Below are positions 1 through 64,000 of a stretch of 64,000 nucleotides of DNA, in pieces (position 1 is the first letter of the stretch; the number at the start of each line of letters is the position of its first letter). Made by a program: the position numbers and the translations under genes. Origin of the DNA: Sphingobacteriales bacterium 46-32 (GTDB taxonomy: Bacteria; Bacteroidota; Bacteroidia; Chitinophagales; Chitinophagaceae); NCBI GenBank assembly GCA_001898485.1, contig MKTY01000027.1:372001-436000 (forward strand). The letters are read 5' to 3'. Under the pieces are notes generated by a model, which was not told where the DNA came from, did not search any database, and saw nothing but the letters and a program-made list of their open reading frames with translations.

Positions 1-366
1 GCGGTCAGCCGCTTTTACCTTCAATGCATCGCCGGCAGTAGCGCTTTCATAAGCGCTCAGGCAAAACCCCCATGTCCAGGGAGCCATGTTGGAGAAACGG
101 GTAATATCGATGCGGGTATAGAGACCAGGGGCACTGGGATTGGCAGCATCATTGCGGGCCAGCAACCATTGCTCCTTTTCATTCCATTGAATGATATGAT
201 AACGGATACCGGGTTGTTGGGTCCATACAGTATCGGTTACATGATACCTGATACCATAATCGTCTACAAACTCTCCTTTAAACAAAGCCGGTATGGTGTC
301 ACGCTCCTGTGCAGTAGCAGAGATGCCAATTATAAGAAATAAAATACACAGACAGGATCGTATCAT
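1..366 (-). CDS. Secreted protein of unknown function (3' end outside window)
   Basis: An open frame runs on the minus strand from ATG at 366 to the window edge, giving 122 visible residues without a stop. The first 18 residues form a typical signal peptide (positive start MIRS, hydrophobic core, ISATAQ cleavage region), so the mature protein is exported. The rest is rich in Trp, Tyr and Asp and contains the segment HIIQWNEKEQWLLARND, which reads like a small lipocalin-like or beta-rich periplasmic protein. I recognise no family. The visible frame is clean and begins right after a non-coding stretch, which supports it as a real gene. Confidence 0.7.
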   Translation of the reverse strand, partial: MIRSCLCILFLIIGISATAQERDTIPALFKGEFVDDYGIRYHVTDTVWTQQPGIRYHIIQWNEKEQWLLARNDAANPSAPGLYTRIDITRFSNMAPWTWGFCLSAYESATAGDALKVKAADR

Positions 367-460
367 GCAGATTGAATAAGGAAACAAATATAAATATCGT
401 TTATCACTTACCTGTTATGTTTTGTCGAGACTTCTTACGAGTGGTTATGAAGTAATTTCA

Positions 461-521
461 TCTGCAGTCTTCTTCGTTTTCTGCGGACAAATTTCCGGCA
501 GACGGCGCAGATTTACGCAGA
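461..521. repeat. Degenerate copy of the TCTGCGG/ACGCAG dispersed repeat
   Basis: The gap 367-645 has no gene. Inside it, the words TCTGCAGTCTTCTTCG, TTCTGCGGACAAATTTCC and GATTTACGCAG closely match the unit that is tandemly repeated at 14682-15129. This is therefore a second, diverged, single-copy member of that family in the same window. The rest of the gap must hold the promoters of the two divergent flanking genes, but I see no clear box. Confidence 0.65.
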
Positions 522-645
522 CATACCGCTCTTCAGAGAACTGGCCCATGCTGAGGTCTGAATGGAGTCAATGGAGAATCTGGATATAATCGCATACTGA
601 GCTGAAGAAAGGTTGTACATTAGCCTGTACCAGACATTACTAAAT

Positions 646-1650
646 ATGCTGAACCGTTTACGTTACCGAAACACTTTCCAGATAATTGCACTTTCGCTGT
701 TTATACTCTTCGTGACCATTCAGTGCGGACGCAGTGGCAGTAAAAACGGGCCCGATAACCAAACAAAGAATTTCCGCGTCTGGGGTTACCTGTTTTCTCC
801 CGGACGATGGGATGAATCTATACAGCAGACCAATCCGGCGCAACTCACTGATATCAGCCTCGCCTTTATACAACCCGATGCGAGCGGACAGTTTGCCGAT
901 AATCCTTCTGCTGCCAGTGCTGTAAGCATCGCTAAAAACAATAAGTTGCGGGTTTATTTCAGTATTGGCGGCGGTGACCCTCCTGCACACTTTGAGGCGT
1001 TAATGCAACCGGCGCAGCGGGGTACTTTCATTCGCAATCTGGTGGATTTTACCAAAAAACATGGCTTTGATGGAATAGATGTAGATATTGAAAATTCGCT
1101 GATAAATGAACATTACGAAGGCTTCGTGAATGAATTATCCGTTGCGCTCAAGGCTGCCGGCAAACAAATGACAGCAGCGCTGGCATCCTGGAATGCCGGT
1201 AAAATCAGCGATCACACCCTGGCATTATTTGATGGCATTCTCGTGATGTCATACGATAAAACAGGACCCTGGAATCCTGCCAATGCCGGGCCGCACTCCC
1301 CGTTATCCATGCTGCAAGATGATTTCGTTTATTTCTCACAAACGCGCAAAGTACCTGCTGAAAAACTACTGATGGGATTGCCTTTTTATGGCTATGGTTT
1401 TGGTCCCGGTGCTCCGGAAAGCCTCACTTATAAGGACATTATACAGCGTTATGCAGGGGCTGAGCAAAAAGATGAAATAACCGTACCCGAAGGTGGTCAT
1501 ATCTACTACAATGGAATACCCACCATCCGCAGCAAGGTAGAGTATGTACTGAAAAATAAAGGCGGGGGGGTGATGATCTGGCAGTTATTGGGCGATTCAG
1601 AAGATCGCAGCTCGCTGCTGTACACCATTCGTAAAACCATCGATCCTTAA
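646..1650 (+). CDS. GH18-family chitinase-like lipoprotein
   Basis: A 334-residue protein of the glycoside hydrolase 18 type, expected to cleave beta-1,4 N-acetylglucosamine links in chitin or related glycans. The family active site DxxDxDxE is intact at about residues 142-149 (FDGIDVDIE). The SxGG strand motif (SIGGG) lies about 35 residues before it, and the substrate-binding MSYD motif near 216. The N-terminus has a positive stretch, a hydrophobic core and Cys27 in TIQC, which suggests a lipoprotein, though Gln before the Cys is unusual. I chose ATG at 646 over the upstream TTG at 613 because it gives a normal signal peptide. Its stop codon overlaps that of the convergent Nudix gene. The substrate is not proven. 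Confidence 0.85.
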   Translation: MLNRLRYRNTFQIIALSLFILFVTIQCGRSGSKNGPDNQTKNFRVWGYLFSPGRWDESIQQTNPAQLTDISLAFIQPDASGQFADNPSAASAVSIAKNNKLRVYFSIGGGDPPAHFEALMQPAQRGTFIRNLVDFTKKHGFDGIDVDIENSLINEHYEGFVNELSVALKAAGKQMTAALASWNAGKISDHTLALFDGILVMSYDKTGPWNPANAGPHSPLSMLQDDFVYFSQTRKVPAEKLLMGLPFYGYGFGPGAPESLTYKDIIQRYAGAEQKDEITVPEGGHIYYNGIPTIRSKVEYVLKNKGGGVMIWQLLGDSEDRSSLLYTIRKTIDP

Positions 1651-2231
1651 ATGGTGAACAAACCATGCAGTTGAGCATATTGCAGCAGCATGATTGTTTT
1701 GGCATCTTTGATCTGTCCGGTTCTTATCTGACTAACGGCATCGTCAAAATCCATTTCCAGTACCTCAATATCTTCCTGCTCCTCTTCTACCCCACCACCT
1801 GCGGCATGTTTCATGCCCGCATCGTATGCTGCTACAAAAAAGTAAAGTATTTCGGTAACGGATCCGGGCGACATATAAGCTTCCATCACTTTGGTGACTT
1901 CATGCACCACATAACCCGTTTCCTCTTCGGTTTCGCGCCTGATAGCTGCTTCCGGATTATCCTGGTCCAGTAAACCTGCACAGGCTTCGATAAGCATACC
2001 TCCGTCATTGCCATTGATGAACGTAGGCAGTCTGAATTGACGGGTAAGGATGACAGTACGCTTCTCTCTGTTATAAAGCAGGATAACCGCACCATTACCC
2101 CGGTCGTATGCTTCACGTGATTGCACCTGGCGGGTGCCATCATTTTTTTCAATTTCATATGTTACCTTTTTAAGCGTATACCAGTTATTGGAAAGTATCT
2201 CGGTGGAAAGAAGCTGAATGTTTTTAAACAT
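1647..2231 (-). CDS. nudK: NudK-type Nudix hydrolase (GDP-mannose pyrophosphatase-like)
   Basis: A 194-residue Nudix hydrolase that closely follows the E. coli NudK pattern: an N-terminal ILSNNWYTL strand, the YDRGNGAVILLYN block, QFRLPTFINGN, the AGLLD start of the Nudix box and its end RETEEETGY (residues 86-107), then YMSPGSVTE and a Gly-Gly-Val-Glu acidic loop. NudK hydrolyses GDP-mannose and other nucleoside diphosphate sugars in the cytoplasm. ATG at 2231 matches the family length; the longer frame to 2291 adds 20 Cys-rich residues with no counterpart. The stop TAA shares bases with the stop of the convergent GH18 gene (TTAA at 1647-1650), so the two 3' ends overlap by four bases. Confidence 0.88.
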   Translation of the reverse strand: MFKNIQLLSTEILSNNWYTLKKVTYEIEKNDGTRQVQSREAYDRGNGAVILLYNREKRTVILTRQFRLPTFINGNDGGMLIEACAGLLDQDNPEAAIRRETEEETGYVVHEVTKVMEAYMSPGSVTEILYFFVAAYDAGMKHAAGGGVEEEQEDIEVLEMDFDDAVSQIRTGQIKDAKTIMLLQYAQLHGLFTI

Positions 2232-2379
2232 ACCTTTTACAGATTTCTTATAACACAAGATACTGCACCGGTTGCAACATGGAATCAACATTGTGTAAAT
2301 GGCGTAATAGTTGTGTAAATAACGCAGAAAGGCTTATGCGTTTTTATCGCTGATCTGAAATTAGGTGTAAATTGTTCCG

Positions 2380-3207
2380 ATGAAGCTGCTGAAAATACAA
2401 CGATTCATTGCTATCCTGTATATTTTCTTTCTACTTCCTTTCCCGCTGCACGCGCAACAGGACAGTACAGGCCGTGTAATCGCTTTTTTTACAGGTAAGA
2501 ATGATCTGGCCCATATCAGCTTTATAGCCGAAGCGCACCCATGGCTCACAAAGGAATGTGCCGCTGCCGGATTGCAATACGATACAAGCAGCAACTGGGC
2601 TGCGATGACACCTGCCCTGCTCAGCCGTTACAGGTTGGTCATACTGCTTGATACACGACCTGATCTGCCGCAGGCACGACAGGCGCTGGAGCAGTACATG
2701 AAAAAAGGTGGTGGCCTGCTGGCATTTCATTTTTCAGCTTTTGCTCTCACGCCATCGGCCTATCCAGACAACTGGTCCTGGTATCATCATGAGTTACTGG
2801 GGGCCGGTTCTTATAAAGGAAATACCTGGCGGCCTGTTTCGGCTATATTACAGGTAATGGATAGTACTCATCCGGTAACCAAAGGACTGCCATCTTTGTT
2901 TCGTTCTGCGCCCAATGAATGGTATAGCTGGCAGGAAGATTTGCGGAACAATCCAGATATACAGCTATTACTGTCGATCGACAGCAGCAGTTTTCCTCTT
3001 GGCACCGGCCCCAAACCGCATGAAATCTGGCATCAGGGATTTTATCCTGTAGTATGGGCACACCGGCGTTATAAAATGGTTTATATAAACATGGGGCATA
3101 ATGATATGGACTACGAAGGCGGTACCAACCGCACGCTCAGTCACAGTTTTGGTGTAGCGGCTCAGGATCAGCTTATCCGTCAGGCGCTACGCTGGCTGGC
3201 TTTGTAA
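2380..3207 (+). CDS. Secreted ThuA-domain protein
   Basis: A 275-residue protein with a signal peptide (hydrophobic core ending LHAQ at about residue 25) followed by a ThuA-like, glutamine-amidotransferase-fold domain. Recognisable ThuA features are the opening strand VIAFFTGKND, the segment VILLDTRPD, the GGGLLAFHF loop, HPVTKGLP, and the late PVVWAHRR and INMGHNDMDYEG motifs. ThuA proteins occur in sugar-utilisation loci of Bacteroidota; their reaction is poorly defined. The last 21 bases overlap the 3' end of the convergent HxlR gene. The neighbouring genes do not form a sugar locus, so no pathway is assigned. Confidence 0.82.
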   Translation: MKLLKIQRFIAILYIFFLLPFPLHAQQDSTGRVIAFFTGKNDLAHISFIAEAHPWLTKECAAAGLQYDTSSNWAAMTPALLSRYRLVILLDTRPDLPQARQALEQYMKKGGGLLAFHFSAFALTPSAYPDNWSWYHHELLGAGSYKGNTWRPVSAILQVMDSTHPVTKGLPSLFRSAPNEWYSWQEDLRNNPDIQLLLSIDSSSFPLGTGPKPHEIWHQGFYPVVWAHRRYKMVYINMGHNDMDYEGGTNRTLSHSFGVAAQDQLIRQALRWLAL

Positions 3208-3579
3208 TTGTTTTTCTTCGCGCTCCTGTCTGGACTTTTCAAATACGCGTTTGCGGTGCTGACTGCCCCATTGATGCAGGGCTGTTGTGAGCGGAAACAA
3301 CGTCTCGCTATAGGCGGTGAGGCTGTATTCAACAGTAACGGGTGTGGAAGAAATAACCTTGCGTGTAACCAGGTCATTTAATTCCATCTCCTTGAGTTCT
3401 TTACTCAATACTCTTGGAGTAATATCTTCTACCCGGCGCTGCAGCTCTTTAAAACGGCGCGGGCCATCCTGCAGGCTAACAATGATCGGCAGTTTCCATT
3501 TTCCGCCCAGCACATATAATGCATCTTTTACAGCAACCATGGCGGCCGAACAGGATTCGGTTGTGCGCTTTTGTTCCAT
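3187..3579 (-). CDS. HxlR-family transcriptional regulator
   Basis: A 130-residue winged-helix regulator. The family hallmarks are present in order: CS near residue 10, VLGGKWKLPIIVSL (helix 1-2), GPRRFKELQR, the recognition region ITPRVLSKELKEME, and the wing VEYSLTAYSETL. HxlR proteins act as homodimers that sense aldehydes, quinones or disulfide stress and usually control a nearby oxidoreductase. Here the gene is divergent from a luciferase-like monooxygenase at 3798 across a 218-base gap, which makes that gene the likely target. Its end overlaps the ThuA gene by 21 bases. Confidence 0.9.
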   Translation of the reverse strand: MEQKRTTESCSAAMVAVKDALYVLGGKWKLPIIVSLQDGPRRFKELQRRVEDITPRVLSKELKEMELNDLVTRKVISSTPVTVEYSLTAYSETLFPLTTALHQWGSQHRKRVFEKSRQEREEKQLQSQPA

Positions 3580-3797
3580 TGGTTATTATTTTGGGGTGGT
3601 ATACAAAAGGATACTGCTATAACAAAAAATATAACTATTAAAAGAATAGCAGCAGCCTTGTGATAGTAACACAACAGCAACGGTATTGTTCGCAAGCACT
3701 GCCTGCTAAACTTTCCCGTCTGTATCCTGTTATAGGTAGCCGGATGCGCATTACCTTTAATAATTACTTTTAATAGCGGAGCTTACAATCAATTAAC

Positions 3798-4847
3798 ATG
3801 GAATTAGGTATTTACAGTTTCGGAGAAATGGGTGTGGATCCCGTATCGGGTCAGCGCATCAGTGGTGAACAACGTATGCAGCAATTGCTGGAAGAGATAA
3901 GGCTTACTGAGCAGGTTGGACTGGATGTATATGCCATTGGTGAACATCACCGGCGTGATTATCTGGTATCTGCTCCCGCTGTAGTGTTGGCTGCAGCAGC
4001 TGCGCAGACAGAAAAAATACGTCTGTCAAGTGCTGTTACTGTGCTTAGTTCAGATGATCCGGTACGTGTATTTCAGCAGTTTGCTACTGTAGACCTGATC
4101 TCGAAAGGAAGGGCCGAGATCATGGCTGGCCGGGGGTCTTTTATTGAATCCTTTCCATTGTTTGGTTATAACCTCGATGATTATGATGCCCTGTTTGCAG
4201 AGAAACTTGGATTACTGCTGGAGATCAGCAAACAGGAGGTAATAAACTGGAAGGGTGAGTTTCGGGCGCCCATCCGCAATCAACCCGTTTATCCCCGGCC
4301 TGCTCAAACACAGCTGCCGGTATGGGTGGCTATTGGAGGTACACCAGAGTCGGTAATACGTGCCGGCAAACTTGGCCTGCCGATGGCACTCGCTATTATT
4401 GGCGGCATGCCTGCCCGTTTTGCAGGTCTGACTGACCTTTATAAAAAAACATATACAGCTGCCGGCCATACGCAACCCTGGCAATTGGGCATTAATGGCC
4501 ATGTATATGTGGCAGATAATTCGCAGCAGGCTGCCGATGAGTTTTATCCATCCTATGCCGAAGTAATGAGCCGTATTGGCCGCGAACGTGGCTGGCCGGC
4601 ACTCAACCGTGAACAGTATGAAGCCATGCGCTCGCCCAAAGCCTCGCTGATGGTGGGAAGCCCGCAGGAGGTTATTGACAAGATGCTATATCAGTATGAA
4701 CTATTTGGGAATACCCGTTTTATGGCACAAATGACCGTTGGTCCTATTGCACATAAGCAGGTTTTGCGTTCGATTGAGTTGTTTGGTACTATGGTGGCGC
4801 CCGTGGTACGTCAGCATGTGGCGGCAAAACAGGCAACAAAGGCCTGA
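3798..4847 (+). CDS. LLM-class flavin-dependent oxidoreductase
   Basis: A 349-residue luciferase-like monooxygenase (TIM barrel) that would use reduced flavin to oxidise an unknown small molecule in the cytoplasm. Typical segments are [15 protein letters not shown] near residue 45, [17 protein letters not shown], the [20 protein letters not shown] block near 110-125 and the [12 protein letters not shown] flavin/phosphate loop. It stands alone, divergent from the HxlR regulator, a common pairing in which the regulator induces the enzyme. A TACTTTTA sequence about 30 bases upstream resembles the Bacteroidota -7 box. No signal peptide is present. Confidence 0.88.
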
Positions 4848-4930
4848 GCATCGTAAAAAATACAGGTATTTCCACTTAGTATAACGATGCGGATTGTGCT
4901 AGCTTAGCAGGAACTATTAATGCCAGTATC

Positions 4931-6538
4931 TTGAAAAAAACCATCCTGCTTCTGGGCCTTTTGCTGGGCTTTGCGGCACTGTGGGCACAGCCCTTTGCCG
5001 ACACTACCTCAGCTTTGAAAGAGCAAAAAGACAATGTGATCCGCAGAGGAACGGTCATTAAGATCGAAAATCTCGGTTTTAATGTCAACTCCGAATTCGC
5101 TGAACTGCGGCCCACAGTATCTGCTGATGGCAATCTTCTTTTTTTCATCTGCGAAAATCATCCTTACAATACACATTACAGGGGTATCCGCAACTCGCAG
5201 GATATCTGGTTTTCGGAACGCGATAGTGCCGGCAATTGGGGTGAAGCACAGCACCTGGGATATCCACTCAATACTTATTATTATAATGCCGTGTACTGGA
5301 TCTCACCCGATAACAACCGCATTCTTATCCGTAATGCATTTGTAAATGGCGATTATGTGGGTAATGGTGTAAGCATGAGTTATCGTACCCGCAACGGAGG
5401 CTGGAGCAAGCCCGAAATGCTGCATATTAAAAACTATCCCAAATATGACCGTGGCCGGCAGAACGGCGCAACGATGGCACACGACGGTCAAACCCTCCTG
5501 CTGTATATGTCTGAAGAAAAAGGCAGCTACAACAATGACCTTTATGTATGTTTTCTGCAGCCTGATGGCAGCTGGTCAGAACCCAAAAGCCTGGGTAAAA
5601 AAATAAATCTGAAAGAGTTTAATGAAATGACTCCTTACCTGGCTGCTGATGGTGAAACACTTTACTTCAGCAGCGACAGAACGGGTGGTGTTGGCGACAA
5701 CGACATCTGGATGACAAAGCGTCTTGATGACACCTGGCAGAAATGGAGTGACCCTCAAAATCTGGGAGAGCCTATTAATACTACTGACTGGGATGCTTTC
5801 TTCACCCTCGATGCAGGCGGTGAATATGCGTATATGACCACCAGCCTCAACACCTTTGGCGAAAGTGATATTGTGCGCGTGAAACTGCTGGAAAAAGAAC
5901 GTCCCAACCCTGTTGTGATCGTTACCGGCAATGTATATGATGCCAAGACCAAAAAACCGCTGAGTGCTTCACTCGTATACCAGACACTGCCATCCGGAAC
6001 GGAAGCCGGCAACGGCGTATCGAGCCCGGATGACGGAGCATTTAAGATTGTACTGCCTTATGATAAAAACTACCTGATACGTGCCACTGCCGATCATTAT
6101 TTTGCGCAATCTGAAAACCTGAAACTCGACTCCCTGGCCAAAGCGGGCTTTATGGAAGTACATAAAGACCTCTATCTCATGCCTATTGAAATAGGCCAGG
6201 TGGTGCGTCTCAACAATGTATTCTTTGACTACGATAAATGGAATCTGCGGCCAGAATCATTTGTTGAACTCGACCGTGTTGTAAAACTGTTAAAAGAGAA
6301 TCCGGCTATCGTCATTGAAATGAGCGCTCATACAGACAGCCGTGGTTCGGATGCCTATAACTTTACGCTGAGTGATAACCGGGCACGCTCTGTTATGGAA
6401 TATATTTTATCGAAAGGAATCTCCACAGACCGTATTACATCAAAAGGCTATGGCGAAACAAAGCCAGTAATGCCGAATGATTCGGAACTGAATATGCAGC
6501 TGAACCGGCGGGTGGAGTTTACAATTATGAAAAACTGA
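4931..6538 (+). CDS. OmpA-family protein with PD40 beta-propeller repeats
   Basis: A 535-residue envelope protein. A signal peptide (MKKTILLLG to LWAQ) is followed by several WD40-like PD40 repeats at about 55-320 with the pattern L.P..S.DG..L.F.S....G..DIW. A carboxypeptidase-regulatory-like beta sandwich (VIVTGNVYDAKTKKPLSA) follows, then a C-terminal OmpA domain (about 425-535). The OmpA peptidoglycan-binding residues are visible in AHTDSRGSDAYN and LNRRVEF. Proteins of this layout anchor outer-membrane assemblies, including type IX secretion or motility parts, to peptidoglycan. The only start giving the signal peptide is TTG at 4931; the ATG at 4920 is out of frame. Confidence 0.87.
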   Translation: MKKTILLLGLLLGFAALWAQPFADTTSALKEQKDNVIRRGTVIKIENLGFNVNSEFAELRPTVSADGNLLFFICENHPYNTHYRGIRNSQDIWFSERDSAGNWGEAQHLGYPLNTYYYNAVYWISPDNNRILIRNAFVNGDYVGNGVSMSYRTRNGGWSKPEMLHIKNYPKYDRGRQNGATMAHDGQTLLLYMSEEKGSYNNDLYVCFLQPDGSWSEPKSLGKKINLKEFNEMTPYLAADGETLYFSSDRTGGVGDNDIWMTKRLDDTWQKWSDPQNLGEPINTTDWDAFFTLDAGGEYAYMTTSLNTFGESDIVRVKLLEKERPNPVVIVTGNVYDAKTKKPLSASLVYQTLPSGTEAGNGVSSPDDGAFKIVLPYDKNYLIRATADHYFAQSENLKLDSLAKAGFMEVHKDLYLMPIEIGQVVRLNNVFFDYDKWNLRPESFVELDRVVKLLKENPAIVIEMSAHTDSRGSDAYNFTLSDNRARSVMEYILSKGISTDRITSKGYGETKPVMPNDSELNMQLNRRVEFTIMKN

Positions 6539-6572
6539 TTCGTCCCCTTAAATTGCAGCACAAACAGGCAGA

Positions 6573-7025
6573 ATGATCAAAACAATTGAGCTGGCGCCAT
6601 ACCGGCGCTGGTTTCGAACCACGCTGACCATTGCTATTTTACTGGTGGCAGGCAGTATGCTGCTGGTGTGGCTGCGGGCAAACCCGGTGCTGGAACCATC
6701 ATCGGCAAAGCTGATCCGGAATCTGTTGCTGTATGGACCATTATGTCTCGCTTTTGCTTTTACTTTTTATATCCGTAAACAGCGGGAGATCATGATGGCC
6801 ATACCGGATTTTGAGTCCAGAAAAAACTTTCATCAGTCGCTTTTCCGCAAACGGCTTTACTGGTGTGTTATAAGCACCACCCTGGCCTGCACACTGTACT
6901 GGTTATTAACTCACCCTTTTTATCTGTATGTTTCCCTGTTTGAAATTGTAGGTGTGTTGCTGAGTTTTCCTCACCCATTTATTTTCAAACGTGAGTTGCA
7001 GGATCCGGAAATTGTGTTTATATAA
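6573..7025 (+). CDS. Small integral membrane protein, unknown function
   Basis: A 150-residue protein that begins 34 bases after the OmpA gene and probably shares its transcript. Hydrophobic stretches at about 17-36, 50-66, 95-112 and 116-132 suggest four inner-membrane helices. Basic loops (YIRKQREIM and FRKRLYW) lie between the second and third and predict a cytoplasmic face there. No family motif is recognised. The start ATG is clear, codon use resembles the neighbours, and a strong hairpin follows the stop, which together support a real gene. Confidence 0.65.
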   Translation: MIKTIELAPYRRWFRTTLTIAILLVAGSMLLVWLRANPVLEPSSAKLIRNLLLYGPLCLAFAFTFYIRKQREIMMAIPDFESRKNFHQSLFRKRLYWCVISTTLACTLYWLLTHPFYLYVSLFEIVGVLLSFPHPFIFKRELQDPEIVFI

Positions 7026-7058
7026 AATCCTGGCCCCGCCTGGGCGGGACACAGGATT
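7026..7058. terminator. Bidirectional hairpin terminator
   Basis: AATCCTG pairs with CAGGATT and, inside it, CCCGCC pairs with GGCGGG around a two-base loop. The hairpin starts directly at the end of the 150-residue gene and sits in the 56-base gap between two convergent genes, so it can stop transcription from both sides. Confidence 0.8.
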
Positions 7059-7081
7059 ATACCCCTTGTTATGAAAGACAG

Positions 7082-7711
7082 TTAAAAACGGCCGAATTTC
7101 ATAGTCACGTTATAGTTTACAGCCCGCAGATCCTTATCCTTCATGCCTATTCCATCACTGCCAAATGTAGCCCGGTAAGATACACCGGGACTCAGCCGCA
7201 TCCATTTAAACAGGTTCATCTCCAGTTGCACACCCGGCTCGGCCACTACAAACCAGTTTTCGTCATGCACATCATCATATTCCCTGTCGTGGAAGCCATA
7301 ACGCGGATACTGAAGTGTAAATCCGGCTCCTGACATAAGCTGAAAAACCAGGTGTACCGGTTTGTTGGACCCCAGTACATATTCGGTCATCAATCCAAAC
7401 TGGCCATATTGCCAGGTTTGATTATGATCCGGATCTACTGCGAGAGATGCCGGCACACGCAGATTATTGGTAGTCGCCGACATAGCCAGTCCCAGCATGA
7501 ATTTCTGATTGATAAACCAGCCGCCATATAATCCCGCTATATTGGCATATTTACCCCGGATAGTTGTAAAAGAATTGGTTGCTGCGCCATATCCACCCGA
7601 ATGACGGATATCATTTTTAAAAATCGTATTCACTTTTCCCGACTGTGCCATGGCCTCCGATGCCAGTAATAATATTGCCAGTCCCGTCACGATGAGTTTA
7701 CACTGTTTCAT
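7082..7711 (-). CDS. Outer-membrane beta-barrel-like protein
   Basis: A 209-residue protein with a signal peptide ending in AMAQ at about residue 23. The rest has alternating hydrophobic and polar strands with many Gly and aromatic residues (YGGWFINQKFMLGLAMS, FVVAEPGVQLEMNLF, LSPGVSYRATFGS). It closes with a strand ending in aromatic FGRF, typical of small outer-membrane barrels recognised by BAM. No enzyme motif is visible. The length fits an eight-strand barrel. The gene is monocistronic and convergent with the operon to its left, with a hairpin between them. Confidence 0.7.
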   Translation of the reverse strand: MKQCKLIVTGLAILLLASEAMAQSGKVNTIFKNDIRHSGGYGAATNSFTTIRGKYANIAGLYGGWFINQKFMLGLAMSATTNNLRVPASLAVDPDHNQTWQYGQFGLMTEYVLGSNKPVHLVFQLMSGAGFTLQYPRYGFHDREYDDVHDENWFVVAEPGVQLEMNLFKWMRLSPGVSYRATFGSDGIGMKDKDLRAVNYNVTMKFGRF

Positions 7712-7851
7712 GGTATTCTGTTGTTTATTTTATGTATTAACAACCATGCAGACCTTTACCCCTATGCCGGATAAAATTTTTAAGAAACCGGTGGATTTTG
7801 CCAGCCGGTTTTTTCAGTAACTTTCCTGTTTGACCACTTAAAACGAGCTAC

Positions 7852-8406
7852 ATGCAAAAGGATTTTAAACAGCTTAGGGACAAAGTGACTACCTATCAGG
7901 AAGTGCTTGCCAATACCCACCGCTACCGGCAGGAATGGAAGGATCATACGCGCGACTTTATCAGAACCTCACTGACCCAGATCATCGATGAAACCGGTCT
8001 GCGGGCGCGGATTACAGAACGAACCCAGATTGAGAATCTGGAGGCAGTGGTACTGGACCTGGGGCGTAGCAGCAGCGGCCTCTCCGAAAACCTGGAAAAT
8101 ACCGATCTGAAACATACCATGGTAAAGAATAATGGTTCACTTATTTACCAGCAATTGTTTAATGGTAAGATTATGGTGATGCTGACCAATCCCTATATCG
8201 AGGGATATGGCGAACCCAAACCGGCACGCAGTCTTGAAATCGTGCGTCCGGAAGAACTCACTCCCACGCTGATGTATGCGCATACCGAGCAGTTGCTGAA
8301 TGACCTGATAGAATGGGAAGACTTTGATGATGATGATCACGGCCGCAAACCGGCATTTCAACCAATAGGATTTCAGCATTCGCTGGGAAATGGAGAAAAC
8401 AGGTAA
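7852..8406 (+). CDS. Conserved-looking cytoplasmic protein, unknown function
   Basis: A 184-residue protein with no signal peptide and no membrane segment. The N-terminal 60 residues are charged and likely helical (FKQLRDKVTTYQEVL, YRQEWKDHTRDF). The middle holds a beta-rich part with LIYQQLFNGKIMVMLTNPYIEGYG, and the C-terminus has an acidic run WEDFDDDDHG. I do not recognise a characterised family. A TAACTTTC sequence about 33 bases upstream resembles a weak TAnnTTTG promoter box. The gene stands alone, convergent with the giant adhesin gene. Confidence 0.6.
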   Translation: MQKDFKQLRDKVTTYQEVLANTHRYRQEWKDHTRDFIRTSLTQIIDETGLRARITERTQIENLEAVVLDLGRSSSGLSENLENTDLKHTMVKNNGSLIYQQLFNGKIMVMLTNPYIEGYGEPKPARSLEIVRPEELTPTLMYAHTEQLLNDLIEWEDFDDDDHGRKPAFQPIGFQHSLGNGENR

Positions 8407-8412
8407 GGTAAT

Positions 8413-8428
8413 GTGCTGAGGTGCTAAT
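8413..8428. repeat. Two-unit remnant of the GTGCTRAT array family
   Basis: GTGCTGAG followed by GTGCTAAT, two adjacent 8-bp units seven bases after the stop of the 184-residue gene. It is a degenerate single arm of the family seen in full form at 26594, 30041, 30694, 34437 and 55585. Confidence 0.6.
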
Positions 8429-8479
8429 AATATTTTAGTTGAGCTCACTATCATTGTCGCAATATGCATGCTTCCTGTT

Positions 8480-8550
8480 GAAGGTGTAAGGTAAAAGGGA
8501 GAAGGTGTAGGGTGTAATAAGCTGCTTTTGCCTTCTACCTTTTACCTTAC
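8480..8550. repeat. Inverted AAGGTRW-type array
   Basis: The left arm (8480-8519) carries units such as AAGGTGT and AAGGTAA. The right arm (8531-8550) reads CCTTCTACCTTTTACCTTAC, the reverse complement type. The arms are 11 bases apart and could fold into a hairpin upstream of the conventional terminator at 8568. Confidence 0.7.
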
Positions 8551-8567
8551 GTCTTTCATAGTGCTCC

Positions 8568-8603
8568 AATAAATAAAGGCCCTTTTCGGGGCCTTTATTT
8601 ATT
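8568..8603. terminator. Strong bidirectional terminator
   Basis: AATAAATAAAGGCC pairs perfectly with GGCCTTTATTTATT around a short TTTTCG-containing loop. The A/T-rich outer stem gives a U-run in both directions. It sits between the convergent 184-residue gene and the giant adhesin gene. Confidence 0.88.
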
Positions 8604-8622
8604 ATTTCAGTGAAATGATTGT

Positions 8623-11600
8623 TTAAAATATTCGCACCTGATCCTTTCCTATCACTTTACCGTTTCCGTCTACCAGGCGTACAAAGTAAATGCCATGTGC
8701 ATGACCTCTAAGATTTACCTCCATGCTCGAGTAAGGTGCATAAGGAGTAAATGCTTTGGAGAATACCAGTGCGCCTTTACTGTCAAATACCATCAGCTGA
8801 CGGGGTTTCACATCGTTGCTGCCTTGCTGGTAGTACCGCACTGTAAACTGGCCGTTGTTTGGATTGGGGCCGATAAACATACGGGCCGATGCAGAATCCC
8901 TGATCACTACTTCATTTGAAACAGCCATACAGTTATTGTCTGATACAAATTTCGCTGTATAAGTTCCTAATCCATCCACTCCTACCTGAAGTGTATTTTG
9001 ACTGGCACCTATTACCCAGCCATCATTTTTATACCAGGTGATACTTCCAGGTACTTGTGGGGTGATAGAAGCAGTAATAGTCGTGAACATTCCGGGCATC
9101 AGGCTGGTATAAGGAGCTACACTCAACGTTACCACCGGTTGCGGATTTACCACTACCGTTACGCTGGCGCAGGCAGTCATATTACAATCGCCTTCAGCAC
9201 GTACATAGAAAGTAGTGGTTTCATCAACCTGTACCTGTTGCAGGCTGCTACCCTGACCAATAGAAGTACCGCCACAGGCTTCTTTATACCATTTCCAGGC
9301 GGCGCCAGTACCCAGCGCACCACCAACTACCTGCAGGTTCACTTTGCCACCACCGCAGAGTGCGGTCTGGCTGGCAGTGATTTGTGCAGGCGCTTGTGAA
9401 GCCGCTTTTACTGTAATGGTAAATGTCTGCGCAGGACCTTCACAACCATTTGCGTGCGGTGTGACACGAATGGTGGCCACCTGAGCGGTAGAACCGGTAT
9501 TGGTTGCCACAAATGATGGGATGTTGCCCGTGCCGGTTGCAGACAGACCGATGGACGTTTTATCGTTTGTCCAGGTATAAGTCGTTCCGCTTACAGGGCC
9601 GCTGAAGTTAACGGCCTGTGTATTGCCACCCACACATACAACCTGGCTGGCAGGTACATCTGCCGCTGGTGTGGGGTTAACGGTGATTGTGTATTGTATA
9701 GCAGGTCCTGAGCAGCCGTTGGCTACAGGAGTTACTTCGATTGTTGCTGTCTGAATGCTGTTTGTAGTGTTGACGGCAGTAAAGGCAGGTATTGTACCTG
9801 TACCGGAAGCTGCCAGGCCAATTGAAGGCAGGCTGTTGGTCCAGTTATAAGTGGTACCTGCTACAGGCGAACCGCCAGGCTCAACAGCAACTGTGCTACT
9901 ATTGTTACATACAACAACAGCATCGATCTCATCCACACCTGGTGTGGGATTAACAGTTATAGTAAAGCTGCGTACAGGACCAGGACAACCATTGGCAGTT
10001 GGCGTTACACGGATAGTAGCCACTATTGGTTCATCGGTATTATTGATTGCAGTGAATGACGGCAGATTGCCGTTTCCACTTGCAGCCAGGCCAATAACAG
10101 TCTGGTCGTTGGTCCACTGGTAGGTTACTCCGCTCACGCTGCTGTGGAAAGACACAGCAGGCTGGGTTGCCTTATTACATACTATCTCATCTTCTACCAC
10201 ATCCACTACGGGTGTGGGATTTACTGTAATAGTAAACGTTTTTGAACTACCTGTACAGCCATCTGCTACAGGAGTAACCTGTATAGTAGCTACCACAGGA
10301 GCTGTACCGTTGTTGCTGGCAGCAAAAGCTGCAATATTACCATTTCCTGAAGCTGCCAGGCCAATGCCGGGAGCAGAGTTGGTCCAGTTGTATACAGTAC
10401 CGCTTACTGTACCGCTGAAATTAACTGCGGCAACAGAAGACTGGTTACAGAGTGTCTGAGAAGATACAGCCAGTACGGTTGGCAGCGGTTTAGTGCTGAT
10501 GGTCACCGTTTTGCTCACCGTACAACCTTTTGCATCAGTGATGAGGCAGGAATAAGTACCTGCTGCGAGACCACTGGCTGTAGCAGCCGTGCCACCACTC
10601 GGTGACCAGCTGTAAGTATAAGGTGCTGTGCCACCTGATGGTGTTACTGTAGCGCTGCCATTGAGTGCACCGGCACAGGATTCGTCTACAAAACTGCTGG
10701 TAGCTGTGAGTACCGGTGGTTGGTTGATTGTAATGCTACGGGTAGTCTGACAGCTGTTATTATCGGTAATAGTTACCGTATACGTACCAGCAGCGAGGCC
10801 ACTGGCTGTAGCAGCTGTGCCACCACTTGGCGCCCAGCTATAGGTGTAAGGGGCTGTACCACCACTCACACTTACCGAAGCCGAACCGTTTGAACCACCG
10901 TTGCAGCTTACATCCGTTTTGGATGTAGTAACGGCAAGTGCAGCCGGCTGATTGACTGTGATCGTACGGGTAGTCTGACATAATTTATTATCCGTAATAG
11001 TTACGGTATATGTACCCGCTGCCAGTCCGGTAGCAGTGGCAGAAGTGCCACCACTTGGTGCCCAGCTAAAGGTATAAGGCGCTGTACCGCCGCTTACACT
11101 CACAGAAGCCGTACCATTTGAACCGCCATTGCAGCTTACATCCGTTTTGGAGGTAGTAGCAGCAAGTGCAGCAGGCTGAGTGATGGTTACGCTACGGGTA
11201 GTCTGACAGGCATTATTATCGGTGATAGTAACCGTATAGGTGCCGGCAGCAAGACCAGTGGCTGATGCAGCCGTACCACCACTTGGCGCCCAGCTATACG
11301 AATAAGGAGCTGTACCACCGGTTGCGTTAACTGTAGCCGTACCATTGGCACCGCCATTACAGCTTACATCCGTTTTGGAGGTAGTACCGGCCAGTGCAGT
11401 CGGCTGATTGATGGTAAAACTGCGGGTAGTCTGACAGGCATTGTTGTCTGTAATGGTAACTGTATAAGTGCCGGCAGCAAGACCTGTGGCTGTAGCAGCC
11501 GTACCACCACTTGGTGCCCAGCTATAAGTATAAGGAGCTGTGCCACCACTTACATTTACAGAAGCCGTACCGTTTGAACCGCCATTGCAGCTTACATCTG

Positions 11601-14424
11601 TTTTGGAAGTAGTAATGCTAAAAGCAGCTGGCTGAGTAATTGTTACACTTCTTGTAGTCTGGCAGGTATTGTTATCGGTAATAGTTACCGTATATGTTCC
11701 CGCTGCCAGACCAGTAGCAGTAGCAGCTGTACCACCACTCGGTGCCCAGCTATAAGAATAAGGAGCCGTTCCGCCGGTTGCATTTACGGTAGCTGTACCA
11801 TTAGTACCGCCATTGCAGCTTACATCTGTTTTAGAGGTAGTACCGCCGAGAGCAGCTGGTTGATTTACTGTAACGGTGCGGGATATCTGGCAACTATTGT
11901 TATCGGTGATAGTAACTGTATAGGTTCCTGCAGCCAGGCCGGTAGCTATCGCAGCAGTACCGCCACTGGGTGCCCAGCTGTAGGAATAAGGTGCGGCTCC
12001 CCCTGTTACGTTAACAGAAGCTGTACCATTACTTCCACCATTGCAGCTCACATCTGTTTTGGAAGCAGTACCGCTAAGGGCCGTTGGTTGATTAACCGTA
12101 ACAGAACGGGTGATCTGACAGGTGCTTACCAGGTCTGTAATAGTACAGGTATAAGTACCCGCAGCCAGACCGGTAGCTGTAGCTGCTGTGCCGCCACTGG
12201 GCGACCAGCTGTAGGAATACGAACCGGAACCGCCGGTTACACCTGAAACAGTGGCTGTTCCATTGCTGCCACCATTACAGCTCACATCTGTTTTGCCAAT
12301 AGAAGCAGTAATGGGTGCAGGTTGAGTGATCGTTACGTTGCGGGTGGTCTGGCAGGTATTATTATCTGTAATTGTAACGGTATAAGAACCCGCAGCCAGG
12401 CCAGTGGCTATAGCTGCTGTACCACCACTGGGAGACCAGCTGTAACTATAAGGAGCTGCGCCACCCGTCACGCCCGAAACAGTCGCAGTACCATTCGTAC
12501 CACCATTACAACTTACATCTGTTTTAGATACTGAAGCGGTAATAGCTGAAGGTTGGCCGACCGTGACACTTCGGGTGATCTGGCAGGCATTGGCATCCGT
12601 AATGGTACATGTATAGGTACCTGCAGCCAGACCGGTAGCCGTCGCTGCAGTACCACCGCTGGGCGACCAGCTGTAAGTATAAGCGGGCGTACCACCTGAT
12701 GCAGCAACACTGGCTGTTCCATTACTGCCACCATTACAGCTTACATCCGTTTTGGAAATAGTAGCTGTGAGGGCAGTGGGTTGGGTAATTGTGAAACTAC
12801 GGGTTGTCTGACAGGTATTATTATCGGTGATCGTAACAGTATAGGTACCTGGCGCAAGACCTGTTGCAGTAGCAGCTGTGCCACCACTGGGCGCCCAGCT
12901 ATAGGAGTAAGGCGCTGTAGCACCAGATACCGACACAGTTGCTGTACCATTGGAGCCACCATTGCAACTTACATCCGTTTTAGATGTACCTACAGTGAAA
13001 GCTGCCGGTTGATTGATAGTGACAGTACGTGTGATCTGACAGGCATTAGCATCCGTAATGGTGCAGGTATATGTACCTGCTGCAAGGCCCGTAGCTGTAA
13101 CAGCGGTACCACCGCTCGGTGACCAGCTATAGGTATAAGCTCCGGCTCCGCCTGAAACACCAGAAACGGTGGCTGTACCATTGCTTCCTCCATTACAGCT
13201 TATATCTGTTTTAGAAATAGTAGCACTAAGTGCAACAGGTTGAGTGATCGTTACACTGCGGGTGGTCTGACAACCGATGTTATCAGTGATAGTGCAGGTA
13301 TAAGTACCTGCAGCCAGGCCGGTAGCTGTAGCAGCCGTACCACCGCTGGGTGACCAGCTGTAGGTATAGGGTGCTGTACCGCCTGTTGCTCCGGAAACAG
13401 TCGCCGTACCATTGGCACCGCCATTACAACTTACATCCGTTTTGGCGATGGAAGCAGTAACCGCATTGACGGTAAGTGTACCGGCAGTAGAAGTAGCTGC
13501 GGGACTGGTAGAGCCCGTTGCCACACACCTGTACAGATAACCATTCATTGCGGAAGTAGCGCCAGTAATAGTTAATGTAGCCGTGGTAGCATTACTATAA
13601 ACGCCGCCATTGGTAATGGGGGTAAATCCAGAACCGGTATTTACATGCCACTGATAAGATGTGGCATTGGTAGCTGTAACTGAAAAAGTAGTATTGTTGC
13701 CGGCACAGATTGTTCTGTTGGGCGGATTGGCTGTAATAGCAGGAGCCGGAACGCCAGCAACCGGACCAACGATAAGATCGTCGATCCAGAAATTCATGAT
13801 AGCATAAAACCGAACGGTTACTTCCGTTACGGCCACATTTTTAGAAAGCGTAAGCTGAAGTGTGGTAGTACCACTGCCTCCTGTGGGTGTGGGATCTGCC
13901 CAGGTCTCTGTTCCCCCCACCGTCTTCACATAATCAACCGTCACAAAATTGGTGGCACCCAAATACCCTTTCATACTAAAGTGCTTTATCCAGAGACCAT
14001 AAAACTGGAAAGGTTGATTATCCGCACGCTTGATGGTGACGAAATCGCCACCTGAACCATCTTTGGAAAGACATTTACTGTTGCTATTTCCACCGGTGGC
14101 AGAATTGGTAAAAGAACCGTTGCCACCACAGGTAAGCTGGTAGGCAACTCCGCCCACCGTTATATCGGCCTGGGTATTCCAAATGCCAAATCCACCCGCT
14201 CCACCGGAAATAGTGGCATTGGTGGTAAAGTCGTAGGTAGTCTGTGCTCTTGAGGAGCTAAAACAAAATGTAAATAAGGAAAGTAGCAACAGCAATCTTC
14301 CGAAAGCAGAACGGAATGTATCCGGGGAAGAGCTGCTAATAAGTCCCGCTAAACGGGATTTTTGAAAAGAACCTGATGAGATAGCATAAGATGCAATCGC
14401 CGCACGGGTAAAGTTCGGTGTCAT
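8623..14424 (-). CDS. Giant SprB-repeat adhesin secreted by the type IX system
   Basis: A 1,933-residue secreted protein. A long basic leader and hydrophobic core (RLLLLLSLFTF) end at SSRAQ near residue 61. A beta-rich N-terminal domain (about 62-230) and one Ig-like domain follow. Then come 13 tandem SprB-like repeats of 75-77 residues, each built as KTDVSCNGG..G.A.V...GG..PY.YSW.PSGGTA...TGLA.GTY..TITD...C...R..T..QP. Four PKD-like repeats of about 93 residues and two Ig-like units come next. The C-terminal 85 residues are a type IX sorting domain (MFIGPNPNNGQF near the start, GIYFVRLVDGNGKV near the end). By analogy with SprB it should be a surface adhesin for gliding or attachment. No secretion genes lie nearby. 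Confidence 0.9.
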   Translation of the reverse strand: MTPNFTRAAIASYAISSGSFQKSRLAGLISSSSPDTFRSAFGRLLLLLSLFTFCFSSSRAQTTYDFTTNATISGGAGGFGIWNTQADITVGGVAYQLTCGGNGSFTNSATGGNSNSKCLSKDGSGGDFVTIKRADNQPFQFYGLWIKHFSMKGYLGATNFVTVDYVKTVGGTETWADPTPTGGSGTTTLQLTLSKNVAVTEVTVRFYAIMNFWIDDLIVGPVAGVPAPAITANPPNRTICAGNNTTFSVTATNATSYQWHVNTGSGFTPITNGGVYSNATTATLTITGATSAMNGYLYRCVATGSTSPAATSTAGTLTVNAVTASIAKTDVSCNGGANGTATVSGATGGTAPYTYSWSPSGGTAATATGLAAGTYTCTITDNIGCQTTRSVTITQPVALSATISKTDISCNGGSNGTATVSGVSGGAGAYTYSWSPSGGTAVTATGLAAGTYTCTITDANACQITRTVTINQPAAFTVGTSKTDVSCNGGSNGTATVSVSGATAPYSYSWAPSGGTAATATGLAPGTYTVTITDNNTCQTTRSFTITQPTALTATISKTDVSCNGGSNGTASVAASGGTPAYTYSWSPSGGTAATATGLAAGTYTCTITDANACQITRSVTVGQPSAITASVSKTDVSCNGGTNGTATVSGVTGGAAPYSYSWSPSGGTAAIATGLAAGSYTVTITDNNTCQTTRNVTITQPAPITASIGKTDVSCNGGSNGTATVSGVTGGSGSYSYSWSPSGGTAATATGLAAGTYTCTITDLVSTCQITRSVTVNQPTALSGTASKTDVSCNGGSNGTASVNVTGGAAPYSYSWAPSGGTAAIATGLAAGTYTVTITDNNSCQISRTVTVNQPAALGGTTSKTDVSCNGGTNGTATVNATGGTAPYSYSWAPSGGTAATATGLAAGTYTVTITDNNTCQTTRSVTITQPAAFSITTSKTDVSCNGGSNGTASVNVSGGTAPYTYSWAPSGGTAATATGLAAGTYTVTITDNNACQTTRSFTINQPTALAGTTSKTDVSCNGGANGTATVNATGGTAPYSYSWAPSGGTAASATGLAAGTYTVTITDNNACQTTRSVTITQPAALAATTSKTDVSCNGGSNGTASVSVSGGTAPYTFSWAPSGGTSATATGLAAGTYTVTITDNKLCQTTRTITVNQPAALAVTTSKTDVSCNGGSNGSASVSVSGGTAPYTYSWAPSGGTAATASGLAAGTYTVTITDNNSCQTTRSITINQPPVLTATSSFVDESCAGALNGSATVTPSGGTAPYTYSWSPSGGTAATASGLAAGTYSCLITDAKGCTVSKTVTISTKPLPTVLAVSSQTLCNQSSVAAVNFSGTVSGTVYNWTNSAPGIGLAASGNGNIAAFAASNNGTAPVVATIQVTPVADGCTGSSKTFTITVNPTPVVDVVEDEIVCNKATQPAVSFHSSVSGVTYQWTNDQTVIGLAASGNGNLPSFTAINNTDEPIVATIRVTPTANGCPGPVRSFTITVNPTPGVDEIDAVVVCNNSSTVAVEPGGSPVAGTTYNWTNSLPSIGLAASGTGTIPAFTAVNTTNSIQTATIEVTPVANGCSGPAIQYTITVNPTPAADVPASQVVCVGGNTQAVNFSGPVSGTTYTWTNDKTSIGLSATGTGNIPSFVATNTGSTAQVATIRVTPHANGCEGPAQTFTITVKAASQAPAQITASQTALCGGGKVNLQVVGGALGTGAAWKWYKEACGGTSIGQGSSLQQVQVDETTTFYVRAEGDCNMTACASVTVVVNPQPVVTLSVAPYTSLMPGMFTTITASITPQVPGSITWYKNDGWVIGASQNTLQVGVDGLGTYTAKFVSDNNCMAVSNEVVIRDSASARMFIGPNPNNGQFTVRYYQQGSNDVKPRQLMVFDSKGALVFSKAFTPYAPYSSMEVNLRGHAHGIYFVRLVDGNGKVIGKDQVRIF
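10490..13460 (-). repeat. 13-copy coding tandem repeat (about 228 bp unit)
   Basis: The DNA encoding the SprB-like repeats is itself strongly repeated. Words such as GCAGCTTACATCCGTTTTGG and CCACCACTTGG recur about every 225-231 bases. The last copy (near 10490-10720) is clearly diverged, with DESCAGALNG instead of DVSCNGGSNG. Copies share long identical stretches, so unequal exchange and length variation are likely, and short-read assemblies may miscount them. Confidence 0.9.
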
Positions 14425-14681
14425 TGAATAATGGATTTACAGTGGCTTTAACAGGGTACCTGCTTAAAAAGCAGATAATCAGGACGCAATCTTTTACTTT
14501 TTATACCATTTCTGAAATCTATTCTTAACTTTTTTTTTATTCAATGGTTAAAGGGGTAAATAACTAAGTGTATTCACTTATTTGTAGTTAAAATAATTTG
14601 ATTTTTGTCGTAAATAACATTACAGGACGTAAGTAGATACATGCTTTTCCATCATTATCCACCCCGGAAAAAACCTGTGTA

Positions 14682-15129
14682 TCTGCGGTCTTCTGCGGGC
14701 AAAATTTCCCGTATAGAGTGTCGATTTACGCAGCTATCCTGGACATCCAATAGTGACTCCATCCGGCAAATCAGCATGATTCAATCCATTATTGCAATCC
14801 CTTTTCTGCGGTCTTCTGCGTATTCTGCGGGCAAAATTTCCCGGATAGAGTGTCGATTTACGCAGCTATACCCGGACATCCAATAGTGACTCCATCCGGC
14901 AAATCAGCATGATTCAATCCATTATTGCAATCCCTTTTCTGCGGTCTTCTGCGTATTCTGCGGGCAAAATTTCCCGTATAGAGTGTTGATTTACGCAGCT
15001 ATCCTGGACATCCAATAGTGACTCCATCCGGCAAATCAGCATGATTCAATCCATTAGTGCAATCCCTTTTCTGCGGCCTTCTGCGTATTCTGCGGGCAAA
15101 ATTTCCCGTATATCAATTCTTCGCAGCTC
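14682..15129. repeat. Tandem array of a 132-133 bp TCTGCGG/GCAAAATTTCCC unit
   Basis: About 3.4 copies. The marker AAAATTTCCC starts at 14701, 14833, 14966 and 15098, giving periods of 132, 133 and 132 bases. Each unit holds CTGCGGTCTTCTGCGTATTC, the marker, GATTTACGCAGCTAT, GGACATCCAATAGTGACTCC and CAGCATGATTCAATCCATT. Copy 1 lacks the nine-base CGTATTCTG part and the last copy is cut. The flanking 14425-14680 and 15130-15239 are AT-rich and hold no gene. A diverged single copy lies at 461-521. Confidence 0.92.
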
Positions 15130-15239
15130 CTAAAACCGGATTACTGGCACGCCGATATTATTAATATATAGAATAAAAGACAGACCGATGCCTGTGTTTC
15201 AAAAAGGAGTCTTTTGTCTGGTTGTTATTAATAATATAA

Positions 15240-16220
15240 TCACTGCAGCAGCCAGCAATCTGCCGCTACAGAAACAAATACAGTAGCACCGGGTTGTAAC
15301 GATGCATCCCGACTGGCTGCTAAAATTGCTTTCTCCCCTACCCTTACTGTTGTCAGAAAATGACTGCCTCTGAATGATTGCTGCAGTACCGTTGCTGCAA
15401 TACCATTAGCGGCTTCGGTTGATAGAAAAACCTGCTCCGGCCTTACCAGCCACTGACCGCTGTCTGTACGCAAAGGGATCAGTTGCTGCACATGCCGGTC
15501 ATGTGGATCAAGTAGCGTATACTCTCCTAATAATCCCGCCACATAAGCAGACGACGGCTGGTGATACAGCAATTCGGGACTTCCCTGCTGCACCAGGCGC
15601 CCCTGCTGCAAGATCAGTAAGCGATGTGCCCAACCCAGGATATCGGCCGCATCGTGCGATACGAGAATACAGCTGATACCAAATTCGGCACGCACATCGG
15701 CCACCACTTCCTTGATGATCCGTTTATTGATGGCATCGAGATTGGAAAAGGGCTCATCAAGAATCAGCAATTGGGGATTGCTGTTGAGCAGGCGGGCCAG
15801 TGCAATGCGTTGCCGTTCGCCGCCCGACAACTGGCTGCTGCGTCGTTGCACCAGATGGTCAATACGACATAACTCATAAAGACGCGTTGCCCGATCATCG
15901 CTTAGTTTATTGGTATAGGAAAGCAGCTCATGTACCCAGTAATGCGGAGGTAAATCAAAATACTGGGATAGATAAGCAATACCAGGATGACCCGGCAGTA
16001 GCTTTTCCAGGGTACCAGGTACCCGTTTGTCATTAAAATATACTTCCCCGGCATCTGCCTGTCCCCAACCACCGGCTATCTGCACAAGACTCGTCTTACC
16101 CGATCCGGTTTCGCCAGCTATTGCCAGATTTTCGAGCCGCTCCATCTCAAAACTGATATCCTGCAATACGGGAACATCAACTCCGTTTTTACTTACCCCT
16201 TTCACTGCTAAAAATGCCAT
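15240..16220 (-). CDS. ABC transporter ATP-binding protein (orphan)
   Basis: A 326-residue ATPase of the CysA/PotA/FbpC type. Walker A is GETGSGKTS (about 36-44), the Q-loop lies at YLSQYFDLP, the signature is LSGGERQRIALARLL (about 133-147), Walker B is LLILDEPFSNLD and the switch His is in VSHDA. The last about 80 residues form a TOBE-like domain (LVRPEQVFLS), usual for importers of ions or small solutes. No permease or binding protein is next to it, so the substrate cannot be assigned and it may work with components elsewhere. It lacks a signal peptide and acts at the inner face of the inner membrane. Confidence 0.85.
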   Translation of the reverse strand: MAFLAVKGVSKNGVDVPVLQDISFEMERLENLAIAGETGSGKTSLVQIAGGWGQADAGEVYFNDKRVPGTLEKLLPGHPGIAYLSQYFDLPPHYWVHELLSYTNKLSDDRATRLYELCRIDHLVQRRSSQLSGGERQRIALARLLNSNPQLLILDEPFSNLDAINKRIIKEVVADVRAEFGISCILVSHDAADILGWAHRLLILQQGRLVQQGSPELLYHQPSSAYVAGLLGEYTLLDPHDRHVQQLIPLRTDSGQWLVRPEQVFLSTEAANGIAATVLQQSFRGSHFLTTVRVGEKAILAASRDASLQPGATVFVSVAADCWLLQ

Positions 16221-16286
16221 GCGCGAAAATACAGTAAAACAGGTGCCTGTACATGGCAGTACGGCAAATAATCTGTGTGATATAAC

Positions 16287-16667
16287 TCAGCGCTCGGGCA
16301 CAAAATACTCTTCTATCACCTTTGTAGCTCTTCTGTCTTTGTAATCGATGGTGAGCTTCAGATAAGCTTTGTCACCTCTGCGTCCATACTGATAAGTAAA
16401 TTCATAAATACGTTTGGAAATCTGATCGTACTGCGTAAATGTGCGGGAGAACTTTTGCACCCCATCTTCATTCAATATCAGGACAGGTACTCCGCCAAAG
16501 CGCGTAGGCTGTGCCTGGCCTCCTACTTTCTGATAAATAATAGTATGGGTACCGGTCACTTCCACTCGTGGTGTATTGGAAGTATTGTTATTGTTTACAA
16601 ATTTTTTCTGAGCCTGCAGCAGACCTGCACAAAGTATGCCTGCTACAAGTGTGAGTACATATTTCAT
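16287..16667 (-). CDS. Small periplasmic protein, unknown function
   Basis: A 126-residue protein with a signal peptide (hydrophobic core, then GLLQAQ at about residue 20). The mature part holds VTGTHTIIYQKVGG, PVLILNEDG and a Tyr-rich C-terminal half ending in the basic strand RRATKVIEEYFVPER. It looks like a small all-beta domain. I recognise no family. It is the last gene of the six-gene minus-strand block, only 12 bases after the 462-residue gene, so co-transcription is likely. Confidence 0.65.
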   Translation of the reverse strand: MKYVLTLVAGILCAGLLQAQKKFVNNNNTSNTPRVEVTGTHTIIYQKVGGQAQPTRFGGVPVLILNEDGVQKFSRTFTQYDQISKRIYEFTYQYGRRGDKAYLKLTIDYKDRRATKVIEEYFVPER

Positions 16668-16679
16668 GGGTAAATATTT

Positions 16680-18068
16680 TTAATCGCAATTGCAGGGTAC
16701 CGACAGCTGTTTTATCATTTGCTGATACAGCTCTGCCTCCAGCGCTGAACGCTTTTCCGTATTTTTTTCGCCTGGATATTTTGTGGTGATCTCCTTCTTT
16801 TTTTTATCGATAGTGATTATCAGTGTTTGCGCCCGTTGATTGCATTGAAGCTGGCAATTAAGCGTGTTTATGGTCTTTTTATCATTTTCTTTGCGGGCAT
16901 CCCTGAGTTGTAACTCCAACTCCCGTTGCTCCTGTTTCAGTTGATTCAACTGCATACCAGCGATATCCATCTCACCAAGAGCCTGGTTCATTTGCTGCTG
17001 CCATTGCGAAAGGTCTGCAGATTGCTGCATTTGCTGCAGCGCCACATCTACCTTGCCTGCCATCTGTTGGTTAGTAGCTGCCTGCTGTTGTTTTAGTTGC
17101 TTAAGGACGGGGTCTGTTTCTTCACCCGCATCGTTCCCGGCAACCTGTTTCTGCAGGTTGGCACGGGCTTCTTTCAACTCGTCTGCCATGGCCAGGTTGA
17201 CAGGCTGATAAGCTGCTCCCGAAAATTGATTGCGTTGCCGCTGCAGATAGCTGACTTCCCATACAGCACCGCCGCCTTCAATGCGGGTGATCAACCGTTG
17301 TTTTTTTGCGCGGGGAAGTGAAATGACACCAAGCCCCATATAGGTAGCCGCATAAAAGCCGGTATTGAAATCCGGATCGGCCATCCATATTCGCAATGTG
17401 CTGCCATCGATGGGTGATTTTCCGATATATTCTTCGGAGACATAAAGCGAGCCACTTAGATTTTTCCCGATTTTTCTTTTTTGACCGGTTAACCTGAATG
17501 TTTCTTCAAATGAACTGCCATCAAGCCATGCATCCATATCAACATTCATACTCGTGTTGCCGGTATTCATGGTCATCACGAGCTTACCTTTATCGGCCGA
17601 TGTCATAAAATAATACTGTCCTCCCTGATAGCTATGCAGTAAAAAATCAAGGGAGTTCCCATCGGCTTCAGCAGGTGAGTTGGCCATAGATGACACGGCC
17701 CCTTTATCCAGGCCGCAATGACCTTGTTTGCTATCGAGGAAAAAATAACTGGTGATCAGCGATTCGCCAGGTATGAGCGCGCTGTATCCGACCACGAGAT
17801 CAAACTGAAAAACATCTTTTAAACGGATCGTTGCAGGGTTTCCTGCCTTTGTGGCCGGGTCTTTGACAGTACTTTTTCCGGGACGGGGTCGGGTACTGCC
17901 TGAACCGGCCGATTTAACCGGCAGCAGATCATCATCTGCATCGGTCAGCAATTTGACCTTTGTCGGCGCCGGATCTTCTATCCGCTCAACGGTTGGTTTG
18001 GAAGCGGTCTTTTGAGCCGCACAATAAGATGTGGCCGCCAGCAATAAAAAAAGGATCAGGTATCGCAT
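16680..18068 (-). CDS. Secreted protein with beta domain and C-terminal coiled coil
   Basis: A 462-residue protein with a signal peptide ending near ATSYCAAQ. A low-complexity linker (about 20-75) leads to a domain with QFDLVVGYSALI, YYFMTSADKG and an MTMNTGN strand that resembles DUF4412-type periplasmic proteins. Residues from about 290 to 440 are rich in Gln, Glu and Lys (QQMQQSADLSQWQQQM, LKQEQRELELQL) and should form a long coiled coil. The C-terminus has Cys pairs (NCQLQCNQ and CNCD). No catalytic motif was seen. It sits between the frameshifted gene and the 126-residue gene, 12 bases from the latter. Its function is unknown. Confidence 0.65.
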   Translation of the reverse strand: MRYLILFLLLAATSYCAAQKTASKPTVERIEDPAPTKVKLLTDADDDLLPVKSAGSGSTRPRPGKSTVKDPATKAGNPATIRLKDVFQFDLVVGYSALIPGESLITSYFFLDSKQGHCGLDKGAVSSMANSPAEADGNSLDFLLHSYQGGQYYFMTSADKGKLVMTMNTGNTSMNVDMDAWLDGSSFEETFRLTGQKRKIGKNLSGSLYVSEEYIGKSPIDGSTLRIWMADPDFNTGFYAATYMGLGVISLPRAKKQRLITRIEGGGAVWEVSYLQRQRNQFSGAAYQPVNLAMADELKEARANLQKQVAGNDAGEETDPVLKQLKQQQAATNQQMAGKVDVALQQMQQSADLSQWQQQMNQALGEMDIAGMQLNQLKQEQRELELQLRDARKENDKKTINTLNCQLQCNQRAQTLIITIDKKKKEITTKYPGEKNTEKRSALEAELYQQMIKQLSVPCNCD

Positions 18069-18095
18069 CTTTAATACTGTTTACGGGTGATCATT

Positions 18096-18571
18096 TCAGG
18101 GAATAGAAAAAGCAAACTGAGCAGTCACTGCTTCACCCTTAAAGTCGACCGGGCGCGCGGTAAGTACCAACTGATACTTTCCGGATGGGAGTCCCTTTGT
18201 CTTATCCTCCCGTGTAGCCAGCATACTTATAATATCGGTTGTCTCAATTGGCATAAACATATCACCGGGAAAAAAAGCATGGGCGCCCGGCTGCTAGCGG
18301 CTACTTTTTTTCCATTATACAAAAGGGATGTTTCAAACTGATAACGTACCACTACCTGGCCTGCGGCATCGGGTTTAATATCGGTTGCTGAGAAGCGGAA
18401 AAGTATGGGATATTTATTTTCTCTGAACTGTTTGTACAGGTTTACTACATGAGGCTGACTGAGCTCCAATTGCAGACGGCTGCTCTCGCCAATTGTCAGA
18501 CTGGTGTTTACAGACTGTGCATGAAGTGTTGCCGCAAAAACTAATATTGAAAGGATAAACAGAATACGCAT
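18096..18571 (-). pseudogene. Secreted protein gene with a one-base frameshift in a homopolymer
   Basis: The frame from ATG 18571 encodes a signal peptide (LHAQ cleavage) and about 100 good residues, then runs off after the run of seven A's at 18270-18276 (seven T's in the gene sense) and stops at 18227. In the neighbouring frame directly after that run the sequence reads PGDMFMPIETTDIISMLATR and continues in good coding style to FAFSIP and a stop at 18096-18098, 27 bases before the next gene. Adding one T restores a 158-residue protein. This is a real mutation, a sequencing error, or slippage-controlled expression. No family is recognised. Confidence 0.8.
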
Positions 18572-18611
18572 GGTTCTATGTTTAATGGTTAATGAAATGA
18601 TCGGGGCCCTG

Positions 18612-19835
18612 TCACTGAACTTCCGTTATTTTAAAGCTTAATGTATAGCTACCATCACTGGTTGAGTTGCTAACGGTATAGGTTTTGTTGAGCTGGAGGG
18701 TTTTGAGCGAAAACTTTACTGCTTTATACCCAAAATTGTCATTACCCCCGGTATCCTCTTCTTTGAAATGGGCAAAAGCCACGAAATAGTAATCTACATT
18801 TTGCTGGTTCAGCTCACTTTCAGGAATCAGAAAATCTCTGAAACCGGAGCCTGACGGGAATACATATTTATGCTGAAGCGTATTTTTATTATAACTAACG
18901 GAGACGTATTTGTCTTCCGTACGGTCAAAATAATTGGCTGGCTGATTACCGAAAGCGGGAATGTTTTCTGTTTTACTGACGGTCTGTTTCTCCAGTTTAA
19001 ATCCGGCAAAGCCATATAACTCTATAGGGGCATCAATCGAAAATATATTACCGGAAGCCTCTTTTATGACCACATCGCTGGCCTGTATGCGGTATTTTTT
19101 CTGACGGGCGGCAACGGTTGTGGTGGATGCAGATGCAGATGCCGCAGCAACCTGATTTGATTTAACCGATTTGGTCCCTGTCCAGTTTCCTTCATTAAGG
19201 TTATTGCCCCAACCCCATTTTCCGGAAAAGCTGTTGCCTTCCATTTTTAATTCGAGTAATCCTTTGTTGCTGCCATTGGTGAACGTGCCTTTCAATATAC
19301 GTGTGACAGGATCATAGGTGGCGTCTATCCGATCGCTTGTTTTGTACTTGCCGCTTACTTTATTTCCGATCTGCTGTAAAATGATGTCACCAAAATTTGT
19401 TTTCCATTTACCACTCCATACGGCTGTTTTAATATTGGCGGGTTGATTCGTTTGCGTACGGCTACCGGTCCATTGCCAATCCGCTTTGTCACTATAATTA
19501 TTATTTTGTTCACCGTAGCCATAATAACCGGTAAAATCCTTTGGTACGAAATAAGAAGGAGCGCCAATGGGGTATTCAAACTTTAATATAAATTTTCCAC
19601 TGGCCGACCCGTTGTGGAAATACCCTTCAAAGTCCTTACCCTGATTGGTTAGTTTACCCGTTATAGTGCCTTTATCGCCATAATCTCCATACACGAGTGC
19701 ACCTCCATCATATTCAAATCCGGTTTCCTGAACCAGCCGCAGATTGCCGTATTTGGTATTGTAGACTCCCTGCCAGCTCTGCGCTGATATATGCAGGGTG
19801 ATAAATAGCACAGCTACGCTCAAAATTGTTTTCAT
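18612..19835 (-). CDS. Secreted protein with two internally duplicated beta domains
   Basis: A 407-residue protein with a signal peptide ending HISAQ. Two related domains follow. The first (about 20-125) starts WQGVYNTKYGNLRLVQ and ends WQWTGSR. The second (about 135-230) starts WSGKWKTNFGDIILQQ and ends GNWTGTKS. Both have the pattern W.G.(Y/W).T.(Y/F)G...L.Q and a terminal WTG. A further beta domain (about 250-407) holds the VVIKEASGNIF and YFDRTEDKYVSVSYN segments. No catalytic residues are evident. It lies between two other exported proteins of the block, spaced 40 and 21 bases, which suggests one operon acting in the periplasm or at the surface. Confidence 0.68.
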   Translation of the reverse strand: MKTILSVAVLFITLHISAQSWQGVYNTKYGNLRLVQETGFEYDGGALVYGDYGDKGTITGKLTNQGKDFEGYFHNGSASGKFILKFEYPIGAPSYFVPKDFTGYYGYGEQNNNYSDKADWQWTGSRTQTNQPANIKTAVWSGKWKTNFGDIILQQIGNKVSGKYKTSDRIDATYDPVTRILKGTFTNGSNKGLLELKMEGNSFSGKWGWGNNLNEGNWTGTKSVKSNQVAAASASASTTTVAARQKKYRIQASDVVIKEASGNIFSIDAPIELYGFAGFKLEKQTVSKTENIPAFGNQPANYFDRTEDKYVSVSYNKNTLQHKYVFPSGSGFRDFLIPESELNQQNVDYYFVAFAHFKEEDTGGNDNFGYKAVKFSLKTLQLNKTYTVSNSTSDGSYTLSFKITEVQ

Positions 19836-19856
19836 AAAGGTTAATGATTAAGTGAA

Positions 19857-20549
19857 TTATAGTTTTTGCAAAATATTTCTGGCCAGCTCAATACTCTTTT
19901 GCTGGTTTATTTGTTGGTCATCGCCTTTGTGAACGGATACTTTAAACTGAATACCGTCCTGAAATACCCATAGAACCTGTTCCTTTTCATTCCACCGGCA
20001 TTGGGTGGCAACTCCGGGTATATCGGTATAGATAACGGCACCATCTGCCAGACCTGTGGCAATCTTTTTGGCTGTATGGGTTACGGTATCGTTCAATCCC
20101 TGTTTTTTTGCTACCGATTCAAGATGACGATCCACTACTTTCATGGCTTCCGCCATTTCGGATTCCGATACAGACCGGTACATCGACAGAAATTTTTCTT
20201 CACTGGTAATTTTCATTTGAGCCAAGACCACCTCTTCGTCGTCCGGCACATTGATTGTATTGCCCAGCACTTTCCGGGGTTTTGTCTGTCCGGTTCTGAA
20301 ATAATATGCACAGCTGTGAAAGTCTGCCGGACCAATGCTGTTGTTATGTTTTTTGTCGAGTTTGCCGGCTGGCCGATCCAGTATAGCGGCAGCCATTTCG
20401 GCCGTTAATAATTCATCCAGTTTAAATGAATCTTTACTGCTTTTGGGTTCGGCTGTTTTGCTTTGACGGGTGTTCTGTTTATCACTGCCTGCCTGGTTAT
20501 TGCAGCTGAGCAGCGCAAAGGCCAGCGATAATATCCATATCTGCTTCAT
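19857..20549 (-). CDS. Lipoprotein of unknown function
   Basis: A 230-residue protein whose first 16 residues (MKQIWILSLAFALLSC) form a lipoprotein signal with Cys16 in the lipobox ALLSC. A polar Ser/Lys/Asp linker follows. The folded part contains DFHSCAYYFRTG, AQMKITSEEKFLSMYRSVSE and a C-terminal strand WVFQDGIQFKVSVHKGDD, a layout seen in many Bacteroidota lipoproteins of unknown role. The gene is 11 bases downstream of the OmpA-family gene and 21 bases upstream of the duplicated-domain gene, so it is almost surely part of the same transcript. Confidence 0.7.
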   Translation of the reverse strand: MKQIWILSLAFALLSCNNQAGSDKQNTRQSKTAEPKSSKDSFKLDELLTAEMAAAILDRPAGKLDKKHNNSIGPADFHSCAYYFRTGQTKPRKVLGNTINVPDDEEVVLAQMKITSEEKFLSMYRSVSESEMAEAMKVVDRHLESVAKKQGLNDTVTHTAKKIATGLADGAVIYTDIPGVATQCRWNEKEQVLWVFQDGIQFKVSVHKGDDQQINQQKSIELARNILQKL

Positions 20550-20560
20550 ATAATTTGTAT

Positions 20561-21880
20561 TTACAGGCGAATAAATTCAACGCGGCGGTTTTGTGCTTTA
20601 CCCTGTGTATTGTCGTTGGGCGCTACAGGCTCTGCTTCTCCTTTGCCGGCGGTCTGCATGCGGGCTGCATCGATTCCGAATTCTTTACTGAGCGAGCTTT
20701 TTACCGCTGCAGCGCGGCGTTCGGAAAGTGATTGATTGGCTGCCGCATCGCCATCGCTGTCTGTATGCCCCACGATTCTGACCTGGATGGAAGGGTTGCT
20801 GCGGAGTACATCTGCAATTTCTTTCAGCACAGGAAAGGAACTGGGTTTAATACGGTCTGCATTTACATCAAAGAGGATACCGGTGGTGCTGAAGCGCCCC
20901 TTTTCGATCAACTCACCCCGGTTGTTGGGGGTACTCGCCGCAATCTTAATGTTTGAAATATACAAGCCATCGCCCCACAAATTGGTTGCAAAGAGAAACC
21001 CGTATTTGATACCTGTCTGAAATGCCCTTGGCAAATCAAAGATTTTCTTTTCATTGAGATAAAAGCGGATCCGCGTACCCTGGCGCCAGATGCTGATGTG
21101 ATTAGGCTGATCGCTTCGCCAGTTACCCTTTATTTCCTGATGCGTCTCCAGCAGTTGTTGCTCAGACTGATCGGTTACCCATACATACAGGTCACCACCT
21201 CCCTCCACCCCAGAGGGATGTACGTCGAATGCTACCTTGGCCTTCGGATCAAACATGTGATCAAATGAGGTCCGGTTTTGGATCAACTGATTGAAAAAAA
21301 CTTTTAACCCGCTCTGATTATTACTCATGGTTTCCTGATTGATGGTCATGTCAAACTCCATGGTAAAATTCTCGGGCAATTCATTAATGTACTCCGGAAA
21401 GCAGACGCCATTCTGAGGAAACTTAAACCAGTTGCCGGCAAATCCGCTTATCTGTACCACTTCTCCACCCGAACTGGTATTCCATTGTAAAGGGAAGTCA
21501 CCAACCGCGTCTTTGGAGAAGTCGTCGGAAGCCAGGATTTTTTCTCCCGGAATAAAATCGAATTTGCTATAGCTTTGAAAGCCGGGTGCAGATTGTGGTG
21601 AGCTGCTTTTAGCATTTTCTGCTGAAGGGTCCTCATTTTCTTCATTTGCTTCTTCTCCGGCTTCTGTCTCCTGCGTTTTCTTTTTTTTCTTATCCTTCTT
21701 TTTAAAGATGCCTTTGATTCCTTCCTCTACTTTATCCAATCCTTTGTCTATACCCTGATCAGAGCGGGTATTGGTCCTGTCTTCTGCCTTACGTTTAGCT
21801 GTTTCCTTTGGATTAATAATCTGTGCCTGCATAAACAGAACGGTTAGCAGACAGATGCACAACGAGATAAATGATTTCAT
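20561..21880 (-). CDS. OmpA-family protein with concanavalin-like domain
   Basis: A 439-residue envelope protein. After a signal peptide (FMQAQ) comes a very charged region (about 45-90, KKKDKKKKK then a Glu-rich stretch). A beta-sandwich domain (about 105-320) with LPENFTMEFDMTINQ and RIRFYLNEKKIFDLP follows and looks like a concanavalin/laminin-G fold. The C-terminal OmpA peptidoglycan-binding domain (about 330-439) has IVGHTDSDGDAAANQSLSE and RRVEF. It is the first gene of the six-gene minus-strand block and could tether the block's exported products to the cell wall. It is a different architecture from the OmpA protein at 4931. Confidence 0.82.
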   Translation of the reverse strand: MKSFISLCICLLTVLFMQAQIINPKETAKRKAEDRTNTRSDQGIDKGLDKVEEGIKGIFKKKDKKKKKTQETEAGEEANEENEDPSAENAKSSSPQSAPGFQSYSKFDFIPGEKILASDDFSKDAVGDFPLQWNTSSGGEVVQISGFAGNWFKFPQNGVCFPEYINELPENFTMEFDMTINQETMSNNQSGLKVFFNQLIQNRTSFDHMFDPKAKVAFDVHPSGVEGGGDLYVWVTDQSEQQLLETHQEIKGNWRSDQPNHISIWRQGTRIRFYLNEKKIFDLPRAFQTGIKYGFLFATNLWGDGLYISNIKIAASTPNNRGELIEKGRFSTTGILFDVNADRIKPSSFPVLKEIADVLRSNPSIQVRIVGHTDSDGDAAANQSLSERRAAAVKSSLSKEFGIDAARMQTAGKGEAEPVAPNDNTQGKAQNRRVEFIRL

Positions 21881-22024
21881 ACTAGCAGGATTTAGGTGTG
21901 ATTTTATTTGTGCAAAACTGTCTTTTCGTGGTTTCTGTTTTTTGGCGTTATTCCGCCAACTTTTTTTTTCATGGTTTTCCGGGATATATATGCTGTCAAA
22001 TCATTCAATTTTTGCCTGAAGGCT

Positions 22025-22032
22025 TATATTTG
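22025..22032 (+). promoter_or_regulatory. TAnnTTTG promoter box of the sensor kinase gene
   Basis: TATATTTG exactly matches the Bacteroidota -7 consensus TAnnTTTG and ends eight bases before the ATG of the kinase gene. The gap to the divergent block is about 160 bases, enough for promoters in both directions. A TTTG at 22011 is closer than the usual -33 spacing. Confidence 0.55.
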
Positions 22033-22040
22033 AAACAACC

Positions 22041-23960
22041 ATGAACCCATACACTATTATCCGCCGGCTGCTTCAATGCAGTCTGTTCCTTTCGTTTTTC
22101 GGAACGTCGGCCCAATCAGACACTACACGTATCCGGACAGCTATTGAAGAGTCGGCTTCTTTACTGACCCAAAATGATCCGGCAAAGGCAATGCAGCGGC
22201 TGGAAGCTATCCGCTCATCGCTGCCACCAACCAGCGACAAATCACTTCGCTCTGCTTATCACTGGCAGATGGGCGAAATATTCTATAAACAAAAAGCCTA
22301 CACGGCATTTGACCGGCAGGCAGACACCGTCTTGCTTCTCAATGCGGCGGGCAGCGGCGATCAACGCTGGCGGGCAAAGGGGTTATACCAAAAGGCGTTT
22401 GCAAATATTCATCTGGGCAATCTCGACCAGTCTGTTGCTTTTGTAAAAGAAGGTATTGCCATTTATCAATCACTAAAGGATGCGTATGGTGAAGCCAAAG
22501 GATACCAGGCTATCGGCAATATCAGCTTTCAGGGCCGGCAGGTAAAAGAAGCCATTCAGCAATACCAGCGGGCTATTGCAGTTTTTCACGCCAATAAATA
22601 CCCTGTTGATGCAGCAATGACCTCATGCAGTATTTCACGCGCATACATTGCAGACATGCATATCGACTCGGCCTTTGCATGGAATGACCGGGCTATGGCA
22701 GTTGCAGCCTCCTATCCGGATAATCTTGAACTGAACTTTTTTGTATGGCAAAACGATGGAGACTATAAAGCCCGTATGGGACGGTTTGATGCCGCTGACA
22801 TCTCTTTTCAGAAAGCCCGCCAGTTTGCATCCCGTATGAGCAGTGGCTACAGCCTGGGAGGTTTACTGCAGGTCATGAGTTTTTCTGCCTTTAATAGTGG
22901 CAATATGAAAAAAGCGGTAGACTATGCCGAAGAATCGAAACGAATTTTCGAAGAGATGGGCGATTACCCCATGCTCAAAAAAAGCTTTCAGCTTTTGTAT
23001 ACTATTCATGAAGGAAAAGGTGATTACAAGTCGGCATTTGATGCGCTGAATGAGTATGTAGACATTTCCGATTCACTGTTTACTCAAAACTCCATGCAGC
23101 AAATCAACGATCTGAATGTAAAATATGAAACAGCACAAAAGGAAAGTAAGATCGCTCAGCAGCAGCTGGATCTGGAACGTAAAAATGCACGTATGACCCG
23201 ACTCGTATTTGGTCTGGGACTGGCCATCCTGCTTATCGGTTTACTGTTGCTCTTATATTTTCAACGAAAGAAAACCTTTCAGCAATCGCTGATCACGCTT
23301 AAGAACGAACAGGATATTTCTTTGCTAAAGGCCCTCATGACCGGCGAAGAAAAAGAAAGAAACCGGCTGGCCCGCGAGCTTCATGATGGCCTGGGCAGTG
23401 TGCTGGCAGCAGCACAAATGCAGGTGAGCCACTTAAAAATTATAGATGACGAACAGCAAAAAAATGCCCGGCAGCAGGCAACAGAGCTCATCAATCAGGC
23501 TTCGGCCGAAAGCCGCCGTATAGCACATAACCTGCTTCCGGAAACATTACTGCGGTTTGGCCTGGACGAAGCCCTGAAAGAATACAGCAGGTCGATCTCA
23601 GACAGTCGCCTGATAAAACTCGACTATGAATCAGTGGGAATGAACAAACCCCTCGAGCAATCTGTGGAACTGAGCATTTACCGGATTATTCAGGAATTGG
23701 TAAATAATATTGTGAAACATGCAGGAGCTACCGAGGCCCTGGTACAATTACACCGGCATCAGGACATGCTTTCTATTACTGTAGAAGACAATGGCCAGGG
23801 GTTTGCTCCGGACAAAGACACCGAAAAAGGAATTGGCCTGCACAATATCCGCTCCCGCATATCCTATCTAAATGGTTCGCTTGATATCCGATCCACGCAG
23901 CAAAAAGGAACATCGGTGTATATTGAGATAAAATTGCAGAAGAATGACAGCACAACCTAA
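22041..23960 (+). CDS. TPR sensor histidine kinase (NarL/DesK type)
   Basis: A 639-residue membrane-bound kinase. A signal peptide (SFFGTSAQ) is followed by TPR-type helical repeats (about 35-370) expected in the periplasm. One transmembrane helix spans about 389-410 (LVFGLGLAILLIGLLLLLYF). A HisKA_3 dimerisation domain follows with the phosphoacceptor His448 in RLARELHDGLGSV, then a HATPase_c domain with the N-box ELVNNIVKHAG, the G1 box EDNGQGF and GIGLHNIRSR. It should autophosphorylate and pass phosphate to the response regulator encoded next, whose start overlaps this gene by 17 bases. The signal is unknown. The divergent envelope block is a plausible target. Confidence 0.92.
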   Translation: MNPYTIIRRLLQCSLFLSFFGTSAQSDTTRIRTAIEESASLLTQNDPAKAMQRLEAIRSSLPPTSDKSLRSAYHWQMGEIFYKQKAYTAFDRQADTVLLLNAAGSGDQRWRAKGLYQKAFANIHLGNLDQSVAFVKEGIAIYQSLKDAYGEAKGYQAIGNISFQGRQVKEAIQQYQRAIAVFHANKYPVDAAMTSCSISRAYIADMHIDSAFAWNDRAMAVAASYPDNLELNFFVWQNDGDYKARMGRFDAADISFQKARQFASRMSSGYSLGGLLQVMSFSAFNSGNMKKAVDYAEESKRIFEEMGDYPMLKKSFQLLYTIHEGKGDYKSAFDALNEYVDISDSLFTQNSMQQINDLNVKYETAQKESKIAQQQLDLERKNARMTRLVFGLGLAILLIGLLLLLYFQRKKTFQQSLITLKNEQDISLLKALMTGEEKERNRLARELHDGLGSVLAAAQMQVSHLKIIDDEQQKNARQQATELINQASAESRRIAHNLLPETLLRFGLDEALKEYSRSISDSRLIKLDYESVGMNKPLEQSVELSIYRIIQELVNNIVKHAGATEALVQLHRHQDMLSITVEDNGQGFAPDKDTEKGIGLHNIRSRISYLNGSLDIRSTQQKGTSVYIEIKLQKNDSTT

Positions 23961-24600
23961 AACGGTTTGGGTACTGGATGACCATTTTCTGATAGCAGAA
24001 GCTATCGGAAAAATACTGACAGATGAAGTCGATTATCAGTACCAGGCTGGTTTTACACAATCAGCCCCCCTGCTCGAAGCACTCCGACTGCAGGGTGCTC
24101 CGGATTATTTACTCCTGGATATTAATCTGAATGGCGAAGATGGCATTGCGTTGTGTAAACAATTAAAAAAAAACTGGCCGGCGCTCCATATTATCATGCT
24201 CACAGGCCTGTCTCAACCCGCCATCATTAAAAACTCATTGAAAAATGGTGCCAGCGGTTTTCTCCTGAAAAACATGCAGCATGCCGAATTGATTGAATGC
24301 CTGAAACAGGTTGGCGATGGTGAAACATACCTGCATGCTCCCATTGAAAAAGTATTGCTCGAAAGCTCTATACCAGGAAAATCCGGCAGATCGGATTTTT
24401 TACCTAAACTTTCCCGAAGAGAAAAAGAAGTTCTGGACCTGATCGTAAAGGAATATACGACCCAGGAAATAGCAGACGCCCTGTTCCTTTCTGTCAATAC
24501 CGTAGAGACCCACCGCGCCAGCCTGTTGACAAAGCTCGGTGCCCGCAATATTGCCGGATTGGTACGGATCACTCTGGAAAAAGGACTGCTTGATAAATAA
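23944..24600 (+). CDS. LuxR/NarL-family response regulator
   Basis: A 218-residue two-component regulator. The receiver domain (about 4-120) has acidic DD in LDDHFLIAE, the phosphoacceptor Asp59 in LLLDINLNGEDG, Thr in MLTGLSQ and Lys in FLLKNM. The C-terminal LuxR-type helix-turn-helix (about 150-212) shows LSRREKEVLDLIVKEYTTQE and SVNTVETHRASLLTKLG. The ATG lies 17 bases inside the kinase gene, so translation is probably coupled. It should bind DNA as a dimer after phosphorylation by the partner kinase. Nearby targets are only inferred. Confidence 0.93.
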   Translation: MTAQPKTVWVLDDHFLIAEAIGKILTDEVDYQYQAGFTQSAPLLEALRLQGAPDYLLLDINLNGEDGIALCKQLKKNWPALHIIMLTGLSQPAIIKNSLKNGASGFLLKNMQHAELIECLKQVGDGETYLHAPIEKVLLESSIPGKSGRSDFLPKLSRREKEVLDLIVKEYTTQEIADALFLSVNTVETHRASLLTKLGARNIAGLVRITLEKGLLDK

Positions 24601-24763
24601 GTTCGCCCCTTACTATCTATCCACCAGTATCTTTACATAAATATCCTGCTCACTCCAAACGAGCTCAGGTAAAGATTGCTGTACCCCTAAAGCAGTACAA
24701 TGGCTTTTGCACTTTCCCCATAGTAAACTTCTAATTAAGGTCTTCGTATCTTGCAGGTTATTT

Positions 24764-26587
24764 ATGCACCCTGCTATTCAACAATTACTCACCTGCATCG
24801 ATCTCGAAGAAAAAGAACAGGTGGAACGCTATAAACTCGATCAGCAACATACGCTCCGGTCGCTCAAATCAGAAGGCCTTGCCCTGCATCCGCTGATTGT
24901 TACCCGCAAGAGTTTTGGTTATGCCGATTACCCGGAAATAAATTTTCGTCTTCCCTTTCCGCCCGAAGCCAGCCAGTTTCGGGATGGTGCCGCCATCGAA
25001 TGCTTCAAAGCCGGCGAGGAACCCATAAAAGGCGTGCTGCTGCAACTCGATGGCAAACAGGGCGAGTTTCGTCTCTTTGCCCCCGACTTCCCTGACTGGA
25101 TAGAAGATGACGGTGTAGGTATCAAACTCGCGCCCGATACCCGTACAACCGGCATCATGAAAAAAGTATTACAGGAACTGGAAGCAAATAAACCAATGTT
25201 CCGGCTCTTTGAACAGTTGCATGCCAGCACTCCGGTAGCGCCACGTGGACGCATGCCCGGCAGTAATGATGTACAGATCCATAACCAGTCACTCAACGAA
25301 AGTCAGCGCCAGGCGGTTGCAGCTATTACACATGCAGAGGGACTGCTGATCGTCCATGGCCCGCCCGGCACCGGCAAAACCACCACCCTGGTAGAAGCCA
25401 TTGTACAACTATGCCGCCGCGGCGATAAAGTGCTGGTGTCGGCACCCAGCAATACCGCCGTAGACCACCTGACGCGCGGACTTCTTGCTGCCGGCATCCG
25501 CGTACTGCGGGTAGGTAATGCCAGTAAAGCCGATGAGACCTTATTTGCCCATACGCCGGAGGGCAAAATGGGTAACAATAAAGTGCAGAAAGAACTGAAG
25601 CAACTGCGGGTGCGCGCAGAAGAGTTTCGCAAAATGGCGCTCAAATACAAACGCAGCTTTGGAAAAGCAGAACGTGAGCAACGGCAACTCTTATTTAAAG
25701 AAGTAAAAAACATCCGCGCCGAGATCAAAAAACTGCAAACCTATCACGAAGAACGCTTTTTTGAAGCAGCACAGGTCATCACCGGTACACCCATCGGTAT
25801 CTATGATGCCGGAGTTCATAAACTATCCTTCTCCACCCTTATCATCGACGAAGCGGGACAATGTATCGAACCCCTTGCCTGGTGCATTTTCCCACTGGCC
25901 CAAAATATTATCCTGGCAGGCGACCATTTACAATTGCCTCCAACCGTTCTGAGTGCAGAAGCCACCCGCAAGGGCTTTAACCGATCGATACTCGAACTGA
26001 CTATCGATCGCGAGCCAGCTGTTTATCTCCTCGATACGCAGTATCGCATGCGTGCCGCCATTGCCGGTTTCTCAAGCAATTACTTTTATAAAGAACAACT
26101 CAAGACCGCCACTCATCTGCAGAACAAAGACATCCATGTCACGTTTATTGATACAGCCGGTGCCGGCTATGAAGAAGAACAGGGCGCAGAAGGTACCAGT
26201 CTGCAAAATCCGGGTGAGCTGGAGGTGGTGCAAAAAGTGATAGAACAAAAAGGGCTTGATCCCGCAAAAACGGCTTTCATATCGCCCTATGCAGGACAGG
26301 TGGCAGCTGCCCGCGAGCAATTGCCTGCGGCATTACGCGTGAGCACCATCGACAGCTTTCAGGGGCAGGAGCAGGAGAACATCATTGTTTCGCTGGTAAG
26401 AAGCAACAGCGATGGCGTTATCGGGTTTCTGAAAGATTACCGCCGGATGAATGTGGCGATCACCCGTGCGCGTGAACAACTCTTTGTGATCGGCGACAGC
26501 GCCACCGTCGGCGCCGATCCGTTCTTCAACTCCTTTCTCAGCTATGCAGAAGCGAATGGAAAGTATGTGACAGTGTGGGAAATTTAA
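24764..26587 (+). CDS. Superfamily 1 helicase (UPF1/IGHMBP2-like)
   Basis: A 607-residue ATP-dependent DNA or RNA helicase. Motifs in order: the Q-like LNESQRQAV, Walker A GPPGTGKTT (about 199-207), motif Ia SAPSNTAVDHL, a helical insert rich in Lys/Arg/Glu (about 275-330), motif II IIDEAGQ (about 361), motif III LAGDHLQLPPT, motif IV LLDTQYRM, motif V STIDSFQGQE and motif VI VAITRARE. The N-terminal domain (about 20-150) is a beta-barrel like that of IGHMBP2. ATG at 24764 is preferred over TTG at 24707, which adds 19 unlikely residues. The preceding gap (24601-24763) holds no other feature. Confidence 0.9.
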   Translation: MHPAIQQLLTCIDLEEKEQVERYKLDQQHTLRSLKSEGLALHPLIVTRKSFGYADYPEINFRLPFPPEASQFRDGAAIECFKAGEEPIKGVLLQLDGKQGEFRLFAPDFPDWIEDDGVGIKLAPDTRTTGIMKKVLQELEANKPMFRLFEQLHASTPVAPRGRMPGSNDVQIHNQSLNESQRQAVAAITHAEGLLIVHGPPGTGKTTTLVEAIVQLCRRGDKVLVSAPSNTAVDHLTRGLLAAGIRVLRVGNASKADETLFAHTPEGKMGNNKVQKELKQLRVRAEEFRKMALKYKRSFGKAEREQRQLLFKEVKNIRAEIKKLQTYHEERFFEAAQVITGTPIGIYDAGVHKLSFSTLIIDEAGQCIEPLAWCIFPLAQNIILAGDHLQLPPTVLSAEATRKGFNRSILELTIDREPAVYLLDTQYRMRAAIAGFSSNYFYKEQLKTATHLQNKDIHVTFIDTAGAGYEEEQGAEGTSLQNPGELEVVQKVIEQKGLDPAKTAFISPYAGQVAAAREQLPAALRVSTIDSFQGQEQENIIVSLVRSNSDGVIGFLKDYRRMNVAITRAREQLFVIGDSATVGADPFFNSFLSYAEANGKYVTVWEI

Positions 26588-26593
26588 GAACAA

Positions 26594-26754
26594 TTTGCTG
26601 ATGTGCTAATGTGCTGATGTGCTGATGCCAATCAGACTATTGTTTGACGATCGATTAAATGATTGAACATTCCATAACCTGGAATGCTCAAATTCAAACA
26701 GAATTTTTCAAACAAATCATTAGCACATTAGCACATCAGCACATTAGCACATCA
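26594..26754. repeat. Inverted pair of GTGCTRAT arrays between convergent genes
   Basis: The left arm (26594-26628) holds four 8-bp units (TGCTGATG, TGCTAATG, TGCTGATG, TGCTGATG). The right arm (26718-26754) holds the reverse complements (CATTAGCA and CATCAGCA types). Between them a small hairpin at 26665-26689 pairs GAACATTCCA with TGGAATGCTC. The left arm starts seven bases after the helicase stop. The right arm includes the TGA stop of the DUF1080 gene. The arms could pair into a long stem serving as a two-way terminator. Confidence 0.88.
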
Positions 26755-27699
26755 TTTCACCGGTGTAATCACAATATTCCTGTACTCAATCGGTCCATGG
26801 TCGCCCTGTATGAGCAGCGGACCTGGTTCGCCTTCGCGGCTGTTGATGGCGCCGCCCGTAATGCCGGGAATCTCCTGGTTACAGATGATCGTCTTGCCGT
26901 TGGCAACAACAGTGATCATGCGGCCTGTAAGTGTAATATCGTAGCTCTGCCACTCTCCTGCCGGTTTGGCGGCCATTTCGCTGGGTTTGATAAATCCGTA
27001 TACCGCCCCCATATAATCTTTCTGCGGTTCCTTGCCATAACTGTCTTCTATCTGCACCTCGTACCGGCCACGCAGGTATACACCACTATTGCTGCCAGCA
27101 GGACAACGGAATTCAATATGCAGTTTGAAGTCGGTAAATTCAGCAGTAGTGATCAGGTTGGCGCCTGATTTGGGACTCTTCAGCACGCCATTCTCTACAA
27201 CCCACTGGTTGGTTTTGCCCAGTGCTTTCCATCCATCAAGATCCTTACCATTGAACAGTTTAATGGGTTTGCCCCATACCGGTGCAGTTTTGGGTCTGAG
27301 CAGGGGTGCCCGATGGCCTGTCCAGTTATAGGTTTTACCATTGGCCGCTACCATAGTGCCGGTAAGACTATCACCCGCAAACTTTGCTTCGAAACGAAGA
27401 TCATTATCCTCACCTTCCCATTGCGGCGGTAATGTAAAACTGATGACGCCTTCTTTATAATTAATAATCGACACCGGACGTGCACTGCCTACAATGCCTA
27501 CATATTGACCCACCAGTCGTTTATGTCCTGAGTGATAAATCTCCAGCCAGGAAGGAAACTCCCGGCCATTATCATATACAGTAATATCCCAGCGCCCCTC
27601 CGGAGAGGGATCAGCAAAGCTTGTGTTTCGTGCCTGCAAAGCAGTAAAAGACAAACAGGAAATTCCGGTGATGCCAATCAGCAGCAATAACTTTTTCAT
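26752..27699 (-). CDS. Secreted DUF1080 (3-keto-disaccharide hydrolase-like) protein
   Basis: A 315-residue protein with a signal peptide (FTALQA). An N-terminal small beta domain (about 30-125) with WDITVYDNG and FTLPPQWEGEDND precedes a DUF1080 domain (about 140-315). That domain opens with KLFNGKDLDGWK and holds FRCPAGSNSGVYLRGRYEVQI, AGEWQSYDITL and the closing PLLIQGDHGPIEYRNI. DUF1080 domains adopt a concanavalin-like fold and include enzymes hydrolysing 3-keto-glycosides. The stop codon TGA is formed by the end of the repeat array at 26718-26754. It acts outside the cytoplasm. Confidence 0.87.
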   Translation of the reverse strand: MKKLLLLIGITGISCLSFTALQARNTSFADPSPEGRWDITVYDNGREFPSWLEIYHSGHKRLVGQYVGIVGSARPVSIINYKEGVISFTLPPQWEGEDNDLRFEAKFAGDSLTGTMVAANGKTYNWTGHRAPLLRPKTAPVWGKPIKLFNGKDLDGWKALGKTNQWVVENGVLKSPKSGANLITTAEFTDFKLHIEFRCPAGSNSGVYLRGRYEVQIEDSYGKEPQKDYMGAVYGFIKPSEMAAKPAGEWQSYDITLTGRMITVVANGKTIICNQEIPGITGGAINSREGEPGPLLIQGDHGPIEYRNIVITPVK

Positions 27700-27902
27700 A
27701 TCGCGGGTTTAGATGAATGAAGTAGTCAGCGAATTTATTAAAGCCTGCGCTATTGACCCATTCTAATTTTACAGTGTTTTTTTGTCACCAGCGGCATTGC
27801 TACTATCATCGTCTGTTGCCACGCTCGCTTCATCGTTCCGAACCCTGATCGGCAATAGGGGTACATCCCTCACCTGCCGGCAAAGACTAACCGGCTGACA
27901 GA

Positions 27903-28796
27903 TTATGGCTGCTGATTGTTTTCTTTTTTAAGAAATAACCGCAGTGCCTCGCTACAGGCCGGTTGTACGATCGACTGGTGATCATGGTTTGCAAAAAAAC
28001 GGCCCTGAAACCACCGCTGGCCGGCTGTTTGTTTTTGCAGGCTATTCAGCACACGTACACCCGGTTGTTGTAATGGATAAGCCCCGGTACTGTCAGCCAG
28101 TAGCTGATCAAAGCGGGCAGTATGATCCGCTACATTTGCTACCGCCATATACAAAGACCTGTTGTTGCTTTGCTGTTTCAATAACTGCGGAGTGATCACC
28201 GGTTCATAAGCCGGCCACCACAACGACGGATCAGCCGCTATATAATGGGTAAACAACTCCGCCTTTCGTACAAAGCACTCCAGCACAGCCAGCCCGCCAA
28301 AACTATGCCCCAGCAATACCCGATGCTTCAGTTGCGGATAACGGCGATTAATAACCGGCATCAACTCCTGTTCCATAAATTGCAAAAAAGCAAACACACC
28401 ACCCGTGTGGGCAGCACTCATACTGTCCATATGCGGTACCTGCAATTGCCGCGAAGGCGTATAGTCCCGATCCCTGGTCCATATATTCCCCACACCCAGA
28501 ATAACCCAGTTATTAAGTTCCGTTAATCCGGCTTCTGTTGCCAGTGCCTTTACCGATTCCACGGTATTGCCCAGCAAAGCCTGGCCATCCAGCACTACCA
28601 GTACACCTGTTGGAGGTTGCGGTCTTGCGCTCACCGGTTCATACCAATCGTAATAGCGCATTTCGCCCAGTACCTTTGAGTACAGGCTGTCTGTTAAGAA
28701 ATATCCTTTTGTCTTAGCAGCTGTATGGCCAGACTTACAGGAAACCAAAAATGACAGGCAAAGCAGGTATAGCGGCAGAATGATGAAAGGTCTCAT
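27903..28796 (-). CDS. Esterase-family alpha/beta hydrolase lipoprotein
   Basis: A 297-residue hydrolase of the esterase D / enterochelin-esterase type. The lipoprotein signal has Cys20 in FLVSC. The fold markers are VLVVLDGQALL (first strand), VILGVGN and RDRDYTPSR. The nucleophile elbow GHSFGG (Ser about 165) is followed by ADPSLWWP, and a late His (FANHDHQSIV near the end) is the likely catalytic His. The family cleaves ester bonds in siderophores, feruloyl sugars or acyl groups, and the substrate here is unknown. The 203-base gap on its right (27700-27902) holds no gene or clear hairpin. Confidence 0.85.
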   Translation of the reverse strand: MRPFIILPLYLLCLSFLVSCKSGHTAAKTKGYFLTDSLYSKVLGEMRYYDWYEPVSARPQPPTGVLVVLDGQALLGNTVESVKALATEAGLTELNNWVILGVGNIWTRDRDYTPSRQLQVPHMDSMSAAHTGGVFAFLQFMEQELMPVINRRYPQLKHRVLLGHSFGGLAVLECFVRKAELFTHYIAADPSLWWPAYEPVITPQLLKQQSNNRSLYMAVANVADHTARFDQLLADSTGAYPLQQPGVRVLNSLQKQTAGQRWFQGRFFANHDHQSIVQPACSEALRLFLKKENNQQP

Positions 28797-28836
28797 AGTT
28801 TATTGAGACGTACAGGGCGGAAAAGAGGTTACCTGC

Positions 28837-30111
28837 TTAGGGATAGATCAGGTATTTCTTCCGCATTTCTTTATACTGGCTAAGCCCAGGCTCCCAGCTG
28901 GCGCGAATGGCATCGGGCGTGAGGCCGGCTTCTATTTGTTTTTTAAACTCAGTAGTACCGGCCAGTTTATTGATATCGCCCATCTGGTTGCTCTGGCTAC
29001 GATCAAAGAACCGGGCTTTATCCGGAAAATTGCGGTACAACTCCAGCATCCAGTCGAGATTGATACGCCCGCTTTTTACCAATTGGTTTGTATCATACGC
29101 ACGCAGGTCGAGACCGTAGCAAACCTGCTTCATATGCAGCGGGGTTTCACTCATACCTTTAATGCTGACCGGCGTAAAAGAAAAACTGTATTTATCTTTT
29201 AATAACGGACTTCCCAGTATGGTAAACGGAAAATAGGTACCGCGACCATGATTGAGGGCTGTACCTTCAAAAAGACAGGTAGAAGGATACAGAAGTATAC
29301 TTTGCTGCGTATTGAGGTTGGGCGATGGTTTTACCGGCAGTGTATACATCCTATCGTGCCGGTAATTGGCTACCGGTATGATGTGGATTTTGCATTGCAT
29401 ACGGTCAGGGAGCCATCCTTCACCATTGATCATTTTAGCAAATTCACCAATGGTCATACCATGAGCAATGGGAATGGGAAACATGCCGATTCCTGATTTG
29501 AGACGCATGTCGAGTACCGGTCCGTCTACCAGGTAGCCGTTGGGATTGGGGCGGTCGAGAATCAGCAGTTCCTTATTATTTTCTGCGCAGGCCTCCATAA
29601 TATGGCTGAGCACATTGATATAAGTATAAAACCTGCAGCCCACATCCTGAATATCAAAGATCATCAGGTCTACATCGGCCAGGTCTTCTTTGCTGGGTTT
29701 ACGTTTGCTGCCATACAGCGAAATAATCGGTATGCCGGTAGCGGGATCTTTCTCATCATTCACCTTGTCGCCATTGCTGGCGTTGCCGCGAAAGCCATGT
29801 TCGGGGCCAAAGACTTTTACAATCTCCACACCCAGTTTACGCAGACTGTCGACCAGGTGAGTTTGCCCGATGATTGTAGTGGGATTGGCCAGCAGGGCTA
29901 TCCGTTTGCCTTTAAGCAAGGGCAGGTATTTCGCGGTCTGTTCGGCTCCGGTAATGATAGCCTCATTTCCAATTGCTTCGCCCGCCGTTTTAGCCGGCAA
30001 CCTGTTGTTGGCGCAGGCAGCAAATAACAGCAAAAAGCATAATGTGCAAATGTGCTGGTGTGCTAATGTGCTAATATTCTTATTAAAAATAAATTTGCGC
30101 CCTTTTATCAT
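28837..30111 (-). CDS. namZ: NamZ-type exo-beta-N-acetylmuramidase (DUF1343)
   Basis: A 424-residue protein of the DUF1343/NamZ family, which releases terminal N-acetylmuramic acid from peptidoglycan fragments. Family blocks are clear: GKRIALLANPT, VKVFGPEHGFRG, IPIISLYG, MIFDIQDVGCRFYTY, LLILDRPNPNG, PIAHGMTIGE, PSPNLNT, LYPSTCLFEGT and GRGTYFPF. Exported as a lipoprotein (lipobox FAAC). ATG at 30111 is the best start; the frame to 30123 begins with TTG. The residues before the hydrophobic core (ISTLAHQHICTL) are encoded by a GTGCTRAT repeat array, so the signal peptide's n-region is repeat DNA. Confidence 0.86.
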   Translation of the reverse strand: MIKGRKFIFNKNISTLAHQHICTLCFLLLFAACANNRLPAKTAGEAIGNEAIITGAEQTAKYLPLLKGKRIALLANPTTIIGQTHLVDSLRKLGVEIVKVFGPEHGFRGNASNGDKVNDEKDPATGIPIISLYGSKRKPSKEDLADVDLMIFDIQDVGCRFYTYINVLSHIMEACAENNKELLILDRPNPNGYLVDGPVLDMRLKSGIGMFPIPIAHGMTIGEFAKMINGEGWLPDRMQCKIHIIPVANYRHDRMYTLPVKPSPNLNTQQSILLYPSTCLFEGTALNHGRGTYFPFTILGSPLLKDKYSFSFTPVSIKGMSETPLHMKQVCYGLDLRAYDTNQLVKSGRINLDWMLELYRNFPDKARFFDRSQSNQMGDINKLAGTTEFKKQIEAGLTPDAIRASWEPGLSQYKEMRKKYLIYP

Positions 30112-30170
30112 GGTTTTGTTCAAATTGATTTTAATCCATCAGCACATTAGCACACCAGCACATTAATTAA
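30041..30170. repeat. GTGCTRAT inverted arrays overlapping two genes
   Basis: The left arm (30041-30078) has units GTGCAAAT, GTGCTGGT, GTGCTAAT, GTGCTAAT and lies inside the NamZ reading frame. The right arm (30137-30168) reads CATCAGCA, CATTAGCA, CACCAGCA, CATTA and reaches the TAA stop of the AHSA1-like gene at 30167. The spacer of about 58 bases contains the NamZ start codon. Confidence 0.85.
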
Positions 30171-30592
30171 TTTTCTTCCGTGTATTTCTTAAAGCTATCC
30201 AGTATCGATTGCCAGCCGGCGCGTTGTACTTCTACAGGGAAGGTGTTTTCCGTGTCGAATGTCTCGGTGACATGGGTGGTTTCTCCGTCGCCATCAAACA
30301 ATACCTTTACCGTGCGGTTATCGTCCATTGTATATTCGATACGGGCATGTTCGTCTACTGCAGTGTATACTCCACCAAAGTCAAAACCCTGGCTGCCGTC
30401 GCGGGCTTCCATACGGCTGGTAAAACGGCCTTCCACGCGCAGGTCATTACTGGCGCTGGGCGTATGCCAGTCATCTGAGGCACTGTTCCATTTCACGATA
30501 TGAGCCGGGTCTGTCCAGTATTCCCAGACTTTGGCCACGGGGGCATGGATAGTAGTCTTAATTGTGACGCTGTTTTTTTCTTGTGTTGCCAT
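30167..30592 (-). CDS. SRPBCC / AHSA1-like domain protein
   Basis: A 141-residue START-like domain protein. It begins with the typical ITIxAPVxKVWEYWTDP pattern (TTIHAPVAKVWEYW), has WHTPSASND and GGVYTAVDEHARIEYTMDD in the middle, and ends with the amphipathic helix GWQSILDSFKKYTEEN. The family binds hydrophobic ligands or helps chaperones; bacterial members have no agreed function. There is no signal peptide, so it is cytoplasmic. Its stop TAA lies at the edge of a GTGCTRAT array. An unrelated 260-base gap with another array precedes the next gene. Confidence 0.87.
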   Translation of the reverse strand: MATQEKNSVTIKTTIHAPVAKVWEYWTDPAHIVKWNSASDDWHTPSASNDLRVEGRFTSRMEARDGSQGFDFGGVYTAVDEHARIEYTMDDNRTVKVLFDGDGETTHVTETFDTENTFPVEVQRAGWQSILDSFKKYTEEN

Positions 30593-30693
30593 GATGATTT
30601 TCGTTTTTGATTAATTGATGAGGTAAAGCTCCTGCAAAAAAACGGAACACATAAGGGCGGAAAACGACAACATAATGGGGGAAATGCGACTTC

Positions 30694-30855
30694 GATGTGC
30701 TGATTTGCTAATGTGCTGGTGTGCTAATAAGTTTTTTATTGAACTCATTTTTTAACATTCAAGCAACCCCCTTTTTGCAGGATAGTTGAAGAAACGTCAA
30801 ACTTTTCCCTGTAAATATCATTAGCAAACCAGCAAATCAGCACATTAGCACATCA
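30694..30855. repeat. GTGCTRAT inverted arrays between AHSA1-like gene and hutU
   Basis: The left arm (30694-30729) has GATGTGCTGATTTGCTAATG and GTGCTGGT, GTGCTAAT units. The right arm (30819-30855) has CATTAGCA, AACCAGCA, AATCAGCA, CATTAGCA, CATCA. The arms even share the unusual TTTGCT/AGCAAA variants in mirrored order, so they remain pairable. The last bases form the TGA stop of hutU. Confidence 0.88.
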
Positions 30856-32547
30856 TCCCCCAATCCTGCTTTCCAGATTCAAATTATTCTCTTCGGCCGT
30901 TTTCTTAGCCAATTCATATCCCGCATCTGCATGGCGAATGACGCCCATACCCGGATCGTTGCGCAGTACGCGGGCCAGGCGCGCAGCCGCTGCTGCTGTA
31001 CCATCGGCTACAATTACCATACCGGCATGAATGCTGTAGCCCATACCTACTCCCCCGCCATGATGCAGACTCACCCAACTGGCGCCGCCGGCGGTATTGA
31101 CCAGGGCATTGAGTATGGGCCAATCGGCCACCGCATCACTGCCATCGAGCATGGCTTCCGTTTCACGATTGGGACTGGCTACACTGCCCGTATCCAGGTG
31201 ATCGCGGCCTATTACGATCGGGGCTTTTACTTTGCCTTCACGCACCAGTTCATTAAAAGCAAGTCCGGCTTTTTCTCTTTCACCCTGACCCAGCCAGCAG
31301 ATACGTGCCGGCAAACCCTGGAAGGCAATCTTCTCTTTTGCCAGCCGCAGCCAGCGCTGCAGACCGGCATTATCGGGAAATAATTTACTGATCACTTCAT
31401 CTGTTACGGCAATATCGGCCGGATCGCCACTCAGGGCTGCCCAGCGAAATGGTCCCTTGCCTTCGCAAAACAGGGGGCGGATATAAGCCGGCACAAAACC
31501 CGGAAAGCCAAAACAATCGTGTTTTGTCAGCCGTGCTGCCGTACCGGTACGCGCCTCCTCTTCCTGCGCCCGGGCACGTATATTATTACCATAGTCAAAT
31601 GTAATGGCGCCACGATCCATCAGTTGCAGCATCAGCTGCACATGACGGTACATAGACCGGTAGCTGTATTTAATATAAGCATCGGGATCACTGGTGCGCA
31701 GTGTCCGTGCATCGGCTTCGCTCAATTCGTGCGGCCAGTAGCCGATCAGGGGATCGTGGGCACTGGTCTGATCGGTAAGGGTATCTGGTATGATATTGCG
31801 GGCAATAAGCCGCTCCAGCAGGTGAACCGCATTGGCCAGCACACCAATGCTTTTGGCAACACCATCTTTTTTATACGCCAGTGCCGCATCAATAGCCTTA
31901 TCTATATCCGTGAATTTTTCATCCAGGTATTTTGTCTCCAGTCTCTTATCGATCCGCCATTCCTCTACCTCGGCCACCAGGGCCACGCCCTCGTTCATGG
32001 TGATGGCCAGGGGTTGTGCGCCACCCATGCCACCCAATCCTGCTGTCACGTTGAAAGTACCTTTTAATGTACCTCCAAAATGTTTGTCGGCTACGGCGGC
32101 ATAGGTTTCATAGGTACCCTGTACGATGCCCTGGCTGCCGATATAAATCCAGGAGCCTGCCGTCATCTGCCCGTACATGATGAGGCCCTTTTTCTCCAAC
32201 TCATCAAAATGCTGCCAGTTGGCCCAGTTGGGTACCAGCTGACTATTGCTTAATAAGACCCGGGGTGCATCGGGATGTGTCTTTAATATGGCGACCGGTT
32301 TGCCGCTCTGGATCAGCAGCGATTCATCATTTTCCAGCACTTTCAAACTGGCAATGATCCGGTCCAGCGCTTCAAAGTTGCGGGCAGCTTTACCACGGCC
32401 ACCATACACAATCAGGTCATCGGGTCTTTCGGCTACCGCCGGATCAAGGTTGTTGAGGAGCATACGTAATGCAGCTTCCTGGATCCAGCCTTTACACTGC
32501 ATAGTGGTTCCCGTGGGCGTCTTGTATTTAATAGGATCGTATGGCAT
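30853..32547 (-). CDS. hutU: Urocanate hydratase
   Basis: A 564-residue urocanase that converts urocanate to imidazolonepropionate, step two of histidine breakdown, using tightly bound NAD in the cytoplasm. Diagnostic blocks are [11 protein letters not shown] near residue 50, [73 protein letters not shown] and [15 protein letters not shown]. The length is usual for HutU. It lies downstream of hutH in the same direction but 293 bases away. The other pathway genes (hutI and hutG or ftcD) are not in the window. The stop codon is part of a repeat arm. Confidence 0.96.
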
Positions 32548-32580
32548 AAGAAGTTTTAGGTCTGAAATAATAAGTATTAA

Positions 32581-32616
32581 GAAGGGTAAAGGGTAAAAGG
32601 TGTAAGGTGTAAAGGA
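32581..32616. repeat. Single-arm AAGGTRW array upstream of hutU
   Basis: Direct 7-bp units AGGGTAA, AGGGTAA, AAGGTGT, AAGGTGT followed by AAAGG. Only one arm is present here, unlike the paired arrays at 8480 and 38426. It lies between hutH and hutU. Confidence 0.75.
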
Positions 32617-32840
32617 AAATAAAGCTATTAATATTATTTACAATTAGTTATAGCAGTTATTTAATTTTTAATTAGATAAAACATACCTCAACTTTTCATT
32701 TCGATATTTCTTTTAAATAATTGTTTATCAATTAATAGTTTGATTTTATTTAAAAATTAATTTCTCATATAGCCAGATGGAGAAAACAAATTCAATAATT
32801 AATTTTAAACAAACCTTATATACATTTAATTAACAATTAC
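32617..32840. other. Very AT-rich spacer between hutH and hutU
   Basis: About 220 bases dominated by A and T (runs such as TTAATTTTTAATTAGATAAA), with no open frame and no clear hairpin or TAnnTTTG box. It would uncouple hutU from hutH or carry its own promoter. I see no other feature. Confidence 0.6.
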
Positions 32841-34406
32841 TTATTTTAAATTAAACCCGGGGAATCCATCATTTAACCCATTCCCTTTTCCGTCGGCCAG
32901 TTCATTTACCTGTTTCACAAAACTGAAGTCGCGGATCAGGGTCACCACCTGGTTGATGTCGTCGGCAAAGATCCGGTCCTGCTCGGCAAAGCTTACGGAT
33001 TTCCGCACATACTGATGGGCAGTTTCCAGGAGTTCGGAGCTACGCAATGGACGTCTGAATTCAATCGCCTGACAGGCACTCAGCAGTTCGATGGCCAGGA
33101 TATGCTCGAGGTTGTCGAGTACCCGGTTGACCTTTCTTCCACTGATGCTGCCCATACTCACATGATCCTCCTGCCCCAGGCTGGTAGGAATGCTGTCTGC
33201 ACTGGCGGGGAAGCATAATGTTTTGTTTTCGGTTACCAGGGCTGCCGTTGTGTATTGAGGTATCATAAAGCCGCTGTTCAATCCCACATCTTTCATGAGC
33301 AGCAGGGGCAGTCCCCATTTACCTTCGAGCAGCAGGTAACAACGACGGTCGGCAATATTGCCTACTTCAGCTGCTGCCAGGCAGGCATAGTCGAGTGGCA
33401 GGGCCAGCGGCTGACCATGAAAGTTGCCTCCGCTGATGGTATCATCGGCCGATAGTACGACCGGGTTGTCGGTTACAGCATTGAGCTCAATGCTGGTGAG
33501 TTCTTTGAGGTGCAGCCAGGCATTGCGGCTGGCGCCATGTACCTGGGGCATACAACGCAGGCTGTAGGGATCCTGTACGCGTCCGCAGTCAACATGGCTT
33601 TGCATGATGGCAGAACCATCGAGCAGTTTACGCAGTCGCTGAGCCACCAGCCTGTTGCCCGCGAAAGGGCGCAGTTGATGAAGCCGGTCATCGAACGGAG
33701 CCTGGGTGCCGGTGAGCGCTTCGAGGCTCATGGCGCCGATGATATCAGCTGCTTCCAGGCAATTATGAAGCCGTTGCACGGCCTTTACGGCAAATGCCAG
33801 AATAAACTGGGTGCCATTTATGAGGGCCAGCCCTTCCTTGGGACCCAGTTTGATGGGTTCAACACCCAACTGCTGAAACAGCTCAGCTGTGCGGAAACGA
33901 ATGCCTTTGTAGTATACTTCGCCCAGGCCGATCAGGGGTAAAAACAGGTGAGCCAGCGGAGCCAGGTCACCACTTGCACCCACACTCCCCTTCTCCGGCA
34001 CCACGGGAATGATGTCTTCTTCTATATGCCAGAGTATCCGCTCCAGTGTGGTTAGCTGTACGCCACTATAACCCTGGGCCAGTGCCTGCACCTTACAGAT
34101 GAGCATGAGACGGGCTACTTCGTGTGGTATGGGATCACCCACGCCCACGCTATGGCTTTGAAGAATTTTGTACTGAAGTGTAGCCGTATCGGCCTCTGAG
34201 ATAGGTGTATTGGCCAGGATACCGAAACCGGTGTTGACCCCATATACCGTACGATGTGCGGAGACTATTTCCTGTACTGCGGCCTGGCTGCGCAATACCT
34301 GATCGCGGGCTGCTGCATCGAGTTGTCCGCGTATGGAGCCGGCAGCAAGCCCCAATACAGTGTCTATACGCAGTGAGTCACTGCCGTAATTAAAATGGTT
34401 TGCCAT
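32841..34406 (-). CDS. hutH: Histidine ammonia-lyase
   Basis: A 521-residue lyase that removes ammonia from histidine to give urocanate, step one of histidine degradation in the cytoplasm. The MIO cofactor forms autocatalytically from Ala-Ser-Gly at 144-146 within GSVGASGDLAPLAHL, intact here. Other family blocks are YGVNTGFG (55-62), LINGTQF, QDPYSLRCMPQVHGA (written VQDPYSLRC in the protein), NAVTDNPV, GGNFHGQPLA and QYTTAALVTEN. Active tetramers are typical. The product feeds HutU encoded next on the same strand. The start ATG is 30 bases from a GTGCTRAT array. Confidence 0.96.
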   Translation of the reverse strand: MANHFNYGSDSLRIDTVLGLAAGSIRGQLDAAARDQVLRSQAAVQEIVSAHRTVYGVNTGFGILANTPISEADTATLQYKILQSHSVGVGDPIPHEVARLMLICKVQALAQGYSGVQLTTLERILWHIEEDIIPVVPEKGSVGASGDLAPLAHLFLPLIGLGEVYYKGIRFRTAELFQQLGVEPIKLGPKEGLALINGTQFILAFAVKAVQRLHNCLEAADIIGAMSLEALTGTQAPFDDRLHQLRPFAGNRLVAQRLRKLLDGSAIMQSHVDCGRVQDPYSLRCMPQVHGASRNAWLHLKELTSIELNAVTDNPVVLSADDTISGGNFHGQPLALPLDYACLAAAEVGNIADRRCYLLLEGKWGLPLLLMKDVGLNSGFMIPQYTTAALVTENKTLCFPASADSIPTSLGQEDHVSMGSISGRKVNRVLDNLEHILAIELLSACQAIEFRRPLRSSELLETAHQYVRKSVSFAEQDRIFADDINQVVTLIRDFSFVKQVNELADGKGNGLNDGFPGFNLK

Positions 34407-34436
34407 ACGTTAGATGGCGTGCAAGGTAGGGAAAAA

Positions 34437-34660
34437 TGATGTGCTGATGTGCTGATGTGCTAATGTGCTAATGTGCTGATGTGGGTAAGAAAGTTTTGAT
34501 TTGGAGACACACGGATATAACAATCATTACTTTTTATTTACCTGGTATATCGACTTTACAATATAAATAAAGAGAGCATAGAGTTTAAATTCTCTACGCT
34601 CTCTCAATCAATTAAACAAGATTCATTAGCACATTAACACACCAGCACATCAGCACATTA
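34437..34660. repeat. GTGCTRAT inverted arrays flanking a terminator
   Basis: The left arm (34437-34483) has five to six units (GTGCTGAT, GTGCTGAT, GTGCTAAT, GTGCTAAT, GTGCTGAT). The right arm (34624-34660) has CATTAGCA, CATTAACA, CACCAGCA, CATCAGCA, CATTA. The central 140 bases include the hairpin at 34571-34604. The right arm ends six bases from the stop of the amidase gene. Confidence 0.88.
34571..34604 (-). terminator. Hairpin terminator after the amidase gene
   Basis: AGAGAGCATAGAG pairs with CTCTACGCTCTCT with one G-T-type mismatch and an AT-rich loop. It is centred between the two repeat arms, about 65 bases after the amidase stop codon on the minus strand, and should separate amidase from hutH transcription. 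Confidence 0.7.
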
Positions 34661-34666
34661 CATTCA

Positions 34667-35617
34667 CTATCCTGTCGTTATCTGCTTTGACTCGACTTTT
34701 TGTTTATATGTGCGGAAGGCGTTGATCAGCGCTTCCACTATTTCATCCTGTCCCTTATCGCTGTTTATATACTTCTCTTCTTCGGGATTGGAAATAAAGC
34801 CGATTTCTACCAGCACACTGGGCATACCCGTAGCCTGCAGTACCCAGATACCGGTATGGTTACGTTGTTTTACACCGCGGCTGTTGCGGCCGCCGGCTAT
34901 GAATTCCTTTTCGATCAGATCGGCCAGGTTAAGGCTCTTTTTAAAGAATTGCTGTGCATAGATCAGCATCCGTGCTTTTTCGGTAGGGTCAGAAGGATCA
35001 GGCAGTTTCAGGGTCGAGGTAGAGTCGATCTCCCCTTCATAATCCTCATTTTTATTTACCGAATTGACCTTGGCATCATTCTTACCCACAGCCCAGATAT
35101 AGGTTTCAGTGCCTTTAGCAACAGATGGAGTCGTCCAGGAGCGGTACTGGGGAACTTTTTTGGTCACTTTCCGGCGTTTTTTGCCCTTACCCACATAAAC
35201 GGTTTGATTTTTATAGCCGGTCAGTTCCCGGTGTTTCTGCGGTGGCGCAGAATTGCAGTGAATGGCAATAAACAGGTCGCCGCCTGATTTATTCGCCAGA
35301 TCGGCGCGGTAGCGGTTGCCATCATCTTTATTCTTCTTATTTCCCGCCATAATATCTTCTGTGCGGGTAAATACAATCTTCAGATCGGGGAATTCTTTTT
35401 CAACAGCCTTACCAAATTTCAGTGCCACTGACAGGCTCACCTCCGCTTCGGTGCTGAATGAGCCACGGGCACCAGGATCAATACCTCCATGTCCTGCATC
35501 AATGATAAGGGTGCGGATAGCGGCCTTGGGTACTGGTTCTTTTTTACGTGTAATAAAAGAGAGGAACAAGAATGCCGCTGCTACCGTAATCATGATAGCC
35601 AGGGTTCGTTTCATCAT
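34667..35617 (-). CDS. N-acetylmuramoyl-L-alanine amidase (Amidase_3)
   Basis: A 316-residue cell-wall hydrolase that cuts the bond between N-acetylmuramic acid and L-alanine. The zinc site motifs are present: IDAGHGGIDPGARG (first His), SVALKFGKAVE (following the metal Glu region), FIAIHCNSA (second His) and the catalytic Glu in VLVEIGFISN. A basic insert (KNQTVYVGKGKKRRKV, about 133-150) is longer than in the E. coli enzymes. A single N-terminal hydrophobic segment makes it exported or membrane-anchored. It is divergent from lptD with a 78-base shared promoter region, an arrangement common in Bacteroidota. Confidence 0.92.
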   Translation of the reverse strand: MMKRTLAIMITVAAAFLFLSFITRKKEPVPKAAIRTLIIDAGHGGIDPGARGSFSTEAEVSLSVALKFGKAVEKEFPDLKIVFTRTEDIMAGNKKNKDDGNRYRADLANKSGGDLFIAIHCNSAPPQKHRELTGYKNQTVYVGKGKKRRKVTKKVPQYRSWTTPSVAKGTETYIWAVGKNDAKVNSVNKNEDYEGEIDSTSTLKLPDPSDPTEKARMLIYAQQFFKKSLNLADLIEKEFIAGGRNSRGVKQRNHTGIWVLQATGMPSVLVEIGFISNPEEEKYINSDKGQDEIVEALINAFRTYKQKVESKQITTG

Positions 35618-35677
35618 GGTTTTTCTTTTTTAACGGGTTAAGTGGAATCTTCACATAATGTTTAGGGGTGAATCAAT

Positions 35678-35685
35678 TACTTTTG
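35678..35685 (+). promoter_or_regulatory. TAnnTTTG promoter box of lptD
   Basis: TACTTTTG matches the Bacteroidota -7 consensus exactly and ends ten bases before the lptD ATG, implying a very short leader. It lies in the 78-base gap to the divergent amidase gene. Confidence 0.55.
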
Positions 35686-35695
35686 CCCCTACCGT

Positions 35696-38425
35696 ATGAA
35701 TCGACTGCGCAAATTTAGTTTAAAATTTTTTTTATTCAGGGCCATGTTTGGCCTCTGCTTTTTTATAGTAACGTGGAAATCAAACGCACAGCGTATATCT
35801 AACCGGGAATTTGACAGACCTTTAACAGGTAAGGCTACCGATACGGTACCTCCTGCACGCCCCCCTGTTACCAGCCCGATCCGCATCGAATCTACCGACA
35901 CCTCCGTTGTTGCGGGCTCCGATTCTACCCGGTTTATCAAAACCGATACATTCTCGCTCCGTTTTTCGAAAGATACACTTTCTGCACCGGTTAATTACTA
36001 TGCCGAAGATTCGGTAGTCGTACATATCCGGAAAAAGAAAATCACCATGTATGGCAAAACCAAAACGGAATACCAGGATGTAAACCTGCAGGGGCCCTGG
36101 GTGGAAATAGACCAGGAAACCCAGCTCATCACCGCACGCAATCAAAAAGACAGTGCAGGTACTGTACTCGAAGAGGCGCAGTTAACACAAGCTGATCAGA
36201 CATTTATCAGCGATACCATCCAATTTAATTTTAAGTCGCAAAAGGGTATTGCGTACAACACCATTACCCAGCAAAGTGAATTTTTTGTGGGCGGCGGTGT
36301 TGCCAAAAAAGTAAGCGAGGATGTGACTTTTATTTCACGCGGACGTTTTACTACCTGCAATCTCGACCATCCGCATTTTGCCTTTATGGCTAATAAACTC
36401 AAGGTGATCAACAAAAAGATGGCAGTATCGGGGCCGGTACATCCCGAATTTGAAGGGGTGCCCGTTCCTATCTACCTGCCGTTTGGCCTCTTCCCTTTAT
36501 CATCCGGTCGCCACTCCGGCATGCTCCCTCCCCAGTTTGCCACCAACGACCAGATGGGGCTTGGACTCGAAGGCCTGGGGTATTATAAAGTCATCAACGA
36601 TTACTGGGATGCCAAGCTGTATGGTAATATATATTCCTACGGCAGCTGGTCGGCCAATATCAACCCCACCTATTACCGCCGTTATCGCTACCGCGGCGCC
36701 TTCAACTTTGGCCTGCAGAAAACCAAACGCAACTTTAAGGGCGATCCTGATTATACGCCTATCAACAGCTATACACTGAGCTGGAACCACAGCATGGACC
36801 AGAAAGCCAGACCCGGCGTAACCTTCTCGGCCAACGTTAATGCCAGTTCCACCCGCTATAATCAAAACGTACCCAATAGCCCCCAGCTCAATTTCCAGAA
36901 CCTGATGGGCTCTTCGATCACTTATTCAAAGACCTGGGTCGACAAACCCTATAACCTTACCATAAGTGCCAACCACTCGCAAAACAACTATAACCGTCTT
37001 GTCAATATAGCTCTGCCCGATATGGGTTTTACGGTAAGTACGCTGTATCCCTTCCAGAAGAAGGATTTTGCCGGATCCAAAAAATGGTATGAGCAGCTGG
37101 GTATTGCCTACAATGGCAACTTCCGCAACTCTGTTTCTTTTTATGATACGGCATTCAAACTGCGTAACCTGCTCGATACCCTGCAGTGGGGAGCCCAGCA
37201 CAATGTACCCATTACCCTTTCTTTGCCTCCCATTCTCGGTGGCGCCATTGTAGTATCACCCAGCGTGAGCTACTCGCAGGTATGGATATCGCAGACTTTC
37301 GAGCGACGCTGGAACGCTGCCGCGCAGAAACTGGATACAGTAGTGAATAAGGGTTTCTTTATGGATCAGCAGGCCAGCTTTGGTCTCAGCTTCAACACGG
37401 CCATGTTTGGTACGTTTAATTTTAAGAGAAGCTCCAAAGTACAGGGCATCCGCCACGTAGTACGTCCATCCATCGGCCTCAACTACCGCCCCGATCTTTC
37501 TTCGAAATATTATTATACTACCCAGATCAATGCCGCCGGCAACACGCAGCGGTTTTCCAAACTACAGGGCGGCATCTATAGCGGATATTCCGAAGGACGT
37601 ACCGGGGGCATCTCATTCCAGCTCGATAATAACGTGGAAATGAAAATGCGCAGCAAGGACTCTACGGGCAACAGTAAACCCGAAATCGTCCGGCTTATTG
37701 AAGGCTTTGGTGTGTCTACCAACTACAACTTCCTGGCCGACTCACTCAAACTGTCGCCGTTCAACTTCTATTTCCGTACCAACCTCTTTCAAAAAATCAA
37801 TATCAACGCCAATGCTATTATGAACCCCTACCAGACCGATAGTTTTGGCAACAACATCAACAAATATGCGTGGGAGGCCGGCAAGTTCAAACTGGGACAG
37901 ATCACCTCAGGCAGTCTTTCTTTCTCCACTACATTTCAGAGCAAACCCCGCGATGAGGATAAGGATAAAAAGAAAAAGCAGGAGCAGGATCAACTCATGA
38001 ATGATCCCACCTTTGCCGATGACCGCCAGCGTATGCTCGATTATATGCGGCAGAATCCTTCTGAGTTTGTTGACTTCAACATTCCCTGGCAGATATCACT
38101 CTCCTACTCGCTTTATTTTGCCCGCCAGATCAAGAGCGACTACAGCGGTTATGAGAATGTGGTACGATCAAGCGCCAACTTCAGCGGCAGCTTCAGCCTT
38201 ACGCCCAAATGGAATTTCACCATGAACGGCTTCTACGATTTCGACACCAAAAAGCTGCAGACATTCAGTATGTCGATCAACCGCGAAATGCATTGCTGGC
38301 AAATGGCTATCAGCGTAACGCCGATTGGCATCTATCGTTTCTTTAACGTAACCATCAGTCCCAAGGCAGGTGTATTGCAGGATCTGCGTATCAACAGAAC
38401 GAGAAGCTTTTTTACCGGCTACTGA
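35696..38425 (+). CDS. lptD: LPS-assembly outer-membrane protein LptD (Bacteroidota type)
   Basis: A 909-residue outer-membrane protein that with LptE places lipopolysaccharide in the outer leaflet. A signal peptide (KSNAQ) leads to an OstA/LptA-like beta-jellyroll (about 110-230) with MYGKTKTEYQDVNLQG, ADQTFISDTIQFNFKS and ISRGRFTTCNLDHPHFAF. The LptD barrel follows, with YLPFGLFPLSSGRHSGMLPP, GLGLEGLGYYKVINDYWD and many aromatic-ended strands to the C-terminus. A charged insert (RDEDKDKKKKQEQDQ, near 750) is a probable loop. The amidase and, further right, the MCE/OstA-like pair belong to the same envelope biology. An AAGGTRW array starts right after the stop. Confidence 0.9.
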   Translation: MNRLRKFSLKFFLFRAMFGLCFFIVTWKSNAQRISNREFDRPLTGKATDTVPPARPPVTSPIRIESTDTSVVAGSDSTRFIKTDTFSLRFSKDTLSAPVNYYAEDSVVVHIRKKKITMYGKTKTEYQDVNLQGPWVEIDQETQLITARNQKDSAGTVLEEAQLTQADQTFISDTIQFNFKSQKGIAYNTITQQSEFFVGGGVAKKVSEDVTFISRGRFTTCNLDHPHFAFMANKLKVINKKMAVSGPVHPEFEGVPVPIYLPFGLFPLSSGRHSGMLPPQFATNDQMGLGLEGLGYYKVINDYWDAKLYGNIYSYGSWSANINPTYYRRYRYRGAFNFGLQKTKRNFKGDPDYTPINSYTLSWNHSMDQKARPGVTFSANVNASSTRYNQNVPNSPQLNFQNLMGSSITYSKTWVDKPYNLTISANHSQNNYNRLVNIALPDMGFTVSTLYPFQKKDFAGSKKWYEQLGIAYNGNFRNSVSFYDTAFKLRNLLDTLQWGAQHNVPITLSLPPILGGAIVVSPSVSYSQVWISQTFERRWNAAAQKLDTVVNKGFFMDQQASFGLSFNTAMFGTFNFKRSSKVQGIRHVVRPSIGLNYRPDLSSKYYYTTQINAAGNTQRFSKLQGGIYSGYSEGRTGGISFQLDNNVEMKMRSKDSTGNSKPEIVRLIEGFGVSTNYNFLADSLKLSPFNFYFRTNLFQKININANAIMNPYQTDSFGNNINKYAWEAGKFKLGQITSGSLSFSTTFQSKPRDEDKDKKKKQEQDQLMNDPTFADDRQRMLDYMRQNPSEFVDFNIPWQISLSYSLYFARQIKSDYSGYENVVRSSANFSGSFSLTPKWNFTMNGFYDFDTKKLQTFSMSINREMHCWQMAISVTPIGIYRFFNVTISPKAGVLQDLRINRTRSFFTGY

Positions 38426-38520
38426 GAAGGGTAAAAGGCAAAAGATGGAAGGTAAAAGGAGTTTTAATTTATACCCTATACCCTTCACGTCACCCTATAC
38501 CTTTTACCTCTTACCTTCAA
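38426..38520. repeat. Inverted AAGGTRW arrays filling the lptD-plsC junction
   Basis: The left arm (38426-38460) begins at the first base after the lptD TGA (GAAGGGTAAAAGG, then GAAGGTAAAAGG). The right arm (38471-38520) reads ATACCCTATACCCTTC, then CTTTTACCTCTTACCTTC, the reverse complement type. It runs into the plsC frame, where it encodes the last residues VEGKR and the stop. The whole space between the convergent genes is repeat. Confidence 0.88.
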
Positions 38521-39241
38521 CCTCCTCATAGTACGTTTTCATCTGCTCAAAAATCTCATCCTTCAGTTCTTCCATCGAATAACTACCCACTGGTACGGGT
38601 TCGAGGAAATGCATTTCGATACGGGCAGGCCAGTAGTAAAAAGATTTATTAGGTGGCAGTACTTTGGCCGTATTGAACAATACCGCCGGCATGATGGGGT
38701 TGCCGGTATCTGTTGCCAGCTTGAATGCGCCATTATGAAAATATTGTAAAGCCTCTTTACTGCGATTGCGGGTACCTTCGGGGTAAATACACATGTGCAG
38801 TCCCATACTGAGCACTTCTTTCATGCGCACATAACTTTGCTTACGGCTTTCGTCGCTTTTGCGGTCAACCAGCACACTGCCCAGCCGGTAGATCATTCCA
38901 AACAGGGGAATGCTGGCCATTTCTTTTTTGGCGATCGTTTTATTGGGACCGGGAATAAATGGCGTAGCCAGGGGCACGTCCATAAAGGAGTTGTGATTAC
39001 ATACGACAATATAGCTTTGGCCGCGATCGAAATGTTCTTTGCCTACGATCCGGATGCGTACGCCGGTCAGGAAAAAATAAACCAGCATCCAGCCACGGGC
39101 ATAACGCTGAAACACACGGGTGCGTTTAGGTTCAGGACTGAATTTTGCCGACCAGATCAGCGGATAGGCCACCAGCATGGTCAGCACAAAAATGATAATG
39201 GCCCAAACGGCAAATACGCGTCCCAGTATATTCTTTAGCAT
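38504..39241 (-). CDS. plsC: 1-acyl-sn-glycerol-3-phosphate acyltransferase (PlsC-like)
   Basis: A 245-residue membrane-bound acyltransferase that adds the second acyl chain in phosphatidic acid synthesis. A hydrophobic N-terminus (about 5-30) anchors it. The catalytic motif HX4D is in VCNHNSFMDVP (His about 83, Asp about 88), the acyl-acceptor motif is in YPEGTRNRSKE, and the FNTAKVLPPN segment follows. ATG at 39241 is preferred to the TTG at 39250. The extreme C-terminus (VEGKR and stop) is encoded by an AAGGTRW repeat arm, so homologues may end differently. It is convergent with lptD. Confidence 0.9.
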   Translation of the reverse strand: MLKNILGRVFAVWAIIIFVLTMLVAYPLIWSAKFSPEPKRTRVFQRYARGWMLVYFFLTGVRIRIVGKEHFDRGQSYIVVCNHNSFMDVPLATPFIPGPNKTIAKKEMASIPLFGMIYRLGSVLVDRKSDESRKQSYVRMKEVLSMGLHMCIYPEGTRNRSKEALQYFHNGAFKLATDTGNPIMPAVLFNTAKVLPPNKSFYYWPARIEMHFLEPVPVGSYSMEELKDEIFEQMKTYYEEVEGKR

Positions 39242-39295
39242 AACAAGCAAAATCAGGATAGGTAAAGATAAATAGCTTTTAATAAGGCAGGGCTG

Positions 39296-39967
39296 TCACA
39301 ATTGCCAGTCGACGGGGTCAATACCCTGGCTCATGAGCCAGGCATTGGCCTTGGAGAAATGGCGGCAACCCAGGAAACCATTGTGAGCCGATAAGGGCGA
39401 TGGGTGAGCCGCTTTCAGGATCAGGTGTTTGTTTTGGTCGATGAGTACGGCTTTTTCCTGTGCAAACTTACCCCAGAGCATAAAGACCAGGTGTGGCCGT
39501 GTATCGCTGATGCGTTTGATAACCGTGTCTGTAAAAGTAGCCCAGCCTATTTTGGCATGGCTCATGGGCTCCCCTGCCCGCACCGTGAGGCTGGCATTGA
39601 GCAAAAATACGCCCTGCTGTGCCCAGTGGGTCAGGTTGCCATGGCGGGGTATGTTAATACCGATATCTTCTTTCAGTTCTTTAAAAATATTGACCAGCGA
39701 AGGTGGTGGCGGTACGCCATCCTGTACCGAAAAGCAGAGTCCTTGTGCCTGGCCGGGACCATGATACGGGTCCTGACCCAGGATCACGACTTTTACCTGG
39801 TCGACCGGTGTGGTATTAAAAGCATTAAAAATGAGTGCGCCGGGGGGATAAATGGTCTTTTGCTGCGCGCGCTCAGTTTTGAGGTGCAATACAATCTGTT
39901 CGAAATAAGGCTTGCTGAATTCGTCCTTAAGCAGGTTTTTCCAACTTTCTTCAATCTTTACATCCAT
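39296..39967 (-). CDS. ung: Uracil-DNA glycosylase (family 1)
   Basis: A 223-residue repair enzyme that removes uracil from DNA. The water-activating Asp66 is in VVILGQDPYHGPGQAQG. The uracil-recognition NAS/NASLTVRAGEP block, LVFMLWGKFAQ and the minor-groove loop AAHPSPLSAH with the catalytic His are all present, followed by GFLGCRHFSKANAWL. ATG at 39967 (MDVKIEESW) aligns with known Ung starts; the upstream ATG at 40018 would add 17 residues. The gene is 54 bases upstream of plsC on the same strand and may share its transcript. Confidence 0.95.
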   Translation of the reverse strand: MDVKIEESWKNLLKDEFSKPYFEQIVLHLKTERAQQKTIYPPGALIFNAFNTTPVDQVKVVILGQDPYHGPGQAQGLCFSVQDGVPPPPSLVNIFKELKEDIGINIPRHGNLTHWAQQGVFLLNASLTVRAGEPMSHAKIGWATFTDTVIKRISDTRPHLVFMLWGKFAQEKAVLIDQNKHLILKAAHPSPLSAHNGFLGCRHFSKANAWLMSQGIDPVDWQL

Positions 39968-40072
39968 ATCAACTGGTAAGGTTTTGGCGGCGTGAAGGTA
40001 AGCCAAAGCGGCAGGCATTCCTCCTGTTCATTAATTTTCACGCGCTTATTCGCTCGCTTACCGGATTTATGG

Positions 40073-40080
40073 TATATTTG
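40073..40080 (+). promoter_or_regulatory. TAnnTTTG promoter box of tRNA-Arg
   Basis: TATATTTG matches the Bacteroidota -7 consensus exactly and lies 19 bases before the first base of the mature tRNA. No convincing -33 TTTG was seen at the usual spacing. Confidence 0.65.
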
Positions 40081-40099
40081 CGGCCGGTTTCAAAAACCC

Positions 40100-40173
40100 G
40101 GTCCGGTAGCTCAGCTGAATAGAGCAACAGCCTTCTAAGCTGTGGGTCATTGGTTTGAATCCAATCCGGATCA
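40100..40173 (+). tRNA. tRNA-Arg (anticodon TCT)
   Basis: A full cloverleaf of 74 bases. The acceptor stem GGTCCGG pairs with CCGGATC (one G-T pair). The D stem is GCTC/GAGC, the anticodon stem ACAGC/GCTGT with loop CTTCTAA gives anticodon TCT (reads AGA), the variable loop is GGGTC, and the T stem ATTGG/CCAAT has loop TTTGAAT. The discriminator is A; CCA is not encoded. The defence-type island starts directly behind it, and tRNA 3' ends are common integration sites. Confidence 0.96.
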
Positions 40174-40181
40174 CTTAAGTG

Positions 40182-40218
40182 AGGATAACTCCCTGTTATA
40201 CAGTGGGTTATCCTTTTT
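40182..40218 (+). terminator. Terminator of tRNA-Arg
   Basis: AGGATAACTCCCTG pairs with CAGTGGGTTATCCT (two mismatches) around TTATA and is followed by five T's. It starts nine bases after the tRNA. Confidence 0.8.
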
Positions 40219-40598
40219 AGTCGAGTAACGTTATACTTCTGTCAAAATCTTTCGACACCTTAGTATGGCTAACGTGTCTTTATAAGGGTACGGTTATATT
40301 GAAATATTCCAAGATACAGCCTTGTTTATAATAATGCTACCACAAGTGTGGCGTTTAATAATATGAAAATGAATTGAGGTATTAATAGAGATGTTTGCGA
40401 GTGGTTCGCAAGGCTTTTCAAAACCGCTACCATCAAATAGTTCCAGCGGAATCACTAAATAAAATGTCGCCCCCTGATTATCATGTAGGGGCGGCATTTT
40501 TAGTCGATTTTTTTGTTGTTCCCAACCGCGTTTCATTCAAAAAGCTGCCAACACTTTACTAAGCCTAACGTATCTTTACAGAGGAGAACTGCAATAGT
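40213..40598. repeat. Duplicated hairpin / TTTAGTCGA / CTAACGTRTCTTTA module behind the tRNA
   Basis: Two diverged copies of one layout occur. Copy 1: the tRNA terminator, then TTTTTAGTCGA (40214), then ACACCTTAGTATGGCTAACG TGTCTTTA (about 40255-40282). Copy 2: the hairpin pairing AAATGTCGCCCC with GGGGCGGCATTT (about 40463-40500), then TTTTTAGTCGA (40498), then ACACTTTACTAAGCCTAACG TATCTTTA (about 40551-40578). Copies are roughly 285-295 bases apart. No believable gene lies between tRNA and the PIN-like gene; the small minus frame at 40294-40536 has no gene-like features. It may be a trace of site duplication during insertion. Confidence 0.55.
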
Positions 40599-40603
40599 TG
40601 TCA

Positions 40604-40981
40604 CTATTCTTTTACCTTGATAAGCCTCCCTAATAAGCCATTACATTTATAAATGAATGGAGTTTGCTTTTCTCTTAATAACTCCAGTATCTTAGGCCAC
40701 ATGCCCATCACTACTAAAGACAAATCGAAAAAGTCAGGTTCTTGTTTAGGGAATTTTATAGCAACCACACGGAAACCGCTTTCAAATAGTATTTCAGTAG
40801 CAGGCTCTATACCTTTTCTATGTCTATCAAGTCGTAATAAGACTGGATTATGTAGGTCACTATCGTTAGTAGAGGTATCATAAAAGGAAACAGTATGTTC
40901 TTCAGCCAAATCCAAATTTTGGATCAGGCGTATAGCTTCTACTAAGCTTTTAGGATGATTCCTGTCAAACAATATCTCCAT
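40604..40981 (-). CDS. Putative PIN-like toxin partner of the fused DUF433 antitoxin
   Basis: A 125-residue protein that begins MEILFDRNHP, the acidic first strand typical of PIN-like (DUF5615/PIN_10) ribonuclease folds. It continues with the segment LLRLDRHRKGIEPATEILFE, which resembles the TxD...E part of that fold, and VVAIKFPKQEPDFFDLS. Such proteins are the toxin halves of modules whose antitoxin carries a DUF433 domain, and exactly that domain ends the protein encoded three bases upstream. Cleavage of RNA is the expected but unproven activity. Catalytic acids are only tentatively placed (Asp6 and the Asp in LRLDRH). It is the last gene of the operon. Confidence 0.6.
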   Translation of the reverse strand: MEILFDRNHPKSLVEAIRLIQNLDLAEEHTVSFYDTSTNDSDLHNPVLLRLDRHRKGIEPATEILFESGFRVVAIKFPKQEPDFFDLSLVVMGMWPKILELLREKQTPFIYKCNGLLGRLIKVKE

Positions 40982-40984
40982 ATA

Positions 40985-43900
40985 TCATTGCATGTATGCT
41001 ACGGCAGCCATTATTTCTTCTTCAGTAAGATCAAATTCTGTCTTGATTTTGCCGATAGCTTTAGGATTTTTATTGTATGACGATGCAACAATATCTACCG
41101 GAACTTCTTTGTCTACTATTACAGGTTTACCTAAGCCAATTTTGGGATCAATAATAACCTTATTGTTTCCTTTAGCAGGCATGAGTCTTTGTGCGACATC
41201 ATTGGAGAACACAATATCCATGAAGAACTGCGTAATAAATTCAATATTAACTTGACTTGAGCCATCTAATGTAACTTTCATATCTCCAAAATCCCAAATA
41301 ATGTCACGGCCCGAAACATTTAATCTTTCTCTGACATTGTTGGTTGCAAAAGGATAGATCTTTTTTGTTTTGACATGAAGGTCAGAACGGGCCTGAAGAA
41401 TTTTCTTCATGCGCAATCCATTTTCTCGCAGGGTACCAATTACAACTAGTTCTATTAGCCCATGGAAACTAATTCTTCCTGACGCGACATCACGTGCCTG
41501 TTTGATATCGAGTCCTTCGTAGTTTTCTTTGGTGAGCTCCTTGAACCATGATGTGACTTTCTGGTAGGAAAAACCAGTGATGATAGCAGTCTCGGCTATG
41601 CTGTAAATGCCTGTATGCAGACTTAGGTCTATCATATTTGTTTGAATATTCGGGGTTAAAGATACATTTTCATTAATATTATTCAATTTATTCCAGGCTT
41701 CCAGCACCAAACGCCTGGTTCTGTATTCTCCATATTGTCGTATTTCTTTTTCTTTTAAAACCCGGAAAGTTTCTCCGGGGAAATCCGGACCGTAAACATC
41801 TTGCGGGTCTAATATATACTGTAGCTCTTCTGTGGTAAGACCGTAAAGTTGAGCATAGATAGCATCTAATTCTGCTTTTAATATAGCCCTGCGATCGTCA
41901 CTCCATTTAAAGGGTGGTAAAGGGCAACCGGTGTCGTCTATTTCACACCATTCGGGCGGAGCCCATTCGTGACCTCCAGTTATCGCTTTGTTCTCATCCC
42001 ATTGTTGTTGTATTACTTCTTGTAAATCTTCCTCAGCTTCTTTCCAAACATCGTCAGCGAAAGCTTTGATATCCCATGAAGTGAAAATTAATTCTGAAGA
42101 AATTTGAAGAATGCGATACCTACTTTCTTTAGAATACCCGGCAGACGAAATAACTGGTGTTTGTTTGAGAAGCCCCCAATTAAAGTGTACACCGCTAATT
42201 TTTTGACGAACAAAATAATCATATACTAATGAGTTCAGATTGGCTACAAGTAAAGAGCCATTCTGCGAGCCATCGAAACCAATACCAGGCGACGACCTTG
42301 ATGCTAATACTTTTGGAATGACAGCAGCAATGGATGTTCTTTCGTTTGTTGCATTAGAAATGTCCCTCCATAATACGAAATAGTTTTTTGAATAATCAGG
42401 ATATTTGGCAAACAATTCGGTACGCAGTTCTGTTTTAGAATAGTACCGGACAGAAACTCGATTATGACTATTTTCTTTATCGTGTTCAGATAATTGAACA
42501 GCGGAACCATTTTCTATTTCTTCTTTAGTTTGATTTGCAAACGTAGAAAATCTATGATCCATTTGCCAAAACAATTTGGCTTCATAAATTGGAACAATAT
42601 GCACCGTTTCATTTCTCAAGTGTGTTAATTCTATTTCCTTTTGATGATCTCCAAGATCAACAAGTCTTATATAATAAGCGCCCCAAGGGTTGTGATTTTT
42701 GTTTTCGTCAATAAACGTTCCAATTTGTTTATAAATCTTCCTTGATAAATTTGCATCCACACTTGTCCGAAAAACAGGACACGTATTAGTATTCGGATTA
42801 AGCTGCATAAAATCACTTTTATACAGATTGAATATTCTTAAGTTGTCATGTAAATTTTCAATTCTAGTTAAAAAGAATCCAAATTGCGCTTTTCTATTTC
42901 CTATATCATATCCGGAAATTGTTAGTAAACAAAACTTGTACATCCTATGAACGCTTGGGAAGATCCCTTCTTTATTCTCAAAATCAAAAAGACTGACTAA
43001 GCGATTATTTTCAACCATTGTGCCAAAGAACGCCTTATTACTATCGTCTGTCGCAATACCGGTAGGTACTATAATGCCTATTCTTCCCTTCACATTTATA
43101 AGAGAACTTGATAGTTCAGAGAAAATAGAATAGGTATTAATATCACCTATTGCGGTCAGTTTGCATCTTCCACTTTCTCGTAAGAATTTTCCGGTACTAT
43201 CTGCTGTATGGACTGCATCTTCATATTCTTTATACAATACGGGATTTGTTGCAGGCAATGCTTTGATCAATTTAGTGCGAGCTGCAGCATTGGCAGCGCC
43301 GGCAACAGTAACATCACGTGTAGCGAAGAACTCCTGTTGCTGCAGCTTAATTCTTTCCCAAGGCGGGTTTCCTAATACTACATCAAAACCACCTTGCTCA
43401 AACACATCTGGGAACTCTAAAGGCCAATGAAAGAATTTGTGTTCTTCAGATAATGCCAGTGCTTTTCCAATCATTGGACCATAGGCCGCTTCAGGGTTTT
43501 GTAAAAATTGTTGTAGACGTTCACTGGTAGGTGCGGCTGCTACACTTTCCTCCGTGTAGGTGAAAAAGAAAGCGGATGTCCAGATGTTACAAGCACGCCA
43601 GTCTTTCCACCACTTAGCATTGCCTCGTAAGCGTTCAAATTTTTGTTTCACCTGCCGCACAGATTGTACATTATCCTGCCTGATCTCCTCCAACTCATGA
43701 TATTCATTACTGAACTCCTCAGTGTCATGGCTTACATCCTCCGGGTTAAATAAGCTATACTGCTTTGTTTTATTAAAAGCGGTATTATTTTTCTTCAGAG
43801 ACTTACAAATCTCTTTATCATCACCGGTTACAGGATTGTATGCATTATCCGGAATGCCTCTTTGGAGAACAGATAGATCAGTAACACCGACCAGGCTATT

Positions 43901-45700
43901 ACCATTACGTATCTTATGATCGAGAAAGCTAAGCGGTTTGCCGCTGTTATGACCCTCTAACCATAACGCCAGTTTACATAATTCTACAGCATCAGGGTTC
44001 ATATCCACACCGTAAATACAATGCTGAATTACCTCTCTTAAACACTTCTGATATATAGAACGGGAGGGGTTTTCTTCGCCACTTTGTATACGTGCCAGAT
44101 ACCATGCAATGGTACGTGCAGCAGCCAGCAGCATGTGTCCGCTACCGGCTGCTGCATCGCATACTTTAAGTCGTAACAAAGCTTTTACCTGCTCATCTTT
44201 ATTTCCTGCTCTTTCCTTTAGCCGCTCTTCTATTACCGGAATCAATGCAGACTTGATCAGTTCATTCACTAATTCAGGCCGGGTGTAGTAAGATCCTGTT
44301 GTTTTACGATCTGTTCCCTCATGGAAAATAAAAGTAATCTGGCTGGAAGTAGTAGCTTCCAAATTCTCTATAACTGGATGCAACTCTAATAGTCCCTCAT
44401 AAACCGACCCAAGCTCCTCAACATCTAAAGAACGATAATTAATAGGTACTAGGTTCTTATTAATATCCGTAAATTCATTCAGATTACGGATGCATTCTAA
44501 CATCAATTTGTTACTTATACGGCAATTCTGTAAGTCCGTAATAGCACTATAATTGAACAGGTCGCCATCCAGCGGAGAAATGCCCAATTTGATTCCGTTT
44601 CCTTCAGCTTCAAAAAGACGAAATGTATTGATTAATCCCTGCCATATGTCGCTAAACTGTGTTTCATAGAGGTATTGTTTTTCAGACTGCCTGCGTAAGC
44701 GGGCGATACTGTAAAAGTCCCAATATATCTTCTTCAGATTTAGCACACCGTCCCTTTTGTCTTCCGGATCATATACCAGGTCACGTTCTTCTGTCACCAT
44801 CAGAAACAGCAAGCGATATATAACGCGCAATAGCTGGCGGTAGTAATCCTTAGGAGTAATTGTGCCGGTGCGGAGCTTTTTCAACAATTCGGTATTGGCT
44901 TCGTGTTGAAGGAAACCCGTTCCCAACGCCAATAAGGATTCTTTTACTGCCTTGCTGAGCCCATCCCTGATCCTGTTGCCCGTTTCAATGCTCTCCAAAT
45001 AGTATTTTTCCAGCAGGCACTGCTCCCTCTCCTCTTTATTAAATGGAAACCGTGAAGCATGTAGTAGACGGTACAGTAGTGTAAATTCACTATACCTATC
45101 TTCATCCAACATACGCTTCAAATCAAACTCAACATAAGTTAGCTTAATCAGCCGCCCACTATCACGCATTAGCCGAAGGAGCATGCCGTTAGTTACAATG
45201 CCAAATAAATGATCCGTGACGTTCAGATATTCCTGCATGGTTCCATGCGGAGAATATTTTGAAGTACCTCCGCTCGCCTTTATATCAAGCGTATTTCTAT
45301 CCGGATGGGCCGGCTCGTGAAATCCAACTATGTGAACAGGAAGATCATCCAGGTTCTCTGCAGTATGACTAATAGAATAACTTTGATTGTTGCTTCCCTG
45401 AAGAGATGTTTTTTGATCTCTTAACTCAAAGCCGAGAGAACTGAAGAAATTCTTCATCCAACGGCGTGCTACTGTGGTACCGTAGGGGTCCGAAGAAGGT
45501 AACTGTTTTGACTTATCGCTAAACTGCTTCCAGTCCAGCTTAATTCGACTCCAGGCGTATTCTATTTCACCGCGTAGATTTCCTCCCGGCTCTAAATCAA
45601 AATCTATAGGCGATTGACCTTGTATTTCGGCCAGCTCCACCTTTTGAAGTATTTCTTCTGAAATTAAATTTCCTTGTATATTGATGCAGGTGTATTTCAT
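40985..45700 (-). CDS. Eco57I-type DNA methyltransferase fused to an HTH-DUF433 antitoxin
   Basis: A 1,571-residue protein. Residues 1-1350 are a DrmMI/PglX-like adenine-N6 methyltransferase. Residues TGSYYTRPELVNELI precede motif I (CDAAAGSGHML, about 512-522), then GVDMNPDAVELCKLALWLE, and the catalytic NPPW near 778 in VLGNPPWERIKLQ. A target-recognition region follows, and the methylase ends naturally with QYGEYRTRRLVLEAW. From Met1356 a full antitoxin follows: MerR-like helix-turn-helix (IAETAIITGFSYQKVTSWF), ISFHGLIELVVIGTLRENG, and DUF433 (VIIDPKIGLGKPVIVDKEVP to EEEIMAAVAYMQ). The 216-residue tail has the length of a free antitoxin and starts at an in-frame ATG (41635). It should mark host DNA and also neutralise the PIN-like protein. 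Confidence 0.85.
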   Translation of the reverse strand: MKYTCINIQGNLISEEILQKVELAEIQGQSPIDFDLEPGGNLRGEIEYAWSRIKLDWKQFSDKSKQLPSSDPYGTTVARRWMKNFFSSLGFELRDQKTSLQGSNNQSYSISHTAENLDDLPVHIVGFHEPAHPDRNTLDIKASGGTSKYSPHGTMQEYLNVTDHLFGIVTNGMLLRLMRDSGRLIKLTYVEFDLKRMLDEDRYSEFTLLYRLLHASRFPFNKEEREQCLLEKYYLESIETGNRIRDGLSKAVKESLLALGTGFLQHEANTELLKKLRTGTITPKDYYRQLLRVIYRLLFLMVTEERDLVYDPEDKRDGVLNLKKIYWDFYSIARLRRQSEKQYLYETQFSDIWQGLINTFRLFEAEGNGIKLGISPLDGDLFNYSAITDLQNCRISNKLMLECIRNLNEFTDINKNLVPINYRSLDVEELGSVYEGLLELHPVIENLEATTSSQITFIFHEGTDRKTTGSYYTRPELVNELIKSALIPVIEERLKERAGNKDEQVKALLRLKVCDAAAGSGHMLLAAARTIAWYLARIQSGEENPSRSIYQKCLREVIQHCIYGVDMNPDAVELCKLALWLEGHNSGKPLSFLDHKIRNGNSLVGVTDLSVLQRGIPDNAYNPVTGDDKEICKSLKKNNTAFNKTKQYSLFNPEDVSHDTEEFSNEYHELEEIRQDNVQSVRQVKQKFERLRGNAKWWKDWRACNIWTSAFFFTYTEESVAAAPTSERLQQFLQNPEAAYGPMIGKALALSEEHKFFHWPLEFPDVFEQGGFDVVLGNPPWERIKLQQQEFFATRDVTVAGAANAAARTKLIKALPATNPVLYKEYEDAVHTADSTGKFLRESGRCKLTAIGDINTYSIFSELSSSLINVKGRIGIIVPTGIATDDSNKAFFGTMVENNRLVSLFDFENKEGIFPSVHRMYKFCLLTISGYDIGNRKAQFGFFLTRIENLHDNLRIFNLYKSDFMQLNPNTNTCPVFRTSVDANLSRKIYKQIGTFIDENKNHNPWGAYYIRLVDLGDHQKEIELTHLRNETVHIVPIYEAKLFWQMDHRFSTFANQTKEEIENGSAVQLSEHDKENSHNRVSVRYYSKTELRTELFAKYPDYSKNYFVLWRDISNATNERTSIAAVIPKVLASRSSPGIGFDGSQNGSLLVANLNSLVYDYFVRQKISGVHFNWGLLKQTPVISSAGYSKESRYRILQISSELIFTSWDIKAFADDVWKEAEEDLQEVIQQQWDENKAITGGHEWAPPEWCEIDDTGCPLPPFKWSDDRRAILKAELDAIYAQLYGLTTEELQYILDPQDVYGPDFPGETFRVLKEKEIRQYGEYRTRRLVLEAWNKLNNINENVSLTPNIQTNMIDLSLHTGIYSIAETAIITGFSYQKVTSWFKELTKENYEGLDIKQARDVASGRISFHGLIELVVIGTLRENGLRMKKILQARSDLHVKTKKIYPFATNNVRERLNVSGRDIIWDFGDMKVTLDGSSQVNIEFITQFFMDIVFSNDVAQRLMPAKGNNKVIIDPKIGLGKPVIVDKEVPVDIVASSYNKNPKAIGKIKTEFDLTEEEIMAAVAYMQ

Positions 45701-45707
45701 GAATAAC

Positions 45708-48554
45708 TTACTTAACTTCGGGTAACAGGATATATGCTCCTAACACGTCCATAGGCAGAACGGGTTCTACAACTTTATATTTACTGCCGCTTACCAGTTT
45801 CTTGAATTTTGTGTGACTATCTACGAGATGCGCAGCTCTTTCCAATGCAACTTCATCGGTTTGTAAGCGGAATGCAGTTTCATCATTTATCCATTCTGAT
45901 TCTTCTTCCAACCAATATTCCTGCTCTGGTATTTCTATATTTTGCGATGGCCTGGCATTCTCCAATAAAGTCATTGCCTCCTCCTTTCTTAAAAAATCAC
46001 GATCATTCAGAGATCCTTTATATCCCCATAGCCACATTTCTTCTGCCACGATCTCTTTATTACTTGGCTGTTCTGCAATAACATTGCGCACTCTAAGCTG
46101 AAATAAAACTGTTTTGATTTGAACCTTTTGCGTACGCAAGACAGCGGTACGGGCTGCTCTATAATTACCTGTCTGCTGGAGGGCACTGTTAATGATATAT
46201 TGTGCCAGTTGCTCTGTAAAGGGGTGATTTCTGCCGATGTAATAATAACCGAATGGAGTAGGTGATGAAAAGGAAACGAATAATTCATTTTTTTCAGGTA
46301 GTAATTCACGTAACCGCTGTGGAAGATTCGTGGTAAAAATGCTATATCCATCCTTCTTTTTGTCGGTCTGTACACCCATAAACTGAAGGGCCTGGATAAC
46401 AAATTGCGCTACCGCTTTAACATCGCCAATAGCTTCATCGACTTCTTTCAAATCACTTTCAATTTCTGAAGCCTGGATCATGTTCTGTGCAAAAATACTC
46501 CTGGATACTTTTTCTCTTTGTTCCGCTTCTTCAAATGCTTTGGCTACTTTATTTTTCTCCGCTTCAATTTCTTCAGCTTCAAAGATGGACAATTGATGCG
46601 ATACTTGTTTTACAGCAACTGGTTTAAGCAAAATGGCATTAGTAACTGCTTGCATTACTGTGGCGCTATCTTCAGGAAAGGGAACAGCAATACCGATGGC
46701 TTTCCGGATTTCTTTTGCTTTACGTAATAATACGTCAAGCACAACGCCATCAATAGGGTTGTTACTACCATACAATAAACTCACTTCTACCGTATCAGAT
46801 TGCTGACCAAAACGGTCTATACGCCCTTCCCTTTGTTCCAGCCGATTAGGGTTCCAAGGCAAATCATAATGCACTAATGCATTAAACCCTTCCTGCAAAT
46901 TGATACCTTCGCTCAGGCAATCCGTAGCAATTAGCAAACGCCTCGATGACCGGTTCATTTTTTCAATTTTCTCTCTTCGCAGCTCATCATTTAGCTCACT
47001 GGTCACTACCTCAATATGTATTTCTTTAAAAGCTTTTCCTTTCAGTTGTGTTTTGAATATCTCGCCCAAATAATTTGCTGTCTGTATGTATCTGCAAAAA
47101 ACGATAGGATTCCCACCTCTTTCCAGTATATTTTTAACCTGGGCAAGCGCTTCTTTAGCTTTATGATCGTAGGTAATTCCAGAAATGGCTTCCAGGCGAC
47201 GTGCGTAGCCCATCAAACGTCTGGATTCGTTTTCGCCTAATGAAATATTCCCTAATGCTGACAAGGGCAGGTTATCATCTTTTGCATACTCCTTATCCAA
47301 TATATCCTCGGAAGGTTCAAATATATCTTCATCACTATCTTCCTGAAGCCCTTTTTTTCGTGCTTTCTTTTCAAGCATAGCTATCCCTGAAGCCGGGCTA
47401 CTCATTACACCTCTCAGGAGGGCCAACGCATCCCAGTAACTATATCGCTGTTTCCGATTATCATTAATATTTGACACTACTAATTCTCGCGCATAAGTAA
47501 GTATATCGTTGAAAATTGATGCATAAGCTTCTCCTATCTCGTAGGATTGGTCTACGGAATTGCGCTCGGGAAACTTAGTTTCTTCATCCAGCCATTTAAG
47601 CACATCAGCTCTTCTTCGCTGAATAAAACATTTTGCAATTTCCTTTCGTTGTTCTTCGGTAGCGGCAACGATATCTGTTTTTTCAAAAGATGGATTTAAA
47701 AGTCCAAGCAGCGACTGGAATTCTGCCTGTTTGCCGCTATGTGGCGTGGCAGTAAGTAATAACAAATGCTGGTGGTCTTTTGCTGCTATATCATGTAACA
47801 GGTGATATCTTAATTGTTGCGCATTGTTTGCCCCGGCAGGCTTAGCACAGGTGTGCGCTTCGTCCACAATGATTAGTTCAGGACAGTGGTCAACGAAAAC
47901 CTGGCGTTTATGACCACTTTTGATGTAATCAATAGAAATGATCTGGAACGGATAAGCTCTGAATATATTTTCATGAGCTCTAATTTTTCGCTCTAAAACT
48001 GTAGCTGTGCCTGAACGTATAATTACGGCTTCAATACCAAACTTACTCTTGATCTCCTCTTGCCATTGATCACACAAATGCGGAAGACAAACTATGGCAA
48101 ATTGTTTTATTTCTTTACGTTCATACAGCTCTTTTGCAATCAACAACGCTTCGATCGTTTTTCCGACACCGACATCATCGGCTATGAGCAAACGTGTTGT
48201 TTTTTGTCTTAATGCCATGATGAGTGGCACCATTTGATAGGACCTGGGACGGAAAGAAAGTTTGCCCAGACATCGGAATGGTCCCGCAGCATTTCTAAAA
48301 GAAAGTCGCGCCGCATTGTACAGCAGTTTGGCTGAGGTAAAATCGCCTAAATCTGCCTTTGATGGTTTTATAAAATTGTAGGTACTGGGTTTGTCACTTT
48401 GATTAGCCAATGGTTTAAAAATACCCATAATCTCCTCGTCAGTACCTCCTAATGGCTTCACAAGAAAAATTTCTTCCTCTTCAGAAGGTAATACAATCCA
48501 TGGTCTGTTTCTCAACGTTACAAGGCTTCCCGGTTTAAAATCAAAATCAGTCAT
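45708..48554 (-). CDS. DrmD-like SNF2-family helicase
   Basis: A 948-residue SF2 helicase/translocase. The start FKPGSLVTLRNRPWIVLPS and PLGGTDEE resembles the opening of DISARM DrmD proteins. Motifs: Walker A IADDVGVGKTIEA (about 122-134), motif II IIVDEAHTC (about 226-234), motif III LLLTATPHSGK, and a C-terminal RecA domain with ATDCLSEGINLQ, DLPWNPNRLEQREGRIDRFGQ. A charged helical segment (about 655-690) and a beta-rich C-terminus follow. In class 1 DISARM this protein works with the adenine methylase encoded next. Here that gene follows after seven bases, while the Doc-like gene overlaps its start by one base. Confidence 0.87.
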   Translation of the reverse strand: MTDFDFKPGSLVTLRNRPWIVLPSEEEEIFLVKPLGGTDEEIMGIFKPLANQSDKPSTYNFIKPSKADLGDFTSAKLLYNAARLSFRNAAGPFRCLGKLSFRPRSYQMVPLIMALRQKTTRLLIADDVGVGKTIEALLIAKELYERKEIKQFAIVCLPHLCDQWQEEIKSKFGIEAVIIRSGTATVLERKIRAHENIFRAYPFQIISIDYIKSGHKRQVFVDHCPELIIVDEAHTCAKPAGANNAQQLRYHLLHDIAAKDHQHLLLLTATPHSGKQAEFQSLLGLLNPSFEKTDIVAATEEQRKEIAKCFIQRRRADVLKWLDEETKFPERNSVDQSYEIGEAYASIFNDILTYARELVVSNINDNRKQRYSYWDALALLRGVMSSPASGIAMLEKKARKKGLQEDSDEDIFEPSEDILDKEYAKDDNLPLSALGNISLGENESRRLMGYARRLEAISGITYDHKAKEALAQVKNILERGGNPIVFCRYIQTANYLGEIFKTQLKGKAFKEIHIEVVTSELNDELRREKIEKMNRSSRRLLIATDCLSEGINLQEGFNALVHYDLPWNPNRLEQREGRIDRFGQQSDTVEVSLLYGSNNPIDGVVLDVLLRKAKEIRKAIGIAVPFPEDSATVMQAVTNAILLKPVAVKQVSHQLSIFEAEEIEAEKNKVAKAFEEAEQREKVSRSIFAQNMIQASEIESDLKEVDEAIGDVKAVAQFVIQALQFMGVQTDKKKDGYSIFTTNLPQRLRELLPEKNELFVSFSSPTPFGYYYIGRNHPFTEQLAQYIINSALQQTGNYRAARTAVLRTQKVQIKTVLFQLRVRNVIAEQPSNKEIVAEEMWLWGYKGSLNDRDFLRKEEAMTLLENARPSQNIEIPEQEYWLEEESEWINDETAFRLQTDEVALERAAHLVDSHTKFKKLVSGSKYKVVEPVLPMDVLGAYILLPEVK

Positions 48555-48949
48555 TATTCTTTGCAGGTTACATTTTCGGTTAGAAATTCAGCTAGGTCAC
48601 TTTTGTCTTTTTGACCTTTCGCCACATCCATCAGTATAGGCCATAGATAGTCATCCGGGATTAAGAAATCACATCCATTCAAACGGAGAAAGGAGAACAT
48701 TGCTAAAAAACCTGTTCTTTTATTTCCATCAGTAAAACCCTGACATTCTGATAGATGATAGTAATATGCAGCCGCCATGTGAAAGACGCCCTGGTGTAAA
48801 TATTCTCCTCCAAAACTGGCTCTGGGCTGATTAACAGCAGATTCTATTACTCCCTGATCCCGTACAAGATCGGTGCCGCCAAACGTCTGAATGGCGAGCT
48901 TATTAAGATATACTATCCGTTCAAACTCAAGAAAAATATACTCCCTCAT
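48554..48949 (-). CDS. Doc-like Fic-fold protein with altered catalytic His
   Basis: A 131-residue protein of the death-on-curing family. The helical fold is recognisable (LVRDQGVIESAVNQPRASFGG near residues 29-48 and YYYHLSECQGF). The Fic motif H-x-F-x-D/E-G-N-K/G-R reads Q70-G-F-T-D-G-N-K-R-T, so the catalytic His appears replaced by Gln while the nucleotide-binding DGNKR part is kept. Doc kinases phosphorylate EF-Tu; without His the protein may bind nucleotide without transfer or act as a structural subunit. No Phd-type antitoxin is encoded. It overlaps both helicase genes by one base (TAATG on each side), so its amount is tied to theirs. Confidence 0.85.
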   Translation of the reverse strand: MREYIFLEFERIVYLNKLAIQTFGGTDLVRDQGVIESAVNQPRASFGGEYLHQGVFHMAAAYYYHLSECQGFTDGNKRTGFLAMFSFLRLNGCDFLIPDDYLWPILMDVAKGQKDKSDLAEFLTENVTCKE

Positions 48950-51900
48950 TATTCTCCTAGTTTTTTAAGGGTAATACTAAATCTTGACTTTGCCTCTACA
49001 AATAAGCGCCCTATATCCTCGTTAGAAACTTCCGGTGCTTTGGATTTAACTGCTTTGAAAATATCGGGACGTTTGGCTATGAAGGAGGAGATATCTTCTC
49101 TATAATACCAAACCAATACCTGGTATCCGGCTTGTTTCAGTGCGTCTCGTTTGGCCTTGTCTTCTTTTGTGATGCTATCTTCATCATGTGGTGTGCCATC
49201 ACAAAAAATAAGCACATTGGGCTTATAGAAGAAGTCAGGCTTCACATACATATCGGCCACTTTGGGCTGCGCCTCATCAGGCAATTTCAGTCCATGTCTG
49301 AACAGGTGCTGAAGGAATCGATCTTCCGTTATACTATTCTGATCTCTTGAAGATTGAAGAAAACGATATTGCTCTTCATAGCTGTCAAAAGATTTGTTAG
49401 GAAGAATTTCTATGGACGCACCTGATAAATTTTGTAGCGCATTTCTAATAAGGTTGCGATCAATTTGCTGGTGATAATATTGGTTATAATAGCTAAGCAA
49501 ATCGTCATAAGTTGCAGGTAATACTTCTCCGCTTTCTTCTATTCCGTTTTTATAGAAGCACACACTATATGCTTCTTTTATGATCTTACTATATACTTGA
49601 GGGTTATCTACTAGTTGGGACAGAACACCAAGACTTCCTTCCGCGGCTTCATAGATGAGAATATTAGGCGCGTCTGGTTCGCCCATAATAGTTGCCCCTA
49701 TTTCATTGGCTTCTACCTGGAAGTAATTTTCAATAGCTCTTTTTATAGCAAACATCAATGTAATGACGCCATTGCTGCCGCCTTTGAGTGCCAATGCCTG
49801 TATGGGTTGCATGTATAGGGCATTGGCAGTATCGGAAGTAAAGAGCTTAACGTCTCTTATTTCATCCTTACCGGCGTTCTCTTCTTTCTGCTTTTTATTT
49901 TGCCAATAACCAGAGTTCAAGTTAATGGTAAAGCCTTCTTCTTTGGATGCCCGCCATTTCAAATTGAGTTTGAAGATGCGGCATGCAGGTATATAGTGTA
50001 TGTGCAGTAACGGGTCTTCATTGATCTTTATGATCCCTTCGGTGGTGTTTTCGAAGCCGCCATCTACCGAAAAATAAGTTTGTATTTCATAACCTTTCCG
50101 GGTTCTTTCTTCTTCCTGGCAAGTGATCCTTTGCATTTCGTATGCGCGGGTCTCGGACATTTCGATGAGTGTAGTATGAACGTGTTCTCTTGTGTCTAAC
50201 TGCAACGGCTCGTTGATAATCGGATCTACTTCATAATTGTACTGTTGATCGTACAAGAAATAGCCCGTTTTAGGTGCAATTTTTGCCTTCTCTAATTTTA
50301 ACTCAGCTTCTGATAGTACAATTCTATCTACCCTGTATTTTGAGCCATCGTGGTAGATAACGTTACGTGGTCCAAATTCACTCAATGCTACAAAACGGGG
50401 GCGGGAAATAAATTCGCCTCCCTGGTCTGTATTTTCCATGAAAGACCGAATAGGTAATCGCGTGAAGTTGTACCCCGGAAGGAAGCCTTCGGCCGCTAAA
50501 TAACGATAGGGATAAAATTCTGATTGTTCTCTATTGGCTCCCGATGTTTTTACCTCTATGGGATCATTCAACAACAAATCTCTCTGCCGCTCCGCTTGCC
50601 TTAAATTTCTGTATGCTTCTTTCTTTTTGGTATGATCATCCGCATAAATTCTATTCTCGATAATGGAAGTGGCGGCCTTTATTTGCCTGTCTGCTGCCTG
50701 GTAGAGTTGCCGCCATCTTATAAGAGCGCTGTCGAGTGCTTGTTCAAATGTATCAATACGTTGCCTGATCCATGTATCATTGAACCATGCAGGGGACCGC
50801 TTTGCAAATTCAGTTTTGAAATATGCATCGGCGATTATTTCTTTAAAGTTTGCTGCGATCTCCTTTTTCTCGTTTTCATTGAGCTTTAGCACTTCAATTA
50901 CTTCTTGTTTGATAGGAAGATGTACTATATCTGATTTATCAACCAAATCTCCTAGTGAGCTATTAAGCGCGGTCAATGAACGTTTGGTTAAGATAGAAGC
51001 ATACAAGTGGCTTTGTAGTAATTCGCGATTTATAAGATCTATTCTCGGAGGTGTTACTACACCCGCCACCATTTGTGTGGCGTGCTTAAAGTAATGCCTA
51101 TCATGCGCACTATAGTTGGAGCAATATACCAAAACGAAAGCAGCCTGTCCGCTACGACCCGCACGACCACTTCTCTGTGCGTAGTTTGCCGGAGAGGGTG
51201 GCACATTGCGCATGTGCACGATAGATAGATCCGAAATATCAATACCCAGCTCCATTGTGGGTGAGCAAAATAGTGCGCCTATTTTCCCGGATCGGAAATC
51301 TTCTTCCCGTTGTTTTCGTTTTTCATTTGAAATTTGCCCCGTATGTTCTCGGCCTTCAATTGGTTTCAGACGATGGAAATCTGTTTGGTAAAACCGTTGA
51401 AAATATTCATTCGGTTTTTGTTTTAAGGGTTTATATGCCCTTGTTCGTATAAAGTCCTGGCTCAGGTTTTCTTTATCTCCTTTTGCCCAAATGATATTAT
51501 CTACTTTTAACTGGTAGATGTGTATGTGCTCATTTGCCTCCGATTTGACTTCTTTAACGGAAAGCCACCCGGCTTCTCTGTACAAGAAGTCAAACAGGTT
51601 ATAAGCGAAGTCCATGTAAGCCTGCTTGCCTTTTATTTCTATGTCATATGCCTTAGCTGTCCTTCTTATATATCGGGCCAAAATACTTTGTGGGCCGCCG
51701 CTTTCGGTATAAAGTGATTTTGCAGTGCTTGCTATTTTTTCGAGGCGGATGTAAGCCGGTAGTTCAAGTCGTTCGCTTTCGTCTAATGTCCATGGACTTC
51801 TGAGTTTTTCTCGTATCCGCTTTGCATTTTGACTAAGAATAGCGGGCTCTAACATGGAAAAGCTCAATGCATACGCTTTTCTAAAGAAATCAAATATTTG

Positions 51901-54285
51901 AGATAAAAACACTTTTCGCTCTTCTGCAGGCATGAGAGATAATAATTCATTTTTGCTCCAAAGTGCATTATCGGCCACCGCTTCATCGAGGTGTTTATAT
52001 TCTATTTTGAGCAGGCCGCATTGTTCAAGATTGGGCAATACCACACGCCAGCTACGCCTCAGGTCGTATAAGAGACGGTACATGATAAGATCTTTAAAAG
52101 CGTCTTCATTCTCTCTTATTGGGCCGGGAAACTGGGAAGGTTGTTTAGCAAATTCATTTTGAGAGATGTTCAGGCATTGAAAAATTTTGTCTGTTATGTT
52201 GGTATAATCAAGCAAATTGTTTTGTTCTAATGCCTGTGTAATGGCTGCTCTTAATTGCCCGACTTTAATAAAATCATTAAAATGGCCAGCCTGCAAAGAA
52301 GCATCTTGCCGGTTATCTGTAAAACTCAATAGTTTTTGTTGTGGTCCTGGTTGCTTAAATGCATCCAGTTGTGTGATCGTTTCAAAAGCGAGTACCGTTG
52401 TAGCTGTACTACGTCCTTCACCACCCAACTTCATTACCTTTGTCCATTCCCCTGCCTGTGATTCGTAAATAATTCCCGATGTTGGATCAAGCATTAAAGG
52501 CGACGAAATAAACCATCCTTCAAAATCATATTGCTCATGAAAAGAAAAGTTGCCTTGCTTATCGAAGAAAATCTTTTTAGGCAGCCTTTCTTCGCGTTCC
52601 GGTTTTAATTTTTGGCTACCATCTTTCCGTGCGGGTGTAAACCAGGATTCGGGTAGATCTGTCTTATCTCTTTCAAAATCCCAGATGGGTTCTTCATCCT
52701 CTTTATGCTGAATGAATATGTATCCGTCTTCCGATTTATATTCTTCCTCGTCCTCTTCATCTATAATATCATAAAATTCCTGGGGCTGAATTTTACCATT
52801 TCTTTTATCTAACCGAACGTTATAAAACTCATGTCCGGATGAGCGGCTAAAGACCAGGGGAAACATTTTGGTATCCTTATCTTCCGCGTACAATCCTGCA
52901 TCCAATTTAAAATCTTTCACTCTGGATTCTTGATTACCCAATGTGGTATATACAGAACCAGTTTGCGCGATGAATTGATGTATCCTGTAGGGGAGATAAC
53001 TTTTCTGTTTATCCTTATCGGGACGGGTATTTAATTGGTTTGCCCATTCCAGCAACTGTTCTACGTGTTCCTGGCATCGGCTGTTTTCTACGCCGGTTAC
53101 TTGTGCAAGCAGGCTCGCAATGTTTTTGATAGTAGTGGGTTTGCGCCTAACATAAATGCCTTCTTTTTGCTCCAGCGCAATGCGCTCTTCGATCCAGTTT
53201 GAAGTAGGAAAGTTTTCGAATTCCTCAAAATCGCCAGTATGGTTAATGTTGTTAACTACTGCGTCCTTAAGCTGTGTCGTTGTAGATGGTGCGCCGGTTA
53301 TGCTTCTTACTAAATATTCATTGACGATTTGGTTTGATTCAATGTCTGTTCCAAAAATCGTCGACGCTATCCTTGCCACTTCTTCTTTCTGTTGTAAAAG
53401 GCTGGTGTGATCTCCAGAGACCATAGTTGCAGAGGTCCCGATACAAATTATCTTGTCTCGGGAAGCGGCGGCTTTTATTCTTCTAATCAGAACCGATACG
53501 TCAGATCCTTGCCTTCCTCTGTAGGTGTGCAGTTCGTCAAAAACGAGATATTTAATACTATCTAAGATACTTTTTCTGATGTCAACGTCTTTGCCGCCTC
53601 GCGTCATCATCAACTCCAACATCATGTAATTTGTAAGGATGATGTGTGGTGGATTTTTCTTTATTTGCTCTCTTTGAGCTTCGTCTTCTTGCCCGGTATA
53701 TTGTGCATACGTGATGGGGAATCGCTTATCTGTTAACTGATGAAGTTCCCTGATAATGTCGGATGATTTTTTACCTGTTTGATCGATTTCAACACCCGCT
53801 GCATGCTCCAGATATTTAATTTCGAATTTTCGCAATTCTTCAAACTGGGAGTTTATCAAAGCATTCATGGGATAAACGATTACTGCCTGCACCTTATTGG
53901 TAGCATCGTTTTCCGTGTTTAAAACATGGTTGAAAATGGTGGCGATATAGGTAAGCGACTTACCAGAACCGGTTCCTGATGTAACGATAAATTCTTTGTC
54001 TTCGCTGCCAAGTGTAATGGCTTCTTCCTGGTGCCTGTAAAGATTGTAGCCAATAAATATCTTTTTCAATTCTTCATGCAATCCTTTTTTTGCAATGAGT
54101 GTATCCAATGATTGGCCAGGCTCAAACGTAGGATTGAACTGAATGAGAGGATCGGGCCATAATTTACCTTCATTTATTTCAGTGTAAACAAAGTCCGCTA
54201 TTTCCTTATCTTTTATACTCAGAAAGCTCTGAATATAGTCTCTATAGTTATGAATGAGGCTCTTATGGAAATTTAGTATATCCAT
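48949..54285 (-). CDS. Giant DEAD-like helicase with DUF1998 and nuclease-like C-terminus
   Basis: A 1,778-residue protein, first gene of the operon. The N-terminal helicase core has YRHQEEAI (84-90), Walker A GTGSGKS (104-110), TNYMMLE, motif II DELH (250-253) and GTSATM. A long middle region follows, then the second RecA domain with FCSPTMELGIDISDLS and QRSGRAGRSGQ. A DUF1998-type region (about 1490-1560) shows LKGGSNGVITLMFAI and LIYEAAEGSLGVL. The last 130 residues contain KPDFFYKPNVLIFCDGTPHD and DALKQAGYQVLVW, resembling DUF559/Vsr-type nucleases, though the usual Glu is not obvious. It may replace separate DrmA and DrmB proteins; Druantia DruE is another relative by layout. ATG at 54285 is the first after an AT-rich promoter region. 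Confidence 0.85.
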   Translation of the reverse strand: MDILNFHKSLIHNYRDYIQSFLSIKDKEIADFVYTEINEGKLWPDPLIQFNPTFEPGQSLDTLIAKKGLHEELKKIFIGYNLYRHQEEAITLGSEDKEFIVTSGTGSGKSLTYIATIFNHVLNTENDATNKVQAVIVYPMNALINSQFEELRKFEIKYLEHAAGVEIDQTGKKSSDIIRELHQLTDKRFPITYAQYTGQEDEAQREQIKKNPPHIILTNYMMLELMMTRGGKDVDIRKSILDSIKYLVFDELHTYRGRQGSDVSVLIRRIKAAASRDKIICIGTSATMVSGDHTSLLQQKEEVARIASTIFGTDIESNQIVNEYLVRSITGAPSTTTQLKDAVVNNINHTGDFEEFENFPTSNWIEERIALEQKEGIYVRRKPTTIKNIASLLAQVTGVENSRCQEHVEQLLEWANQLNTRPDKDKQKSYLPYRIHQFIAQTGSVYTTLGNQESRVKDFKLDAGLYAEDKDTKMFPLVFSRSSGHEFYNVRLDKRNGKIQPQEFYDIIDEEDEEEYKSEDGYIFIQHKEDEEPIWDFERDKTDLPESWFTPARKDGSQKLKPEREERLPKKIFFDKQGNFSFHEQYDFEGWFISSPLMLDPTSGIIYESQAGEWTKVMKLGGEGRSTATTVLAFETITQLDAFKQPGPQQKLLSFTDNRQDASLQAGHFNDFIKVGQLRAAITQALEQNNLLDYTNITDKIFQCLNISQNEFAKQPSQFPGPIRENEDAFKDLIMYRLLYDLRRSWRVVLPNLEQCGLLKIEYKHLDEAVADNALWSKNELLSLMPAEERKVFLSQIFDFFRKAYALSFSMLEPAILSQNAKRIREKLRSPWTLDESERLELPAYIRLEKIASTAKSLYTESGGPQSILARYIRRTAKAYDIEIKGKQAYMDFAYNLFDFLYREAGWLSVKEVKSEANEHIHIYQLKVDNIIWAKGDKENLSQDFIRTRAYKPLKQKPNEYFQRFYQTDFHRLKPIEGREHTGQISNEKRKQREEDFRSGKIGALFCSPTMELGIDISDLSIVHMRNVPPSPANYAQRSGRAGRSGQAAFVLVYCSNYSAHDRHYFKHATQMVAGVVTPPRIDLINRELLQSHLYASILTKRSLTALNSSLGDLVDKSDIVHLPIKQEVIEVLKLNENEKKEIAANFKEIIADAYFKTEFAKRSPAWFNDTWIRQRIDTFEQALDSALIRWRQLYQAADRQIKAATSIIENRIYADDHTKKKEAYRNLRQAERQRDLLLNDPIEVKTSGANREQSEFYPYRYLAAEGFLPGYNFTRLPIRSFMENTDQGGEFISRPRFVALSEFGPRNVIYHDGSKYRVDRIVLSEAELKLEKAKIAPKTGYFLYDQQYNYEVDPIINEPLQLDTREHVHTTLIEMSETRAYEMQRITCQEEERTRKGYEIQTYFSVDGGFENTTEGIIKINEDPLLHIHYIPACRIFKLNLKWRASKEEGFTINLNSGYWQNKKQKEENAGKDEIRDVKLFTSDTANALYMQPIQALALKGGSNGVITLMFAIKRAIENYFQVEANEIGATIMGEPDAPNILIYEAAEGSLGVLSQLVDNPQVYSKIIKEAYSVCFYKNGIEESGEVLPATYDDLLSYYNQYYHQQIDRNLIRNALQNLSGASIEILPNKSFDSYEEQYRFLQSSRDQNSITEDRFLQHLFRHGLKLPDEAQPKVADMYVKPDFFYKPNVLIFCDGTPHDEDSITKEDKAKRDALKQAGYQVLVWYYREDISSFIAKRPDIFKAVKSKAPEVSNEDIGRLFVEAKSRFSITLKKLGE

Positions 54286-54779
54286 TAATATGTTATTGTG
54301 GAAAAAATATTTTCAAAATAATATTTATCAGAATAAGAATATTGCAAAATATAAGTTATTTCAAAAACTTTTGGATGAAAGTTTGGTTTAACTAATTTTA
54401 ATTCACCATTCATATTATTAATTCAGCGTAAAAGTAAAAAATTTCTATTGGGCAGTATTGAATATTCACTGTTTTAAAAATTCATACCAAATATCGCCAA
54501 ATAATATATTGGCTGAACTATCAAATATAAGTCTTGGTAATTTCGGGTAAAACCGAAGATATGATACACGATACTAAAAGGCGGACGAAGGTACAGCCAG
54601 TCAATTGGCTTCGCGCTGTAAGCAACATTATAACATTTGGGCAGTACGAAAACATCGGGCGCTTGCAAGCGGCGATCAGTCTTATACCCAACGCTACAAC
54701 GTCGAGATACATAGAAGCAATAGCTTTTAAAAGACGTGAAGCCATCAAGCTGTGGCATTGCTTTTTGCCGCTTTGTATT
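54286..54779. other. AT-rich upstream region of the defence operon, no gene supported
   Basis: The first 150 bases beside the operon start are very AT-rich. On the minus strand they contain TATATTTTG-like boxes (near 54343) that could serve as promoter, one base longer than the TAnnTTTG consensus. From about 54540 the base composition rises, and short frames exist on both strands, none with family features, a convincing start or conserved-looking pattern. A perfect palindrome CGCTTGCAAGCG lies near 54660. I see nothing else. Confidence 0.4.
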
Positions 54780-54947
54780 TTATTTTTTCCGCTGTGACAG
54801 GTCTAATTGCCCGGCTATCTGCGACAGTTGCATCAATTCATTTGTATCTCCGTTCACCACATCTTCTTTATGGCGATCTATCAGCTCCAGGTATTATTGG
54901 GTAATCTCCGAAGCTCGTTTTGATCCTGTATTGTTATCGCCAGCCAT
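54780..54947 (-). pseudogene. Broken N-terminal fragment of an AraC-type regulator
   Basis: From ATG at 54947 the frame reads MAGDNNTGSKRASEITQ, then an in-frame TAA (54894-54896), then YLELIDRHKEDVVNGDTNEL and MQLSQIAGQLDLSQRKK before a final stop at 54780. The pattern EITQ-YLELIDRH-EDVV-G----L--L-QIA-QL--S is the start of a Bacteroidota AraC/Ada-like helix-turn-helix regulator, in which the sequence would continue with HKHLTDTI. Here it carries a nonsense codon and is cut within the first DNA-binding helix region. It probably marks the breakpoint of the island. Confidence 0.6.
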
Positions 54948-55114
54948 ATGAATACTATTCCGGTTAGTTGATGTCAAAGGTATCTATTCCCTAAAACAGC
55001 CGGCAAATATTTTGTACAGCGCAGATATCCGGGATAAATCCTGCATAAAACTGTACAGCCATTACCAGTTGTTTGCAAAATGACTTATCTTTTACAGACA
55101 TCAAAACACTACCT

Positions 55115-55486
55115 ATGCAATTAGGCGCTTTTTCAATCAGCCTTGCTGTAAAAGATCTCAAAGTCTCCCGTCAGTTTTATGAAGCGCTGGGATTTACCGT
55201 GCTCGGTGGCGCCGAGGCTCAACGCTATCTTATCCTGAAAAATGGCAATGCGCTGATCGGCCTTTTTCAGGGCATGTTTGAAAACAATATACTCACCTTT
55301 AATCCCGGCTGGGACGAAAATGCACAACCATTCAATCCTTTTGATGATGTGAGGAGTATTCAGCAGCAGATTAAAAAAGCGGGCATACAGCCGGTAACCG
55401 AAGCAGATGAGAATGGGTCGGGTCCTGCCCACCTGATAGTGGTTGATCCCGATGGCAATACCATCCTGATCGATCAGCATCGATAG
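55115..55486 (+). CDS. VOC-family (glyoxalase-like) protein
   Basis: A 123-residue protein with the vicinal-oxygen-chelate fold: the first beta-alpha module AFSISLAVKDLKVSRQFYEALGF and the last VVDPDGNTILIDQHR, with GSGPAHL before it. Metal-binding residues typical of glyoxalases are only partly present, so it may be a resistance, binding or isomerase-type member. ATG at 55115 is the start that fits the family; the frame extends to a TTG at 55073, but that adds 14 residues not seen in VOC proteins. It is the first intact gene after the island. No partner gene is obvious. Confidence 0.85.
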   Translation: MQLGAFSISLAVKDLKVSRQFYEALGFTVLGGAEAQRYLILKNGNALIGLFQGMFENNILTFNPGWDENAQPFNPFDDVRSIQQQIKKAGIQPVTEADENGSGPAHLIVVDPDGNTILIDQHR

Positions 55487-55584
55487 CAGTTGGCAGGGTA
55501 TAAAGAGTATAAAAAGTTAAACGGGTTTTTGGCTACCTAATGTTTAAAAATCTATATGCCATATTTATTACCCTCGATATAATC

Positions 55585-55698
55585 CTCAGCACACTGGCAC
55601 TTTAACAGATTTGAACGTTTCCTGTCATTTTCAAATTTTCAAATCATCAAATCCATCAGCACATCAGCACATTAACAAATTAGCACATTAGCACATTG
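55585..55698. repeat. GTGCTRAT family arrays between VOC and MDR genes
   Basis: The main arm (55654-55698) reads CATCAGCA, CATCAGCA, CATTAACA, AATTAGCA, CATTAGCA, CATTG. A degenerate piece in the same direction (55585-55602) reads CTCAGCACACTGGCAC. Here the arms are not clearly inverted, unlike the other loci. Confidence 0.75.
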
Positions 55699-55825
55699 CC
55701 TTTCGTTCTTTCTAGATACACTTTCCCTTCGTCTGTCACCATTAATATTGCGTTCAGCGTTTTAATAACTTAGGTTAACATATCTGCGGTCGATTTTATT
55801 TTCCTTTGCTTCCATTACTGAATCT

Positions 55826-56755
55826 ATGCAGATGAAAGCTGTTCTAATCAAAAAATACGGGGGTCCGGAAGTTTTGCAGATTACGGCCACCACAAAGCCG
55901 ATACCACGCAACAGGGAAATATTAGTTAAGGTCAGCTATGCGACTGTATCAACGGGAACAGTGCTGCTTCGCAGGGGTAAAGTGCCTGACTCACTCTTGC
56001 TTACCATACTGATGCGTTTGATATTTGGTATCACCCGCCCGCGACAGGAAATACCGGGTGTGGAGTTTTCGGGGATTGTAGAAGAAGTTGGAGCGGATGT
56101 GCAGTCATTTAAAAAAGGTGATGAAGTGTACGGTACCACTACCGGGTTGAAGAAGGGAGCGTATGCGGAATATGTGTGCATTCCGGAAAAATGGAAATGG
56201 GGAGTCATTGCCCATAAGCCCAAAGAGCTGAGTCTCGAAGAGGCAGCGGCACTGCCCGTGGGTGCGATGACGGCATTGGAGCTGCTGACAAAGGCAGGAT
56301 TAAGTGCCGGCGATCATATTCTTATTACCGGTGCGTCGGGCAATGTGGGCAATTATGCGGTACAGATAGCCCGTTATTATGGTGCGCGGGTTACAGCAGT
56401 ATGCGGCACGGCCAATACAGAATGGGTGAAGGCAACGGGAGCCGATGAGGTGATTGACTATAAAAAACAGGATATATCCCGGCTTAGCAACCGGTTTGAT
56501 ATTGTTTTCGAGGCCTCGGGACGCATCAGACCTTCGCTGCTGAAGCCGCTATTAAAAAAGAAAGGGCGATTTACTTCGGTAAAGGCCCTTACCAGTGAAA
56601 AGAATGAGAAGCTCATCACCATTCATAAAATGATTGAAGCGGGTAAATTGCGACCCGTCATTGATCGTGTTTACCGCTTAAACCAGGTAGTGGAAGCTCA
56701 CCACTACTTTGCCCAGGGCAAAAAAGGAAATGTGGTAATAGAGATTGGAGGGTGA
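55826..56755 (+). CDS. MDR-family NAD(P)-dependent oxidoreductase (quinone-reductase-like)
   Basis: A 309-residue medium-chain dehydrogenase/reductase. The N-terminal GroES-like domain has MKAVLIKKYGGPEVLQI, IPGVEFSGIVEEVGADV and FKKGDEVYG. The Rossmann domain carries ITGASGNVGNYAVQIARYYGA (nucleotide loop GxxGxxG-like) and GADEVIDYKKQD. The C-terminus VVEAHHYFAQGKKGNVVIEI is typical for quinone reductase-like members. No structural or catalytic zinc Cys set is present, so it is probably a zinc-independent NADPH enone or quinone reductase. Start could be 55826 or the ATG two codons later. Upstream TTCCTTTG resembles a weak -7 box. Confidence 0.9.
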   Translation: MQMKAVLIKKYGGPEVLQITATTKPIPRNREILVKVSYATVSTGTVLLRRGKVPDSLLLTILMRLIFGITRPRQEIPGVEFSGIVEEVGADVQSFKKGDEVYGTTTGLKKGAYAEYVCIPEKWKWGVIAHKPKELSLEEAAALPVGAMTALELLTKAGLSAGDHILITGASGNVGNYAVQIARYYGARVTAVCGTANTEWVKATGADEVIDYKKQDISRLSNRFDIVFEASGRIRPSLLKPLLKKKGRFTSVKALTSEKNEKLITIHKMIEAGKLRPVIDRVYRLNQVVEAHHYFAQGKKGNVVIEIGG

Positions 56756-56767
56756 TAGCAGACAAAA

Positions 56768-56785
56768 GCGGCTCCTGTCAGCCGC
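56768..56785 (+). terminator. Hairpin after the MDR gene
   Basis: GCGGCT pairs with AGCCGC around CCTGTC, 12 bases after the MDR stop codon. Confidence 0.55.
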
Positions 56786-56854
56786 CACCCGCCACTTAGG
56801 TGCACCATTCATTAACTAGCGTGACCATCAGGCTATTATAAAATTTCCGGGAAT

Positions 56855-56877
56855 CATCCTGCCTGTCCGGCAGGATG
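56855..56877. terminator. Strong hairpin upstream of the MCE gene
   Basis: CATCCTGCC pairs perfectly with GGCAGGATG around TGTCC. It is about 90 bases before the MCE start and may be a second terminator or an attenuating structure. No T-run follows. Confidence 0.5.
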
Positions 56878-56968
56878 CTCCATTTTGCCGGTCGCGGGCA
56901 CTGTATATCTGTTCTAACCCGTTTAGAAATAATTAGTTAATTTGCCCTCCGGAAACCATACCGCTATC

Positions 56969-57958
56969 ATGAAAATCAACAAAGAAACGAAGGTTGGCAT
57001 CCTCACCCTGGTTGCCCTGGGCTTATTGATTGCCGGGTTCAACTTCCTTAAAGGGCGTGATGTGTTTAACCGTACCAAAAAAATCTATGCTGTATTTGAT
57101 AAGCTGGGTGCCCTGGCCAAATCAAATGAAGTAAAAATAAATGGCCTCACCATCGGCTCCGTTTACGATATGGAGGAGACCGATAAAAACGTAAGTGGTA
57201 TAAAAGTTACCATTAGCCTGAGCCGCGATATTAATATTCCCAGCAACTCAGTAGCCTATATTTCGGCTCCCATTGCCGGTCTGGGTTCGAGTACCATTCT
57301 CATCGAAAAAGGGGATGCTACTACTTACTTAAAAGACGGCGATATCATCAATACCCGTATTGATGAAGGATTACTCGGCGGACTTACATCCGAAGTGGCC
57401 CCTACCCTGGCCAAGATCCGCAATGCACTCGATTCACTCAACCGGGTATTTGGTAATATTAACAAGCTGTTTGATTCAGACACCAAAGGCAATCTGCAGT
57501 CTACGATTGCCAATCTTAATACAGCTACCCATTCGCTCAGCCAGCTGATGGATTCCAAAAACGGGCCGGTAGCGCAAACCCTGGATAATGTAAACAGCAT
57601 TACGGGCAACTTCCGCAAAAACAACGACAGTATTACCGCTATTATCAATAACACCAAACGGTTTACCGATCAGCTCTCGGCCATGGATCTGAAACAAACC
57701 ATGGATACGCTACAGTCGGCAATCGTAACCCTTAAGAGTACGATTGGTAAAATAGCCAGTAATGAAGGTTCGCTGGGTGCATTGATCAACGACCGGCAGT
57801 TATATGATAAGCTGAATGATGTATTGCTGAGTTCGGAAATACTGCTCGATGATCTGCGCACTCACCCCAAACGCTACGTTAATTTTTCCATTTTCGGTAA
57901 GAAGGACAAAGGTGGCGCATTAACTTCGCCCAGCAAAAAAGACACAATCCCCCAGTGA
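56969..57958 (+). CDS. MCE-domain (MlaD-like) lipid transport protein
   Basis: A 329-residue inner-membrane-anchored protein. One N-terminal helix (VGILTLVALGLLIAGFNFLKG, about 8-27 with shorter core) is followed by a single MCE domain (about 35-115): YAVFDKLGALAKSNEVKING, LTIGSVYDME, VAYISAPIAGLGSSTI. The C-terminal half is helical with Asn/Asp-rich repeats, suited to a hexameric tunnel that carries phospholipids between membranes. ATG at 56969 is used; the frame extends to TTG at 56942. The last four bases overlap the GTG start of the OstA-like gene. No MlaE permease or MlaF ATPase lies next to it. Confidence 0.88.
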   Translation: MKINKETKVGILTLVALGLLIAGFNFLKGRDVFNRTKKIYAVFDKLGALAKSNEVKINGLTIGSVYDMEETDKNVSGIKVTISLSRDINIPSNSVAYISAPIAGLGSSTILIEKGDATTYLKDGDIINTRIDEGLLGGLTSEVAPTLAKIRNALDSLNRVFGNINKLFDSDTKGNLQSTIANLNTATHSLSQLMDSKNGPVAQTLDNVNSITGNFRKNNDSITAIINNTKRFTDQLSAMDLKQTMDTLQSAIVTLKSTIGKIASNEGSLGALINDRQLYDKLNDVLLSSEILLDDLRTHPKRYVNFSIFGKKDKGGALTSPSKKDTIPQ

Positions 57959-59598
57959 GTTCCCGACCAACGCGCAAACACTTTCTGACCTGCCTGAGCC
58001 TGCTGGCCGTGCTGCTATTGCTGCATCCTGTATTGAAGGCTCAGGAGCCGGTACCTAATGCCAACGGACAGATAGGTGATACTACCAAACGAATAGAAAT
58101 ATTAAGGAATACCCGCACCCTCACTTTTAAAACCATTGACGACAGCACCCGCCTCACCATTGTGGCTGGCGATGTAAAGCTGAAGCAGGGCAATACAATC
58201 ATCACCTGCGACAGTGCTGTACTCAACAGCCGCACCAATATATTTGAAGCCTGGCGTAAAGTGCATATCAATGATGGTGATACGGCCGATATCTATTCTG
58301 ATCACCTGCGCTATCTCGGCACCGAAAAGATCGCCTATCTGGATGGCAATGTGAAACTAACTGATGGCAAGGGCACGCTGACCACCCCCGACCTGGAATA
58401 TAATATGGAAACCAATCTGGGTATCTATAAAAACGGTGGTAAAGTAGTAAACGGCAAATCTGTACTCACCAGTAAGGAAGGCTGGTACTACGCCGACCTG
58501 AAGGACGTTTATTTTAAGCAGAACGTATCGCTCAAAGATCCGGCTTATTCTATTTCCACCGATTCGATGCTGTATAATACGCAAACCAAAACCACCCGGT
58601 TTATTGCGCAGACAAAGATTGTGGATACCAGTGGCGTGGAGGTTTATACCCGCGAAGGTTTTTATAACCAGGAAACAAAGGAAGCCAATTTTGGCAGAAG
58701 GCCGCTTATCAAAGATGTGAAGAATAAAAGAACGGTTATCGGTGATAATATCATTCAAAATGATAGTATTTACCAGGCCACGGGTAATGCAGTAATTGTC
58801 GACTCCGCACAGGGCACTACCCTGCTGGGCGGTATTATCATTCAAAACAAAAATACCAACGCCATCCTGGCTACCCGCAAGCCATTGCTGATTGTAAAGC
58901 AGGACAATGATTCGATTTATGTAACGGCAGATACGCTCTTCAGTGCCCGGCTCAGCGATCGGTTCGGGGCAGATTCGATTGTAACCGATACGGTGAAAGG
59001 CATTAAAGTAGCCCGCTTCAATGAAAAGGATAGCAGCAACCGGTATTTTGAAGCATTCCGGAATGTCCGCATCTTCAACGACAGCCTTCAGGCCGTATGC
59101 GACAGTATGTTTTACAGCCTGCGCGATTCTGTCTTCCGCCTCTTCCAGGATCCGGTGGTATGGGCGCAGAACAGTCAGGTCACCGGCGATACTATTTTAT
59201 TATTTACCAAAAACAAAAAAGCCGATCGCGTAGAGGCCTTCCCAAATGGTTTTATGATAAATCACGTGGAAGACGAGGTTTATAATCAGATCAAGGGTTC
59301 GCGTATCGATGGCTGGTTTCTCGATGGGAATATAGATTCGGTCAGAGCCAAAGGCTTTGCTGAATGTATCTATTATATCCAGGGCGATGACAGTGCCTAT
59401 ACCGGCGTCAACCAGTCATCCTGCGACATTATCGACATTTATTTTGATCAGAAAGAGCTCGATAAGGTCGTCTTCAGAAGTCAGGTTACCGGCACCATCT
59501 GGCCTATCCAGCAAAAAAGACCGGATGAAATGAAACTCACCAATTTCCGCTGGCTGGAAGCAAGAAGACCCAAGACGAAGTTTGAAATGTTTGAATAG
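57955..59598 (+). CDS. OstA/LptA-like periplasmic protein
   Basis: A 547-residue protein with a signal peptide (VLKAQ) and repeated OstA/LptA-type beta-jellyroll segments. The first (about 45-160) reads LTIVAGDVKLKQGNTIITCD, IAYLDGNVKLTDGKGTLTT and LEYNMETNLGIYKNGGKV. The later ones hold ISTDSMLYNTQTK, YQATGNAVIVDSAQG and VTGDTILLFTKNKK. These folds form the periplasmic bridge for LPS transport to LptD, encoded about 20 kb to the left. Translation starts at GTG 57955 within the GTGA overlap with the MCE gene, a sign of coupling. Five bases after the stop a 21-copy heptamer array begins. Confidence 0.87.
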   Translation: MSSRPTRKHFLTCLSLLAVLLLLHPVLKAQEPVPNANGQIGDTTKRIEILRNTRTLTFKTIDDSTRLTIVAGDVKLKQGNTIITCDSAVLNSRTNIFEAWRKVHINDGDTADIYSDHLRYLGTEKIAYLDGNVKLTDGKGTLTTPDLEYNMETNLGIYKNGGKVVNGKSVLTSKEGWYYADLKDVYFKQNVSLKDPAYSISTDSMLYNTQTKTTRFIAQTKIVDTSGVEVYTREGFYNQETKEANFGRRPLIKDVKNKRTVIGDNIIQNDSIYQATGNAVIVDSAQGTTLLGGIIIQNKNTNAILATRKPLLIVKQDNDSIYVTADTLFSARLSDRFGADSIVTDTVKGIKVARFNEKDSSNRYFEAFRNVRIFNDSLQAVCDSMFYSLRDSVFRLFQDPVVWAQNSQVTGDTILLFTKNKKADRVEAFPNGFMINHVEDEVYNQIKGSRIDGWFLDGNIDSVRAKGFAECIYYIQGDDSAYTGVNQSSCDIIDIYFDQKELDKVVFRSQVTGTIWPIQQKRPDEMKLTNFRWLEARRPKTKFEMFE

Positions 59599-59603
59599 GG
59601 AGT

Positions 59604-59750
59604 AGTGGACAGTTGACAGTGAACAGTTGACAGTTAACAGTTGACAGTGGACAGTTGACAGTTAACAGTTGACAGTGGACAGTTGACAGTGAACAGTTGA
59701 CAGTGAACAGTTGACAGTGAACAGTTGACAGTTGACAGTTGACAGTGGAC
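59604..59750. repeat. Perfectly phased 21-copy heptamer array AGTKRAC
   Basis: 147 bases consist of exactly 21 units of seven bases with no indel. Units 2, 4, 6 and every other even unit are AGTTGAC. The odd units vary among AGTGGAC, AGTGAAC and AGTTAAC (unit 19 is AGTTGAC). The higher-order period is thus 14 bases. It begins five bases after the OstA-like stop. One degenerate unit (CGTGAAT) follows. Confidence 0.95.
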
Positions 59751-59762
59751 CGTGAATAGGAA

Positions 59763-59830
59763 GACTCTTTAAACTCTCTTTAAACTCTTTATACCCTTTA
59801 TACCCTTTATACTTTTAAATCTTTATACTT
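59763..59830. repeat. CTTTAWAMY-type array reaching into nhaA
   Basis: Units such as CTTTAAACT, CTTTATACC, CTTTATACC and CTTTATACTT repeat with a 9-10 base period. The end of the array contains the stop codon of nhaA and its last codons (SIKI). Confidence 0.8.
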
Positions 59831-60969
59831 TCATTCTTCCTGAAGCACAGACTCAGCACAAACAATCCCAACACTGCTGCTACTGTTGATGCAATCAGTA
59901 TCGCTATTTTAGCATTGGTAATAAAATGAGGAGCATCACCAAAAGCCAGCAGTGTGATAAAGATGGCCATGGTAAATCCGATACCGGCCAGCAATCCCAC
60001 CGCACCGATTTGTTTCCAGTTGACACCTTCTGGAAGTGCACACCAGCCAACGGTTACCGCCAGTGCGCAGAAAAGTAATATACCCAGTGGCTTTCCGGCT
60101 ACCAGTCCGAAGAATATACCCATACTGCTGGAAGAAAACAATTCATCGGCCCAGCCTGCTTCGATGATAATACCAGTATTGGCCAGTGCGAATATGGGGA
60201 GAATAAAAAAAGATACGGGGCGGTGCAGGAAATGCTGGAGTTTGTAAGAAATCGTTTTTTCTCCCCCACTTCCAAACGGGATGGCGAAAGCGAGTAATAC
60301 ACCCGTGATGGTAGGATGCACGCCCGAATGCAGCATAAAGTACCACATAGCCACACCCGGTATCAGATAAGCCCATAGTTTATGTACTTTAAGCCGGTTG
60401 AGCACCAGTAGTCCGGCAAAGATGCCCATGGCGATGCCGAGGTTAAGCAATACCACTCCTTTTGAATAAAAGAAGGCTATGACGAGTATGGCGCCCAGGT
60501 CATCGATTACGGCCAGTGCGGTCAGAAATATTTTAAGTCCGGCAGGTACCCTGTTGCCCAGGAGCGAAAGCATACCGATGGCAAAAGCAATATCGGTTGC
60601 CATGGGTATGCCGGCACCAGCCTGTCCGGCTGTACCGTAGTTAAACAACAGGTAAATACCCGCGGGAACCAGCATGCCTCCGGCCGCTCCGATAACCGGA
60701 AGCAGGGCTGTTTTCAGATTGGATAATTCGCCTTTATAAATTTCACGTTCGAGTTCGAGTCCGATCAGCAGGAAGAAGATCACCATCAGGCCATCGTTGA
60801 TCCAGTATTCGAGGCTGTAATTACCAAGCTTTGTGTGCCAGAAACCAACATAAGCCTCACCTGCAGTGCTATTGGCCAGCAGAAGGGAAATAATGGTACA
60901 GCCAATCAGAATAAATCCACCCGCTTTTTCACTATTAAAAAAATCCGTGAATAGTTTTGTCAATCGCAT
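59815..60969 (-). CDS. nhaA: Na+/H+ antiporter NhaA
   Basis: A 384-residue inner-membrane antiporter that exports sodium in exchange for protons. About 11-12 hydrophobic helices are visible. The family hallmarks are EYWINDGLMVIFFLLIGLELERE near the start, PMATDIAFAIGML and the ion-binding Asp pair in ALAVIDDLGAILVIAFFYS, then FALANTGI and LLAGIGFTMAIFI. Helix IV TDIAFA and the DD pair are intact, so it should be active. The last four residues SIKI and the stop lie inside a CTTTAWAMY array. It is convergent with the OstA-like gene, with the junction fully taken up by two arrays. Confidence 0.95.
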   Translation of the reverse strand: MRLTKLFTDFFNSEKAGGFILIGCTIISLLLANSTAGEAYVGFWHTKLGNYSLEYWINDGLMVIFFLLIGLELEREIYKGELSNLKTALLPVIGAAGGMLVPAGIYLLFNYGTAGQAGAGIPMATDIAFAIGMLSLLGNRVPAGLKIFLTALAVIDDLGAILVIAFFYSKGVVLLNLGIAMGIFAGLLVLNRLKVHKLWAYLIPGVAMWYFMLHSGVHPTITGVLLAFAIPFGSGGEKTISYKLQHFLHRPVSFFILPIFALANTGIIIEAGWADELFSSSSMGIFFGLVAGKPLGILLFCALAVTVGWCALPEGVNWKQIGAVGLLAGIGFTMAIFITLLAFGDAPHFITNAKIAILIASTVAAVLGLFVLSLCFRKNESIKI

Positions 60970-61012
60970 AAGCCCCGGTATTGATAAAGTGCGAAAATAC
61001 CGATATGTGGAA

Positions 61013-61175
61013 AGGTATAAAAGTATAAAGGTTTAAAAGTCTAAAGGAATAAGGTGAAAGGCAGAAGGTGTAAGGTGAAAACTTTTGAATTGCGGCCCCT
61101 TTTCCTTCCCCCCTTTACCTTTTACCTTACTCACAACTTAAAACCTAAAACTTAAAACTTCTACCCTCCACCCTA
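61013..61175. repeat. Mixed AAGGTRW / CTTTAWAMY inverted array upstream of nhaA
   Basis: The left part (61013-61080) runs from GGTATAAAAGTATAAAGGTT through AAGGTGAAAGG and GAAGGTGTAAGGTG. The right part (61105-61175) holds CCTTTACCTTTTACCTTAC and then AACTTAAAACCTAAAACTTA. The arms are inverted and separated by about 25 bases. It lies between the divergent nhaA and the 160-residue gene, about 45 bases from the nhaA start. Confidence 0.75.
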
Positions 61176-61243
61176 CTTTTGCATTTCATTTAGACTTTAC
61201 TGGCATACTATTTCGTTATGCTGACATAAAATTTTCATCTGTT

Positions 61244-61726
61244 ATGAATAAAACAATCTCCGCCCTGCTGGTAGCCACCGCACTTTTCGTTGTTTCATCT
61301 GCATCTGCGCAGAATTACAAAACAGCACTTGGTGTGCGTCTCAGCAGCAGCCAGGCCATGGTAAATAACTCTATTTCTCTCAAACATTTTCTCAATGAGC
61401 GGTCGGCTGTGGAGGCCCTGTTCTCCTTTGGTGATCCGCTTGCACTGGGTGCTCTCTATGAAGTGCATAAACCATTTGCCAGTGAAGGATTGCAATGGTT
61501 CTATGGCGGAGGCGGCTACCTGGGATTTGTAAAAACTTTCAACCCTACCAAAAACCGCAATGAGACGGATGCCAATTTTGGGGCAATGGGTGTGCTGGGG
61601 CTGGATTATAAATTTGCCAATATTCCGCTCAACCTTTCACTCGACTGGAAACCCGAGCTGAACCTGGTCACGGATATCAACTTTGAACCGGCAGCGGTAG
61701 GGTTTACGGCGAGGTTTACGTTCTAG
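61244..61726 (+). CDS. Small outer-membrane barrel-like protein
   Basis: A 160-residue protein with a signal peptide (VVSSASAQ, cut near residue 22). Strand-like segments alternate hydrophobic and polar residues: LGVRLSSSQAMVNNSISLKH, SAVEALFSFGDPLALGALYE, LQWFYGGGGYLGFVKTF and LNLSLDWKPELNLVTD. The final residue is Phe in FTARFTF, the usual C-terminal outer-membrane signal. It resembles the OprG/OmpW-like or PorT-like small barrels of Bacteroidota but no exact family is claimed. A strong hairpin array follows the stop codon directly. Confidence 0.72.
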   Translation: MNKTISALLVATALFVVSSASAQNYKTALGVRLSSSQAMVNNSISLKHFLNERSAVEALFSFGDPLALGALYEVHKPFASEGLQWFYGGGGYLGFVKTFNPTKNRNETDANFGAMGVLGLDYKFANIPLNLSLDWKPELNLVTDINFEPAAVGFTARFTF

Positions 61727-61727
61727 G

Positions 61728-61820
61728 AGTATAAAAAGTTTAAGGAGTTTAAAGGGTATAAGGAGTATTGCTCTCTTTATACCCTTTAAACATTTATACC
61801 CATTATACCTTTCTTACCGT
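61728..61820. repeat. Inverted CTTTAWAMY array with a perfect core hairpin
   Basis: The left arm has AGTATAAAAAGTTTAAGG, the right arm CATTTATACCCATTATACC. The core at 61748-61790 pairs TTTAAAGGGTATAAGGAG with CTCTTTATACCCTTTAAA (one mismatch) around a seven-base loop. It starts right after the stop of the 160-residue gene and probably works as its terminator. Confidence 0.85.
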
Positions 61821-61927
61821 TTTCCACAACTTGCGGGGGATTTCCACATTCTTGCAGATTTTTTCAGGTTTCTGCGTTTTTGTGCAGGAATTTAATCTAT
61901 ATTTAACATGCTATCCAAAACTGAAGC

Positions 61928-62677
61928 ATGCTAAAGAAGGAAAGACAATCTTATATACTGCAGCAGGTAAACCTGCATAATAAGGTGCTGTCCTCATCAT
62001 TGAGTGCTGATATAAAGGTGTCGGAAGACACCGTACGGCGCGACCTGCAGGAGCTGGCCGAAGAGGGCAAGCTTATTAAAGTGCATGGTGGTGCGCTCTC
62101 CCGCTCATTCAGCCAGGTGCATGTTCCCAGTAACGGAGTTTATTCACAGGCACAGAAAAGAAAAATCGCTCAGAAAGCCATTGGTCTTATCGGTAATGGC
62201 ATGTTTGTGCTTACTGGCGGTGGTACTACTATTGTTGAAATGGCCCGGATGCTACCTCCACAGCTCAAGGCCACTTTTATTTCAGGTAGTATAGCTGCGA
62301 TACTGGAGTACATGGATCATCCCAATATTGATGTGATCCTGATTGGTGATAAAATTTCCAAAAGTTCAAAGATTACGGTAGGTCCTGAGGCTATTGCCAA
62401 GATCAGACAGTTGAAAGCAGATATCTGCTTTCTGGGCACCAATGCGATCGACATTCAGAATGGTGTAACGGATAACGACTGGGAAGTGGTTCATCTGAAA
62501 AAGGCGATGATCGAATCTTCGCGAAAAGTGGTATGCCTGTCAATTGCAGAAAAAATCAACACTTACCAGCCAATCCAGATTTGTGAGCTGAGCAAAATCG
62601 ATATCCTGATTACGGAGCTTTCTCCGGAAGACCCTTTACTGAAACCCTATGCCGACGCCGGTATCCAGATCATGTAA
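61928..62677 (+). CDS. DeoR-family transcriptional regulator
   Basis: A 249-residue regulator. The N-terminal DeoR helix-turn-helix (about 4-58) has KKERQSYILQQV, VSEDTVRRDLQELAEEGKL and VHGGAL. The sugar-phosphate-binding DeoRC domain contains FVLTGGGTTIVEMARML, VILIGDKISKSS, ADICFLGTNAID and LITE. It should bind a phosphorylated sugar that releases it from DNA. The SusC-type receptor gene starts 55 bases downstream on the same strand, so it may control that uptake system. A TATATTTA sequence about 20 bases upstream resembles the -7 box. Confidence 0.9.
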   Translation: MLKKERQSYILQQVNLHNKVLSSSLSADIKVSEDTVRRDLQELAEEGKLIKVHGGALSRSFSQVHVPSNGVYSQAQKRKIAQKAIGLIGNGMFVLTGGGTTIVEMARMLPPQLKATFISGSIAAILEYMDHPNIDVILIGDKISKSSKITVGPEAIAKIRQLKADICFLGTNAIDIQNGVTDNDWEVVHLKKAMIESSRKVVCLSIAEKINTYQPIQICELSKIDILITELSPEDPLLKPYADAGIQIM

Positions 62678-62732
62678 TACCGGGATGATTTTTTAAAACT
62701 GCTTAATTACATATTTTAAAAACAACACAGCT

Positions 62733-64000
62733 ATGAGAAAGATTCTACATTCGGTTGTAGCATTTGCATTTTTGCTGCTGCTTCCGTCCGTACTGCTGGC
62801 CCAGACCCGATCAGTGGCTGGTCTGGTTCAATCAAAGGAGACCCGACAGGGGCTGGCAGGGGTTACCGTTCAGATCAAAGGTAAACCCAGCGCAACGCAA
62901 ACAGATGCAGATGGCGCTTTCAAAATTGAAGTCGCAGAAAACGATGTACTGGTATTTTCTTATGTTGGTTTTGAAACCAAGGAGCAGAAAGTAGGGACCG
63001 CAACTTTTCTGACAGTTGTGTTGGATAACAAAGGCGGAGATATGGATGAAGTAGTTGTGACCGGCTATGGAATCCGTAAAAGTAGAAGAGAGCTTAGCTA
63101 TCAGGCGCCCACCATTAAGGGTGATGAATTAGCTCAGACCAAACGGGCCAACTTTGTAAATGCCATTGCTGGTCGGGCACCGGGTGTTACGGTAACCTCC
63201 ACATCGGGTGTGCCGGGAGCAGGTGCGCAGGTATTATTGCGTGGGCCTGTTTCAATTGCAGGTAATAACCAGCCGCTTTTTGTGGTTGATGGTGTACCAG
63301 CTACCAACAACAGCTTCAACCAGACACAGGGGCTTGTAAATCCCAGTAACCTGTCATCTACTCCGGCCTCTGCTGGTTTTGCCAGCCGTGGAGCTGACTA
63401 TACCAATCGTATGGCCGACCTTAATCCCGAAGACATCGAAAGTATTACGATCCTGAAAGGTCCTGAAGCTGCCGCCCTTTTCGGCTCGGATGGTGCCTCC
63501 GGAGCAGTGATCATCACGACTAAAAAAGGGGCTACCGGTCGCGCCAAAGTAACTTATGACAATACGTTTTCCTGGCAGGACGTATACCGCTACCCCGATA
63601 TTCAGACAGAATACTCACGTGGTACCAATGGTATTTATGATCCGCAGGCTTATAGCTCAACGTATGGTTTTATCATGTATGGACCAAAATATGAGCCAGG
63701 CACACAGCAGTTTGACAATCTGCACAACTTCTTCCGTACAGGTAAGCTGCAGCAGCATAATATCAGCCTCGAAGCAGGCAATCAGAATGCTACCTACCGT
63801 ATGTCGGCCGGTTATCTTACACAGTCTGGTGTTGTTCCCAACACTAAATATGAGCGGTTGAATTTCCGGCTTTCTTCCAGTGCCAAATTGAGTGAAAAGA
63901 TCAATGCCCTAACCACGTTTGCCTATACCAATGCAGACAATGATAAGGCTTCAAAAGGTCCCGGTACTTACTACAACAATCTTATCTCCTGGCCTACCGA
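62733..64000 (+). CDS. SusC/RagA-family TonB-linked outer-membrane receptor (3' end outside window)
   Basis: The N-terminal 422 residues of a large receptor that imports glycans or peptides with a SusD partner. A signal peptide (VLLAQ, cut at about 23) is followed by a carboxypeptidase-D regulatory-like domain (VAGLVQSKETRQGLAGVTVQ, LVFSYVGFETKEQ), the TonB-box-like stretch DEVVVTGYG, and the plug domain with FVNAIAGRAPGVTV, QVLLRGPVS, PLFVVDGVP, DIESITILKGPEAAALFGS and the GAVIITTKKG signature. Then the barrel starts (YDNTFSWQDVY). The frame is open to the window edge. The substrate cannot be told from this part. A DeoR regulator lies 55 bases upstream. Confidence 0.93.
   Translation, partial: MRKILHSVVAFAFLLLLPSVLLAQTRSVAGLVQSKETRQGLAGVTVQIKGKPSATQTDADGAFKIEVAENDVLVFSYVGFETKEQKVGTATFLTVVLDNKGGDMDEVVVTGYGIRKSRRELSYQAPTIKGDELAQTKRANFVNAIAGRAPGVTVTSTSGVPGAGAQVLLRGPVSIAGNNQPLFVVDGVPATNNSFNQTQGLVNPSNLSSTPASAGFASRGADYTNRMADLNPEDIESITILKGPEAAALFGSDGASGAVIITTKKGATGRAKVTYDNTFSWQDVYRYPDIQTEYSRGTNGIYDPQAYSSTYGFIMYGPKYEPGTQQFDNLHNFFRTGKLQQHNISLEAGNQNATYRMSAGYLTQSGVVPNTKYERLNFRLSSSAKLSEKINALTTFAYTNADNDKASKGPGTYYNNLISWPT

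Follow-up and report, generated by a model that had tools for sequence, protein, structure and literature searches.

The 5′ end of a NamZ gene is read through a tandem array of the octamer GTGCTRAT, in the stretch of DNA analysed here (hereafter the window: 64,000 nucleotides, C27:372001-436000 of the 5.49 Mb genome G000, in 27 contigs). The most probable explanation, in which we place some but by no means full confidence, is that a gene-border repeat overran the native NamZ start and that initiation passed to an ATG lying in the loop of a convergent array pair. NamZ provides an actual example of a non-coding repeat that has joined a protein, apparently with two such events at one gene, in sister species and with different repeats. 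The wider pattern of border arrays, described below, is better supported than the NamZ finding itself.

The product of the NamZ gene (Table 1) matched the profiles NamZ_N (4.3e-78) and NamZ_C (2.3e-34), an NCBIfam search gave no match for it, and the alignment of PDB 4jja_A begins at residue 55 of the TTG-started ORF. On the minus strand, the frame from ATG 30109-30111 reads MIKGRKFIFNKN-ISTLAHQHICTL-CFLLLFAAC, in which ISTLAHQHICTL is the codon-for-codon reading of the array, from codon 30075 down to 30040. An earlier note on this DNA had described this 5′ end as a direct translation of GTGCTRAT units, and the match to the array at 30040-30075 is exact; its view that the array forms part of a predicted signal-peptide n-region is borne out by the frame as well. 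The leader, as read by eye and by hydropathy, would consist of a basic n-region, a hydrophobic core and a Cys at a lipobox, with an F at -3 that is unusual. Between the upstream TGA and the array, TTG 30123 and ATG 30111 are the only starts in the NamZ frame, and the other two frames contain stops and no start codon in the loop at 30076-30136. Between the array and the Cys, the only start is TTG 30033, which would give just six residues ahead of the Cys; initiation in this interval was ruled out. An exported NamZ needs a start upstream of the array because TTG 30033 leaves so few residues. The earlier note had named translation from downstream of the array with a working signal peptide as the finding that would overturn its reading, and the sequence holds no in-frame start of that kind. 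ATG 30111 is therefore placed in Table 1 as the likely start; it is probably the one in use, and the protein is probably exported. It sits in the loop between two arms, and the suggestion that the array itself supplies a new start did not hold. Among the papers listed by a literature search on NamZ, none was pertinent. Further NamZ relatives are present in G000 at C14:124344 (62% identity), C10:97311 (44%) and C25:34606 (49-62%).

Table 1. Features of the NamZ locus and other GTGCTRAT arrays, in window coordinates
Feature	Position	Strand	Remark
Convergent GTGCTRAT pair	26592..26754	.	
NamZ gene	28837..30111	-	ATG 30111; ORF open to TTG 30123
Presumed lipobox Cys codon	30013..30015	-	residue 33 from ATG 30111; lipobox by eye
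GTGCTRAT array, left arm	30040..30075	+	minus strand reads ISTLAHQHICTL
Loop between arms	30076..30136	.	61 nt; holds likely NamZ start
Likely NamZ start ATG	30109..30111	-	in loop of pair; from frame analysis only
GTGCTRAT array, right arm	30137..30165	-	1 bp from AHSA1 stop codon
AHSA1-domain gene, upstream of NamZ	30167..30592	-	frame and profile match
Convergent GTGCTRAT pair	30694..30855	.	overlaps urocanase stop codon
Convergent GTGCTRAT pair	34437..34660	.	HutH-type lyase start/next gene; loop alignable with G001
Solo GTGCTRAT array	55654..55697	-	

Tandem Repeats Finder (TRF) assigned the array at 30040-30075 a period of 8 with 4.5 copies and 78% matches, and its units are GTGCAAAT, GTGCTGGT, GTGCTAAT and GTGCTAAT. 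Together with the array at the AHSA1 stop codon it forms an inverted pair (30049-30075 and 30138-30164, 27 nt, 96% complementary), and the RNA fold of the region scores z -7.76, as expected of an inverted repeat. The repeat is abundant: matches to its 16-mer with at most 2 mismatches numbered 29 in the window against 0.14 expected, and 16-mer matches in the genome numbered 866 against 2 for a reversed-pattern control.

Relatives were compared at the same 5′ end; the earlier note had proposed such a comparison for related strains. G002 belongs to the same genus, with 70% identity across the part that matched, and has an ordinary leader, MKWTFLIAIALSSVC. When the two genes are aligned on the Cys, the G002 start, 14 residues before the Cys, corresponds to the window codon 30057-30055, inside the array. 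The rest of NamZ after the leader lies in another frame in the G002 assembly, and the upstream neighbour has no DNA match to the AHSA1 gene, so that the far side of the junction differs. The distance from Met to the strongest hydrophobic window is 5 residues in G002 and 23 in the window NamZ; among named relatives its median is 6 and its maximum 16 residues (64 of 80 scorable, the other 16 having been dropped where no motif or Met was found). These values come from a rule that picks the last suitable Met, which favours short leaders and in G001 would take an inner Met, and three sequences of the genus were entered by hand with the start judged likely. In the sister species G001 (DNA 90.5% identical over an alignment of 8,359 columns), the pair at the AHSA1-NamZ junction is built of an unrelated repeat, TTTGAARA (fold z -5.76), and a further TTTGAARA array lies in the NamZ frame, where it reads HLQIFKFSNLQI. 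The G001 gene is truncated by a contig end. It also contains an inner Met, located seven residues ahead of the Cys; the leader is likely repeat-coded, and the inner Met means that this reading is not forced. The same start seems to have been overrun in the sister species with an unrelated repeat. Other repeats, AAACGGCAAACGTG and CACATTGCCACATTTC, were seen upstream of NamZ in G002 C25 (L165), at about 5800-6280.

Across C27 and C14 (838,554 bp), 95 GTGCTRAT arrays were found, 89 of them intergenic, and a base-shuffled control that kept only single-base composition contained none. The GTGCTRAT strand points away from the nearest gene border (outward) in 79 of the 89 intergenic arrays, with 6 of the 95 set aside. 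Arrays of other 7-9 bp families have their G-rich strand outward in 118 of 145 cases (28 of 173 arrays lay inside genes and were set aside, and arrays whose G and C counts were equal were excluded). Gene borders were taken from a simple longest-ORF caller, so that some borders are possibly wrong and start distances are only approximate. Within 20 bp of a stop codon, polarity is outward in 39/40 GTGCTRAT arrays and 53/54 others (92/94 pooled); at 21-60 bp the counts are 6/6 and 11/18, and beyond 60 bp the polarity is lost (2/8 and 8/15). Near starts, the corresponding counts within 20 bp, at 21-60 bp and beyond 60 bp are 10/11, 11/11 and 11/13 for GTGCTRAT and 17/22, 17/18 and 12/18 for the other families. 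The arrays crowd at stop codons: 37 of 70 GTGCTRAT arrays lie at most 6 bp from one, against 5.3 expected under random placement, as do 48 of 129 arrays of other families, against 16.7. Over all short-repeat families, the outward (G-rich) strand has a stop in each of the three frames in 141 of 211 arrays, as does the opposite strand in 31 of 211; in GTGCTAAT units, TAG is present on the inward strand too. A second sample (C7, C8 and the first 100 kb of C10; 379,023 bp, 18 arrays) gave outward polarity in 13 of 16 arrays (p=0.021), with 2 arrays at a contig end set aside, and placed 5 of 10 arrays at most 6 bp from a stop codon against 1.5 expected, a count that some of 1,000 random placements equalled. 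The sole divergent ('-+') close GTGCTRAT pair in this sample is at a contig end, at G000 C7:165-336.

Three GTGCTRAT arrays in the 838,554 bp overlap the 5′ part of an ORF of at least 450 bp, and six further such overlaps by other repeats were found in the first sample. Two of the three ORFs have a plausible downstream Met (MALEKKLKI and MKLDILAIGVHPDDVE); NamZ alone has none, which counts against the overrun reading.

The explanation we favour would run as follows. GTGCTRAT would be one of several rapidly evolving tandem repeats with 7-9 bp units, which occupy intergenic DNA as far as the edge of the coding sequence, and these border repeats would often form convergent pairs. Short repeats of this kind would expand and may be copied between loci, and between arms by template switching, which is a published route to hairpins (PMC8794818). 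Next to stop codons, a strand that halts translation in every frame would persist. At the AHSA1-NamZ border, the NamZ-side arm would have grown across the native start codon, and the ATG in the loop, together with an open frame, would have preserved NamZ. The gene may have survived because the start-facing strand of the repeat is poorer in stop codons, because the local mix of units leaves the required frame open and because the loop ATG assumed initiation, so that the array would now be translated as an extra signal-peptide n-region. The geometry, the frame, the absence of any usable start further downstream, the leader of G002 and the parallel arrangement in G001 are direct observations, and the array probably arrived after an ordinary leader. 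The earlier note had suggested, as one of two options, that the element was inserted in the 5′ end and tolerated as n-region; the n-region stands, and a simple insertion is inadequate, because convergent arrays of this kind stand at many gene borders and this one covers the start position of G002. The arrays also show a testable polarity rule for border repeats: constraint by translation predicts polarity next to stop codons. The GTGCTRAT polarity that persists more than 60 bp from starts (11 of 13 arrays) calls for a cause beyond coding constraint, which is weakened as the whole cause of polarity.

The main rival holds that the paired arrays are selected gene-border hairpins, serving in mRNA 3′ end protection, termination or translation insulation, with the NamZ start regulated in the loop; we regard it as possible, if doubtful. 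In its favour, all 29 of the 29 close opposite-strand neighbours in the first sample are convergent, as are 4 of 5 in the second, and pairs are enriched where two genes converge, with 11 of 29 so placed, compared with 55 of the 299 intergenic regions that measure at least 100 bp (p=0.026). At AHSA1-NamZ, the arms differ in family between G000 and G001 and yet pair in both (z -7.76 and -5.76), although any inverted repeat folds well and such scores are no test of selection. Against it stand the 33 intergenic solo arrays (37 in all), which have no partner and of which 29 keep the polarity, and an Rfam search of the window at gathering scores matched only a tRNA. The conservation of junctions, which would suit a selected hairpin, was followed at 39 orthologous junctions of G000 and G001. 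Twelve of these carry GTGCTRAT in G000 (11 by unit count and one from the array scan), and the repeat is kept in G001 at 11, the exception being AHSA1-NamZ.

With a single change among 12 junctions, exchange of repeat families as a general rule was rejected. TTTGAARA stands alongside GTGCTRAT at two junctions in G001, a possible route for such an exchange, and at junctions other than AHSA1-NamZ, G000 and G001 have different numbers of GTGCTRAT units. In G001, a sample of 155,615 bp partly selected for arrays contains 15 copies of the unit variant AATGGGTTAATGTGC, and 1,217,577 bp of G000 contain 0; arrays at separate loci therefore share species-specific variants. Within pairs, rare unit variants are common to both arms in 9 cases against 3.6 by chance (p=0.0024), and arms are slightly more similar in the same pair than between different pairs (0.854 vs 0.824, p=0.0047). 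An exact 16-mer match was found in 32 of the 294 family genomes searched, with 369 matches in G000, 172 in G150, 123 in G001 and 0 in G002. It is conceivable, and in our judgement unlikely, that the lineage keeps genome-wide border cassettes, in which unrelated 7-9 bp units obey one polarity rule (stops in all frames out of a gene end, the more open strand into the next start) and are homogenised within a species. Hairpins would then persist while their sequences are exchanged wholesale, and NamZ would have acquired repeat coding twice, from different repeats.

That the convergent GTGCTRAT pairs are a mobile element of the MITE kind is quite improbable. The repeat does occupy many loci with convergent ends, and 11 of 29 loops match another loop (E at most 0.01), mostly via a GC-rich palindrome. 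The other 18 loops, that of NamZ included, match no other loop, so that the copies as a whole lack a shared internal sequence; a clean empty site in G001 was seen at 0 of the 12 GTGCTRAT junctions compared, and solo arrays keep the polarity. A phase-variation switch at NamZ, as raised by the earlier note, is highly improbable: what holds of it is the frame arithmetic, by which only the present frame has a loop start and the gain or loss of one or two units would shift the frame and leave NamZ without an in-frame start and product, and elsewhere G000 and G001 do have differing unit numbers, but the array has about 4.5 mixed units, a single neighbouring pair being identical, and G001 has no GTGCTRAT array at NamZ.

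The nearest kind of known repeat is the published intergenic TAACTGA. MacGregor 2015 (PMC4679880) describes TAACTGA direct repeats between genes of Beggiatoaceae, Cyanobacteria and five Bacteroidetes, with one strand closed by stops in every frame and the other open, and some ORFs in which the open strand is found, also close to protein ends. The GTGCTRAT arrays resemble these in being short-unit tandem arrays, mostly intergenic and of patchy distribution, and in having one stop-rich and one largely open strand (141 against 31 of 211 arrays here). In the TAACTGA case the unit is 7 bp, is unpaired and mostly runs with its stop-rich strand toward a nearby start. That BOGUAY-like orientation was not found for GTGCTRAT, since in 32 of the 35 arrays whose nearest border is a start, the strand turned toward it is the one that is not stop-rich. 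The present arrays belong to the TAACTGA kind and differ in their convergent pairs, in the presence of several families within a single genome and in a reversed polarity with respect to starts, together with an 8-bp unit and arrays that abut stop codons. BrickBuilt of Porphyromonas gingivalis is likewise a tandem repeat in an intergenic inverted-repeat setting of a Bacteroidetes genome; this minisatellite MITE has a 23-bp unit with a fixed leader and tail and lies 49-591 nt from coding sequences (PMC4596501). The GTGCTRAT pairs, in contrast, have 8-bp arms around mostly unrelated loops and touch coding sequences. REP/BIME palindromes, which go with RAYT transposases, are high-copy extragenic sequences able to form hairpins, and differ in that the arms here are tandem 8-mers. 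REP classes include GTAG and CGTC (PMC3733652). Membership in the REP/RAYT group was rejected: the genome has one Y1_Tnp (PF01797) match, and its 3,258-bp locus contains no GTGCTRAT octamer; a remote RAYT may act on the arrays in trans. Rickettsia palindromic elements are repeat DNA within genes that adds residues to proteins, and the NamZ array differs from them in covering a start region and in being tandem short-unit DNA. Literature searches, one of which listed 20 of 2,708 papers, showed no description of GTGCTRAT arrays among the papers listed, and most subscription journals lie outside their coverage.

Several other repeats were observed along the way. On C27, the pairs at 47354, 100686, 273662, 292262, 310971 and 343979 have loops of 127-131 nt that are alike around a GC-rich palindrome, which looks like a two-way terminator; only part of the GC-rich palindromes of C27 and C14 lie inside pairs. 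A convergent repeat of the GGTAAAA/ACCTTTT type lies between convergent genes, directly after a stop codon, at window 38425-38504 and in G001 C414 (L164), where the junction is 161 bases longer than in the window. Short repeat families (AGTTGAC/AGTGAACAGTTGAC, CTCTTTATA, AAAGGTATAAAAGTAT and AGGAGTATAAAAAGTATA) occupy window 59604-59831 and 61011-61768, and families like those recur across C27 and C14. Longer units were also seen: 228-bp units (about 12 copies) and 456-bp units (about 6 copies), with 75% matches, in tandem at window 10736-13460, likely a large repetitive gene, and a tandem repeat with a 132-bp unit (3.2 copies, 96% matches) at window 14682-15112.
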